Position numbers and translations under genes: made by a program. A stretch of DNA of 64,000 bases from Pontederia crassipes (taxonomy: Eukaryota; Streptophyta; Magnoliopsida; Commelinales; Pontederiaceae): positions 24,432,874 to 24,496,873 of the forward strand of contig CM060195.1 in the NCBI GenBank assembly GCA_030549335.1, in the 5' to 3' direction. The notes under the pieces are model-generated. The model saw nothing but the letters and a program-made list of their open reading frames with translations. It searched no databases and was not told where the DNA came from. Positions 1 through 64,000 of this stretch are shown here, piece by piece; position 1 is the stretch's first letter, and every line of letters begins with the position of its first letter.

Positions 1-4
1 TAGA

Positions 5-718
5 ATGGCTCCAGCAGAAATGCTGAAATTGAAGACCCAAATCCAAGAGCTATTGGATAAGGGATTCATCCGACCGAGTGTCTCCCCATGCGGCGCTCCG
101 GTATTGTTCGTGAAGAAGAAAGACGGATCTATGCGATTGTGCATAGACTATCGGATGTTGAACAAGATCACCATAAAGAATAAGTACCCACTACCGAGAA
201 TTGATGACCTGTTCGACCAATTATCTTCGACAAAAGTGTTCTCGAAGATCGACTTGCGAAGTGGTTACCATCAGCTTAGGATAGCTGATGATGATGTGCC
301 GAAGACAACATTCACAACAAGATATGACCACTATGAGTTCTTGGTGATGCCATTTGATCTGACCAATGCCCCGGTAGCCTTTATGGATTTGATGAACCGA
401 GTGTTCAGGTCATATCTGGACAAGTTCGTGATTGTCTTCATCGATGATATCTTGATTTATTCGTCGAGTCCAGAGGAACATGAGGAACATTTACGAGTTG
501 TGCTACAGACTCTCCGAGAGCACAAGCTATACGCCAAATTTTCGAAGTACGAATTTTGGCTGGAAGAGATAATGTTCCTCGGACATATTATCAGCAAGAA
601 TGGAATATCATTGGATCCGGCCAAAGTAAAAGCAGTTGTCAATTGGGAGCAACCAAAGAACGTATCGGAGTTTAGGAGCTTCCTCGGACTAGCAGGATAC
701 TACCGAAGATTTATACAA
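5..718 (+). pseudogene. Reverse transcriptase domain of chromovirus pol (partial)
   Basis: This part encodes about 238 residues of a Ty3/gypsy reverse transcriptase, which copies element RNA into DNA in the virus-like particle. Visible motifs in order are [28 protein letters not shown] and the catalytic box FIDDILIYS (family YxDD box), followed by [11 protein letters not shown] and [13 protein letters not shown], which marks the RT-connection boundary. The usual MPFGLTNAP motif reads MPFDLTNAP here, a likely disabling change. The frame stays open past the end of RT into foreign sequence, giving a chimeric 308-codon ORF. The start of the polyprotein is outside the window. Confidence 0.93.
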
Positions 719-982
719 GCACGTAACAATCAAAGACAGGAGCAACAAAATGAACTAGTTCCGCCACAAAATAATCATCATGAAAAAGAAGAAGCAGAGC
801 TTTCTATGAGAGAGTATGTCTCGGCCAAATACAGTGACCGAGAATCATGCATTGTGCTGCTAGATATTAATACAAATAATTTTGAGATCAATTCGGCAAC
901 TGTGAGGATGATACAAGCATCTCAATTTTGAGGAGGATTTCATGATGACCCTCACGATCACTTTGACAAATTTGTTGCTACT
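719..982 (+). mobile_element. Athila/Tat-type gag fragment inserted in chromovirus RT
   Basis: Between the RT end (GYYRRFIQ) and the resumption of the chromovirus at [14 protein letters not shown] there are about 260 extra bases. They encode a glutamine-rich stretch and then [30 protein letters not shown] and, after one stop, [14 protein letters not shown]. This pattern resembles the N-terminal gag of Athila/Tat elements (an R-E-Y start, NNFE, QFGG, then D-P-H/N). It is unrelated to the chromovirus pol around it. The breakpoints are estimated from where the two protein families stop matching, to within about 10 bases. A processed gag fragment or template switch is my inference. Confidence 0.7.
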
Positions 983-1480
983 CTGAGCACTTTGCATCGC
1001 CACTGACAAAGAAAGGCATCAAATACGAGTGGTCGCGGAAGTGTGAAGACAGCTTCCAGGAATTGAAGAAAAGATTGATGACGGCGCCTATTCTTACCGT
1101 ACCTTCAGGCCAAGGAGGTTATGTGGTATACAATGATGCATGCGGCACTGGCTTAGGGTGCATCTTGATGCAGCATGAAAAGGTCATCGCCTACGCATCA
1201 AGGCAGTTGAAGAAACACGAGAAGAACTACCCGACACACGATCTCAAATTAGCAGCCGTAGTCTTTGCCCTCAAGATTTGGAGGCACTACCTTTATGGTG
1301 AAGAATTTGAGATTTTCATAGATCACAAAAGTCTGAAGTATATCTTTTCTCTACGTGATCTGAACATGCGTCAGAGGAGATGGATAGAATTCCTAAAGGA
1401 TTACGAGTTTACTATCAGCTACCACTAGGGAAAAGCAAACTCGGTCACTGACGCACTCAACAGAAAGTGGGTAGGATCAG
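983..1480 (+). pseudogene. RNase H domain of chromovirus pol
   Basis: The chromovirus frame resumes with [14 protein letters not shown] and [15 protein letters not shown], the RT-RNase H connection. The RNase H fold follows: [15 protein letters not shown] (the first catalytic acidic residue is normally in SDAS and is present as the D of NDAC), [19 protein letters not shown] with the second acidic region, and [11 protein letters not shown] with the third. RNase H removes the RNA strand of the RNA-DNA hybrid during replication. A stop codon at 1426-1428 interrupts the usual G-K-A-N-x-V-x-D-A-L-x-R tail, which is otherwise readable (GKANSVTDALNRK). Confidence 0.9.
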
Positions 1481-1488
1481 TCGCATGC

Positions 1489-2495
1489 TTGGGAGTGAGT
1501 CGCTGGAACATGATCGATTGCATTATACAGGTCAGTCCAGTGATCAGTAGTGATGGTGTACGGATTATGTCACACCTCAGCATGCAACCGAAATTTATCT
1601 TGAAAATTGAAAAGGCACAACCGAATGACGATGAGTACAACCACCTACAAAAGTTGTGCAAAAAAATTCCTGCCGACTTTTCAGTCTCAGAGGGAGTCGT
1701 CAGATACAAGGGACATTTGTGGGTCCCTGACCATGATGGATTAAGAAGACAGGTGCTTGATGAATTCCACAAATCGAAATTCGCCATTCATCCCGGAAGC
1801 ACCAAAATGTATAAGGATTTGCAACGGACCTTCTGGTGGAACAATATGAAGAAGGACATAGCAGAGTACGTTGCAAAGTTCATAGTATGCCAACAAGTGA
1901 AGGTTGAACATCAAAGGCCATATGGAGTACTGCAGGAACTTGGAATGCCACAATGGAAATGGGAAAGATAACGATGGATTTTGTTACAGGGCTTCCAAGA
2001 ACACAACAAGGCCACGATGCGATATGGGTAGTGGTGGACCGATTTAGTAAAGCGGCCCACTTCATTCCCATCAAATGGAAGCAGTCCATCGAAAGCTCGA
2101 TGGACATTTATATTAAGGAGGTTATCCGACTACATGGAGTGCCAGTCTCCATTGTGTCGGATGGAGATCCACGATTTACGACGAAATTTTGGCGGAACAT
2201 CCATAGTGCCTTTGGAACGAAATTGAATTTCAGCACAGCGTTCCATCCTCAGACAGACGGGCAATCTGAGCGCACCATACAAACATTGGAAGATATGCTC
2301 CGAGCATGTGCTTTGGACTGGAGTGGTAGTTGGGACACTCATCTCCCACTGATTGAATTCGCGTATAATAACAGCCACCACTCTAGTATTGGCATGACAC
2401 CCTTTGCTGCTATGTATGGAAGACCATGCCGCTCTCCTATCTCTTGGAGTGAGGTAGGAGGACGACAGTTCTGGTCAGAGAAAATGTTGAAGTAA
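1489..2495 (+). pseudogene. Integrase of chromovirus pol (frameshifted)
   Basis: The integrase inserts element cDNA into the host chromosome. The zinc-binding HHCC region is seen in HPGSTKMYKDLQRTFWW through VCQQVKVEHQRPYG, but the first cysteine of the C-x2-C pair is replaced (KFIVCQQ rather than KCxxCQQ). The reading frame then breaks near 1965 by a small indel and continues in another frame with ITMDFVTGLPRT. The catalytic core has D in MDFVTGLP, D in VSDGDPRFTTKFW and E in QSERTIQTLEDML, so the D,D35E residues survive. It ends at a stop at 2493-2495. Confidence 0.92.
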
Positions 2496-2498
2496 ACC

Positions 2499-3021
2499 AT
2501 GGAAGATGCTGAAAAGGTCCGACTCATTAGAGAAAGATTGAAGGCAGCATTCACCAGACAGAAGACCTATGTTGACAAGAAACGAAGAGAACAGATCTTC
2601 AAGGTTGGAGATCGTGTGATGCTGAAAGTCTCTCCGATGAAGGGAGTAATGAGATTCAGCAAGAAGGGGAAGCTAAGCCCTAGGTATGTTGGTCCATTCG
2701 ATATACTTGCATTAATTGGAGATGCAGCCTGCAGGTTGGCGCTACCTCATCGTATGGACACGTGCATAATGTTTTTCACGTGTCAATGTTGTGCAAGTAT
2801 CAGCACGATTATGCTAATATAGTGAATATGGAAGAACCAAACTTGAATGTGGACTTGACATACGCAGAATAGCCTATAGAGATATTGGAGTATCGGACTA
2901 AGCATTTGAAGAATAAGATGGTACCTATGGTGAAAGTGGTATGGACACATCATAGAGATGAAGATGCTACATGAGAATTGGAAGATGAAATGAGGAAGGA
3001 TTTTCTAGAATTGTTTAAATA
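2499..3021 (+). pseudogene. Integrase C-terminal and chromodomain-like tail
   Basis: After the integrase stop the polyprotein is readable as KVGDRVMLKVSPMKGVMRF and LSPRYVGPFDIL, the GPF/Y module typical of chromovirus integrases. Following a frameshift near 2750 and a stop at 2870-2872 it continues with PIEILEYRTKHLKNK, VPMVKVVW and EDEMRKDFLELF, matching the C-terminal chromodomain-like region of Tekay/Del elements, which directs integration to heterochromatin. Further stops show decay. The last codon block ends at 3021, about 60 bases before the LTR. Confidence 0.85.
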
Positions 3022-3069
3022 GATTGATATAGAACTTTCCCCTTAAGCAAATTCGAGGACGAATTTATT

Positions 3070-3082
3070 TTTAAGGAGGTTA
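3070..3082 (+). other. Polypurine tract before 3' LTR
   Basis: The purine-rich stretch around TTTAAGGAGG sits immediately upstream of the LTR start. In LTR retrotransposons this tract primes plus-strand DNA synthesis. Position and composition are as expected, although it is short. Confidence 0.7.
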
Positions 3083-3313
3083 TGATGTAACAACCCAGAT
3101 TTTCATTAAATAAATTTTATTCATTTATGATATCTGGAAAATCATTTTCTAAAATTCGAGAATTATTTAATTCTGAAATTCAAGGAAAATTGGAAAAGAT
3201 GGTTAAAGAGATAAAATATGAGAAATTATGGGGTGATAAATCATTGATGGATGGCCAAGATTGATTCTAAAAGAGTTCAAGGCCCAATAGAATTGAAAAT
3301 ACCAAGTCTGCAC

Positions 3314-3321
3314 TATAAATA
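3314..3321 (+). promoter_or_regulatory. LTR TATA box
   Basis: TATAAATA lies 230 bases into the LTR, the normal position for the promoter that transcribes such elements. It is the only strong TATA motif in this part of the LTR. Confidence 0.6.
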
Positions 3322-4557
3322 GACATTAAGAGGTGGCTGGAAAATCCCTTTCAAAAAAACAAAATTTTTGCACCACGAGCCTCTCTTTTCCTCTCGTTTG
3401 CACGCGAACCGAGGCACCTCCTAGGGCACAAGATGGCTGGTTCCAAAGCTGGCACATAGGAGAAGAAGTTCCATGTGGTGGCCGCGAGTTTCGGAACGAG
3501 GACAGAGAGATATCGCCGGCCAAAGTTCGGCATCCGTGCAGTCATTCTAGAGAGGGAATCCAGTTGATTTTTCGGCCAACTTTATGTATGTAGGGGGAAT
3601 CCTTATGTCGTCGGTTTTTCGAGACATGGAACCCTAATCTCTTCTCCTTTGTACCAGGATTCCATTGATATATCATATGCATAGTTTAGATATTGTATGG
3701 TATAGTTATGGTGGTCGGAAAGTTGCGTCGGAACTCACTTCTCTGTCGGCGGCAGAACCCAGCCCGGGTTCTGCTGTGCCCGGCTCAGATTTGATTGAAT
3801 CCGAACTAAGTCGGATTCGGAATCGGATTGGGTTGTCCAACCTGGATCGGATTCCTATTGGCCCGGCACGGGTTCAGGCTTCGGCTCGAATCGGGTTCGA
3901 CACGATCTGACTTGAACGTGAACCGGCCGACCCAGCTTGAGTTCACCATATACCCGGCCCAGGTTTGCCCTAGTCGAGGTGATATCGGACATTTCCGAAC
4001 CCGACCTGGGTTTTACCCGATGCAGGCCGGGTTCAGGGGATAGAAGTCAAATTTGATATTTTAATATAGATGATTGAATAGTTATTATAATTATTTCTGA
4101 TTGTATGGTTAGCAGATCTGACATCATCAAACTTTTATTAGATTTGATTTGTGATAATCCTCATCGTTACCATATCAAATCTTGCTACTTATCATGTTAT
4201 TGATCCAGTAGTTTTCCCCTGATTGGGTTCTTGTCTAACCTAAAGTAAAATTATTAAAGATAGGTCTTTAGGTTAAATAAGATAAAAGATGAAAACTATT
4301 GGCTCTCCATGTTCTCCGATTATCTCTAAACCCCTGGGCCATTATTGTTATAGTATTGTATGGGGCAGATAGTGTACCTAGATGTTTGAGACGTCATCCT
4401 TTAGGGAAGCTATGGCTGTCCTGTGATGGCCATGGTCCCCCGCCATCACGAAAATATTGTTAGCGCTATCATTGGAGTGCGGCTTGCCGTGGTTTGATTT
4501 CCCACTGGCCTACATGAAAGAGACATGGAGTTTCCCATAATTAGTTGAGCGCTTCCT

Positions 4558-4630
4558 AACTGAATTGAATTGAATTGAATGGAAATGAATTGAATTGAAA
4601 TTAAATTAAATGGAATTGAATTGAACCCTG
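4558..4630. repeat. GAATT-type microsatellite in LTR
   Basis: Imperfect repeats of the pentamer TGAAT/GAATT, with ATTAAA variants, fill about 70 bases inside the LTR. No coding role is seen. Confidence 0.85.
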
Positions 4631-5306
4631 GTCATTTGGATTTTGGCATTGATTGGCTTTGCCTCCGCCTGTTGAATAGAATAGAAATTGGTAATTGACC
4701 GATGACCACATATATTGACAATGGAAAATTGTTAAATTGGATAGATGCCATAGTGATCAGGTAAAATTGATAATTAATATTGATTGATCCCTTGATCTCT
4801 TACCTGATCTCTTTATTGATTCATGGCCCTATTGATATATATTATTTTACTATCGAACTCTTCCTATATGATCTTATCATGTGCTCTATTGATTATTGTT
4901 CATTATTGATTATTTATTTTTGAGCACTATTGATCTATTTATTGTTATGGTTAGACCCTACGTATTGAGTATTTTTATACTCATGAATTTCCCTTGCATC
5001 TGAATTCATGCAGGTGAGATGATAGAAGATGGTGATATAGGTGGTCAAGCTCAGTGACAGAGATGTTGCACATGGTGTAGGACTTAGTCCTAATAGATTA
5101 TTGGATTAGTTTTATTTCCGCATATTTAGTATGGTGGAGTCATGGATATTTCCAGCTCCTTGATATTATAGTTTGTTAGACGATCTTACTGTTATTTCCG
5201 CATTTTATAGAGTTTATTTTCTGCAAAAAATATTTATATAGAATTGCGCAGCGCCTTTGAGACGACTCTGAGCATATGATAGTCACGTGGTTCTCGGAGC
5301 GTTACA

Positions 5307-6414
5307 GGGAGAATGGAGCACTAAACTTTAGATGTATAAAATGTTGTAGATGATGGCTTTTATATCCTCTATTTTTTTCCTACTATTTTTTTGAGGGTTC
5401 AACAATTTTTGCATATGGGAGAAGCTGAGATGTTGAAGGTGGATGCTGAGCCACATTGTTGTTCTAGTTTATCTTAGTCTTCACCTTTTTTTCTTTTTTG
5501 AATCGGATTGTTGTACATTTTCATGATGGACTTAGTTATGAATTATAATATCTTTTTTCTTGATTTTATGATGATGTATCAATAAACAACTAACTAGGAC
5601 TGAATAATCATGGGAGAATTTATTCTCTATGTTTTATCTATGTGTTTGACTCTATGCTTCTGTATTTAGTCTTTGTATCTTGGTACATGTTCTTAATTTT
5701 TGAGATATTGTGATTTGAGTTCAATGTGACATTTTTTTAAATTTATCTTGGTACAAGTCCAAAACGGAAATGCTTATTTTACCTCGATTCCACAACAAAG
5801 GAGAGTTGTCGTCGCTTGAGGACGTAGCCCAGTTTAGAGGTGAACCTCATAAATATCGTATGTTTTTGCATTTGATTACTTTCTTTCCCACTTTTCGTAA
5901 CAATTACACTTGATACTCTACTTTAGTTAAGTTGAATCTTATATATAATAATTGCATCTATCTCGTTATGGTCTGAACACTCTATTTACTTTTAGTCTAG
6001 CTACTTTTTAGATTTTGCTTTTCAATGTTTTTTCTTTTCTTTACACATTGATAGCATTTTTCGCCTCCTCTGATTCCACATCATGTTTTTTTTTATTTAC
6101 TTGTTTATAATCCATCATATTGTATGTGGATTATTTATTCTTAGTCGTTTTCATATTCTTTCTTAGATTTGTTTTCTTTTGTTGTATTTTCTATCCCGTA
6201 ATGTTGACATCAGTCTCTTGTATTTCATATTCTGCATTAATTCTCTAAATTGTGATTGTGTCCTAAGTTCTGATAATGCAAAAAAATGTTAGTTTTATGC
6301 ACCATGATAAAGAGAAATTTAAGAGAAAAGTAAGAAGTAAAAGAGTGATATTTTACATGTTTCATCTAGAACTTTACAAAACTGAAAATTAGATAGATTG
6401 GAGTTATCCATGTT
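5307..6414. other. Non-coding AT-rich stretch
   Basis: No ORF, domain or clear transposon end is recognisable. The sequence is AT-rich with T-runs, and may be old decayed repeat. Confidence 0.5.
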
Positions 6415-7228
6415 TCATCCTGTCGACCCAATGACGTCTCTATTTAGACTCTATTAGCATCGTAACATTTGAGTCATTAATGCACGTCGTTGTTTGGAAA
6501 ATTTATTGTAGTGGCATTTTGATGAAGGCGAGTCATTACATTGCTCCCCTTTTGTGGGACAACTCCATCCTAATCAACAAAATGCATTGCATAGGTACAT
6601 GTTCTTCTCTTAAGAGAGAACATTTGTGGTGACATATGCCTAAATGTAGAAGGAAGTCGATGTATGCTCAAGACTTGGAGCTTCCCGATGGCCTTGGAAG
6701 GCAGCGCATGTCTACGATGCCACTATCGCCTCCTGAACTCACATCGACTTAGCGTCGAAAGGTTGGTTAGCACATCGCGTTAATACCAATACAACACTAT
6801 AATTTATCGTGCATTTTTTTCTAGTTTTGACATGTGATAATAGTGGAGAATTAACGTCACGATGATGTCGGATTTAGCGCCTACATATGGTAACACTAAC
6901 GCGATGCTAAATAGACGTTACGGGGAGACACCTAGCATCTCATTCTGTTGACCCAATGACGTCTCTAGTTAGACTCTATTAGCGTTGTAACATTTGAGTC
7001 ATTAATACACGTTGTTGTTTGGAAATTTCTTGTAGTAGCAGTTTGATGAAGGCGAGTCATTACATTGCTCCCCTTTCGTGCGACAACTCCATCCTAGTCA
7101 ACAAAATGCATTGCATAAGTACATGTTCTTCTGTTAAGAGAGAACATTTGTGGTGACATATGCCTAAATGTAGAAGGAAGTCGATGTATGCTCGAGACTT
7201 GGAGCTTCCCGATGGCCTTGGAAGGCAG
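6415..7228. repeat. 290-bp direct repeat pair around a CACTA-like scrap
   Basis: 6415-6704 and 6940-7228 are close copies (both run from GACCCAATGACGTCTCTA to CTTGGAAGGCAG), differing at scattered bases. The 235 bases between them carry AGCGTC/TAGCGCC/GACGTT motifs like the subterminal repeats of the CACTA element at 15108. The arms do not begin TG or end CA, so a TRIM (small LTR element) is not supported. A local tandem duplication is more likely. Confidence 0.7.
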
Positions 7229-7248
7229 AAGGCTGCAATCATGATAAC

Positions 7249-7385
7249 TAAGGGTCCATTTGACTTATCTGATAAGTTGAAGTGTTGATAAGTACGTAGT
7301 TTGAACATTGAAATTGATTTTAAAAATAAATAGTTATGCATTTGATAATAAAAAAACTTATAAGTTATTAGTTTAGTCAAATGAT
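7249..7385. mobile_element. Possible MITE remnant
   Basis: The left edge, TAAGGGTCCATTTGACTTAT and then GATAAGTTGAAGTGTTGATAAG, resembles one end of the Tourist-like MITE at 12782-13086. The right edge has CTTATAAG and AGTCAAATG, roughly inverted. The boundaries and the TSD are not clean. Confidence 0.3.
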
Positions 7386-7694
7386 CATGACAACCTCAAT
7401 ATTATAATAGATGAAAATATGTGAAGAAAAGTTATGTGTATTCTAAGGGCAATATAATACATGCATTAATCAAACTCTCACACAAAATAAGCTAGGGCAT
7501 CCCAATTTATTTTTTCTGAATTTTTGGATATATAAGTAATAAAATAAGTACTTGTGAGATCTTTTTTCAGTTACCGAAGAAGGAGAAAACTTCAAAACTG
7601 TTTATGTCATTTTGACTAACTTATAAGCCTTTCATGGAGGGTGACAATGCCATGATCATGGACTTTTGACGGGATCTTCGTGCATGTCGCCAAG

Positions 7695-8989
7695 TGACAA
7701 ATCTCCCACAAGTATACGGAGTCATATCGTAATATGAAAATATCATCCCACAAGGAATTAGAGTTCAAGTATTAGAATTGTATGATTCCAAAATGGTTAA
7801 AAAGGGTAAACAATAATTAAAACTAAGTAAGAATGAAAGGATAAAATGATTGTGCGAAAGTCAGAAATGACGAAAGAACAAAAGAGAATTGTTTAAGAAT
7901 AAAAATCTGAATAAATGTAAGGATTATGAATCCACCTAGGGTATAGGGATTTTAGAGATAATACAATCATGTTTTCTCTACTAAATCTTCAAAAGTCATT
8001 CATCTCCTTTTTAGGCAAATATAATTCTAATTAAAATAATAAACATTTACTTTGAGATGATTTAAATTATTTTAAATGCATTATAAACCAAGATTCTTGA
8101 GTAAAATGATTATCCCTATTTCTAAGAAATAATGCATTTCATGTCATTCATTTGTACTAATCTTGATGAAATAATTTCATAATCAACAAGACCTTAAGTT
8201 GTTTAATTAGATGGCCAATCCAATAGAAAACATATCATGAATACATGAATGACAAAAACCTCTCACATTATATAAAAATCATCTCTATATCCAATCTTAG
8301 ATTTCATCAAACCCTATAATAAGGATTTTAACCATGCATAGAGAAGGAAATCATCATCAAACATAAGATTTCATTAAAAGAGAATGACATTAAGTCTAAG
8401 AAAAGTACAAAAATGCAGAGAAAAATAAGAGTCCATCCTAACCGTCTTGATCATCCAAAAACAAGGTCTAGACCTCTAAAATCATCCCCAAAATCCATTT
8501 TTATAGTCCCCTCAAATTACGGTACAAGAATGCTCCAAATAGGAAAGAAATAGCCCAATATGGTCAAATAAGGGAAAATATGGGCGCAGTCAAGGCACTA
8601 CGATAAGCCCATATTTCTTTTAATTTGTGATACGGTCTGAGGGCTTTAATACGGGCTAGAAGGCTTAAATATGGTCAGCTCGTATTTTCTAGTGCAAGTT
8701 GAATATGACTTGAAGGGCTCCAATATGTGCTGGAAGGCGTAAATATGATTTGTCCATATTTTCTAGTGCGAGCTGAATATGACTTGGGGGGCTTCAAAAT
8801 ACTGCCCACTCATATTGAGTCTCTATAGATGTATTTTTTTCAAACTTTGCCATTTTTTTATGACTTCCAAAACCCATCAAACAATAGTGTAGATTATAAA
8901 ATCTTTGACAATTAAAGAAGAAATAATATAAATCACATCAATCTTGACAATAATCATATTAAAATAATTAAATAATTACACGATTATCA
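7695..8989 (-). repeat. Athila-like LTR remnant
   Basis: Read on the minus strand, this block starts TGATAATCG, has a TATAAAAA box near 8503-8510, and ends TTTGTCA. Its last 100 bases (7700-7800) carry the conserved U5 pattern seen in the other Athila-like LTRs here (ACAAGTATACGG, then CATATCG and CCCACAAGGA). Neither a canonical PBS nor a matching 5-bp duplication is visible, so it may be a decayed solo LTR. The gap 7386-7694 holds nothing I recognise. Confidence 0.45.
8638..8793. repeat. Two-copy tandem repeat of about 75 bp
   Basis: Two adjacent units share GGGCT, TAAATATG and TATTTTCTAGTGC, and end GAATATGACTTG. They lie upstream of the putative TATA in the LTR-like remnant, where promoter-proximal repeats are common. 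Confidence 0.6.
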
Positions 8990-9898
8990 AGATACCGACC
9001 GCCAAAGTGCTTCGTAGGTTTCTTTATTGTTTGCTCATTTTGTTTTAATTTATTTTCTGTTGCCACTTCGGTTTGCATTACATAATTAGTTTAGGTTTAC
9101 AATTTTCATTTTCCTATTTGAACGAAATAAAAGGAAAGATACTTATGGTTACTTTTTTATCTCTTACTCCTAATACCTTGGTGGAACACAAGTTATATAT
9201 TTTTAGATATCTTTTGATTTAAAACAAAAAGAAAAATATCTTCTTAGCTATTTATTTTCTTACTTTTGGGGTATTTTTTTACAGAAATGTTTCATTAAAT
9301 TCAAACCCAAAAATGTCTTCATGAAGGCACCCCAATAGTCCCAATGGATTGAAAACTTGAGTTTAAATTGTATCATTTGAATGATAGAAATAAATATAAA
9401 CTCGTTGTTGTTGGCTGCTGCTATTCCCTGCACTCTCATCCTCCGTTTGTTGTTCGTGCCTTCGTGCTCCCGATCCTGTTGTTGTTCCCTCCTCCTCCTC
9501 CACCATCGTCCATGCCCACAATCTCTGATTGGTCTGCATTTCATTTCTTCTACCCCTCCCTCTACGATCTGCTTTTTCCCAATTTTTTTCCTTTGCTTCG
9601 TTCTGATTTCTCCTTTTTTCTATTTGTTGGTTCATTTTTTGTTGTATTTTGTTGTACGCCATGTCTCTTTGCTGCCGTGTCATTGCTTGTTGCTTCGACT
9701 TCTGCACCATTGTCCCTCCTCCCACCTCCATTCTCCCACAACAACCACACAATAGGAAGAACGAACATCTGCGATCTATTTTTGTGCATGTTTCCTTCCA
9801 AAACGAACATCTTGAGTATAATTGTCACGCTCCTAAATCACCCTTGCCACTTGGCAAGATCAAATCTAGGAATGCTATTAATTATGCAATGCTCTGAC
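8990..9898. other. No gene recognised; dispersed-repeat scraps
   Basis: ORFs at 9363-9752 on both strands are low-complexity products of a pyrimidine-rich stretch and overlap each other, so I do not call a gene. Parts of 9055-9350 resemble 31995-32385 (shared GTTGCCACTT and AAATGTCTTC, then TGAAGGCA), indicating an unclassified dispersed repeat. Confidence 0.5.
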
Positions 9899-9901
9899 TA
9901 A

Positions 9902-11165
9902 CCCTACAAGAAAATTACCATTTTCTGACGGGCAATTTCCGATGGATAGAAATCCGTCGGAAATTAAAATAATAAATTATATAATTTGTTATATTATTAT
10001 TTTATTTTTTGATAATTAGGAACGTCGATATTTCCGACGGATATCCATCCATAGCAATTTCCAACGGTCACAATCGTCGAAAATTAAAATAATAAATTAT
10101 GTAATTTGTTATTCGCAATTTCCGACGGAACAACCATCGGAAATGAAAATAATAAATTATGTAATTGTTTATATTATTATTTTATATTCGACAATTAGGA
10201 ACGTCGATATTTCTGACGGATATCTATTCGCCATAATTTTCGATGGTCATGACCGTCGGTAAATGTATAATAATATAATATGAGGAGTATTTTATTAATA
10301 TAATTAGCGACAGTCCAAATCATCGCAATTGCAGACGATGCCGACCGTCGGTAATAATTAACGACAGTTCAAACCGTTGGTAAAATAAAAAAATAAATAT
10401 TATATATAACTAAATATAGTATTTTATTTTTATAATTAAATAATTTTTGACGGTCACAACCGTCGGTAACTTTAAAAATAATTAATATTTACTTTTCCGA
10501 CGGTTAGAGCCGTCGGTAATTAAAATTTTATTATCCCACTTTTTTCCGTTTTCCCGCTTTCTCATCTTTATATATATATATACACGATCCCACCCTTTAT
10601 TTCTTTCCCCCTCTCCTCTCCTCTCTCTCTCTCTCCCTCTCCCTACCGGCGAGCCTCCCGACCGGACGTCAAGCGTCGACCACCAGCGACCCTCTCCCGC
10701 CGGTGTCCCTCTCCCCTTCTCTCTCTCACTCTCTCTCTCCCCCTCTACGGCCTGGACTGCCAGGAGGCCAGATCCAGCCGTTGGTGGCCGAATCGGCCGC
10801 CTGGCGGTCGGATTCGGCTGCGGGCATACCGTCGAAATTTGCGGCGGTCATCAAGACCGTCAAAAGTTTCGGCAGTCGTGATCGCCGAAGTTTTGTCAAT
10901 TTCATCGATCACCACAAATATCGGCAGTCATGACTGCCAAAGTTTCGACGGTTTCGTCGACCGTCGCAAATATCGGCGGTCGTGACCGCCGAACTTCCAT
11001 CAAAATTTTTGGCATTTTTTCCCATCCGTCGAAAATTGATTTGCGATGACCATTTTTCGGACGAATCGATTCCGTCAAAAAAACCATCGGAATCGTCATT
11101 TCCGATGGTTTTCGGAAAATTATAGACGGTTTCGACCGTCTGTAATTCCCATATTTCATGTAGTG
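9902..11165. mobile_element. Small non-autonomous CACTA element, TSD TAA
   Basis: The left end reads CCCTACAAGAAAATTACC (first A mutated to C) and the right end, inverted, reads CACTACATGAAATATGGG. TAA at 9899-9901 is repeated at 11166-11168 as the 3-bp target duplication typical of En/Spm elements. Both subterminal regions are packed with GACGG/CCGTC motifs (CCGTCGGTAA, CCGTCGGAAAT), the kind of arrays TNPA-type proteins bind. No transposase is present. The middle (10590-10900) is pyrimidine- then GC-rich. It is unlikely to encode a real protein. Confidence 0.85.
10568..10760. repeat. TA and CT microsatellites inside the CACTA element
   Basis: A short (TA)n is followed by CT-rich runs and then GC-rich sequence. 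It resembles a promoter/5' leader, but I see no gene behind it. Confidence 0.7.
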
Positions 11166-11260
11166 TAAAATATTGGTTTTGACTGGTTCTTTGATTAGTA
11201 CAATAATTAAGAGAAAGACATAATGAAAATATCAATGAAATAGTGATCAGCTAGTGATCA

Positions 11261-11274
11261 AACTCCCCCAAGCT
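11261..11274 (-). other. Polypurine tract of element A
   Basis: The minus strand reads GCTTGGGGGAGTT directly before the LTR start TGATCACTAGCTGATCA. The identical arrangement recurs in element B at 47253-47266. Confidence 0.85.
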
Positions 11275-12131
11275 TAGTCTTTTGCTTGTCCTCAAGCAAA
11301 ACATTCAGATATTAAGAACAAGATTGAATCAAATAGTTCACAAATGAATTCAGATTCAGCTCTTTAAAATGAAATGAGTTTTCCACTTTACTAACACTCC
11401 CTATCATTCTTTTCAATTTCTAATTTCTAGTTGAGGAATCACAGAGGCTAAAGCAAATTTAAACCATGAAAGAAGTACTAACAACAACTGATTTAAATTT
11501 TAGGGATTTTCAAACTTTACTAAAAAGGTTAAACTACCAATCTCTTGATGAACAGATTTTTGTATTGCTTAAACAGGTTTGAAACTAGACTTTTATTCAT
11601 GATGATGCAAATAAACAGGTTTAAACCTAATTTTTATTCATGCTGGTCAACAGGATAAAAATCCTAGCTTTATTCAGGAGAGTTTCCTTTTTGGATTTAA
11701 CTCTCTTTATTCATGCATGCATGTAATGCAAAATGCAACTTTTCATTTTCTCATTTTCTTCATTTTTTTTCTGTTCATGAAGTGAGCAACAGTTCAAACT
11801 CAAGTAAAGTTTAAATTCCTTAATACAAAGAGTCAAGTTTTCCTATTTAACATAGCCGCAAAAGCCTTGATTCCATTCTAGATATCTTTTAATTTCTAAC
11901 CAACTCATGAGTGTCAACTAGTGTTACCCACAAAAAGGAAAATTTCAGCTGAATTGAAATCAAATGCATCTGAATATGAACTGGTTGAAGCAAAAAGATC
12001 AACAACCAAACTAGTGATTACTTAGTGTTGGAGTGTACTAGATGTTATACTAAAGGATTTCTACTTAACAATGATGAGTACAAATGATAACATGACTTGA
12101 GTTGAACTACAATGATAACAGCGATAACATG

Positions 12132-12200
12132 GCTTATCATCAGCACTGTCCTCAGTACCAAGTTCCTCTCCAAAGCTTATCATCAGCACTGTCCTCAGTG
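12132..12200. repeat. Short direct repeat in element A 3' region
   Basis: The phrase CATCAGCACTGTCCTCAGT occurs twice, 45 bases apart. A relative of it is found once in element B (48263) and in element E (60469), so it is a conserved part of the 3' untranslated region of this retrotransposon group. Confidence 0.75.
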
Positions 12201-12781
12201 ACGAATCATCCAAGCAAGGGAGAGAGTTGGGTGGGTGCTCAACTTTTGAAATCAGAGGTAGGCATGTTTTGCTTCACTTCTTCTTTGGGTCTACCATTTC
12301 AGAGTATGATGAATCAAACCTACAATTGATTGGAACTGAATTAATGAGGAATGATTCATTTAGCAATCAATAAAATTCAGTAAGTATTATTCACTGAAAT
12401 TTGACTAAATCAGATATAAACAACTTATATGAACAAGAAATCACAGTTATCATTATGATGATCATAACATGAGCTAAGTAAGGATAATTAAGATAATCAA
12501 TTATCAAATGCATTTCAGTGAAAAATCAAAGATATGAGTCAAGAGTACTCCTTAAGCTGAATTTAATTCAGTGGTAGAAGATGTTCCTCTCTTATTCCTG
12601 CCAAAACAAAAGGATATTAGATGTAAAAGGCTTGTGTTGCCTCTCAAGAAGCGCCCTACTTTAATGTCTTAGGCTAGACATTGTTACAACTCTTGATGTC
12701 AAAGAGGTTTAAATAGTATGATGTGATAAAGTAGAGATCTCAATCTGTAAACAACTTCACTAATCAAGTATGGATCTCTTA

Positions 12782-13086
12782 GAGGCTGATTGGCTAAGCT
12801 TATAAGTCACTTATAAGTTAGTTTAAAAAAATCTCAGCGTTTGGTAAGTTAAAATTTTGACTGATAAGGAGATATCAAATCTACTTATAAGTAAAAAAAA
12901 TAAGCAGGGAGAGGGGTGCTTATTTTTTAAAAAAATAAGTCAGTTATTGTCTCACAACTAACTAATTGTTATTAATATAAGTAGTTTTATCCAAACGTGT
13001 AACTGCTTATTTTTAAAAATAAGTTTCAGCCAATAAAATACTTATCAGCACTTCAACTTATCAGTTATTTTGTATCAGCTAAGCCC
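12782..13086. mobile_element. Tourist-like (PIF/Harbinger) MITE, TSD TTA
   Basis: The 305-bp element has inverted ends (GAGGCTGATTGGCTAAG at left; GGGCTTAGCTGAT as the inverted right end) and sits between TTA at 12779-12781 and TTA at 13087-13089, the target preference of PIF/Harbinger elements. It is AT-rich, repeats CTTATAAGT-type motifs on both arms, and has no ORF. It lies inside element A and is therefore younger than that insertion. Confidence 0.7.
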
Positions 13087-13356
13087 TTAATTTGCCAATG
13101 ATTGACCTTTATTTTTCAGTTGGATATATTCCGCCTTCATTGTATCAGAAATCTACTAACTTCTCATTCCTAAAATCCTCATGTATGACATCTGAATCCC
13201 CTGGGTCACCATCTTGTTTAAGCAACTATTTCTTTAATGGCTTCTTTAAATGCAGCATCGTTGGAAGATCTTTGAGCTCTTGGTCCCAACTTTTAGTAGG
13301 TAAATATTGATCTTCCTTAATTGGATGTTCGATTTCTTCTACAAATTTGAATTCTG

Positions 13357-13830
13357 CTATAACTTCCTTTGTTTGGAAAGAATTTTTTCTACTTTTGTAT
13401 CCTCCTTGGCCATTTCAGTCTCATCATGCGACTTTGCTGTAATAACTTGTTTCCTTATGAGTGGGTCTTCAATGTGATTCATTGCTACTATCATTGGAGT
13501 ACCCTTTTCAGTAACTTCTGCAACTTCATGAGTGGCTTGTGCTTTAAGTGTGACAACTTCCATCTCAACCTCAGCCTCCATGAGCAATTCTTTCTCTTCA
13601 TTTATTTCTCTCTCAATCTCCATCATCATTTCCTGAAATTCTTCTTTCACATGGGCAGATTGGATTTGTGGAGTTTCTGAATTGGACTGCGAACAAAGTT
13701 TAGCCACCAAGACTTGATTTTTAGCTACAACCTTACATAGTTTCTCCATAATTGCATCTTGCTTCTCCATTATTGCATCTTGCTTCCTGATGAATTTCTC
13801 TAACTTAATCTCCAGTTTTGAATCTTCCAT
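13357..13830 (-). pseudogene. Gag-derived coiled-coil ORF of element A
   Basis: This 157-codon frame encodes a lysine/glutamate-rich, probably coiled-coil protein with an internal repeat (KQDAIMEKQDAIMEK). Its position, just downstream of the PBS side of element A, and its resemblance to the gag C-terminal coiled coil of element B (KVEEMLQKILKKQANQDEAI) suggest a gag remnant. No zinc knuckle, protease or RT follows. Whether it is expressed cannot be told from sequence. Confidence 0.45.
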
Positions 13831-13865
13831 GGATTGATTAAGTGTTTGTTAATTTTCTGAAATAT

Positions 13866-14063
13866 TCATGGTTGTAACATGAAAATCTGACACTTGACCT
13901 TGATTGTGATGGTAATACAAATGATTTTGTGAGTCGTAAACATAAGGGCTGCTGCTTGAGAAGTCTTCCTCACGATTCCAATAATTTGAAACATAATGAC
14001 TACTACTTGAGAAGTCTTCCTCACAATCTTAGTAATTTGAACCTTCATGATCATGTGAGGCAT
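13866..14063 (-). pseudogene. Degenerate gag-like segment with internal duplication
   Basis: On the minus strand, in the frame of the downstream coiled-coil ORF, a motif EEDFSSSS followed by YV appears twice about 54 bases apart. YYHHNQGQ follows, like the HQNQGQ seen in the gag of element E. Stops break the frame. I read it as gag remnant. Confidence 0.4.
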
Positions 14064-14606
14064 ACATGTGGGGATTAGAAGATGCCGAAATTGTGATGAT
14101 CCTTGATTGCAATGAACTTGTGATGGTTCTCCGACATAAAAAATGTATTTCTAAAGTGTTTTGAACATGATATCTTCAACTTTAGAATTCAATTCATTCT
14201 GGTTGATTGGCATTTCACTAGATTGATAATAGTCCTAGGGCCAAGTTTTTCAACTCATATCCATCATGTACTTAATCTATCTCAGAAATTAAATTTAGAA
14301 TTTTTTGCACTATAAACTTGTCATACAATGAGATTAAGTGCAAAGATATCAAAAGTAGGAGTAAACATGAAATGGAACAATGATTAAGATAAGATTGATA
14401 GTAGAAAAAAGAAAATTACAAAAAGGACTAATCTAATCAGAAAAAAATAGACAAAAATAGGATTGAATATAAACAATGGAATGTGATATCAATAGTGATG
14501 GTATAAGAAAAAATAGAGGTAAATATAAACAAAAGCTAAACTAAAGAAAAGAAACTGAAAAGTAGACTAATCTAAACTATAAAAAGTGAATCTAATCAGC
14601 CTCAAA

Positions 14607-14624
14607 TCCCCGGCAACGGCGCCA
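14607..14624 (-). other. Primer-binding site, tRNA-Asp
   Basis: The plus strand reads TCCCCGGCAACGGCGCCA, identical to the 3' end of plant tRNA-Asp, so the minus-strand transcript is complementary to that tRNA over 18 bases. It lies 6 bases from the LTR edge, as expected. It is not a tRNA gene. Confidence 0.92.
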
Positions 14625-15119
14625 AAAACTTGATGTGAATTGTGTAGAGTATGATTTAGTTGATTGATTTATTAGACTCTAATGCAAAAATGTAAAAGAC
14701 TAAGGTCTAGGTGTAGAGCGACTCTTCACTTCACTGGACTGCAAGTGCACAGATCGGAATAGTAGACTCGAATGTCGTATCCACAGTGATTTGAAACTAA
14801 TGATTCACTAACTAATCTAGATTACTCCTAAGCTAAGTTAACTCTTTTTGCTATTTTTAAGTGACTGATATAATAGATATGAAATGTTCTCTTAAGAAAG
14901 GGGTTCATCTAATATTCTGTTATGAAATGGATTAGAACAACCTAGCAATACAAATCAAACCATATTCAACTTGTAAAGACTGCTCTCACAGTGCATTAGT
15001 ATTAGAACTAAGTATCATACTTTCATATGAATGTTAGTTAGGTTGATTCAAAAGAGTTTCAACTGATATTAGATTATCAATAAACTTCTCAATGCATAAA
15101 TAAATACCACTACAAGAAA

Positions 15120-17020
15120 ATTGGCGATTAGCGACGCCATGTAGCGCCTCAAAAGTGTGTGACGCTATAAAGACGCCACTAGCGCCTCCATTGCGCTTCT
15201 TTAGCGTCAACAGAATCAGACGCCACTTGCCTCTAAATAGCATCTCATTAGCGTCTTCCTAGCTACTCACAGTGTTGACGTTAAAAGTAGCGCAATCGAG
15301 ACGCTACGTAGATGTTATTATTTCCCACGAGAAACCACAAATGTGCGGCAGTACCTAGCGCCGTTATGGCGTCGACAACGTTAGGCGCGAAACTAGCGTC
15401 GCCTGTATGAAGACTCTAAAGCGACGCTACATGGTGTCTCAATTGAAAGAGACGCTAATGAGACGCTACGATATATATTTAAACACTATATTATATATAC
15501 TATATGTCAATCAATAAATTCATTAAATATTATATATACTATATGTCAATCAATAAATTCATTAAATATTATATTAGTATTAATTACACGAATATCAACA
15601 TATTATCAATAGCATAATATCAACATATAGATGTATTAATTACACTATTATATATATATATATGTATTTTTACATGATAAGAGTGTTCCTAAATATATAA
15701 ATTTTTTCCTATATTATCTATGTTATCTACACATATAATATATATAATATCTTTATTATGCATATATCTTAATTATACGTCTTCTTAGCTATTCAGCAGG
15801 TTGACGTTAACTCTCTAGCGCTGCAGTCGAGACGCTACATAGACGCTATTATTTCGCGCCACTATTCTTAATGCGCGGCAGCACCTAGCGCCGTTTTGTC
15901 GTCGACCACTTTAGACAACGACACTAGCGTCTCATGTCTGAAGACTGTGAAGCGACGTTATATGGCGTCTCGAACAAAGGAGAAGCTAATGAGACGCTAC
16001 TGTATATATTTAAACACTATATTATATATACTATATGTCAATCAATAAATTCATTAAATATTATATTAGCATTAAGTACATGATTTGTGTTATGTATACA
16101 TATAATATATATAACATCTTAATTATGCATATATTATTATTATATACTTAATCATGGGATTACGATGGTTGATTGAGTGATATGTTAGCGTCACAGTAGA
16201 CACACAATAGCGTCCACCTAGCGTTTAACGAGCGCCGAAGCTATTGTTGACCCTATGATGACACCATGGGCGTCTCTCTAGCGTCGCATGTTCGAGACGC
16301 CATATTGTTTTAGATGCTAGTTCGGCGCTACGGAGTCGATAAATGAATCTAGCGACTCAATGGCGTCTGTATTGCGCCTCCTAAGCCGACTTTTTACCCC
16401 TCGCTCAATCGGGCATGTATAGACATATAAATACGCGTATATGCTTATACCTATAAATAATAAGTGCATATATACATATTATTATAACCTAATCTGACAC
16501 ATATAAACAAATACACACATATATATATTCACTTCGAATACGTATACATATACATGTTATCTATATATATATGACTCGCACATTTATAGACATATTGACG
16601 AAACACATTATTGTAACTTAATCTCTCACACGTAGACATATATATACGTACGCTTATAACATATGTATATTTATACACACACATTTGTGTTATATACATA
16701 CATATTTATAATTATGCATACATACATGATAGATTATCGGAAGAAAATAAAATAATTGGAACGGGGCATAATGCGATGAGATGTTACATTGATAAATAAA
16801 ATTTCATACATACTAAAAAAATTTGAAAAAAACTTTTAATGAGCGTCTCAATGGCGTCACGATGATGAGACGCTACACACTTGAGACGCCCCGACGACTC
16901 TATGGTGTCGCTACGTTGTCTTAGCGAAACACTAGCTTCTCTATAGCGCCGCGATAGCAGAATTGTGATAGTGTCGGCGTCTACCTAGCGTCGCGTTAAT
17001 TGGCGACGCTAAAAATTACT
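15120..17020. repeat. 5' subterminal AGCGTC repeat region of CACTA
   Basis: Dozens of AGCGTC/GACGC/AGCGCC motifs occur in both orientations, the expected binding array for TNPA-type protein. A block of about 300 bases (from 15240, including CACCTAGCGCCGTT-like text and a TA-rich tail with TATATGTCAATCAATAAATT) is repeated at about 15780-16070, and the TA-rich tail is itself duplicated at 15485-15565. 16440-16830 is TA/CA-rich filler. Confidence 0.85.
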
Positions 17021-17059
17021 TAAATCCCTAACCCCTCTTCTTCGTTTTCACTTTTACTG

Positions 17060-17745
17060 TTTACTGTTTACAATTGCCCCGACGCCTGACGTGCCCCGAT
17101 GCCCGACCTCCGACGCGCTCCGATGCCCAACCTCCGATGCCCTCCACTACCGCCTCCGGCCTTCGCCCGACGTCCGACGCCCGACGACCGCCATCCTCTG
17201 CCGCCCTCTGCATTCGACCGCCCTCCACCGCCGCTCTCTGCATTCGCCACTGCCCTTCGCCGCCTCCTCCTCCTCTGCCCTTCGCCGCCGCCCTTCGCCG
17301 CCGACCATCGCTGCCTCATCCACCCTCCACCGCATCCTCCCTCCACCGCCGCCGACGTCCTCCACCGCCGCCGACGTCCTCCTCCTCCGCCCTCCCCGAT
17401 GGTTCACCTCCGACGGTTCGCCCTCCCCGACGGTTCGCCACCCCCTCCTCCACCGCCGTCCGTCGCGTCCTCCGCCGTGTCATCCGCCCTCCGCTCTTCG
17501 CCTCCGCCGCCCTCCGCCTCCACCGCCGCCCTCCGCCTCCACCGCCGCCCTCCGCCTCCACCGCCGCCCTCCGCCTCCACCGCCGCCCGTCGCATCCACC
17601 GCCGCCTCGTCCGCCCTCCGCCGCGTCCTCCCTCCACCGCCGCCGACGTCCTCCACCGCCGCTGACGTCCTCCTCCGCCGCCACTGCCCACCGCCTCCAC
17701 TGTCATCTCGGCCGCCCTCCGCCCTTCGCCGAAGGTACTAGCCCG
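17060..17745. repeat. GC-rich CCG/CCT block in CACTA
   Basis: About 690 bases change abruptly to very GC-rich sequence built from CCGCC, CCTCC and GACG. It includes about four tandem copies of a 19-bp unit (CTCCGCCTCCACCGCCGCC) at 17503-17590. ORFs of 120-230 codons run through all frames on both strands because stops are rare in such sequence. A 19-bp period would shift the frame at each unit, so they are not credible proteins. A promoter-proximal, methylation-prone control region, as in maize En/Spm, is a plausible role. Confidence 0.75.
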
Positions 17746-17750
17746 CCACC

Positions 17751-18175
17751 ATGTAAATTAAGTTAATTATTAATGCATGAAGTTAAATTAAGTTAATTAT
17801 TCATGTTAAGTTAAGTATTACTTATTAATGTTATTATCATGTTAAATTAAGTAGTACTTAAGTGAATTATCATCTCTTTGGATCTAGTTAGTATTACTTA
17901 TTAAGTATCATCTCTTAGGAATTAAGTTAAGTATTACTTAAGTTAAGTATTACTTATTCATGTTATGAATTAACTTAAGTAGTACTTAAGTTAATTATCA
18001 TCTCTTTGGATCAAGTTAATTAGTATTACTTATTAAGTATTACTTAAGTTAAGTTAACTTATGAACTAATTCATGTACTTAAGTTAAGTATTACTTATTC
18101 ATGTTATGAATTAAGTTAAGTAGTACTAAGTTAAGTATTACTTAAGTTAAGTTAACTTATGAACTAATTCATGTA
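17751..18175. repeat. TTAAGTTAAGTATTACTTA-type satellite-like repeat
   Basis: Short degenerate units of TTAAGTTAA, TATTACTTATT and CATCTCTT are repeated for about 420 bases just upstream of the transposase. No coding capacity is seen. Confidence 0.8.
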
Positions 18176-18221
18176 CTTCCACATTCTTGGTGATAAAATG
18201 AGATTATGATTCGACGATGAA

Positions 18222-18282
18222 GTACTTGAAACACGTGATTTTGGACTTAATTTGTAAGTTCAAAATCACACGTTTCAAGTAC
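18222..18282. other. 27-bp inverted repeat upstream of TNP2
   Basis: 18222-18248 and 18256-18282 are inverted copies (GTACTTGAAACACGTGATTT against its complement, with about three mismatches) around a 7-base loop. It sits about 20 bases before the TNP2-like frame. It could be a hairpin in the leader or a decayed small palindromic insertion. Confidence 0.75.
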
Positions 18283-18304
18283 ACGAAATTTCTTACTTGG
18301 CTTA

Positions 18305-19618
18305 ATGTTCTCCGTTACAGAAATGATAAAGTCAGATCGTAGTTGGATTCGTCGTTGGAAGGATAAACATGACGTCATAACTGAAGAATATAAGGATGGT
18401 GTTGATGAATTCATTAATGTGGCATATCAAAATGAAGGTGTTTCTTCTTCATATGGCGAAATCTTATGTCCATGCCGGAAGTGCAGATGTTATCAGTAGA
18501 AAGTAAGATATGATGTGCAAAAGGATTTATATTACAACGGTTTCTTACTTACATACACCAATTGGTTCTTTCCTGATGAAGAAAGATGGGCTAAAGAAAC
18601 AAGTAATGTAGATACTATTGTGGGCGACTCGAGCAATCCGTACAGGGACACGATACGAGATGCAATGTTAGGAGAAAATGTTGGTGAAACATCGATTGAA
18701 GAAGACCCGAATCCTTCGGCTTCTAGGTTTTATAATCTTCTCGAAGAGGCAAATGAACCTTTATGGGATGGATGCGTGAAGCAAACTACACTTTATGTAG
18801 TGGCACAACTAATGAATTTGAAATCAGAATTTAATATGAGCGAAAGTTATTTTGACCGGATGCTTGCCATTATTAAGAGTATGCTTCCAGTTTTCGAGAA
18901 ATTACCTGAAAATTTTTACAAATGCAAACGGTTGATGAGAGATTTAGGGTTGGAATATCAGAAGATTGATGCATGCTGCAATCATTGCATGTTGTACTAC
19001 AAGGAAAATAACTCACTTATGAGTTGTTCTATTTGTGACGAGCCCAGATTCAAGCCGAAAAAGAATACTCAAAGTTCGAAAAAAATGTGGCAAATGCAAT
19101 ATTTAGATACTTTCCGATTGTTCTAAGATTACAACGACTATTTCTTTCTGAAAAAAACTGCATCATTTATGAGGTGGCACAAAGAAGGGGCACGTGAAGA
19201 TCCAAATTCAATTACACATCCTTCGGATGCGGAGGCATGGAGACCATTTGTTGCACTTCATCCGGATTTTTCTGCAGAATCACGCAATGTTAGATTAGGA
19301 CTTTGAACCGATGGCTTCAACCCATTTGGCTCATCGAGTACTGCTTATTCATGCTGGCATATTTTTGTGACACCGTATAATTTGCTTCCAAGCATGTGTA
19401 TGAGACGAGAGAATATATTTCTTACCTGTATCATCCCGGGTCCTCGATCTCCTGGTAAAAGTTAAGATGTTTACTCAAGACCTTTGATTGACGAGCTCAA
19501 GATGTTGTGGGAGGATGGCGTGGTTACTTATGACAAATCTAAAAAGCAAAATTTCATTATGAGAGCCGCATTAATGTGGACCATAACTGATTTTCCGACA
19601 TATGGAATGTTGAAGTGA
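18305..19618 (+). pseudogene. TNP2-like (TNPD) CACTA transposase, truncated
   Basis: TNP2-type proteins cut and join CACTA ends. The N-terminal transposase-associated domain is seen in DRSWIRRWKDKH, EFINVAYQNEG and CPCRKCRC. After an in-frame stop at 18497-18499 it continues with GFLLTYTNWFFPDEERW. The core begins with LPENFYKCKRLMRDLGL, KIDACCNHCMLYYK and CSICDEPRF, then MRWHKEGAREDP, HPDFSAESRNVRLGL, DGFNPFG, PRSPGKS and LIDELKMLWEDGVVTYD. It ends at FPTYGMLK where the family continues with a G-W-S motif. At least four stops and loss of the C-terminal half make it inactive. Confidence 0.9.
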
Positions 19619-19686
19619 GAACATTACTGTACATTTATTAATTATCACAATTTTAATTTGGTATGACACTAATGATTTATTATGTA

Positions 19687-21235
19687 TTAGGGCCCGTAGC
19701 TGATGTCGGACCTTCACAGCCTACCCCAGCTGTACCGGATGATGATTCCTCTTCGAGTGATGAAGAGGGGTTACACGATAATGGGGTGGTCACTGTGAAC
19801 AATATTGCTCGACCGTAAGTTAAATAAGTTATAAAATTTTGTTATAGTTTTGGTTATCATTGAAAATTAATTCTTCTTTGTAATTGGCAGGACCACTTTC
19901 TTACCCGCTAGTACCATGCGGGATGTCAGTGCTCTCATTCTTTCCCACTTGCCGGAAGGGGCAGGATCCTAGAAAGATGTCCCAATTCAAGTGCGAGATG
20001 ACATCTTTCGAGCCTTTATGGTATGATCTTCTATTTGGGTTACATAATTCGATTTATATTTATTTTAAAATTACTAAGTTTTAACGTTCTATTTGTAGGA
20101 GGCAAATCAGTTTCATCCGGATCTTAGTATAGGGAGGATCCGGAGAGCTTTTGAGGAGGTTGCTGCGAAACGCCTCTGAAATCGATTATACAAGTTTCGC
20201 AAGGTCGTCACGTCAGCCGGCCTCACTTTGGAGCAGGGCATACAAAGATGCCCAAGACATATTAGGCGCTCGGTTTGGGAGTCCCTCTGTAGAAAGTGGT
20301 AAGTATGTATACTTTTACATTATTTTTATGAAAAGTATAGTTTTTTGAAAGTGTAAGTATTTGATGTTCACAAAGGACGGATGAACGATGGCAAAGGAAG
20401 TCGGAAAAGGCAAGAGTTAACCGTCTTTCAAAGCTCGAGGCCCACATCCACACAGGGGGATCGATGCGATTTGATGAGCATCGACGGCGCATGATAATTT
20501 ACATATAAATTCCATTAATCAAACTTTTGACTTATACTTATGTTATCAAATTTGAAACTTTATTGTAGGAGGAGAAAGAAAGCGGTCCCGTAGACTTTCG
20601 TGTGGTCTATGAGGCCACGCGTAAGAGCCGGAAGACAAACGACTTAGTCACGCCCACTGCTCGTAGGCTTCTGGTAAGTCTCATGATATGGTCATTTGGT
20701 TGTTGCCGTTAGTGCAATATTTTTGAAATGCACAACGTTTAAATTTTTTAGGATGAGTATAATGCAAAAATGACTGAAAAGTATGGAGATGATCCAAGTA
20801 CTCAGCCACCAGGTAATGTTTCTTCGTTGGTTTAGTCATATTTTTAATTTACGTGATTCTTGATATATAATTTATATATTATATGATTTTATAATTTTTC
20901 TATTTCGTAGAGGACCCTACTGTTTGGGAAGAGGTGGCCGGCACGACATGAGGGGGATACTTGCGTGGCATCGGCACAGCTGTTCAGATACCTAAGAGGA
21001 TCGGAGGATATGCAGGAGGTGCATCTGCTCCGAACTCATCCGATGCACCTGATCTGACGCAGCTATCACATCAGGTGTCGCAGCAGGTGTCGCAGTAGGT
21101 GTCGCAGCAGTTGGGTCCTCTATTGCAAGCGATTTAGGGATTGATCCCGACGCAGAATCCATCCCCGCGAGGCCATGGACCGAGCACGTCTGGGTCGAAT
21201 ATCCGGAATGATAACAATAACTCCCAAACCTAGGA
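19687..21235 (+). pseudogene. TNPA/Ptta-type plant transposase (Transposase_24), multi-exon
   Basis: Several exons with plant splice sites can be followed: to 19814 (GTAAGT donor), 19891-20020, 20099-20298, 20376-20493, about 20569-20670, 20752-20813 and 20912-21235. Typical Transposase_24 phrases are SIGRIRRAFEEVAAKRL, CPRHIRRSVWESLCRKW, WQRKSEKARVNRLSKL, THTGGSMRF-like HIHTGGSMRFDEHRRRM, and DPTVWEEVAGTT followed by GYLRGIG. Such proteins bind the subterminal repeats. At least five stops, including one in KRL*NRLYKF, interrupt it. A second, more decayed copy lies at 32518-35155. Confidence 0.82.
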
Positions 21236-21331
21236 TAGAAAACAGACTATGCATTTGTTACTTATAGACTTAAACATACATATAATTTGTTAGTTCAGTT
21301 TAGTAGTTTTCGTATTCTTATGTTATATATT

Positions 21332-21424
21332 ATGCCTGTGATGGTTTTATATTGCCTGTGATAGTTTTATATTGCCTGTGATGCTTTTATATTGCCTGTG
21401 ATGCTTTTATATTGCCTGTGATGA
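21332..21424. repeat. 20-bp tandem repeat, about 4.5 copies
   Basis: The unit TTGCCTGTGATGCTTTTATA is repeated with single-base variants just 3' of the TNPA-type gene, probably in its 3' untranslated region. Confidence 0.9.
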
Positions 21425-21499
21425 ATATCAATGCATTTTGAGATGCATTATAAATTGTATGGCGTGGGAAGGGAAAAAATGAGGCTGGGGCGGGTAAAA

Positions 21500-21960
21500 A
21501 AAATGTGCATGTAGCGACGCCATAGCGTCTCATTGGCGTCTAAACGAATGTCGACGCTAATTTAAATATATCACACTTAGCGCCATCTTAGCGTCTCATT
21601 GGGGACACAAGTACGATCATATTTGCGTCAATATAGCGCCTTACTAGCGCCTACATTAGCCACACGTGGGCGCCGGAATAGTGCCTCACATCTACCGCCC
21701 CTTGCGCGTCGACTTAGCAACACAGTCCTGCTTCGCGTAGCCGCAAACATCGCGTCTTAATACCGTCGATATAGCATCATTATGTGATGCTAGTTGCGTC
21801 TCAACATCTTTGACTCTAGTGTGATGCCACTAGCCACCGAGTTACAGCGTCTCAATTTTGCGACGCTAGTTAGACGTGAAGGAGACGCTCTTGATAACAG
21901 AGACGTAATAGCGCCTCCCTAGCGTCTCCGACCGTGAGTCGCTAATTGCCCATTTTCTTG
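21500..21960. repeat. 3' subterminal repeat region of CACTA
   Basis: The same AGCGTC/AGCGCC/GACGC motif set as at the 5' end fills this segment in both orientations up to the inverted terminal repeat. Confidence 0.85.
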
Positions 21961-21996
21961 TAGTGTACAATCAGATCCACAACTAGTGCTAATGCT

Positions 21997-22365
21997 CTTG
22001 GTTTATCTCTAAACAGTAAGAGAATCTAAAATCAACCTCTCGGCTGCCATTTCAATACGAGATTCACATCAACAAAAGCTAAATGGATCCATTCTCAGCA
22101 TGAAAAGATTAGAATCAAGAAACCAAGTCTACAGAAATCACAATTGAAATCGATCTAGAAACTAATGTTAATGTTCTTGATTCATTGCTTAATAACAAGA
22201 GAATCTAGAATCAACCTCTCAGCTGCCATTACAAAATGATATTAACATTAATAAAAAGTAAAAAGATACATTCAGTTCTTGACAAGGAAAAAACCATAAA
22301 ACAAATTATGATGCTCTTGACTCATTTCTGAGCAAGAAAGAATCAAACACCAACTTCTCAATTGT
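21997..22365 (-). repeat. LTR A hairpin subrepeats, three copies
   Basis: Three units each contain a first hairpin with a TCTC/TTTC loop on the plus strand (GAGA/GAAA in sense): GTTTA/TAAAC at 22001-22014 and CTCA/TGAG at 22321-22332; the middle copy is weaker. A second hairpin follows with loop TCTC: CAACC/GGCTG at 22033-22046, CAACC/AGCTG at 22212-22225, CAACT/AATTG at 22351-22364. On the minus (sense) strand every non-Watson-Crick pair in these second stems is G-U. They lie between the TATA-like box and the PBS, so they should be in the transcript leader. Confidence 0.7.
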
Positions 22366-22682
22366 CACTCTAAAGTAGGATTCACATCAACATAGAACTG
22401 AGTTGAAAACATTCAGAAATACACTAACATCAGTGGCAAAAGTGATGTTCTATCATCCATCCATAAACAAAAATTAAACTGCTATCCTATCCTAAGAGAG
22501 CTAAGATTTAGCTCCTCATAAGTGATGAAAATAATAGAAAACAGATGAGGAAAAGAATCATAAACATCCTAAAACATAAAAGAAGAACAATCAACACTCT
22601 GGACTCTAGCAAGAAAAACCCTCTGCCTCCAGCCCAAATGGCCAGGAGAGAAGATCCCCATCTTTGCTCCTGAACATCCCCT

Positions 22683-22690
22683 TTAAATAT
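22683..22690 (-). promoter_or_regulatory. TATA-like box of LTR A
   Basis: TATTTAAA on the minus strand aligns in position with TATAAAAG of the solo LTR at 28061 and TATACAAG of LTR B. It is preceded by the same CACC/CACCCTTTGAT-type context. Confidence 0.5.
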
Positions 22691-23180
22691 GGGATTATCA
22701 TCACCCTTTGATTATCATTAGAACCTTCCATTTCATCTGATTTTGCCACCTGTCTCTGGTCCTCTTTTTGCTTTTGTGCTAACAAGAGATTCCTTTCTCA
22801 TTGCTTTTGGCAGCTGCCTGTGGTCCCCTCCTACTTTTCCAACAGGATTCTTTATCTTTTCTCCTTGATTTTGATCCTGTAACATTATGAACAGCAAGCA
22901 TCAAACTCTCCAAATGAAAACTAGATAAATAAAAACTAAATCAATATATTATCCAGCTCAAATGTGCAAACGTAGGATAATATTATGCTGAGAAGATAAA
23001 TGCATGTATATTAAGCATAATTTGATAAATATGAACATTTCAGGACTTTTATGCACATGAATTAAGATGGAAAATGAGTAGAAATTTAGTATGATCAGCT
23101 AGTGATCAAATGACAATAAATGTGGATCCAATGAAAATTCTTATATAAATCAAAATGTCAAAATTAAGGATAACAACAGG

Positions 23181-23330
23181 GATGGAGCTAGGCTTAGTTG
23201 GAAGGGGCCTTGACCCCTTGCAAATTTTTGAACATTAAGTAATAATACTTGTATTATTAGAAGGATTTTCTTTATAACATATAGATTCTTATATATTGGC
23301 CCCCATCAAGTTTTTTGCTCTACCTCCTTC
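23181..23330. mobile_element. Possible small foldback/MITE element
   Basis: GGATGGAGCTAGGC...GGGGCC at the left and GGCCCCC...CTACCTCCTTCTC at the right form a loose inverted pair about 150 bp apart, resembling a common class of short plant elements with GGAGC...GGGGCC ends. The TSD is unclear. Confidence 0.35.
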
Positions 23331-23389
23331 TCTAGATAACACCATGTATCTATGAAAAGGAAATAACCAATAATAATGAAAAATAACAT

Positions 23390-24130
23390 TCTAAGAGAAC
23401 TCCACATGTGCATTGCATCATCACGAACAACATCAGTCGTTGAGCTCATCCTTGATTGTTCTAATCACCGACAGAATCAATTTAGGGGAAAAATAATCCA
23501 TGAGTTTCACAAACCAATAGGTAAATAATAGTAATAATAAAAAAGCTTAAGTCAATGTAATCATAATCATCAATGAGATAAATCAATGGGAAGGAAATCA
23601 ATGTCATGCTTGAAAAGAATCAATGGAACATATCAATGCTATACTTTGAATATAATCAATGGAAATAATTCATATTGTGCTTTGATCAATATCAATGGAA
23701 TAAATCAAGTCATACTTCATTGGAATCAATGAATGAAACACTATGCAATACTCTTAGTGAAATCAATGTAATGATCATATAGTTCAATGCTCTGGATACA
23801 ATGTCATTAATGAATATTTTGATTACAATGAAGTGTCATGTACTTCATGAGGCTAGTGATTGTACACATCACGACAAGTGATCCTCACTGTATGTGAGGG
23901 TATTCTCTTTCATTAAACAATAGGAAGAAATCATGCAATGGAGGCATGTTTGTACCAATGCCCTAACAATGCAATGTGATGCGATGCAATGATCTCCCAT
24001 CAATCTGTAACATGGACATACAAGCTTTTATCTTTATTAATCAGTTAGGTTATCATCTTTGTCCAAATTGAGACTTCAGATTAATACTTTTCAACGCGAT
24101 GCTATGGGTCAGTATATTAGTAAAATTAGA
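23390..24130 (-). repeat. Possible Tekay-like LTR remnant
   Basis: The arrangement of short motifs (for example CATGAGTTTCACAAACCAATAGG) loosely parallels the U5/R part of the LTR at 29642-31791 on the same strand. No boundary is recognised. 24130-24394 holds nothing I can name. Confidence 0.3.
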
Positions 24131-24394
24131 TGAATCAACAATAAAATAATAATAGTCAATGGAGTTTGTTATATCTTTTTGTTTAGGTAAATTTTTAACT
24201 CCCTATATTTTGTTTTGGTTTTGGACCAGCGATGCCTTAAGAATCCAATTGATTAATAGCATTTATTTTGAATCTCTTAATATAATGTCTTATGTTGTTA
24301 TCTCTTATAGTAGTCGTGCATATATTTTATTTTTATATGAACAAGTTTCCAGGATAATAACATTAGGATTAAATGACAGTCCTACCTATCTAAA

Positions 24395-25089
24395 GGGTCG
24401 CGAACATCCTGCCTAGCCCTGGATTCGTCCGATTGAGATGCAACGACAGATATCTCAACTGTCGGTTTCTTCTCAGAAGTTGAAAAAAAATGGTTCTCTC
24501 TTTTTTCCCATCTGCATCTTGTTCTAGCTGAGCTCGCATTCTCCTATCTCTCCGTTTGTTGCCGAATCTCATGGCGCCACTCACAGTCGCTCGCTGCTTG
24601 GTGTAGAATAGGCGAGCAATGACGGTCAAGTGAACGATGGTGAGGCGAGCGACGAAGGGGCTCTCGGCGTCAGACGAACGATGGTCAAGCTCGTAGTAGG
24701 TAGGGGAGCGGTGGATAGGGAGAGATAGAGGGGCGATCGAGCACAAAGGAATGGCTCACAACACGGCTCTCGTCATTAGGAGAACAACGAGGCTCTTGTC
24801 GTAGTGGCTTTCAGTGTAGATGCTCAGCCTCAGGGCTCTTGGGATCAGGCTCAGTGTCGGGGATCTGACGGTCAGGGGAATGGTAGAAGTGGAATGGTAG
24901 AGTGGCTCACGGCTCACGACGGAGGAACGGCAAGGGAGCATCGAATGGCTCACCAGATTTTTTTCTCAAATTTTTTCTCAAATTTTGAGAAAAAACTAAT
25001 TGTTGAGACAAATGGGAGATCTGTCGCATCAATCGGATGGATCCGAAGACAGGCAGGATGTTCAGGATGTTTTGGCTAGGCAGACGACC
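24395..25089. mobile_element. Unclassified terminal-inverted-repeat element
   Basis: About 55 bases at the left (GAACATCCTGCCT, then GGATTCGTCCGATTGA and GACAGAT) are inverted at the right (about 25020-25089) with roughly three-quarters identity. The right arm has an extra internal duplication of the CATCCTG phrase. The outermost bases are GGGTCG and CGACC. No clean target duplication was found. The 690-bp body is moderately GC-rich without a recognisable transposase, so Mutator-like or other class cannot be decided. Confidence 0.5.
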
Positions 25090-25289
25090 ATTTAATCCAT
25101 AACATTATGAACAACAATTCATGAACAATAGGAGTATGTCATACCTGCATCAAGAACACTTTTGTTGTGGCGCAAAGCGTGGCTATACCCTGAACATGGT
25201 GTGGGGCTTATCTTTGGGGATAAGGCATGTGTCGGCGATCGCGGCAATCGTCTCTCTTGAATGGTCGACGTCAGTTCGGGGCCTACTCC

Positions 25290-25786
25290 ACTGGTCTAAC
25301 TAGAGCTTGTCTGACTGAAGCTTTAGCTTTACACTCAGCCTGATCTCTTTTCATGCGTGTAACCAATCTTACTGCCTGATCCAGATCATGGCAATCTTTT
25401 GATAGGATTGGGGCTCCTGCACCTTGGTTCCCTCACCCTTCTCTTCAGTGCTTTTGTTGTAGATTGTCTACAAATTTGTTGGCCCATGGTTCTCGATAAT
25501 GGGCAATTTTGCTCCAGTAGGATGAATTGGGTGTGATAATCAGCCATACACATGGATCCTTACTGTAGGAAATTCTGGATGCATTCATGCTCGGGTGTAT
25601 AGCGAACCTGAAATGCCTTTTGAAACTCAGCCCAAGGAATATCATCCTTTTCCTGGCCCCTAAACTTGGAGGCTCGCATGGTCTTCTACCAGTCCATTGT
25701 AATCTCAATAAACATATGTGTAGCATACAAGACCTTACACCCATCAGTGCAGCTCATGAGTTTGAAGATGCGCTCCATCATGTCCA
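25290..25786 (-). pseudogene. Gag of Tekay-like element G, second part
   Basis: On the minus strand, beginning at the edge of the solo LTR, the frame reads DMMERIFKLMSCTDGCKV, YATHMFIEI, then a stop after MDW, and PWAEFQKAFQVRYTPEHE. This is the central gag of chromoviruses (family pattern: W...I-E-K-I-F, C-T-D, K-V, A-T-H-M-L, W-W, W..F...F). Several stops and decay beyond about 25290 end it. The first part of the same gag is on the other side of the inserted LTR at 29106-29454. Confidence 0.75.
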
Positions 25787-26458
25787 TGATAGTGATATTT
25801 GGGTTTTCTAGTGATAACTTGCTAAAATTTAAGAAAATGTCAATTTTTCATTTTTTGGTCTCCCAACTCACTAGCTGCAAGTGCACAGGTAAGTTGTAGT
25901 AGACTCAGGTTGTCGTATCCATAAGAATTTGAAGTCTAAAACACCCTAAAACAATCTAGATTAGTTCTACTTAAGTGGCTAAAAATATATTTTTAATGAA
26001 TAGTGAAAACATATTTTTTTATAGAAAGTGAAATGATAACTGGTTTTTGGGTTTTGGAAATTTATCAAAATTGAATTATAAATGCTAGAATGAAGTCTAA
26101 AAAGGTTTAACTATCTATGAGGAAGGTTCTTCTAGGATTTGGGGTTCATCTAAATTAATTAAGGATGGAATGGAATAAGTTATCACTAAATGTCCAACTT
26201 TTTATTCAACTTGAAAATAGCTGTTCTCACAGCTCAATTGGCTTCTAACTAAGCAATATATGATTATATAATTGTTAGCTAGGTTGAATCAAAAGAGGAT
26301 CCTCACTGAAAATCAAGTTATCATTGGGCTCAAAAGAAAGTTCAATGCTGATTTTTTGCAATTCAAGGAAGTTTGGAATGATAACTTGCATTTGCAATCA
26401 TAAAAAGATGGAATCATTCCAATCAACCAAACCAGGATAAAATATACTCAATAATGGT

Positions 26459-27720
26459 GCTTGTGTTCCATGATTCATCTCTGAATTCAAGGGAGATTCA
26501 AAATCAACCTCTCGGTTGCAAAGTAAATTGAAATCCACACAAACACACTCAATTGGAAATGCAAAACATATGGTCACATGAGTTCACAATTTCCATTGCT
26601 CCTTGGCCAATCTCTGGATCTCAAGGAAGCCCTTAAGACTACCTCTCAGTAGTGGATTAATATGAGGGTTGACAATGCAAATCAGAAGTTAGAAAAATGA
26701 GAAAACAGAAATCAACATTTCAGGAAAATCAGCAATGTGAATTGATGGAATTCAAGTTTGTCAAATGCCCCTTGACCCATCTCTGGACTGCAAGGGATTC
26801 CTAGAGTACACCTCTCAGTAATTTGAATAAAATAGGGATTAACAATTGGCAAATCAGATTCCAAACAATCAGAAAATAGAATTTAGAATCAAACTAAGAA
26901 TTAGATTTTGGAAAAATCAGATTTGAATTCTGAATTGTCAAAGATCTTGATTCATTTCTGAATAAGATCAGGGCATATATTAGCCTCTCAACTATTCAAT
27001 TAATCCAATCATTGATGACAATCAGATCCAAAAGCCCAGAAAATCAGATTTTGGAATTCAGGAAACCAAAAAATCAGCAACTCATTCAAATCAGGAAAAA
27101 CCAAATCAGAGTTGAATCATGGGAATGTCAAAGCTTCTCAATTCATTTCTGAACAAGATTGGGATAGATGTTAACCTCTGAGTTGTTCAATTAATTCAAT
27201 CCCCAATGACAATCAGATTTAAACAGCCCAGGAAAATCAGAAATCAGATTGTTCAAAAATTAGGAAACAGAAAATCAGCAACAATTACAAATTAGAACCT
27301 TAGGAATGTCATTGCATCTTGATCATTTCTGAACTAGAATGGAACCATAAGATAACTTCTCAGTTGTCAAAACAATTGTGGCTCCACAATGACAAAACAG
27401 ATTCTAAGAATTCAGAAATAAGGAAGGCATTCAGAATTCAGATTTCAAAAAGTAGAAATCAGTGGAAAATCTGGTTTGAGTCAAATGATTGCCCAAACAA
27501 TCTTGATTCATTTCTGAACAAGATAGGGACAATACCAACATCCCAAAGACTCAATTAATCAGGTTGAGAGTGACAAACAGATTCTGCAGTTCAGGAAATC
27601 AGATTCAGAAAAAACAGGAAATCATATTTTCAGGAAACCAAATTCAGAAATCAGATTTGCAACTAAATGGAATCCAGAAATCTGACTTTATCTCTTAATG
27701 CATTCTGAAGGGTGATTAGA
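26459..27720 (-). repeat. Hairpin subrepeat array in solo LTR, about eight copies
   Basis: Units of about 140-200 bp start near 26459, 26600, 26768, 26943, 27131, 27316, 27497 and 27690. The first hairpin has outer arms that change together (CCTTG/CAAGG at 26601, CCCTTG/CAAGGG at 26769, GATCTT/AAGATC at 26943, ATCTT/AAGAT at 27500) and inner arms TTCA/TGAA or CCA/TGG. The second hairpin has arms CAACC/GGTTG (26505-26518), CTACC/AGTAG (26639-26652), TAGCC/AACTA (26981-26994) and ATAACT/AGTTGT (27352-27367). Loops are TCTC/TTTC on plus, that is GAGA/GAAA in the sense transcript. The last copy is weak. Confidence 0.7.
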
Positions 27721-28060
27721 TCAAATAACACATCTCAATCATGGTTTACAATGGATCTAATGATAACATGAATCAGTGCAGAAAAGTTCTAAAATCTGAA
27801 AACCAGAATTGATTTCAGTGCAGGATTACAAATCAGTCCATATCCATCCAAAACTAATCTAAACTACTACCCTATCCTAGAAGAAATGGAGTTTAGCTCC
27901 TCATAATTACAAGATTTGACATCAAATGGGATAAGAAACAGATACAATTCATGGCTGCTTGAAGCTTCTCGGCCAGCAGCAGCAATCCAGCAGCAACCTC
28001 CTTGCTTGCCTTCAAACCCTTGAATGACCAGCCCCCCCTCTTCCTCCAGAAAAATCCAGC

Positions 28061-28067
28061 TTTTATA
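28061..28067 (-). promoter_or_regulatory. TATA box of the solo LTR
   Basis: TATAAAA on the minus strand, with the hairpin array downstream and the TGATAACTT motif cluster upstream. This divides the LTR into U3 and R-U5. Confidence 0.65.
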
Positions 28068-28384
28068 TCACTCCTTTTCACCCTTTGATCAGCATCTAAA
28101 TGTTCTAATCCTCCTGATTAAGCCACCTGTCCATCTGCAAAAATTCTAGCAGTGACAGCTTTTTGGACAGCCAAAAAGCTAGTGGTCCCCCCTCCTTTTT
28201 CTTCCTTTTAGCCACCTTTTCTTCTTGCTACAAAAATCCAAACAGCAAGCATCAAAGCTCTTGAATTGTATTTTGACAAATAAGGATTAGGATAATGCTG
28301 ATAACTAGTTCAAATATCAGATGGGATTGAGTGTTGTGCAAGAATAAAAACTTATATCGATATGAATGAATTCAAGGGCCCGGA

Positions 28385-28905
28385 ATGATAACTTTATGGA
28401 AATTTTGGAAAATGTCCTAATATGGGTGGTTCAAAACATTTCAGGCATCAAATTGATTAGAGTGACAAGTGAGAGAGGTCAGAAATCAAATATGAATGAG
28501 ATTCCTAAAAGTGATAACTTGAGTGCCCCAAAAATGATAACTTATATGACTTAAAAATGATAACTTGTGATAACTTGAGTTTTGATTATCCAAATGTGAT
28601 GAAATTTGACCAGCAATGAGTTAAAACAATAATAAGATGATTGCTTAAGGTCCTTGTGCAGAATTAATGGTTTTGCATGTCAAAATGACAGAATTGCCCT
28701 TTAACGATAACTTGGCACTTGAAAAATGATAACTTGTTCAAATGGACTTAAAACTTTGCACAAGTTGAGATGTAACTATCCAAATATGATTTATACATGA
28801 TAATGATGGATTTAGGGCAAGAAAACCATTGAAAATAAATTCATTCAAAATAATGATAACTTGCACTTAGGAATGATAACTTGTCCTCAAAATGATAACT
28901 TGGCA
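28385..28905 (-). repeat. TGATAACTTG motif cluster in U3
   Basis: About ten copies of (A)ATGATAACTT(G) occur, all in the same orientation, irregularly spaced from 20 to 140 bases and upstream of the TATA box. In sense the motif reads CAAGTTATCA. A similar cluster of about eleven is in solo LTR B (44155-44695). Confidence 0.85.
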
Positions 28906-29105
28906 TAGAATTTAAATATTAATGGATTTTGGCATTTCAGAACCTCTATGCACATGGAATTAAGTATGAAATGAGGAATATCAACTAGTTATCACAATGT
29001 TTGCATTCCAAGTATAATTGGCCCAAAAATAGGCAAAAGTGAGACTCGATATGTATGAATTGCATCTAAAATGGGTTAAATCATATAGTGATCAGCAAGT
29101 GATCA

Positions 29106-29454
29106 GTCCATCCATCATTTTGCCTTGAAGAAATCTTCTTTGCCATCATACTTCATAGATGTAACTTCTAGAAAGTCTGGATAGTATCGTGCCTCATGTC
29201 ATGCGCTCTTTGAGCATTACATCGTGGCGGTGGCTGGCCCCAGTCTGACTACCCTTGAGTGGGGCAGACTCATCAAAGTACTCCTCCTGTGACTAAGCTC
29301 TCGCACCACGGCCTCGACCACGACCACATCGATGGCCTCGCTGTGCCAATGTCTGAGACTTATCGAGCGGGCCTCCTAGATCCCCTTGTGCGTTAGGAGC
29401 TATCTGGGCAGATCTGGCTTCTTGCTCCTGAATCCTCTCTGATCGTTTAGACAT
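29106..29454 (-). pseudogene. Gag of Tekay-like element G, first part
   Basis: The minus-strand ATG at 29454 opens MSKRSERIQEQEARSAQ and continues to an arginine-glycine run (GHRCGRGRGRGARA), followed by a stop. The same frame goes on with SQEEYFDESAPLKG and stops again. It lies 170 bases downstream of the PBS, the expected place for gag. The solo LTR insertion separates it from 25290-25786. Confidence 0.7.
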
Positions 29455-29625
29455 GCTTATCTTTTAACAATGAAAAAAGAACAATACATCAATGATCAAT
29501 ACGATGCAATAAACATGAACTTTACTTACTATTCTTTTCGGTGGAGGGTGTGGCGACTGTTCATCGATAGCACATGAACTGTTATGATATTATAGAATGA
29601 GACGTCAAAAGAGTCATAATATTAG

Positions 29626-29637
29626 GCTCTGATACCA
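29626..29637 (-). other. Primer-binding site, initiator tRNA-Met
   Basis: The minus strand reads TGGTATCAGAGC, the classic complement to the 3' end of plant initiator tRNA-Met, four bases from the LTR edge at 29642. Confidence 0.9.
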
Positions 29638-29641
29638 TAAG

Positions 29642-31791
29642 TGTAACGCCCCAAAATTCCCAATACCATGTGGCGAAGACCAACATGAAGACACTACAAA
29701 CAATATGATATTGAACATAATATTGACCAAGACTTAGTAAAGAATCAAAACACATCAGCAAAAGAGAGAATAGAAATAAAGGGAAAATGCGGGAAATGAC
29801 ATTAATAGCAGAAGTCAAAAAGTTACTAGATGGTCTCAAATTAAAAATGTGATAATGACTACATCAGAGTTCATAAATGCGAAATATAAGGAAAAGTAAA
29901 TAATTAGGCCCTTCAGTTCATGTGTTTTATTGTCACCTGAGTAGCACACTAACTCAACCCTGACGTGTGAAAATCAAAAATAAGAGAGGCAATTCTCTCG
30001 TAAGCTTTACAACCTATAATGGGAAACCAATAACAATATAAAATGCATAATTCCAATTAGGATAAATCAGAAGATAAAGATCAATACTTATCTTGGTTAG
30101 GAACATAAGCATGAGGATTATCAATTATCAGGAGTAGGAGGAAATCAAGAAATAACAATGATCAATGTAATCAAGTGATACATGATAGACTTGGAATCAC
30201 TAACATACTTGGTAATCATGATAACATATGATATCGATAACTTATTTCGGTTTTCATATTTGTTGCTTAACAATGCTTCTTAATCTTATAATATGGTTAA
30301 CAATCAGGTGACTTTGAGGTGCCTTTACATTTCATCATCCTTTACTTATCATAGGATGGGTTCTTGTTTTCTTATAGAGTACACCGAGTGAAACGATTGT
30401 GTGATCAATGATCAAGCCATGACCAAGGAGCGACCCTCCATGAAAGCACTTGGTATAGACTGGCAACCCAGTGATTATCTTCCATCTTAATTATCACATT
30501 AACCATTTTACCCTTTTACATTTCAATGTTCAATGACAATGAGAAATCAATGATTCGGTTGTGGGAATAATCACATGACGGTAACATAAAGATTCTGGTC
30601 ATATATCAAGCAAAATCAGATCAGGTAAGAATCATATCAGTACTTGGTTAAAATAAGAAAGTTCCAAGTCAAAATCATAATCAAAGGAGAGAATAAAACA
30701 CAGTTTCAAATAGCCACAACCTGGGCCGGGTTCATAACAAAAACCCGGGCTGAGTGTGAAATGCACCCAGGCTAGATTTGTGGAAAGCGTCGCATGATGT
30801 TGGGTCGACACGGGACAAAACTCGGGACAAATTTAGTGGAACTCAAGTTGGGTGGAAAAAATGTCGAGAATTCGGCTGCTCCTTCGTTCACTAACTCGGG
30901 CCGGGTACATCGCAATCCGGGCCAGGTTCTTATATTTTCCAGCATGTCGAAGGTTTTACAAGATGACAATCCTATTATTTTACAAGCACATATTAAGCAC
31001 AATATAAACAGAAGGTAAATCACAGATCGATGCACTACATATACAGCGGTCATCATAGCGGATCAAACACGAATAATAAGATTCCTACATACAACAAATC
31101 ATAATACAACACTGACAACAAGTAGAGCAATTATCATATTCATTCTCATGTCGGTTTACATGCTATTCATGGTTAGGACATGACCGGACATGACCGAATC
31201 ACACAAGGGTTCAGATCTAATCGACTTAGAGTTATGCAAGGTGATTTCAGGATCACCCACCTCTTTTCTGCAGATTTTCTTCTTTAATCTGTCTGAATCA
31301 GATGTGGACGCATCCTCCTCACTGTCCTTGCACCTGCTCTCTCTCCCCTTGGTGTTCGCCTCCTGTAATCCAGTCAAGAACATTCAGAAAACCTGCTATG
31401 GATTGTTGTACTGAGGGGTGTGTGTGAGAGAGAGGGAGGAAGGAATTGGTTGATTTTCATGATGTGCGGTCGAACCTGTCAGATTGTCCCGAGATGGTGT
31501 CATGCACTTAAACGAAGATCAGGGGGGAGTTCGAGAGGTTGAGGAAAGACATGGGATTAATGAGTGGTTTGTTTTTGTCTATTAATCATCCTCTCTCCTA
31601 ATCAAATCCAATAGAATAAATGTGACAGTTTTATTCCCTCAGATTTTATGGTTGTAATCAAATCTCCATATGATTTTTTAATCTTCCGTTTCTGTTGGGA
31701 TAAGGATTGATTATCTACAGCTCTATCTGCCGAGCCTTTATTCAGATTTTGATTTTTGATTTGATTTTGTTTTTTTTCTCTAGGTGTTACG
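29642..31791 (-). repeat. 5' LTR of Tekay-like element G
   Basis: On the plus strand it starts TGTAACGCCCC next to the PBS and ends AGGTGTTAC(G). The mirror-image ends match the TGTAACAACCC...GCGTTACA structure of the LTR at 3083-5306, and both share a CCGGG-rich middle (here 30720-30945). The last base differs from the expected A. Downstream pol is not in the window, as the element is lost below about 25290. ORFs inside are not credible genes. Confidence 0.8.
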
Positions 31792-32435
31792 GAAGAAGTA
31801 GAAGAGTTGCTCGTTTCAGTGCTTTTGAGGAGGTCTTCATTCACGTCGCTAAGAAGTTGCTTAAACAGATGCAACTTGCTGCGTTCTTCTTGCTTAAATG
31901 GAAGGAAGCCAAATTGTTAATTCATTCGGAGTCTTCTCCATCTTTTTTGCATGTTTTGGAACTTGTTGCATATTCACGCCTTACGATATTATTTCATTGT
32001 TGCCACTTTGTTTGTATTACATTATTGGGAATATGTTTTCATAATTTTAGAATTCATCCCATAACATTTTAATTTTTTAAAAATAAAATATTATGTTATT
32101 TTCCTCTTTTTCATCTTTTACCATTTCTTTTAATTTTATTTATAATTTAACCATATATTAATATTTTATTATTTTTGTTGTAATAACAATATTAAATGTC
32201 AAGTATTTATAATAAAATAATTTCATTATAATATATTTAAAAGTTATTCTTTTTACACTAAGAGTACGACAAGAATATTATAGTCTTCTGAACAACTTTT
32301 ATTATTCCCTAAAACCTATTCTTCATCCAAACGGCCCCTAAATGTCTTCGTGAAGGCATCGCAACAGTTCCACATGGTTCATCCAAACAGGAGGCATGAA
32401 ATTAAAGCTATTCCAAATAGGCAGCGGTAGATATT
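31792..32435. other. No gene recognised
   Basis: AT-rich sequence. 31995-32385 shares short phrases with 9055-9350. The text CCAAACGGCCCCTAA near 32326-32340 looks like one end of a MITE, but no partner end was found. Confidence 0.4.
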
Positions 32436-32517
32436 ACACGAGGTGAGAACTTTACTATATACATATCAATTATCATTAGTTTATTAGTATTACACTAATG
32501 ATTTATTCTTTACCAAG

Positions 32518-33872
32518 GCTCGTCGATTATGTCGAACCTTCTCAACCTATCCCACGATAATGGGGTGGTCACCATCAAAGACATTGCTTCGTTGTAAGTT
32601 AAATAAGTTTTATAAATTTTATTATAGTTTTTCTTATAATTATAAAATTAATTCTTCTTCATAAATTGCAGGACCACTTTCATACCCGCTTCTACCATGA
32701 GGGATGTCAGTTCTCTTGTCCTTAACCACTTGCTTGAAGGGACATGATTGTGGAAAGAGGTCCCAATTGAAGTGAGGGACAACGTCTTTCACGCATTTAC
32801 CATATGATATTTTTGCATTAGATAATTTATTTTATATTATTTTTAAATTATTAACAATCATAATCTTTTTTATCAAGTAAATCAGTTTCATCATGAGCTC
32901 AGTTTAGGGACAATTTGGAAATGCTTCGAGGATGTGGCTGAGAAATGCCTCTGAAATCATCTATATAAGTTTCACAAGATCATCACATCCGCAAGCCCCA
33001 GTTTGGAGCAAGGCATACAGAGATGCCCAAGGCATATTAGGCACCAAGTTTGGGAAACATTACGTAGGAAGTGGTAGGTAAGTTTACATTTGAATTATTT
33101 TTACTTTTGTAATTTTAGAAAGTCTCTATATTTCATGTCTTATTTAGGATGAATGAAGATTGACAGAGAACGTCTAAAAAAGCAAAAGTTAATAGCCACA
33201 TCCACATAGCCAGGTATTTTACGAGCATCGATGGCACACGATAATGTTGATACAAAAAGAATAATCAAACTTTTATCTTATACTTACCTATTTTTCAAAT
33301 TTTGAAACTTTGTTGCAGTTGAAAAAAGAAGGCGGTTCTGTCAATTTTCGCATGGTCTACGAGGCTATGCATAAGAGAAGACTTGGTCACACCCACTGCT
33401 CGTAGAGTTTTAGTAAATATCATCACATGTTTATTTGGTTGTTCTCATTAGTATAAATTATTTTTCAAATGTGCAATGTTTAAATGTTTTATGATGCGTA
33501 GGAGAGGATCCTACTACTCCGCCACAGGTAATGTATCTTGAAAATGATTTATATTTTTAACGTTATATAACACTTTATATGGTTACATGATTTTTATTGT
33601 TATATAAGATATATGCTTTTAATGTTATATAATTTATATGATTTTTAATGCTTATATGGTTATATATTTTTTCTATTTTTCTAGATGACATTGGTATTTG
33701 GGAGGAGGTCACTGGCACGACATGAGGAGGATACCTGAGGGGCCTAGGAACAGTCACTCAGGTTCCTAGGAGGAGTGGAGGATATGTAGGTTGGCCATCT
33801 ACTCCAAGTTCAGTAGACATTGGACAGTATCAGGGACTTATTTGAAAGCAGCTTTCGCAACATCTGACTCCA
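32518..33872 (+). pseudogene. TNPA/Ptta-type transposase remnant, 5' part
   Basis: Exon-like blocks match the gene at 19687-21235 in the same order: text for DNGVVTI before a GTAAGT donor, then FIPASTMRDVSSLVLNHL, QFHHELSLGTIWKCFEDV, SLEQGIQRCPRHIRHQVWE, a shortened WQ-K-S-E-K-A block, then FRMVYEAMHKR and DIGIWEEVTGTT followed by GYLRGLGT. Stops and frameshifts are frequent. The tail of the gene is displaced beyond the nested element (35034-35155). Confidence 0.75.
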
Positions 33873-35033
33873 CACTACAACAAACTTCATTTATAGTTAC
33901 AAGTTATTTCGTGAATATAAGCGCAAATATCATGATTATAAGTTATTAGTCACGAATAGAATTATGGCAGCAACTCGTGAATATTGATGGCGTTGCAACT
34001 GATCAATAGCACAAAGATTATTTCTATGGCTATAAATATTATAGTAACCACAAATATTTATGTATGTATAAATATTAACAAACATGGATAATGATATCAT
34101 TCGTGGCAAATACTTCGCTATTGACAACAAAAGTTTCGTGTGCGTTATTGATTGACTTTCATGATTAATTATATTTGTGGCTATTAGTATATATTGTTTT
34201 CACAAGCATATTATGGCTAATTATGTTTTTGGCTACGCGGAGACGGCTCCTTGTACTTGCATAGGATATGGTTTGTTTTGGACCTTAGCCCCTATGGTTT
34301 GACTCTGATATCATATGTAATATCCTTGTACTTTCATAAATATTGTTCTCTTTGGACCTCAGCCCGCACAGATTTACCAAAATACATCCTACCAAGTTAA
34401 GGTCATGTTCCCATATATATCCAAACCTCTCTCCCATGACTTATGCATGTGAGATTAATCAAGAAATGCCTCATGCATGAACTTTAATTAATACAAGTGT
34501 TTCGACTTATTTCACTTGTTATTGACTTAGTTTAGCTGACTAACCATTATTGAACCTCAAGTCATAAAGTCAATATCAATAATTATTATTCAAACAATTT
34601 AGGTGATTAATTAAATCATACAATTTTATTTAAGTTTAATGTAAAGCAAGAACAATTATTAATGTAATTTTATCAACAAAACATATCATTAAGTTTTTAT
34701 AAAAATCTTACATATCATTTGTCCCAATCTTTAAAAATGTAACAAATACATAATATTGCATTCAACAATTAGTTATGAATTTTTTTTGCTAATATTGATG
34801 GCAAAGAATATAGTTTATTATGAAAATAAAAATTATGACAATTACTTATATTATTTGTCCTAAAATAAATGTTCATAACAATCGCTAAACCATTATTTCC
34901 ACGATATAAATTATTTGTGGCTACAAACTTATCAATACAAAAATAATAATCCTGACTATAAGATATGATTATTACCACGAACTAACATATTGTGATTATT
35001 AATTTGTGGCTACAAACCATATCTCTTGTAGTG
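33873..35033. mobile_element. Nested 1.16-kb CACTA element
   Basis: Ends are CACTACAAC and, inverted, CACTACAAGAG. Flanks are CCA (33870-33872) and CCG (35034-35036), a 3-bp duplication with one change. Removing the insert restores alignment, base for base, with the uninterrupted gene copy at 21100-21140, which confirms the boundaries. Subterminal motifs such as TTTGTGGCTA(C/T)AAA and TTCGTG repeat on both sides. No transposase gene is present. Confidence 0.88.
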
Positions 35034-35155
35034 CCGATCTTGCAAACAATTCAGGGCAACATCCAACAGTAGACCTATACCCCACGAGGCCAAGGACCGA
35101 GTACATCATTGTCGAATGTCAGGAATGGCATCGATAATAATCTAGGATACAAACT
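35034..35155 (+). pseudogene. TNPA-type remnant, 3' tail
   Basis: This continues the interrupted last exon. It aligns with 21115-21235 of the complete CACTA element, including the ACGAGGCCAAGGACCGAG phrase and the final stop region. Confidence 0.75.
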
Positions 35156-36038
35156 TGTGTAACATTTTGATAACTATTGTGATGTTTGACGCGAGTTTGT
35201 TATGTTATTTATATTTTTGTGATGTTATTAGTTTTTTTATATGTATTACTCTTTACTTTTTATTGTTATGAATGCTTACATGTTACTTTCTATTGTGATG
35301 AGTGTGTAGAATGCATTATATAGATCCATTGTAAATTGTATGTGGAGGAAAGGAAAGAATTAGGTGAATTAGGGGCAAAACATATCATAATTATTGTCGC
35401 TGGCATTTAACACCGCTTTAGTGGCAGATTAACGACACCATAACAGCTAGGTGCGATATGAAATCAGCGCTACCGTAGCTTCTCTTTCATGTCATTGGAC
35501 ATTAGCGTTTGCTTTCATGTCACTAAACGTTAGCGCCTCTTAGCTCCAATTAGCAATGCCACATGAGCTGGGTACGTATGAAATTGGCACTACAATTGCA
35601 ACAGTTCAGTGTTGTAATTTAGCACTACTTTGGCATCAATGTAGAGCCAAAGGTGAGGACAAGGAAAAGTGAAATAGGGATAGTTTTCGCATCGGAGTAG
35701 CATCAACAATTGGCGTTATGTTTGCGTCACAATAACGTCAATGTCTTATTCGCCTCTTTAGAGTCGACATCGCGACTCTAAGTACCTTTTTGCAGCTTGA
35801 CTTGTAGTGTCATCCTAGCATCTCACTAGACCCGACCTTAGATGCTAGTAGTGTCATCATCTTTGTTGGCACAATTGCGACGCTATCTGTCATCGAATTT
35901 CGATGCCCCATTCTTGTGCCGCTTTGGAGACACTAAAGTGTGGCTAGTTCTAAAGCGTGGGTAGTTCTTTTAGCTACGGTTTACTGCCGCTTGACCGACA
36001 TCATTGAGCGTCGCTATTCGACAGATTTTTTTTTAGTG

Positions 36039-37188
36039 GAGAGAGAAGAGTTTGGATCCTCTCTATGCAAATAGTACTTTGCTATCTTTCTTTTTCGTTG
36101 ATCTCTTTTCTCTTGTACATGTCATCTTCTCTTCTCTTCCTACTTGTTCTTTTAGTTCTTCCTACTCAAGTTTTGGGTTGTAGTTGTCACATGGGAGAAG
36201 AGAAAATAAGAAAAGAGAATAGATGCAGAAGTTTGGGGATCTTTTATAGAGTGTATCTAAAGTTTGCTAGGGTTTTCTATTAATGATTTAAATGTTCTTA
36301 CTTGAAAATTTGAATTGTTATAACTCCGATCACATAGCGAGATGATGCTGTCCAAGAAGCCCCTGAGCTATTCATGTGTTCACCCACCACCTTCCATCTC
36401 CTCTATGAGTTAACCTCGGGGAATTTCAAAGAACGATGGAAGAGAAAAATTGGTGACAAAGTGAGGAGAGGTGAGAGAGAACAAACAAGGTAGAGAAAGA
36501 AGATATAGAGAAAGGCAAGAAGAAAGTTGAATTTGAATTATTTAAAAGAGAGGAGACAGAGCAAGAGATAAATATTGGAAGTGGGAATAGAGATAAAAAA
36601 AAAATTGAGAACAATAGAAGAGAAAAGACAAGGGATTGTCAAAGTTAGAGAGAAGTTTATGGGAAAGTCGCAGAGGGAGAAGTAATAATTTTCTCCATTT
36701 TGCTGGAAACATTGAACGATTGATATCGTTATTGGATAAAATTGAGGAGAGTAAAACATAAGAATATCGTATATTGAAAAAAAAGTAAAGATACTCTTAT
36801 TGGGCGTACTATTTAGTTTGAAGAGAATAAATTTTTAAAATATAATATTTTATATTTAAAATATTTTATGATGCATAAGTGATGTTCAAATAATAAAAAA
36901 TATTTATATAATAATATATGAGTGAATTTTTTAAAAAATAAAATACGGTTGAAAATTTTAAAAAATAAAAAACAACTATTCTTTTTCAAGTTTTAAAATC
37001 GATTGTTTCACATTTTTTAAGATGATTTTCGTAGTTTTCGAAATTTGACCGAGATAGTCCTATTCTGCATCATGTTTGACTATATTCTCATAATATCGAG
37101 ATATACTACACTTTATCCGGCAACCAAATAGATTTTAAAGTTTTGGAATATTATCCTTCAAAAAGTAATGGGGAATCATGCATTTCAG
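36039..37188. other. No gene recognised
   Basis: Flank beyond the CACTA end. 36426-36760 is purine-rich and gives only low-complexity ORFs on the minus strand. 36800-37010 is very AT-rich. Confidence 0.5.
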
Positions 37189-38375
37189 CACTAGAAATTG
37201 TACTCAAACGATCAAACTTGTTCTTATACTTTTCCATGCTCAATAACCATCCATCATGAGCATGCTCCATGTTATTCATCTCGTCCATTTACATCTTTGA
37301 CCCCCAAACACCTGGAAGGCCCGGATGATATAAATGATACATTACCACCAACCACTCCCATTAAATATAATTTGGCCTACCTTATCTGTGAATTAATGTT
37401 ATGCATAAGCACAAGAAAACACACATTTCATCCTCTTATGTTCACTCTCCAGTACTTGAATATGCAAGACATATCAAGTCATCAACATAGTAACGCTATA
37501 TCAAGCGTCACATGATAATTATAATTTTAAGCTTAATTAGCATGTAGTTGCAATAAGCATTAGCATATTATCATAATCATTACTTTAGAATGAGCATAAC
37601 AGTTTGACAAAAACTATAAATAATATGAAATTTTAGAAAGACGAATGAACACAGCGGTAGATGAAATTGCCATCAAGAATTCAGTGATTCCTGTGCTGCA
37701 AGCTTTCAAATGATTGAATTGAATAGTCGACCTAATCATTTCAATAGATTCAAGCCACCATGGGATTTGGTTTTTTTAACAGTTGGATTGTTTTGAGTGG
37801 TTCTAATCTTTAGGAATAACGAGACAACCATTATTTAAATTATAATTCCCTTGAACTTCAAATCACACACTCGAGTCAAACACCAAATATAAAAGGGAAA
37901 AAACTAAGCAAGACAATGGCAAAGATTCTCAATCAATTCCAACATCTACAAGCATGTATATGTTTCTTACTTAAATTCCAATATATCTGCACTTTAACGT
38001 CAACAAAAGGGAGAACCTATTGAAGTCAATACATAGTTTATTAATTCACAAACTCGCGAAATTGCATCATAAAAGTCAGCCAAAAGTTTGCAACTAAACC
38101 TTTAGACTTCACTTGACATTAAGATAGACAAAATAACAACTAATCACTTGAATGTTCATAATGTCAACAAGGATTAAGGCCAGTTCATGGGAATACAAAA
38201 GATCTAGTACCATTAGAAATGTAAGCATATCCTTATGGAATATCAAATATCAATAATAATGTCATTAGAAATGTGACTTTAAAAGAGGAGATTCATTTTC
38301 TGCAATTCAGACACTGCCCATGGAAGAGCCATGTGACCCATCTACAGGCTTAACTGTTAAGCTTGCTCACTACCA

Positions 38376-38509
38376 TCACAGGGGCCAACCAACGCGCAAG
38401 CCATTGGAGCCATCAGAAGAACCACCTGCTGTGGAGTGGTTATTAGTGTTCAACGGCATTGCACCTTCGAAGAATGGAGCGAAGGAAGAGAAAGAGGGCT
38501 TTGCAGTGC
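38376..38509 (-). pseudogene. Likely frameshifted C-terminus of the IDD-like protein
   Basis: Just past the stop at 38510-38512, a different frame is open for about 50 codons and has coding-like composition (STAKPSFSSFAPFFEGAM, then NNHSTAGGSSDGSNG) to a stop at 38376-38378. The simplest reading is a one-base indel near 38520 that truncated the protein. An alternative is that the shorter form is the real one. Confidence 0.45.
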
Positions 38510-39928
38510 TCATGGTTTGCTTGTCGGGAAATAGTAGTTGGCCACAAAATGTAGCATATCGAGGCCATCAACATTGGCATTCGGTTCTGTCCTGATAGTC
38601 CCCGATGAGTACTCCTCCCATTGTCTGCTCGCTGCTGCATGAATTGGGAGATATTGCTCCTCAACAGTGGTGGAGAATAAGCTCTGCTGACTTCTAACAC
38701 CATGATCATTAGCATTACTGCTATGGTGAATCCCATGGGACGAGGATAAATTGAGGTTTGCCATTGAAAGAGTTGATTCTATATGACCATAGCAACCGTT
38801 GCCACTTGCCACCATCGGAGAGGGAGCCCCTGAAGTAAATTGAGGATTGACTGGAGTAGAATTTTCCATGACAATTGGTGCCTTTGGATCATTAATAGAG
38901 GAGCAACCTTTGAGCAGTCCTGTCAGTCCCATCGGTAGGGACCCCATCATGTCTAGATCGACGTCCAAAAATTCATTCATGTCAGTTGTGGTTTGTCCTT
39001 GCTCTTGTTCCCCCTGCTCAGGAGCTGCATCAAATAGTGGCACGTAATAATCTGCCTGCTCACCGGTGCCAAGAACAATATTGATGCCTTCATCAACATT
39101 ATTTTCGTTGTCGCTGTTGTTGGCAACATCACTGGATGCATCAGCCTCTTCGCTGTTAGACCTGCATGAAATCCCAACATCGCCAATTTAGAATATTGCA
39201 TGCATAAATAACAGTTAAGAATTGTGTATCACATTGTGTTTGATTACCCATCATCAAACAAGGCAGGACGCTTGGAGCTTTCAGCGCCCATATCCTGAAG
39301 GTGGCGCTTCTCGTGAGCCTTAAGATCACCTTTGAGAGCATACTTCTTGGTGCAATGACTACATGCAAACTCCTTGGCGCAGTGCTTGCGGCCATAGTGC
39401 TTCTTGATGCTAGATATCTCAGTGAGAGCGTATCGCGCATCATGGTGCCGGCATGTGGTCACCGGGCAGGGATAGGCATTCTTGCAACGGATCGGCGATA
39501 AACCCTTGTCAATGTTCCTCTTCAGCTTCAGCTTGACATGATGCGTGGTGGCATGAAGTATGAGATTCTGCTCGCGCTTGAACTCCTCACTGCACACTTC
39601 ACATACGAACATACAACCCCCAATTATCTCATCTGGGGTTAGCCTTATGATCGTTGCATCGGAATCTGCATGTTTGAGTGGCCCTTTAAGTAAGTATAAA
39701 TGATGATGTTATGTCATGTTATTTTTTATAGGTGTTCAGAAAATAGAACTGATGTTAAAAGAGGAATGCCGAAAGATAATGAAAAATTAAGGTATAATAA
39801 AGAGTTGCTAAAATCTTATCATCACCTGGATGACCTCGTTTTCTTTGTCGCCTTCTTTTAGAGGGATTATTGTTTCCATGATCCTTTCCGCCCCTTCCAC
39901 TAGATTTTGCACCCCTTGTTCCTACCAT
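38510..39928 (-). CDS. IDD-type C2H2 zinc-finger protein, divergent, three exons
   Basis: Exons 39928-39826, 39665-39248 and 39161-38510 join in phase through two introns with GT-AG borders (160 and 86 bp) to give about 390 residues. IDD proteins are plant nuclear transcription factors with four zinc fingers. Here a basic nuclear-localisation-like KRRRQRKR near residue 27 precedes DSDATIIRLTP (family: D-P-D-A-E-V-I-A-L-S-P). Finger 1 uses C56, C59, H72 and H76; finger 2 C101, C106, H124 and H129 (CPVTTCRHHDARYAL, IKKHYGRKH); finger 3 C136, C139, H152 and H156. The fourth, C2HC, finger is missing, and finger 3 ends in H instead of the family's C. The serine/asparagine-rich C-terminal half has acidic patches. 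It may be a fast-evolving paralogue or a captured copy. Confidence 0.8.
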
Positions 39929-42900
39929 ATCTTCTCAAGGTATTTATGTAGCTAGGGAGCTCTGCATAACTGTAAAATTTTGTATAATTGCTGTTCCTTT
40001 TTGTCATGTTTGCTAAGTTTAAATTTAGTTTCATGGAAGTAAATTATATATTGAACAAATAAAAAATTATCTTCATATTCCAAAAATATCAGGTTGGCCA
40101 GAATTAAAGAATATCCTTGACTTTAGTCGTCAACTTGTGTGAGAGGGACAACAAATTAAGATATTATCATATTGTACTTGTATTCTCTTTCAAGGACATT
40201 CATCATTCTATCAAAAATTCATGAAGTCAAAGAAAAATACATGGAAGTACCAAATGAGACTCTTAAAAGTGAGGGAATTGTTAGTGGAATCAGAGGTTGA
40301 TTTTGTTAGCATGCTAGTGCATGCATGGCAGTTTAATTTTTTGTTCTTGTTGTTCTTGCTATCTAATGTGAATTTGGCAAATGCACTTCTCATATGTCTT
40401 GAAATTTAGATATTGAACAAACACATATTTATGGGCTTTGGTTAATGTATCCCAAGTATAGTTCTACAAATGAAGAAGGCGTGCACATTTAAACATATCT
40501 TGAATGTAGAGAAAGAACATTCAAGTTTTGCAATCAAAGTAATAGTCTCATTTATAATCAAATTGATTTTGTATTTTACTGACAATACCATTTTTGTAAA
40601 TATTAATTGATTGTATGAGTGGAAATATGTATCAAATACTAGTTTTAGTTCTAAATTTAGAGCATATTAGTTTTATTTTTCACAAACAACAGTTAATACT
40701 CATTTTTAAAACACAATATATACTTAGATATTGGTAAAGTGATAATTGTGAAGTAATAGATAGGTAGAACAGAAGAACATAGAGAAGGTAAAGGAGGGAG
40801 ATATATTAATAAGGGAACATATATTGAAAAACACAATATAATTCCATTTTATTAGTGATAAAAAAATGATGGCCTAAAGATTAAGATCTAAGAGGTTCAT
40901 AGAAGATTCCTTATTATAAGTTTTCTTGAAGAAAGCATTTAGGATCAATGACACATAATAAATGAGAAAACATGAAATATAGTTCAAACTAGAACACAAT
41001 AACAAATAAGTATGAAATATCAAATGCTAGAATTATTCTTTCAACAAAATCACTCGAGTGAAATCAGAAGGAAAAAGAACAATGGATCTCAAAAAATGGG
41101 AAAGTGAAATAATCAATTTATATAAAGTCCTACACATGGTATTTCTCCTCGGTTGAGTAATTTGATCTAAAGGGGAAAGAGAAGAGAATAGCTTTTTTAG
41201 GTATAATCATAGATTCTACATGAATGTGTTCCAAATCAATTCATGCGAAATCAAACCCAAATGTTAAATTGGAACTAAAACTTACAATCGGAATGCCTTA
41301 TCTGTTTGATCTTCGACTCAGACAAGTCGTTCTTCCACTGGAGTTGTACTATGACCTCAAGAAGATTTCGGCGAGAATGCCAATGCGAACAATGCTATGT
41401 ATGTACTTCAAAAGGGTTCTCGGTATATATAAGTGAAGAAGATAAATCTTTCCAATGAAACCCTCTAATAGTTGAATTAGGAAAGAACCAAGACAACACA
41501 TAGAATTTAATTAATTCAATTTAATGCACTGACACGCCCGTTATACTGCAAATGAATTAAAAGCAACGAGGTTCATGCACTTGTTAAAGAAAATTAAAGT
41601 AATCATCATTAGGTAAGATTTTTCTATTGGGAGTCTCGCCAGTTATAGCGATACGTGCGGCCCGACACAATACAAATTAGTCGAAATAATAGTATTTTGG
41701 ATTTCTATTTTATTATTTGAAATAATAGTCAACGTTAGGTAGTAATTATTATTTTTGTTTTGAGAAAGCTTTTTTATTTGCATCATTAAATATCATTGTT
41801 TCTATGTCAATAAATGATATCTTATTTATTATACCTCAAAGTGATAAAAATTAAAGAAGGTTGATTGAACAATTTATGCATTTTAATTCCTCAAATAATA
41901 TTCCCTAATTAGTTTTGGTTTCCTTAACTTAAGCATGTGTATTGATTTATGGTCATTTCAACATTTCCTACATTTATATGATTGATTGGAAATTTGGCTA
42001 TGAATTCAATATTTCGGATCAATTATATTTTTACAAATTCAATTTTTCTACTTTTTTAGAATAGGAATCACATAATATAGTTTCAATCCTAATAATTCCC
42101 GGCCCATAACTTGTCACAAATTATTCAAAATTTATTAGATGCTCAATGAAATAAGAAAACAATCGAAATATCAAAATCGAATAGGGCTTCTATATTCAAG
42201 CCAATTGCTAACATGGTGACACATATAAATAGTAGCAAAATATTTTCTAGTGCAGTATAGAAAGGAACCAAATGAGAGGGGAGGGGGAGGAGAGGAGAGG
42301 TGATAGTGATGTTAAGGGGTGTAGTGATAACTTGCTGATTTTGAGGTCAAATTTCAGATTTTTCAATTTTTGATTTAACTCCCTAATTTACTCTCTACTG
42401 CAAGTATACAGGTCAATTGTAGTCTATCCAAATGTCGTATCCTCAGTGATTTGAAGTCAAAAACTCCCTAAAAATAATTTAGACTAGTCCTACTTAAAGT
42501 GACAAAAACAGGAAAATAAGGGAAGTGAAAATAGATTTTTAATTTTGACAAAAAAGATAACTATTTTTGGATTTTTGAAAAGTTATCTAAACTGAATTAT
42601 AAATGATAAACTAGAGGCTAAAAGGGTTTAACTATCAATGAGGAAGGTTCTCCTAGGAGTTAGGGTTCATCTAATTTAATTATGGATGGAATGGAACAAG
42701 TTATCAATTTTTAGTCAATTTTAACTCAACTTGAAATAATCTGTTCTCACAGCACAATAAAATCAGAACTAATTATCATATTTTCATATGATTGATTAGC
42801 CAAGTTGAATTAGAAGAGGTCCTTATTGAAATCAAGTTAACATTGAGCTCAAAATCAAGTTCCTTGCTGAATTTTAGAAACTTAGTGAAATCTGAAATGT

Positions 42901-42984
42901 TAACAATCAAATACACTTTAGAAATGAGGGAAATGTTTCAATTAACTGAACAAGAATGAAATCAATCTAATATTAGTGCAAATG

Positions 42985-43526
42985 CTCCTTGGTTTATCTC
43001 TAAACTACAAGAGGATTTTAAATCAGCCTCTCAGCTGCAAATTAAAATGAAACCCACATTTTCACTAATGAGTTGGATGAAATTAGCACATAATTGCATA
43101 AGCAAACTCAGCGCATTCATTGGAACTTAGCACCTACCAAATACTTCTTGGTCCATCTCTGGACAACAAGAAATCCTTAAGATTCACCTCTCAGTGATTA
43201 AACGAAATCAGGGATTCAATTGGCAAAACAGATTCCAAGGAAATCAGGAAATCAGATTTCAATTTATACTCAATATCATATTTGAAATCAGAAAAGTGTC
43301 ATTGATTCTTGATTCATTTCTGAACAAGATTAAAATCATAAACCTTTCAGTTGTTAATTAAATCAGGATTTCAGACAATGACAACAGATTCCAATAACAG
43401 TTCAGGAATGCAGATTTAGAAATCAGATTTGGAAAAACAGATTCCAGAAAATAATAAATCAGACTTGGCATTGATTCTTAATTCATTTTTTAACAAGATT
43501 ATATCAAAAGACAACTTCTCAGTTGT
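42985..43526 (-). repeat. Hairpin subrepeats in solo LTR B, four copies
   Basis: First hairpins: GTTTA/TAAAC (42992-43005); GTCCA/TGGAC with outer TTCTTG/CAAGAA (43145-43172); TTCA/TGAA (near 43312). Second hairpins: CAGCC/AGCTG (43024-43037), TCACC/AGTGA (43184-43197), AACC/AGTT with loop TTTC (near 43342), and a perfect ACAACT/AGTTGT (43511-43526). Loops read GAGA or GAAA in sense. C-A mismatches on plus are G-U pairs in sense. Confidence 0.72.
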
Positions 43527-43855
43527 AAATACAAATAGGACCTTGCAATGACAAGAAGAGATTCATATCAATACAAATTTCAGAAATTAAAATTGAAATT
43601 AGTGCAGGAAATCAGACTTGTCCCTAATCCATCCACAATTAATCTATACTACTACCCTATCCTAGGAGACATGAAATTTAGCTCCTCATGATTACAAAGA
43701 TTAACACATAACAGATTGAAAAGCTAATACAAATCATCCTGGATTGAGGAGTTGTTGACAGAAATTGCAGCAGCAGCCTTGAGCTCCAAACCCTTGCTTC
43801 CTGCCCAAAACCCTGCAATGGCCTCTCCTCCTCTTTCCTCCAGAATTTTCAGCTT

Positions 43856-43862
43856 GTATATG
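43856..43862 (-). promoter_or_regulatory. TATA-like box of LTR B
   Basis: CATATAC on the minus strand aligns with TATAAAA of the other solo LTR, in the same context 40-50 bases from the CCTCCTC run. Confidence 0.45.
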
Positions 43863-44154
43863 TGTCATGTGCACCCTTTGATCCACATCAGAATGTTCTA
43901 CTCTCTGATTTCAGCCATCTGTCCAATGGTCTTGAAGATTTCAGCTGACTGCAGCAGCTTTTGGACAGCAAAATAGTGGTCCCCCCACCTTTTCCAGCTT
44001 TTTGCAACTTTGTTTTCCCTGCTAGAAGAGATAGAACACCAAACATCAAAGTCCTTGAATGGGATTTTAACAGATAAGAATTAAGAATATGATAAATATC
44101 AGCTCAAACAGCAAATAGGATTTGGTGTTGTGCAGGAATGAAAAATAAAATCAG

Positions 44155-44695
44155 AAATGATAACTTATAAGACCCGAAATGATAACTTGCACCATATCAT
44201 GAAAGTTGTCCAATTATGGGTGGTTTAAAGCATTGAAGGCATCAAAGGAATTATGGTGACAGATGAACGAGGTCAGAAATCAAATGTGCATAAGATTTCA
44301 TAGGGATGATAACTTGGGTGCCAAAAATGATAATTTGATGCCATAAAAATGATAACTTGTGATATGTTTATTTGTGGTTATCCAAATATGATAAAATCAA
44401 AGCAGCAAGGAGTTAGGACAATAATATAATGATTGCCTAATGTTTTCATGCAGAATTGATAGCCTTGCATGTCGAAATGACAGTTTTGCCCTAAAATGAT
44501 AACTTGACACTCAAAAATGATAACCTATGAAATGGGGTGATAACTTTGCATAAGTTGAAATATGATCATCCAAATATGAATAATTCATGATGGCAGAAGA
44601 TTTAGGACAAAAAAGTCACTAGAAATCGGCTAAACTAGAAAAATGATAACTTGGCACATTGGAGTGATAACTTGTCCAAAAAATGATAACTTGGC
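44155..44695 (-). repeat. TGATAACTTG motif cluster in U3 of LTR B
   Basis: About eleven copies, some with one change (TGATAATTTG, TGATAACCTA), share one orientation upstream of the TATA-like box. Confidence 0.85.
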
Positions 44696-44885
44696 ATAGA
44701 ATTGAGATATTTATGGATTTTAGCATTTCAAAGCCTCTATGCACATGGAATTAAGTATAAAATGAGAAAGACCAACTAGTTAACATATTCCATACATTCC
44801 AAGCATATTTAGCCCAAAGTTAGGCAAAATAAGGGCTCGATATGGGTGAATGGGATAAAAACCTATTGTGATCAGCTAGTGATCA

Positions 44886-46340
44886 AGAGGAGGTTGAGTT
44901 GGTCACGAAAATAAAAGGAACTCCAAGCAATACTCACTAAATCTAGTAATTAATGACTACGCAAGAAATTTAAGCAAGTAAGAGATGCACACTTGAATAG
45001 ACAAGACATATTGACGAGATTTTACTCAACTCCTTGGTCTACATTTTCACTCTGACTTCTTATGCGCCTTGAGAACTTCGATGTTTCCTCTATCAAATAG
45101 GATGAGTAATCTTTCACATCATGCCTCCTTTTCTCTTCTCATAAGACAAGCACACTTCTTCTACAAATGAAGTTTCTCGCAATGACAAATTTTACACTCT
45201 TTTTCAATTTGCTCACAACAAAGAAAAGTAGAGAGGAGATTATGAAAGTTGTGTGTTCAAGTGTACTCCAAAATTCTTGGATGATTTTACTAGCATCAAT
45301 ATTTTTTTTGGAGGCATTGGGGTCACTTATACAAGCTTCTAATGGATTCAAGGATGTTATGTGCACAAAAAGTAACTTTGGAAAAAAAGTAATCATTATT
45401 ATAATTGGCAATCAATCATCAATTAGTCATGTTTTCTCAAATGGTCCAATTGTTGTTGGGGTTCTCATTACCAGATGCTTTGGCCATTGGAGATGTTGAT
45501 GATTCAACTTCTCTCCCTATTCTTGATTGGTCGTGCCAATTTTGAATGTACCTTTATCGAAAAACATACGGATCGATCTCCCAAATTTGATTTGCCTACC
45601 ATTGGCTAGTCAAACTTCACCTATGGTCTATTTAGCCACTACTTTCACTATCTCTATTGATCATCCTTTTTCCTTAGTTGATGGAACCTTATTCAATGAA
45701 CTTTTTTTTCTATAGATCATTGTGGAAGTTCAAACTTCCTAGCCTGATTGGTTGCCTGATGGGGCGGTTTTGACTAATTTCATAATGTTTTAATTTCCAT
45801 CTTTATTAAAATGTTCAAATGTTAATCATAATGTATATATTGTATTTTAAAATAATGCATTACATTATTTCTTATTTATAGGAATGCCGAAAAGTGGAAA
45901 AAATAATCTGAAAACAAAATAGAGCCGCTATGGTAGAATCGTCAAAGCACAAGGATCAGTGAGATTTATAGAACATAAACTTCGAATGGTAATTTCTTAA
46001 GTTTAATCACTTTAATTACAATGTTGATAATGTTTATTTTTATTATGATATAATAACATTTATAATGTTATTTATAGGAAAAAAAACAACTCAAGGTGGG
46101 GTCAGTTATCGAGATGTGCACAAGGAGATGCACACTAGTAAAAAGACTAAGGAATTTATCACTACAGAAGTAAAACATGTTATCGTATATTTCAAACATT
46201 TTTCCTATTTGTATATTGAATGATTTAATTTGAATAATAACTTTTGTGTATCTAATTTTATGATTAATATTATTTTCAAGATAGCCAAGTTTGATGCAGA
46301 GGTATGGTATGAAGTTGTCAGACTCACTAGTATCGACAAC
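44886..46340. repeat. Flank of the B insertion, duplication copy 1
   Basis: This stretch is closely repeated at 55892-56646. Copy 1 has about 700 bases (45303-46008) absent from copy 2. ORFs at 45139-45715 do not match anything I recognise. The 3' end holds a transposase-like remnant. Confidence 0.85.
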
Positions 46341-46342
46341 TG
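45881..46342 (+). pseudogene. Transposase_24-like (En/Spm TNPA) fragment
   Basis: Exon-like blocks separated by AT-rich introns read NAEKWKK...RYGRIVKAQGSVRF, then GGVSYRDVHKEMHTSKKTKEF and AKFDAEVWYEVVRLTSI. Their order and the W-Y-E-V-V motif resemble Transposase_24 proteins. It is a different lineage from the copies at 19687 and 32518. The last two blocks are repeated at 56388-56645. Confidence 0.5.
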
Positions 46343-47124
46343 ATGCGTAAAATGATGTAGCAAAATAAAATCGCTAGCAAGTGCACTAGTCGCTCAAGTA
46401 ATATAGAAAACAGGAGTATGAGTGTCGAACCCACGAGGAATATTATTAATTCGATATTTAATTTTATAAATTAATAAGAGAAGAAAAACATGGAATTTTG
46501 GAAAGAAGTTTTTTAATTGTAAAATAAAATAAAGAAAATAAGATAAAATAATGGTGTTGAAGTTGGTCTTAGGATGATGATAAATTAAGGATAAATATGT
46601 GAACCAGAAAATAAGATGGATTAGGAGTTTTTTCAAATTATTAATTTACAAGATTAACATCACAGAGTTCACAAACTGGTAATTCTATTATTTAATCTAG
46701 TAAATCAAACTATCTTAAATTTAACCAAAGACTTGATGCGTAAATTGATGTAGCAAAATAAAATCACTAGCAAGTGCACTAGTCGCTCAAGTAATATAGA
46801 AAATAGGAGTATGAGTGTCGAATCCACGAGGAATATTATTAATTCAATATATAATTTTATAAATTAATAAAAGAAGAAAAACATGGAATTTTGGAAAGAA
46901 GTTTTGTAATTGTAAAATAAAATAAAAAAATAAGATAAGATAATGGTGTTGAACTTGGTCTTAGGATGATGATAAATTAAGGATAAATATGTGAATCAGA
47001 AAAGATTAAATTAAAATTCTTAAGATGGATTAGGAATTTTTCCAAATTATTAATTTACAAGATTAACATCACAGAGTCCACAAACTAGTAATTATGTTAT
47101 TTAATCTGGTAAATCAAACTATCT
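46341..47124. repeat. 393-bp LTR-end tandem units, duplication copy 1 (two units)
   Basis: Units start at 46341 and 46734 with TGATGCGTAAA(A/T)TGATGTAGC. They match the units at 56647 onward, which are the U5 end of LTR E. The second unit stops abruptly near 47124, where LTR B sequence begins. Confidence 0.9.
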
Positions 47125-47252
47125 TAAATTTAAGTTATCACAATCCATTGCATTCTAGGCATAATTGGCAAAAAGTTAGGCAAAATAAGGGCTCGATATG
47201 GGTGAAATGAATCTAAATGGGATAAAAACCTATTGTGATCAGCTAGTGATCA
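47125..47252 (-). repeat. Truncated 3' LTR of Athila element B
   Basis: Only the first 128 bases (sense) of the LTR remain, ending on plus with GATCAGCTAGTGATCA next to the polypurine tract. The rest is replaced by the tandem units of LTR E, marking a recombination junction. Confidence 0.88.
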
Positions 47253-48775
47253 AACTCCCCCAAGCTTCGCCTTTTGCTTGTCCTCAAGCAAAACATATAG
47301 AAATTAAGGACAAGTTTAAATTAACAGTCCACAAATGAATTCAAAATCATTTAAGTCCAATGAGTTTCCCACTTTATCAACACTTCATTCTTCCCAAAAA
47401 CTCAATTTCTAGCTAGGGAGTCACAGGGGCTAAAGCAAATTTAAGCCATGGAAGAAGTACTAGCAGTAACAAGTTGGAATTTCGGGGATTATCAACTTTA
47501 CAAAGGGGTTGAACTATAAATCTATTCATGAACAGATTTTCCACTGGTTAAACAGGTTTAACACCTGACTTTTATTCGTGAAAATGCAAGTAAACAGGTC
47601 AAGACCTGATTTTTATTCATGCTGGTCACAGGATAAAAATCCTGGATTTATTCAGGAGAGGTTCTTTTTTGGAATTTCACTCTCTTTATTTATGCATGCA
47701 TGCAATACAATGCAAAATGCAACTTTTCACTTTTTCTTTTCTCCATTTTTCTTTTTCTATTCTATTCATGAAGAGAGCAATAGTTCAAACTCAAGTAATG
47801 TTTAGATTCCTTTGTCCGAAAAGTCAAGTTTTCCTACTTAACATGGCAGCAAGAGCCTTGACTCCCTTCTAGACATCATATAATATCAATTTAATCCATA
47901 AATGTCAGCTAGTGTTACCCACAAAAAGAAAATTTTTTCAGCTAAAATTTAATTCAAATGCATCTGAATTGATAAGCCAATTAAAGCAAGAAGACTAATG
48001 GCCAAATTGGCCACTTGGTATTGGAGTGTACTATCCGTCATAAAGAAGTATTTCACCCATTTTAGAGTTAGAATGAATGCAAGGATTTATTGAGCCCAAA
48101 AAATGATAACAAGTGATAACAACCAGTGATAACCGAGTGAAACCAATGATAACTTGTTCATACAATGACAACCTGGTGGTAAATAATGATATGAGCATTA
48201 AAATAGATTGAAATCATGGTGTAAAGATTAAAAAAGCACCAGGTTTCCTCCCCCAAACTTATTCTCAGCACTGTCCACAGTGGTGCAAGGGAGAGGGTTG
48301 GGAGGGTATGAAATTCATTGAATTGTGTATTTGATCCCTTCCAATGGTTCTTGCATTTCAATCAGAGTCTTCAGGTGCTCCATACATCATGATTTGCAAC
48401 CAATTCTGCAAGGAAATAAGGGATATCAGGGAAATCTGCAATATCAGATTTTTAGGGTGCACAATTCAATAATGCATTGAAATTCAGTGAAATTTAGCTA
48501 GAATGGATTTGGATAACTGATATGAATGATAATTCAGATGTTAATATGAAGATTTCAGCATGAAAGGAAATATAATATCAGTTATCATTGGGATTTCAGT
48601 GAGAAAAACTGAAATTGAGGGTAGAGGTACTCCCTAGGTGAAAGGGTGTGGTAGCTTCTGATTTTCCTCTGAATTATTCCTGCAAAACAGAAAGATTAAG
48701 TGTAAAATGGCTTGGGTTACCTCCCAAGAAGTGCCCTACTTTAATGTCTTAGGTTAGACATTGTTCCACTTGAAT
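47253..48775 (-). other. Polypurine tract and 3' untranslated region of element B
   Basis: The minus-strand GCTTGGGGGAGTTTG at 47253-47266 abuts the LTR. The following 1.5 kb is AT-rich with no credible ORF. It shares several phrases with the matching region of element A (TCCTCAAGCAAAACAT, CAGGATAAAAATCCT, TTTATTCATG, CAGCACTGTCC), showing common descent. Confidence 0.8.
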
Positions 48776-49036
48776 TCAGCTAGGCAAATTTGGCAAATCT
48801 TGCAAATTCAACACCTCCTTAGCTGAATCCAGAGCTGTGGGGTTGTAAAGCTTCAACCTCTGTCCATTAACCTTGAATATATCATCCGTATCATTCACAA
48901 GATCCACAACTCCAAAAGGATAAACTTTGTAAACTTTGAAGGGTTCACTCCACCTTGATTTCAACTTTCCAGGAAACAACTTGGGCCTTGAATTGTACAA
49001 CAACACAAGGTCTCCAACCATGAATTCTTTCTTCAA
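48776..49036 (-). pseudogene. Integrase C-terminal module of element B
   Basis: [34 protein letters not shown] and VNGQRLKLYNP form the Athila integrase C-terminal DNA-binding module (family: [21 protein letters not shown]). A frameshift separates it from the core upstream. Confidence 0.9.
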
Positions 49037-49964
49037 AATTCTGTCGTCATGCCACCTTTTGTTCTCTCCTTGTAAAATTCAGAGTTATGATAGGCATTGA
49101 GCCTAATCTCATCTAGTTCATCAAGTTGCAAGAGCCTCTTTTGTCCACAAGCCTTCAAGTTATAATTCAAGACTTTAACTGCCCAATAGGCCTTATGTTT
49201 CAACTCAATAGGTAGGTGGCAGGTTTTCCCATAGACAAGTTTGTAGGGGGAGACATCAATTGGGGACTTGTAGACTGTCCTGTATGCCCAAAGTGCCTCA
49301 TTTATCTTCAAACTCCAATCTTTTCTGGTCAAAGAAACAGTTTTCTCTAGAATGGCTTTTATCTCCCTATTTGAGATCTCTGCTTGGCCATTAGTCCGAG
49401 GGTGGTAGGCAGTTGAGACCTTATACTTAACTCCATACTTGTTTAGGAGGTTCTCAAAGCATTTTTCAATGAAATGGCTCCCTCCATCACTTATGACTAC
49501 CCTTGGGATTCCAAATCTTGGGAAGATTATCTCCTTGAACAATTTAATGACAACCCTGAAATCAGCAGCTATAGTTGGAATTGCTTCTATCCATTTAGAT
49601 ACATAGTCCACAGCCAACAATATAAACTTGAATCCACATGAACTAGGAAATGGGCCCATGTAGTCAATGCCCCATACATCAAATATCTCCACCTCCAGAA
49701 TTCCTTGTTGTGGCATTTCATTTTTTCTTGAGATAGAGCCTGCTCTTTGACATTCATCACAACTTTTTACAAACATATGGGCATCTCTGAATAATCTAGG
49801 CCAATAGAAGTCGGATTGAAGGATTTTTGCTGCTGTCTTCTAAGTGGCACCATGTCCACCATATGGAGATGAATGGCAAGCCTACAAGATGTCCTGAAAT
49901 ACTGATTGTGGTACACACCTCCTATACATGCCATCAGGGGATTTTCTGAACAATAGGGGGTCAT
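49033..49964 (-). pseudogene. Integrase core of element B
   Basis: The zinc-binding end is frameshifted (49964-49767). The C-x2-C pair is in CDECQRAG. The core has D in [13 protein letters not shown] in [10 protein letters not shown] and E in [15 protein letters not shown], so the catalytic triad is intact. Typical Athila text continues with [18 protein letters not shown] and [18 protein letters not shown]. The protein would insert element cDNA. The frame ends at 49033, where the C-terminal module continues in another frame. Confidence 0.93.
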
Positions 49965-50007
49965 CCCAATAATAATTCTTTAAATCATGGAAAAACTTTT
50001 TTTTCTG

Positions 50008-50238
50008 TTAATAAGTGTAATCAGGAGGAACAATCCCACATGCCAGGTAATTCACAATGTCTGCATACCAGGGAATTGGATTAGCTGATATTGTCATCAA
50101 GAAGTCATCAGGAAAGGAATCATTGATAGGAAGTATTGAAGATTCTTGGACTCCCTCCATCCTGGAAAGATGATCAGCAACTAAGTTTTCACTACCTCTT
50201 TTGTCCCTGAATTCTACATCAAACTCTTGCAACAACAA
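50008..50238 (-). pseudogene. RNase H tail of element B
   Basis: [20 protein letters not shown] and ADHLSRMEG are the end of RNase H and the start of the spacer to integrase. The frame is shifted by one relative to the RT-RNase H ORF, which runs out at about 50240. A stop at 50008 is followed by frameshifted integrase N-terminal text. Confidence 0.88.
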
Positions 50239-51641
50239 GATCCAATGATGAGCCTTGGCTTTGATTTCTTCTTGCTAATTAAGTGCCTAACAGCCTGATG
50301 ATCAGTATAGACAATCACCTTTGCTCCAATTAAGTAAGATCTAAACTTGTCAAATGCAAATACAACAACTAGTAGCTTCTTCTCAGTTGTGGCATAGTTG
50401 ACTTGAGTTTCATCTAAAGTCTTGTTGGCATAACATATGACATAGTGCTTCCTATCTTTTGTCTGTCCCAACACTGTCCCTACTGCTTGATCAGAGGCAT
50501 CACACATAATCTCAAAGGGTAGGGTCCAATCAGGTGGCTGTACTATAGGAGCTGAGATGAGAGTCTGCTTCAAGTGATTAAAGGCCTTTAAGCATTTCTC
50601 ATCAAATTTGAATTCCATATCTTTTGCTAGCAATCTGGTAAGAGGCCTGGTTATCATTAAAAAGTTCTGAATGAATCTCTTGTAGAAACCTGCATGCCCC
50701 AAAAAGCTCCTTACTGCCTTCACATTTGTTGGTGGTGGTAACTTCTCAATTACTTCAATTTTGGCCTTATCCATTTCAATTCCTTTACTTGAGACAACAT
50801 GTCCTAGGACAACCCCTTCTTGAACCATAAAATGGCACTTCTCCCAATTTAGAATTAAATTAGACTCCCTACATCTTTGTAGAACCTTTGTCAAATTCTC
50901 TAGACAAGCTTCAAATGAGTCCCCATAGACTGAAAAATCATCCATAAACACCTCCATAATATCCTCAATGAAGTCTGAGAAAATTGACAACATGCACCTC
51001 TGAAATGTGGCAGGGGCATTGCACAATCCAAATGGCATCCTCCTATAAGCAAATGTCCCATATGCACAAGTGAAAGTAGTCTTGTGTTGGTCCTGTGGAT
51101 GGATTGGGATTTGAAGGAATCTTGAATAGCCATCTAGATAATAGAAGTGGGAGTGCTTTGCCAACCTTTCTAACATTTGGTCAATAAAAGGAAGAGGAAA
51201 ATGGTCTTTCCTTGTCGCTTTGTTTAATTTCCTAAAGTCAATACACATCCTCCATCTTGTAACTGTCCTGCTGGATATCAATTCATTTGAACCAGATTTG
51301 ACTATTGTGATTCCTCCCTTCTTTGGCACTACCTGCACAGGGCTGACCCATTCACTATCTGAAATGGAATATATAATTCTAGCATTCAGTAACTTCAACA
51401 CTTCCTTTTTGACAACTTCTTTCATTACTTGGTTGAGTCTTCTTTGGCATTCAATGGCGGGCTTATAGTTGTCCTCCATAGGGATCTTGTGCATACAAAT
51501 TGAGGGATTAATACCTTTAATATCTTCAATAGAATAGCCTATTACCTCCCTGTACAGCTTTAGTCTTTTCAGCAACTTTTCACCTTGATCTTTAGGCAAG
51601 TTGGCATTGATGATAACAGGAAATGTTGAATTCTCTCCCAA
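50214..51641 (-). pseudogene. Reverse transcriptase-RNase H of element B
   Basis: A 475-codon open stretch carries [18 protein letters not shown]-like [51 protein letters not shown], the catalytic FMDD at residues 232-235 (about 50937-50948), and [16 protein letters not shown]. RNase H follows: [35 protein letters not shown] and [11 protein letters not shown]. All key acidic residues are present. The last codons (SCCCKSLM) are out of frame. The start methionine is internal to the polyprotein; the protein would be produced by proteolysis. Confidence 0.95.
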
Positions 51642-51733
51642 GAATTCATATTTCAGGTTGCTAAGGAGAGGCTTGAGCTCAATTTGGAGGAATTATCTTG
51701 AGCTGAATTAGGTTGGAGCTCAGCAGTGATAAC

Positions 51734-52714
51734 TTACAGCACTTCATTCTGATTTTCTGAATTTCCCACTGGTTGGGGTGAATTCATCACTAATTGATAG
51801 GCTTTGGCCTCTGGATCCTCTAATTCCCTCAAATGATGAAACATGATGTATCTCTGCAGTGAATCTTCAATGGGTATTATTGCTGAGGCTTGCTCCACAA
51901 CTTGATCAATTTGTCCATCTCTAAAATCATCCTGTTGACAAGTTGGCCTACTGATAACTTGTGCCAGGTCAAACTCTATCTTATCTTGTCCAATTTGGAA
52001 GGTCAATCTCCCCTCTTTGACATCTATGATAGCCCGAGCAGTAGTTAGAAAGGGCCTCCCAAGCAAGATAGGTGTATTCAAATCCTCATCCATATCCAAC
52101 ACCACAAAATCCACAGGGATGTAAAACTTCTCCACCTTTAAGGGTATGTCTTCAATGATTCCATGGGGGTATTTAATAGACCTATCAGCCAACAGTAGAG
52201 ACATGTTGGTAGGCTTCATGTCTCCCACCTCCAGCTTCCTGCATAGAGACAATGGTATCACACTTACATATGCACCCAGGTCACACATGGCTCTTTGGAT
52301 TTTCCTATTTCCTATCTCACATGGAATTAGGAAGCTCCCTGGATCTTTTAGCTTAGGAGGTATCTTGTTTTGGATTATTGCAGAAGCCTCCTCAGTTAAT
52401 GCAATGGTTTCATATTCCACAATCCTCCTATTCTTGGTCAAGATTTCCTTAAGAAATTTTGCATATGAAGGCATCTCTTTAATGGATTCAACAAATGGTA
52501 CATTGATGTACAACTTCTTCAAGATTTCTAGAAACTTTCCATATTGCTTATCTTGTCTGACCTTGACTAATCTTTGAGGAAAAGGCACCTTATCAAAGAC
52601 TCTGGCCCTGATTTCATTTTGAAGTCCCTTGTTCTGACTTCTCACTGTAGCCTCTTCAGTTGCCTTTTCAATAGGTTCTGAGCAGGGGGTTTCTTGAGCT
52701 GGGTTGCCTTCCAC
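51734..52714 (-). pseudogene. Protease region of element B polyprotein
   Basis: FPQRLVKVRQDKQYGKFLEI and YAKFLKEILTKNRR are the conserved pre-protease region of Athila elements. The aspartic protease motif is CDLGAYVSVIPLSL (family: C-D-L-G-A-S-I-N-L-M-P), so the usual D-T/S-G is D-L-G as normal for this lineage. ILLGRPFLTTARAIIDV and GRLTFQIG follow. The same frame as the upstream gag piece continues with one stop between (at 52733-52735). Confidence 0.9.
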
Positions 52715-52735
52715 ATTCTTAGAATTTGGATTCTC

Positions 52736-54214
52736 CTAAACTGGATTGTCCTTAATATTTTTCACTGGTTCTTCAATAATCCTTCCACTCTTGAGTTGAA
52801 TGGATTGGGCCTGTTCTTTAGGGTTCATTTCTGGTTGTCTAGGAAAGAATATAGGTGGCCTAGATGAGGTGCTAAGCTGCTGAGCAAATTGGTTCTCAAT
52901 AGTATCAAGTCTAGAATTAATTTTCAATATTGCCTCGTCCTGATTGGCCTGCTTCTTCAGAATTTTCTGCAGCATCTCCTCCACTTTTGAGAATTGAGAA
53001 GGTTGAACTTGTGGTGGCTCATATGGAGGTCTCTGCATTGGAGCATTAGGTGACTGATATGACAGTGGTTGATTCCTTGGCAAGATTTTGGGTTGCCAGT
53101 TGGAATTTTGCATGGGTGGGGCTTGGTAATGATTTGCCTTGTATGATAGGTAGGGGTAGTTCCTATTCTCTGGAGTATAGAATTCAGCAGGGGGTTTCAT
53201 TCCAAAGTTTTCACAGCATTCACTGAATCAATGGACTGTTCATATTGCTGCATAATCAGATTGCAACTTTCTGTGGTATGACCTTGATTACCACACACAT
53301 CACACCTAGATTCAGGGGTGGAAGCCTTGCTGACATTAGAAGTTAGGTTCAGCTTCTCCAGGGTTTTATACAGCACTTCTTCAAATTGAGATGATATATT
53401 GTTCACTGAATTTTCAATAGGTGGCCTCCTTGTCCTATCATGAGTGAGAAAGTGATGGTTCTTGGCAATATTCTCTATCAATTGGTAGGCTTCATCAATA
53501 TTCTTTGATGCAAAGATCCCTCCTGCAGTTGTATCCAATGCCACCTTGGATGGATAATTCAGGCCCTTATGAAAGTAATTGACTAACTGCCACTTCTCAA
53601 AATCATGATGTGGACACACCCTCAACAGCCCTTGGAGTCTCTGCCATGCATCACAAACATTCTCTTGGTCCAATTGGTAAAATCTGACTATTTGATCCCT
53701 GTAATTATCAATTTTGGAAGGAGGAAAAAATTCTGATAGAAACAATTGCACAATGGATTCCCAAGTGGCCACTTCTTCAGGTTTGAGAGTCTTATACCAG
53801 ATTTTGGCCTTGTCTTTGAGTGAAAAAAGGAATAGCCTCATGTAGACAGTATATAGGAGTATTATTAAAGTGCACTGTGTTGCATATCTCCTTAAAATTG
53901 TCCAAATGTGAAGCTGGATCCTCAATCCCTAATTCAGAAAATTGATACTGTCTTATCATAGTGACTAGTGCTGGGTTCACTTTAAAATTTGACACAGGTG
54001 CTAGGGCTCCATCTCCTGGTTGATTTCTGATATTGCTAGGTGAGTAGCAATCTTTTAATGTCCTTGGTGCAGCCATATTAACTTGCTCTTCTTCCTCTTC
54101 TTCAAAAATCATTCTTCTTGCCTCTAACCTTTGCAATCTTCTCCTTCTCAAGAATCTTCTTTCAGGTTCAGGATCTGATTGATAATGGTCCTCTTGATTG
54201 TCGAAATCCTGCAT
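52736..54214 (-). pseudogene. Gag of element B (frameshifted)
   Basis: From a probable ATG at 54214 (MQDFDNQEDHY) the protein has RTLKDCYSPSN and QYQFSELGIEDPASHLDNF, then shifts frame near 53830 and continues with LFLFSLKDKAKIWYKTL, FFPPSKIDNYRDQI, CPHHDFEKWQLVNYFHKGL and a CCHC zinc knuckle CDVCGNQGHTTESC. Another one-base shift near 53200 leads into a proline/glutamine-rich tail and a coiled coil (KVEEMLQKILKKQAN), ending with LKSGRIIEEP. Gag forms the particle and binds RNA. Two frameshifts disable it. Confidence 0.92.
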
Positions 54215-54376
54215 AAATGAATTCAGAAGTATCAAATTCAGAAAAGAAAGAAAACTAGACAAAATTGAAAAATTGGGAATGATAACTTGCAAAAACTGAA
54301 AATTAGCCTAAGTAATGGACTGGAAACTAGTCTAAAACTAATTTAAACTATCTAATTTAATCTAATTGACTTCAAA

Positions 54377-54394
54377 TCCCCGACAACGGCGCCA
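54377..54394 (-). other. Primer-binding site of element B, tRNA-Asp
   Basis: TCCCCGACAACGGCGCCA on plus differs by one base from the tRNA-Asp 3' end (and from element A). It lies 6 bases from the LTR start at 54401. Confidence 0.9.
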
Positions 54395-54400
54395 AAAACT

Positions 54401-55891
54401 TGATAGTGATATTAAGGGGTGTAGTGATAACTTGCTGATTTTGGGGTCAAATTTTTTATTTAACTCCCTAATTCACTCTCTACTACAAGTATATAGGTCA
54501 ATTGTAGTCTACCCAAATGTCGTATCCTCAGTGATTTGAAACCAAAGACTTCCTAAAAATAATTATGAAAATAGAAAATAAGACTAGTCCTACGTAAAGT
54601 GACAAAAATAGGAAAATAAGGGAAGTGAAAACAGATTTTTAATTTTGACAAAAAACATAACTATTTTTGGATTTTTGAAAAGTTATCTAAACTGAAGTAT
54701 AAAAAATAAACTAGAGGCTAAAAGGGTTTAACTATCAATGAGGAAGGTTCTCCTAAGAGTTGGGGTTCATCTAATTTAATTATGGATGGAATGGAACAAG
54801 TTATCAATTTTTAGTCAATTTTAACTCAATTTGAAATAATTTGTTCTCACAGCACAATAAAACCAGGACTATTATCATATTTTCATATGATTGATTAGCC
54901 AAGTTGAATTAGAAGAGGTCCTTACTGAAATCAAGTTAACATTAAGCTCAAAATCAAGTTCCTTACTGAATTTTCAAAACTTAGTGAAATCTGAAATGTT
55001 AACAATCAATTGCACTTTAGAAATGAGAAAAATGTTTCAATTAACTGAACAGGAATGACAACAATCCAATATTAGTGCAAATTCTCCTTGGTTTATCTCT
55101 AAACTACAAGAGGATTTTAAGTCAGCCTCTCGGTTGTAAATTAAAATAAAATTCACATTTTCACTAATGAATTGGATGAAATCAGCACATAATTGCATAA
55201 GCAAACTCAGCAATGTCATTCATTAGAACTCAGCACTTGCCAAATGCTTCTTGGTCCATCTCTAGACAACAAGAAATCCTTAAATTCACCTATCAGTGAT
55301 TAAACGAAATCAAGGATTCAATTGGCAAAACAGATTCCAAGGAAATCAGATTTCAATTTATACTCAATATCATATTTGAAATCAGAAAAGTGTCATTGCA
55401 TCTTGATTCATTTCTGAACAAGATTAAAACCATAAATCAACCTTTCAGTTGTTAATTAAATTAGGATTTTAGACAATGACAACAGATTCCAATAACAGTT
55501 CTGGAAATCAGAAATCAGGAATGCAGATTTAGAAATTAGATTTGAAAAAACAGATTCCAGAAAATAATAAATCATACTTGGCATTGATAAGGAATGATAA
55601 CTTGGCATAGAATTGAGATATTTATTAGACAAGAAAGTCACTAGAATCAGCTAAACTAGAAAAATGATAACTTGGCACATTGGAGTGATAACTTGTCCAA
55701 AAAATGATAACTTGCCATAGAATTGAGATATTTATGGATTTTAGCATTTCAGAACCTCTATAAACATGGAATTAAGTATAAAATGAGAAAGACCAACTAG
55801 TTATCATATTCCATACATTCCAAGCATATTTGGCCCAAAGTTAGGCAAAATAAGGGCTGGATAAAAACCTATTGTGATCAGCTAGTGATCA
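54401..55891 (-). repeat. 5' LTR of element B, internally deleted
   Basis: Starts and ends like solo LTR B but is only 1491 bp. About 1.1 kb (from 43470 to roughly 44600 in the solo LTR), which includes the fourth hairpin unit, the TATA region and most of the motif cluster, is missing near 55588. The right flank AAAGG matches AGAGG of the solo LTR with one change. Three hairpin subrepeats remain (55085-55460). Confidence 0.92.
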
Positions 55892-56646
55892 AAAGGAGGT
55901 TGAGTTGGTCACGAAAATAAAAGGAACTCCAAGCAATACTCACTAAATCTAGTAATTAATGACTACGCAAGAAATTTAAGCAAGTAAGAAATGCACACTT
56001 GAATAGACAAGACATATTGACGAGATTTTACTCAACTCTTTGGTCTACATTTTCACTCTGACTTCTTATGCGCCTTGAGAACTTCGATGTTTCCCCTATC
56101 AAATAGGATGAGTAATCTTTCACATCATGCCTCCTTTTCTCTTCTCATAAGACAAGCACACTTCTACAAATGAAGTTTCTCGCAATGACAAATTTTACAC
56201 TCTTTTTCAATTTGCTCACAACAAAGAAAAGTAGAGAGGAGATTATGAAAGTTGTGTGTTCAAGTGTACTCCAAAATTCTTGGATGATTTTACTAGCATC
56301 AAAATTTGACTACTCACTTTAATTACAATGTTGATAATGTTTATTTTTATTATGATATAATAACATTTATAATGTTATTTATAGGAAAAAAACAACTCAA
56401 GGTGGGGTCAGTTATCGAGACGTGCACAAGGAGATGCACACTAGTAAAAAGACTAAGGAATTTATCACTACAAAAGTAAAACATGTTATCGTATATTTCA
56501 AACATTTTTCCTATTTGTATATTGAATGATTTAATTTGAATAATAACTTTTGTGTATCTAATTTTATGATTAATATTATTTTCAAGATAGCCAAGTTTGA
56601 TGCAGAGGTATGGTATGAAGTTGTCAGACTCACTAGTATCGACAAC
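55892..56646. repeat. Flank of the B insertion, duplication copy 2
   Basis: Near-identical to 44886-46340 except for a deletion of about 700 bases at 56303, where a short unrelated AATTTGACTA-like filler joins the edges. The end again holds transposase-like blocks (56388-56645). Confidence 0.88.
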
Positions 56647-59375
56647 TGATGCGTAAAATGATGTAGCAAAATAAAATCGCTAGCAAGTGCACTAGTCGCT
56701 CAAGTAATATAGAAAATAGGAGTATGAGTGTCGAACCCACGAGGAATATTATTAATTCGATATCTAATTTTATAAATTAATAAGAGAAGAAAAATATGGA
56801 ATTTTGGAAAGAAGTTTTTTAATTGTAAAATAAAATAAAGAAAATAAGATAAGATAATGGTGTTGAAGTTGGTCGTAGGATGATGATAAATTAAGGATAA
56901 ATATGTGAACCAGAAAATAAGATGGATTAGGAATTTTTTCAAATTATTAATTTACAAGATTAACATCACAGAGTCCACAAACTGGTAATTCTATTATTTA
57001 ATCTAGTAAATCAAACTATCTTAAATTTAACCAAAAACTTGATGCGTAAATTGATGTAGCAAAATAAAATCGCTAGCAAGTGCACTAGTCGCTCAAGTAA
57101 TATAGAAAATAGGAGTATGAGTGTCGAACCCACGAGGAATATTATTAATTCGATATCTAATTTTATAAATTAATAAGAGAAGAAAAATATGGAATTTTGG
57201 AAAGAAGTTTTTTAATTGTAAAATAAAATAAAGAAAATAAGATAAGATAATGGTGTTGAAGTTGGTCGTAGGATGATGATAAATTAAGGATAAATATGTG
57301 AACCAGAAAATAAGATGGATTAGGAATTTTTTCAAATTATTAATTTACAAGATTAACATCACAGAGTCCACAAACTGGTAATTCTATTATTTAATCTAGT
57401 AAATCAAACTATCTTAAATTTAACCAAAATCTTTATGCGTAAATTGATGTAGCAAAATAAAATCGCTAGCAAGTGCACTAGTCGCTCAAGTAATATAGAA
57501 AATAGGAGTATGAGTGTCGAATCCACGAGGAATATTATTAATTCAATATCTAATTTTATAAATTAATAAGAGAAGAAAAACATGGAATTTTGGAAAGAAG
57601 TTTTGTAATTGTAAAATAAAATAAAGAAAATAAGATAAGATAATGGTGTTGAAGTCTTAGGATGATGATAAATTAAGGATAAATATGTGAACCAGAAAAG
57701 ATAAATTAAAATTCTTAAGATGGATTAGGAATTTTTCCAAATTATTAATTTACAAGATTAACATCACAGAGTCCACAAACTTGTAATTATGTTATTTAAT
57801 CTGGTAAATCAAACTATCTTAAATTTAACCAAAAACTTAATGCGTAAATTGATGTAGCGAAATAAAATCGCTAGCAAGTGCACTAGTCGCTCAAGTAATA
57901 TAGAAAATAGGAGTATGAGTGTCGAATCTATGAGAAATATTATTAATTCAATATCTAATTTTATAAATTAATAAGAGAAGAAAAACATGAAATTTTGAAA
58001 AGAACTTTTGTAATTGTAAAATAAAATAAAGAAAATAAGATAAGATAATTGTGTTGAAGTTGGTCTTAGGATGATGATAAATTAAGGATAAATATGTGAA
58101 CCAGAAAAGATAAATTAAAATTCTTAAGATGATTAGGAATTTTTTAAAATTATTAATTTACAAGATTAACATCACAGAGTTCACAAACTGGTAATTATGT
58201 TATTTAATGTGGTAAATCAAATTATCTTATTTAATCAAAACTGAAATCCCACAAACTGGCATTCATGTAGATGAGATTAAATTTAAGATGCATTAATATG
58301 AAAATCATAAACTATTAATCACTCCACAAACTGATATAGATTAACAGACCACACAGATCTAATTCTCCACACACTAGTTATTAGACTTATGTAAATTTTT
58401 AATTTCACATTAAATCATTTAATTTAACTAAATAAAATCTGAAATCAAGTAGTTCACAAACTGGTAATTATTTAACTAAAAATTTTAAATAATTAAGTCA
58501 AAAGCGCTAAAGACAATTAAAAATTGATCAAAAGAAATTCAATAATAATAAAATAAGAGTTTACAGAATTTTCCTTCAATAATAATCTCCTAAACTAAAA
58601 TAAATAAAAACATGGAGTTCATCCTAGAATTATAGAGAGATAATAATAAAATACAAATGATAATTGAAAGAATTACATCAAGAATAAATCAGGATCCTCG
58701 GATGTTGTCGGAGCATTTGGATCAACCGTCCGATCAACTCTCTCTCTTAGTCGAAGCCCGCGAAGCTCACGACTCACTGTGGAAGAAAACCAAACTTCAA
58801 GGCACGAGTTAGGATGATGGTATCTTCCTCTATTTATAGGTGCGAACGGATGATCACGAGCGTAAATCGTACAACCGATACTTTATGAGATAAAAGTTGA
58901 TACGGTCTCGGCCAAAATGATAAGTTCTTTTAACCATTGCACCTAAAAAGATAAGCTCCCATTATATTTACTCTCTTCTTCAAATCTCGGCCAAAATGAT
59001 AAATTCCTTTCTTCTAATCTCGGCCAAAACGACAAGTCATTACGCCCAAAGTGTATGGATTATGCCAAAATGATAAGTCTTCTTATCTTTATGTCATTTC
59101 TTTTACCCCCAAAAGAGTCAGACATATTAATTTTACGCCCTGGCTGGCTGTGATCATCTCGGCCAATATGTGATAATTAATTTGGCTTGCCTGCAAAATA
59201 TTTATAAAAATTAAGTAAATCCTTCCTTATTTAAAATATTCAAAGCATTAATAATCAAAATCGATAAATCCGGAATTATGACTAAAAATGATCTAAAATG
59301 ATGCATGTTATGATCAAATTATAGAAAATTTAATTAAAATAATAAAGTAAAATATGTTATATTTTGCATACATCA
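56647..59375 (-). repeat. 3' LTR of Athila-like element E with tandem U5 units
   Basis: The LTR ends on plus with TTTTGCATACATCA at 59375, followed by a polypurine tract. Its U5 edge, TGATGCGTAAATTGATG, occurs four times, at 56647, 57040, 57433 and 57838 (periods 393, 393 and 405), so three extra LTR-end units are stacked before the canonical LTR 57838-59375 (1.54 kb). A TATAAATA box lies at 58831-58838 on the minus strand. The minus ORFs of 80 codons in each unit are repeats of one spurious frame. Confidence 0.85.
58831..58838 (-). promoter_or_regulatory. TATA box of LTR E
   Basis: TATAAATA on the minus strand, about 540 bases from the 5' edge (sense) of the LTR, the normal promoter position. 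Confidence 0.7.
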
Positions 59376-60859
59376 AACTCTCCCAAGCTGTCTTGCTTGT
59401 CCTCAAGCAAAAATTCAAAAGCAAGGCTCAAAAAAATTCCATCATAACCTCCACATTGTCAACTAACTTATTTTCTCACACAATTCTTCTGTATACTTAC
59501 TACTCAACATCTCACTATTTTCCATGCAATTAGCTTCATAGAGGTTCTGAATGCTGCACAAATTTAAACAATCTCAAATTCAGCCTTGTAGAAAAATAAA
59601 TAGTCTATAACATTAATATTGAATACATAAGTACTAGTTGAGTTTAAAACTTTTCTCTTTTTTTATTTTTGATCATTTTAAAAGTTCCAATCTTCATGCA
59701 GGATTGCACAAGGAAGTCCATGTAATGAGCTTTGGACTGATGACTCCCAAACCAGATGGCAACAGGTGATAAGGCACCCTCGAGTTTACTTGCCCGAACA
59801 ACCAAGGTCCTGAATGAAGAGTTTGAACTTAGCCATGATTCAATACTCCTGTGCTTCTCCATATTCCACAAGATGGTCCTTGTAGAAGGCTTTCAATCGA
59901 CGAATCCTAGAGCAGTTGCCCTTAGGTCGCCAGGCATGAACCCCTATGGTTCTAATTACCCAAACACATCTTGGTTCCGGATAACACTTTTGTACATACA
60001 CATAACTTTATTCATTTTTTTTTGTTGGGGTTCAACTAACCCTTCTTTTTTTCTCTTTTTTTATAGGCTCAAAAAGTACTTAATATGGTCAATAAGAAGG
60101 CTACTACTATCAAGACATAATAGAAATAAATAAAAAGGCATGAACATGATCTTGTAGTCTAGACATCCATAATTCTACTTAGCATAGGTACATAGTTCAC
60201 AAGTTCAATACTGAAATAGCAGTGATAAGAAAGAAAAGCATTCAAATTTCATCAGTTAACAACATATCCTTAAATTTTGCTTAAAGATAATTAAAACAAT
60301 AAGAGGAAAGTTAGTAAGATGGTAGCAAAACTAAATGCATGCAATGGTATTTTTGAAAATTTTTTCAATTTTTTTTCATTTTTTTAATAAATGCATACAT
60401 AGGCAAATAAAAAGAACAATAAAGAAAAATGCAATGCATGAAATGCAAACTCCCCCAAGCTTGAACTAGACACTGTCCTCAGTGTGAAAGAGATACAGAC
60501 TCAATAAAAAGGAAAAACTATAGACAACGAAAAAATAAAGAAGAGGAAAAGACACAACCGGATTTACTGTCTGTGTGGCGGCAAAGCTGGGTGGTAGCTG
60601 AGATGTCCATGGTGCATATGAAAGTCATGGATGCGCCTCGTCATGCGAACATGCTGATTTTGAAGGGATTCAAAGCAGCACTCGCGCTCCTGCATATCTG
60701 TAAAGTCTGCTCGAATGGTGGTCAATTCTTGGGCCTATCAGTGTTGCTCTTCTATAATAGCGTGTATCTCCCCTGCTTGACGAAGTTGCTCATCATACAT
60801 AGATTCACATAGATTTTGCACAGAAGTATAGTTAGGCTGAGGTGACGGAGGTGGGTAGT

Positions 60860-62090
60860 AAGGCTGCTCCGGGGTTGAAGTAAAAGTGGGCTTTGGTGCT
60901 AAAATGTGATTCAGCACAGGTTGTGGCAGTTGGGACTGCGGAGGGGGTGTGAAATATGTCGACTCATGTGGAGTGGGGCTCAAGTTCCTGCAGAGGGGCA
61001 GATACTTCCATTGGATCTCGTTCCTCATAAGGAGTGGCTAGTATGAACGAGGAATCAGAAGAGCTCTCTTGTGCTGGAGATGGAATCGGAGAAGGCACCG
61101 ACATATCGGGTGAAAGGGCAGATGCCTCATGTCAGGAAGCTATCGGTGATACAGACTGAAAGATTTGTGGCTGCTGAAAGTATTGTTGAGCTACCGCGTA
61201 ATCAGTAGAATCAAATCAGGAGAAGGTTTCATCCTAGTGTGGCTGATCAATTGGGACAAATGGTCTAGCATCGGCCTATGGAGGTGCGAACTGTCTAAAA
61301 AGAAGCCAATTATTTAGATTAATTGGCATAAAAGCATTCCGATCTGAGCAAGGCACTTCCTGATTGTGGCCTTTAAAAATAAAAACTTTGATCCCTACGT
61401 TGTTGGTCTTCAAAAGACCCATAGCATGAATGGTCCTACGAGTGAGATGGGTGGTTCTTGGTACAGCTTCGAGATCATCCAAGTCAAGTTGTAAGTGTTG
61501 AGCAATAGGTGTGAGAAGGGCGCCCATATTAATGCTGCCGCCATGATGAGTAGTGCGGCGCCCACATTAACCGGAGTTCTGTGGAGCATGCTGTGGATGA
61601 GGTATAACTCTTCATCTGAGACAGCACCATCATTACCACTGCGTCCACTTAAGGTATTGCTTAGCATGCGATGGATGTAGCGCAGAACAGGATTCTGAAT
61701 TGAGCTATCTTTAGCAGTGTTTCAAACCAATCAATCTTCATCTGTTATCTATTTCCAAAAAGCTTCTGTATCAAAGTCATTAGGTACAGAACGAGATCCA
61801 TGATTGGGAAATCCATAAATATTATTAATCTCTCCTAGAGTGAGAGTAAAGGGTCGCCCATAAAGTTGGAATGAAATGCGGAGTTGATCATAATTCCTGC
61901 CATCTAAATTAAAGACCTCCAAGGATGAAAGAAATTCCATAATTAGTACTTCATAAATTGGCCACCAGGAATGCACAAAGTCAGAGAGTCCAATTTGAGA
62001 AAATAATAAATGAATATCTGCAAGTAAATTGTACTCCCTGAACAATTCGGTATCCAAAAATCTAGTGGCATTAATTCGAATCTCAGACAT
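60860..62090 (-). pseudogene. Athila-type extra ORF (env position)
   Basis: Many Athila-related elements carry an additional ORF between integrase and 3' LTR. Here it is split by shifts: MSEIRINATRFLDTELF, FLSSLEVFNLDGRNY, LYGRPFTLTLGEINNIYGFP (62090-61749); then RYIHRMLSNTLSGR, DEELYLIHSMLHRTPVNVG (61667-61410) and DLDDLEAVPRTTHLTRR with an I-N-L-N-N-W end (61527-61276). The tail becomes proline-rich (to about 60860). The order matches plant retrotransposon ORFs with the R-Y-I/L-H-R-L-L and V-N-L/V-G motifs. Membrane segments are not evident. Function is unknown. Confidence 0.65.
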
Positions 62091-62289
62091 CCGTTCATAT
62101 CGGGCTTGATACTCAGGCTTGATACTCAGGCCTAATCCAATAATAATCTCTGGGGTAGGAGATTAGTTGTGAGGGCTATGGAGGCTGAGCATTCGGATGT
62201 CGTCATTCATGACATCCCCTCCATATATTAGCAAATCGCCTCATTTATCAGAACAGAGATCAACAAAGAAAAGGTGGCGGCTCGGTGGA

Positions 62290-63010
62290 CTTGTCGGCTG
62301 AAGTTTCGGTCGTAGTATATGTCGGTCGTAAGGAAGAACATCCAGTGAGGAGAGCTCGGTAACTCGATGAAGTATCTCGGCCGTAATGTATGTATGCTAG
62401 AGTGTCGACTGATTCGATGAAGAGCTCGTGCGAGGTGACTTGACCGTAAGGCAAAGAGAGGGAGTGGGTTGCAGCATTGTCGGTGAAATTGGTAGCTGAA
62501 GTCTCGGGCGTAAGGAAAGAGTCGATGAAGAATTTCGGTCGATCTATGGCGGTGGAATATTGCCCTTGAGGAGATGACCGTGGTGTTGGCGGCTATAAGG
62601 AACAGGGGGCGATGGTCCGGGCGTAAGAGAGTGGCGGTGCGACGTCGGCTCTCGTCCGGGCGTAAGGGGTGGTGGTGCTGACGATGGTATCTCGGTGCAC
62701 AGTGTGGAGGCTCGGCTGTAAGGAACAGGGGGCGTGGCGCTTTTGGGCGTAAGGGAGCGGCGGAGATGGTGGTGCTTCGATCTGCCAAAGCATGAGAGGG
62801 AGTAAATATTTTTGGACGAAGGATGGGCGTAAACTTACTTGTTCTGACGTGATGGCATGTAGTGAAAGGTCATGTCCATTGGAATTGGGGGTGCAAAAGC
62901 AACAGTATGCATTTGATCGGTCGATTTTCAAGGAGATTCGTCCGTTTCGCCTTGTCATGTCCTAGGTCAGGAGGTGGGCGATGTGGCAGGGCGTAATAAT
63001 ATTTGATGAG
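62290..63010. repeat. Spacer with recurrent CGTAAG motifs
   Basis: GGGCGTAAGG, TCGTAAGGAA and close variants occur about ten times in 700 bases. This explains the arginine/serine-rich minus-strand ORFs at 62228-62958, which I do not consider a real gene. TTACGCCC also occurs at 59039, 59130 and 63098 in the other orientation. Confidence 0.6.
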
Positions 63011-63370
63011 TCAATTCGTGCCCTGTTGTGTCGTCTTGTCGTTTCGCCTTGTCTGTCCGAGGTCAGGTGGGTAGAGTTTGTGCATGTGTTGAATTTTACG
63101 CCCCTGCATGTCACCGTGCTGTCTCCAATGTATGTAAAGCGCACCAATGTCATAATGTGCCCTTAGTTATCCGAAGTTCTCTCCTTACACAAAATAAAAT
63201 ATTAATTAGACGACTCCATAAAAAAATAAAATAAATAAATAAAAATAAAAATCACCCAAACTAATTTGATGTAACTAAGGTATTAATTAATAACTAATTA
63301 AAGACTATTCTAAAGAGAGAAAAAATAGTTTTGATTTGTAGTCGTCAGCTTGACTTAGTCCTGATGAAGA

Positions 63371-64000
63371 TCAAGACCTATTTTGCTCTTCACCCCTTGG
63401 ATTTTTCTTTGTGTTGCTTAGGAGAGAGCCCGGTGTACGTCCAGTCAGTTGTGTTGCCATCTGGCCTAATTGTCTTTCCAAATTCCAAATTGATGCATCC
63501 TGACTAGTGGCTCTAGACTCCATATCCTTTTGCAACGATTGCATAGTATCTATTATCTGTGCCATCATCTCCTGCATGTGATTTGATGATTGATATTGGG
63601 GAGCATCATGTTGCCTTTTCAGTATATATTCTTTTGATGGACCAGAAGGTTGGCCTTGATTTTGATGATAGGCAAACTTCTAATTGTGTCTCCAATCATA
63701 ATCGTTGCTCCTGAAAAATGAGTTGGAAATAAAATTAGCATTTTCAATTTGATTTGAATATGAAGTGTTACCCATAGGTCAATAATTGCTTGAATTTCCC
63801 ATTAGTGACATCATTTGCTCGAATTTTTTATTAAATGACTCCAGCTGAGCCACTATTTTAAAAGATTGTACTCCTTGTGCAACATGTACATCATGAGTTC
63901 GACGAGGTGGTCTCCTTTCTTGGCTTGACTTGAGGGCTACAGCTTCAATAATATCCTGTATCTCACTAGGGCGTTTAGATCCCAGCACTGTTCCTCCTGT
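63371..64000 (-). pseudogene. Gag of element E, C-terminal part
   Basis: GSKRPSEIQDIIEAVALKS, LESFNKKFEQMMSLMGN, HQNQGQPSGPSKEY and NLERQLGQMATQLTGRTPGS are the end of Athila/Tat gag (family: N-L-E-x-Q-V-G-Q-L-A, then R-P-x-G-x-L-P-S). Stops and a frame change near 63680 and 63780 break it. The rest of gag, PBS and 5' LTR are beyond the window. Confidence 0.8.

Follow-up and report, generated by a model that had tools for sequence, protein, structure and literature searches.

Hairpin arrays and their carriers in the window

We analysed a window of 64 kb taken from the 1.13-Gb assembly, which a plant snoRNA match and protein relatives in named plants mark as that of a plant. Positions below are those of the window, and the LTRs, arrays, modules, TATA boxes and primer sites all lie on the minus strand. 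The reported hairpin array sits in a solo LTR (LTR1, 25787..29105), which was delimited by its ends, by a 5-bp target duplication (GTCCA at 25782-25786 and 29106-29110) and by alignment to the 5' LTR of another copy. No primer binding site (PBS) was seen at its edge. The dyads were present where the original prediction had placed them, and a sequence-only profile divided them into seven modules between 26458 and 27559. Module 1 (26458..26528) is nearest the LTR end; its hairpin B reads CAACC-GAGA-GGTTG, and its hairpin A has a GAGA loop and a disturbed outer stem. It is followed by modules 2 (26591..26660), 3 (26761..26831), 4 (26936..27004), 5 (27126..27195, with the B loop CAGA in the LTR1 copy) and 6 (27307..27376), and by module 7 (27494..27559), in which A is paired and B is broken (TCTTT-GGGA-TGTTG). 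At approximately 27676..27750, a candidate decayed eighth module was recognised by eye only and is absent from the profile list.

By the same profile, modules were present in all four of LTR1, LTR2, LTR3 and a fourth LTR fragment. LTR2 (42301..44885), likewise a solo LTR, is flanked by AGAGG (42296-42300 and 44886-44890), and its array A3 (42977..43535) contains four modules (42977-43047, 43138-43207, 43297-43363 and 43466-43535). LTR3 (54401..55891) is the shortened 5' LTR of an element that gave both gag and pol matches, and its array A4 (55076..55461) contains three (55076-55146, 55240-55309 and 55391-55461). Array A1 (21987..22374), also of three modules (21987-22056, 22166-22234 and 22310-22374), is carried by an LTR fragment of another family that starts at about 21969. 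The profile was built from 17 window modules, so that these window counts are of its own training modules.

The element behind LTR3 showed Pfam matches to gag, protease, RT-RNase H and integrase, in this order and in separate open stretches (49036..54307, minus strand). The protease match was weak (22.5 bits, under the cut-off of 24.3). The order protease, RT, RNase H, integrase is that of Ty3/gypsy elements, and the LTRs begin with TG and end with CA, have a short target duplication, and have a PBS and a polypurine tract (PPT) at the inner borders. The PBS (TGGCGCCGTTGTCGGGG in sense, 54378..54394) lies just inside LTR3 and presumably fits tRNA-Asp. Judged by these sequence features, the carrier is a plant Ty3/gypsy-type LTR retrotransposon. 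One CCHC zinc-knuckle motif follows the gag domain of this element, and such a motif was found in three of the four gag regions scanned. Rfam also gave a match to snoR71 at 53600-53706, which runs antisense to the gag region, on the plus strand; with 40.8 bits against a cut-off of 40, it is possibly due to chance.

Another element of the same kind (11263-14624, minus strand) has a primer site at 14608-14624 and a PPT near 11263-11269, about 3.3 kb apart. The profile listed no hairpin array near its PBS border at 14624, so that a related LTR can lack the array or have lost it.

Several repeats were observed around these copies. LTR2 and LTR3 resemble each other at 95-96% in their right ends and the adjoining flanks (44606-47133 and 55628-57423), which indicates that part of the window has been duplicated; one copy of the duplicated stretch has a solo LTR, and the other has the 5' LTR of an element. 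An LTR-start piece lies behind a PPT at 47133-47253. A 393-bp unit is repeated in tandem at 56647-58240 (4.0 copies, 93% matches), with related copies at 46341-47133.

Module structure across the LTR families

In element sense, each module consists of hairpin B, about 20 nt, and hairpin A. Hairpin B has 5 bp and a loop of GAGA or similar. In hairpin A, a bulge lies between an inner stem of 4-5 bp and an outer stem, and the loop is GAGA or GAAA. The register of the outer stem depends on the loop type: A-8 pairs with A9 onwards in the GAGA type, and A-5 with A9 in the GAAA type. Standard pairs made up 81% and 80% in these two registers, against 33-68% in the other registers tried. Covariation of this outer stem within a type was not significant (P = 0.057 and 0.88).

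We sampled the genome with four queries, which gave many copies, and 40 candidates were scored per query. The resulting family set comprised 94 fetched genome loci and the window, in which the profile found 468 modules in 98 arrays. There were three modules in 32 arrays, four in 31, five in 4, six in 1, seven in 19, eight in 10 and nine in 1. The module is common to three LTR families, in 3 to 9 copies per array. The spacing between the A and B loops was 30-33 nt in 462 of the 468 modules.

The loops had been predicted to be GNRA tetraloops in the sense strand, and this was borne out in 435 of 467 B loops and 436 of 467 A loops. Among the 109 modules under 93% identity, the figures were 97 and 98. 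The commonest loops were GAGA and GAAA, and the second base was almost always A or G; the loops are therefore narrower than GNRA in general. A profile-independent scan for two GNRA hairpins (at least 4 pairs per hairpin, 28-34 nt apart) gave nine matches in the minus strand, every one of them inside the arrays, and none in the plus strand of the window.

Conservation was compared in 28 four-module arrays. Identity was 0.892 in the hairpins and 0.811 in the spacers between modules, and 86% in the linker between B and A; gaps were about seven times as frequent in the inter-module spacers (0.112) as in the hairpins (0.015). The folding energy of single modules is not unusual for their composition (mean z only −0.78 in sense and −0.68 in antisense, strand difference P = 0.15). 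The sense fold had the lower energy in 85 of 109 modules, and the z-scores, which we had considered as strand evidence, favour neither strand. Against Rfam, the array region (26400-27800) gave no family at cut-off and 10 weak matches, none of which was a hammerhead.

Arrays were also found in elements with little coding content. Two elements have LTRs of which about 3.5 kb could be aligned within each pair, at 97.9% and 98.4%. In the internal regions of these two and of a third element, each about 3.5 kb long, only an N-terminal gag remnant was found; protease, RT and integrase gave no match with the gag and pol pieces of the window as queries. Their arrays, taken from one LTR each, contain 7, 8 and 8 modules. 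Pairs were kept at 93 of 115 positions in hairpin B and 108 of 115 in the inner stem of A, and GNRA loops occurred in 22 of the 23 B hairpins and in all 23 A hairpins. The third of these elements has a 523-codon open frame (L111:753-2321) that is rich in Glu, Ser and Leu and has no Pfam match. In a fourth element, coding matches are limited to gag and part of the protease.

Covariation and strand preference

The arms of the hairpins had been described as differing between copies and staying paired. We redealt the 3' arms among the 109 modules under 93% identity in 2000 shuffles. Watson-Crick pairs numbered 382 of 545 in hairpin B, against 309 ± 8 after shuffling, and 451 of 545 in the inner stem of A, against 379 ± 7. 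The observed pairing of B or A was matched in none of the 2000 shuffles, whether over all modules or within 75% identity clusters. Hairpin A was above the shuffles within 80% identity clusters too (0/2000); hairpin B showed no excess there (P = 0.15). As a control, the register was slid (300 shuffles each), and mostly no excess was found. The exceptions were +2 for both hairpins in some strata, +1 for A without stratification, and −2 for A in the 75% clusters; none of these came near the number of pairs in the true register.

The exchanges can be read at the level of single pairs (n = 109). In hairpin B, pair 3 is A-T in 60 modules, G-T in 20 and G-C in 19; pair 4 is A-T in 85, C-G in 13 and T-A in 1; and pair 5 is C-G in 59, T-A in 17, C-A in 14 and T-G in 9. 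In hairpin A, pair 2 is C-G in 63 and T-A in 33, pair 3 is T-A in 90 and C-G in 11, and pair 5 is G-T in 52, G-C in 40 and A-T in 13.

Double changes that keep a standard pair were counted on a tree of 186 modules. The 10 predicted pairs averaged 1.5 such changes each, as against 0.11 for 1701 other pairs of columns (Mann-Whitney, P = 2.5 × 10−15), and 15 of the 16 at predicted pairs went from one standard pair to another. The highest count, 4, was shared by A-2:A5 and A-12:A13, the latter belonging to the outer stem of the GAGA type, which had not been entered beforehand as a prediction. A ranking by APC-corrected mutual information was also tried on 35 modules and was too noisy to be used alone; the predicted pairs ranked 6, 10, 17, 37, 68 and 123, and the rest 343 or lower, among 1596 column pairs.

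By both shuffles and tree counts over many copies, the covariation is statistically strong, and the structure is well supported. The description of arms that stay paired needs a correction: not every hairpin is intact, as B of module 7 and, in module 1, the outer stem of A show.

Imperfect pairs had been expected to be G-U in sense and A-C on the other strand. Raw counts did not serve as a strand test, because shuffled pairs give a similar excess (in hairpin B, 21 G-U and 5 A-C observed, 25.7 and 9.0 shuffled); that excess is mostly due to base composition. Pair 5 of hairpin B, with C-A in 14 of 109 modules, has the wobble of the opposite strand. We followed single changes away from Watson-Crick pairs on trees of 109, 186 and 343 modules. 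On internal branches, changes to G-U in sense outnumbered those to A-C in the run of 186 modules (25.1 vs. 9.0, mean of 20 reconstructions, P = 0.009), as in those of 109 (21.5 vs. 8.0, P = 0.016) and 343 (32.5 vs. 13.2, P = 0.011). Within single families, the internal counts were 9.0 vs. 5.0, 6.5 vs. 2.0 and 9.4 vs. 4.8, the same lean in small numbers. Terminal branches showed no bias (43 vs. 36, P = 0.5, with 186 modules; 33 vs. 21, P = 0.13, with 109; 49 vs. 40, P = 0.40, with 343). The contrast between internal and terminal branches was not significant by itself at the three overlapping sampling levels (Fisher, P = 0.063, 0.34 and 0.066). Unpaired columns showed no skew on the internal branches of the 186-module tree, where the rates per 1000 were 38.5 for C→T plus A→G and 39.2 for G→A plus T→C.

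Internal branches hold changes that were copied onward, and on terminal branches most changes reflect decay of inserted copies. Read most simply, pairing in the sense RNA was protected while the elements spread, and not in dead copies. The strands thus differ in support on the internal branches; the internal/terminal contrast and the folding-energy difference were not significant, and we regard the evidence for the sense strand as moderate.

Probable leader position and possible function

The array had been predicted to lie between a TATA box and the PBS. In LTR1 a TATA box (GATATAAAAG in sense) was found at 28060..28069, upstream of the array; no PBS was seen at the edge of LTR1, which is a solo LTR, and the leader place of this array is deduced from related elements. 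TATA-like boxes also lie upstream of A1 (22681..22693, CCCATATTTAAAG in sense) and of A3 (43853..43862, CATATACAAG in sense, outside the strict motif). The TATA element and its conserved surroundings were present in most of 18 aligned 5' flanks and in all three LTR families. A strict motif, defined after this alignment had been viewed, was searched in 560-nt 5' flanks and occurred in 77 of 98, with a median distance of 324 nt to the first module; it occurred in none of the 98 3' flanks and inside two arrays. The loose motif TATAWAD was found in 83 of 98 5' flanks and 50 of 98 3' flanks, where most matches lie at one of two distances, with 30 at each. A second, downstream transcription start as in BARE may therefore exist. 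No shared place was found for AATAAA. With the TATA motif upstream and, in related elements, the PBS downstream, the array is probably part of the 5' leader of genomic RNA, as had been proposed.

Two further features were seen between and beyond these landmarks. A block between the TATA motif and the array (27860-27906, 43647-43693 and 22475-22521) recurs in similar form in the three LTR families, and its sense sequence (ATGAGGAGCTAAA...TAGGATAGG) may form another small hairpin. On the window's plus strand there are 30 copies of the nonamer TGATAACTT, against 5 of its reverse complement; of those 30, 22 lie in clusters at 28386-28893, 44158-44684 and 55595-55705, in the U3 part of the LTRs. 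These clusters are a second repeat set, which could be an enhancer.

The covariation, the strand bias on internal branches and the upstream TATA motif support the original prediction of a selected RNA structure, and we consider it very probable that the array is one, acting in the sense strand. Whether packaging or dimerisation is its main job is an evenly balanced question. An element that spreads without proteins of its own depends only on its cis signals, so that packaging, dimerisation, export or reverse transcription fits the gag-remnant copies better than Gag translation does. The mechanism we propose is that the array, presumably in the R/U5 part of the LTR, in the 5' leader of the genomic RNA of a plant Ty3/gypsy-type element, would expose paired purine GNRA loops as repeated docking sites for Gag with its one CCHC motif. 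RNA of both fuller and gag-deficient copies could then be picked up into virus-like particles, perhaps as a dimer, and tandem duplication of modules would raise avidity. Excerpts of one paper state that Moloney murine leukaemia virus (MoMuLV) nucleocapsid bound tightly only with all three stem-loops present, and that the GGAG loop of the HIV-1 Psi hairpin could be swapped for others with little effect on packaging (PMC7599994); both call for caution, the latter about loops as docking points. Taken whole, the reading of a leader RNA structure selected for replication in cis, probably through Gag recognition and packaging, falls just short of an even chance. The more specific form, in which a twin-GNRA module with sense covariation was multiplied in the LTR (3 to 9 copies) into a multivalent packaging or dimerisation signal shared by fuller elements and by the gag-deficient parasites of these, is offered tentatively.

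The same RNA evidence would serve a leader structure that binds host RNA-binding proteins for nuclear export or keeps genomic RNA from the translated pool, and gag-deficient copies would keep such a signal too. According to parts of a 2025 review, precedents exist in the structured leader of plant pararetroviruses, which recruits TREX parts, and in two mouse elements, with the RTE of IAP and the MTE of MusD (PMC12786077). The array gave no Rfam family at cut-off and nothing in our data prefers export to packaging, and we consider export unlikely as the main explanation. A structure for gag translation, one that takes ribosomes past the many upstream AUGs by shunting or internal entry, can draw on the presumed leaders of LTR1 (38 ATGs in 2234 nt, 41.1 expected from composition) and LTR2 (22 in 1525 nt, 29.0 expected), in which plain scanning should fail if the leader is unspliced. 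However, the array survives in three elements with only an N-terminal gag remnant, which weakens a role in Gag translation alone; the open frame in one of them leaves some room for a translation role, which we regard as quite improbable.

Dyads acting at the DNA level, as binding sites or enhancer-like LTR repeats with no RNA role, have a parallel in the repeated palindromes that plant LTRs can hold, such as the Sirevirus motifs (PMC2829016, in part), and many of our hairpins pair nearly equally on both strands, with strand evidence that is moderate. But the arms vary between modules with pairing kept, unlike a fixed binding site, the loops are GNRA in sense, internal branches favour G-U over A-C, and the array is downstream of the TATA motif; this explanation is distinctly improbable. 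The modules also resemble diverged duplicates whose number varies from 3 to 9, as expected if one ancestral module had been duplicated in tandem and spread by gene conversion, with no function for the pairing. Compensatory double changes at predicted pairs do not arise from inheritance alone, and such a by-product is very improbable indeed.

For the preferred packaging reading, known systems offer two models. By their titles as cited in PMC5086612, Konings (1992) and Yang and Temin (1994) reportedly describe a GACG hairpin pair, or double-hairpin encapsidation signal, in gammaretroviruses and spleen necrosis virus. The tandem hairpin SL-C/SL-D of these leaders, as outlined in excerpts of PMC7599994, likewise consists of two adjacent tetraloop hairpins, and a leader place is suggested for our array by the TATA motif and the PBS. 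In contrast, our loops are GAGA or GAAA and not GACG, our array lies in the LTR upstream of the PBS and not between the PBS and gag, it is repeated 3-9 times, and packaging is here only a proposal. This pair is the nearest functional model, and the array falls outside its family on loop sequence and PBS position. The nearest biological model, by analogy, is BARE2 of barley, a copia element without its own Gag which, according to excerpts of PMC3735527, is packaged and retains its signals for dimerisation and packaging. BARE1/BARE2 resembles our case as a gag-deficient plant element retaining cis signals; it differs in superfamily, and no tandem hairpin array was seen in those excerpts.

Other systems share single features. 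Purines in loops of the structured leader of mouse mammary tumour virus (MMTV) are bound by Pr77Gag, as we propose here for Gag, in a bifurcated stem-loop with a dimer site, and no array was seen in the excerpts of that paper (PMC8096270). The Sirevirus motifs are also repeated dyads in plant LTRs; in the excerpted text they lie upstream of the TATA box, have a CGG-CCG core but for one element, and are read as DNA sites (PMC2829016), whereas our array is downstream of the TATA motif and has varying arms. Retrozymes, according to excerpts of PMC4918200 and PMC9695139, carry hammerhead ribozymes in the LTRs of non-autonomous plant elements. Our array is likewise a probable RNA structure within LTRs, also in elements without their own pol; no hammerhead was found, and the sole Rfam match at cut-off in the window was the snoRNA.

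No description of such a hairpin array was found in the open-licence literature at the level of titles and abstract beginnings. Added to the original prediction are the solo-LTR copy, the strong covariation, the sense lean on internal branches, the sharing by three LTR families and the retention in gag-remnant elements. The split between internal and terminal branches also offers a simple way to search a repeat family of one genome for RNA structure under selection. LTR retrotransposons form much of many plant genomes, and little is known of how they select RNA for particles; the 2025 review, in the parts consulted, states that direct evidence on several plant RNA steps is lacking (PMC12786077). 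The array brings comparative support across several LTR families, clear modules and natural variants of 3-9 copies, with which packaging signals and parasitism by gag-deficient elements become directly testable. If the proposal is true, module number and loop type could set the competitiveness of each RNA for Gag.
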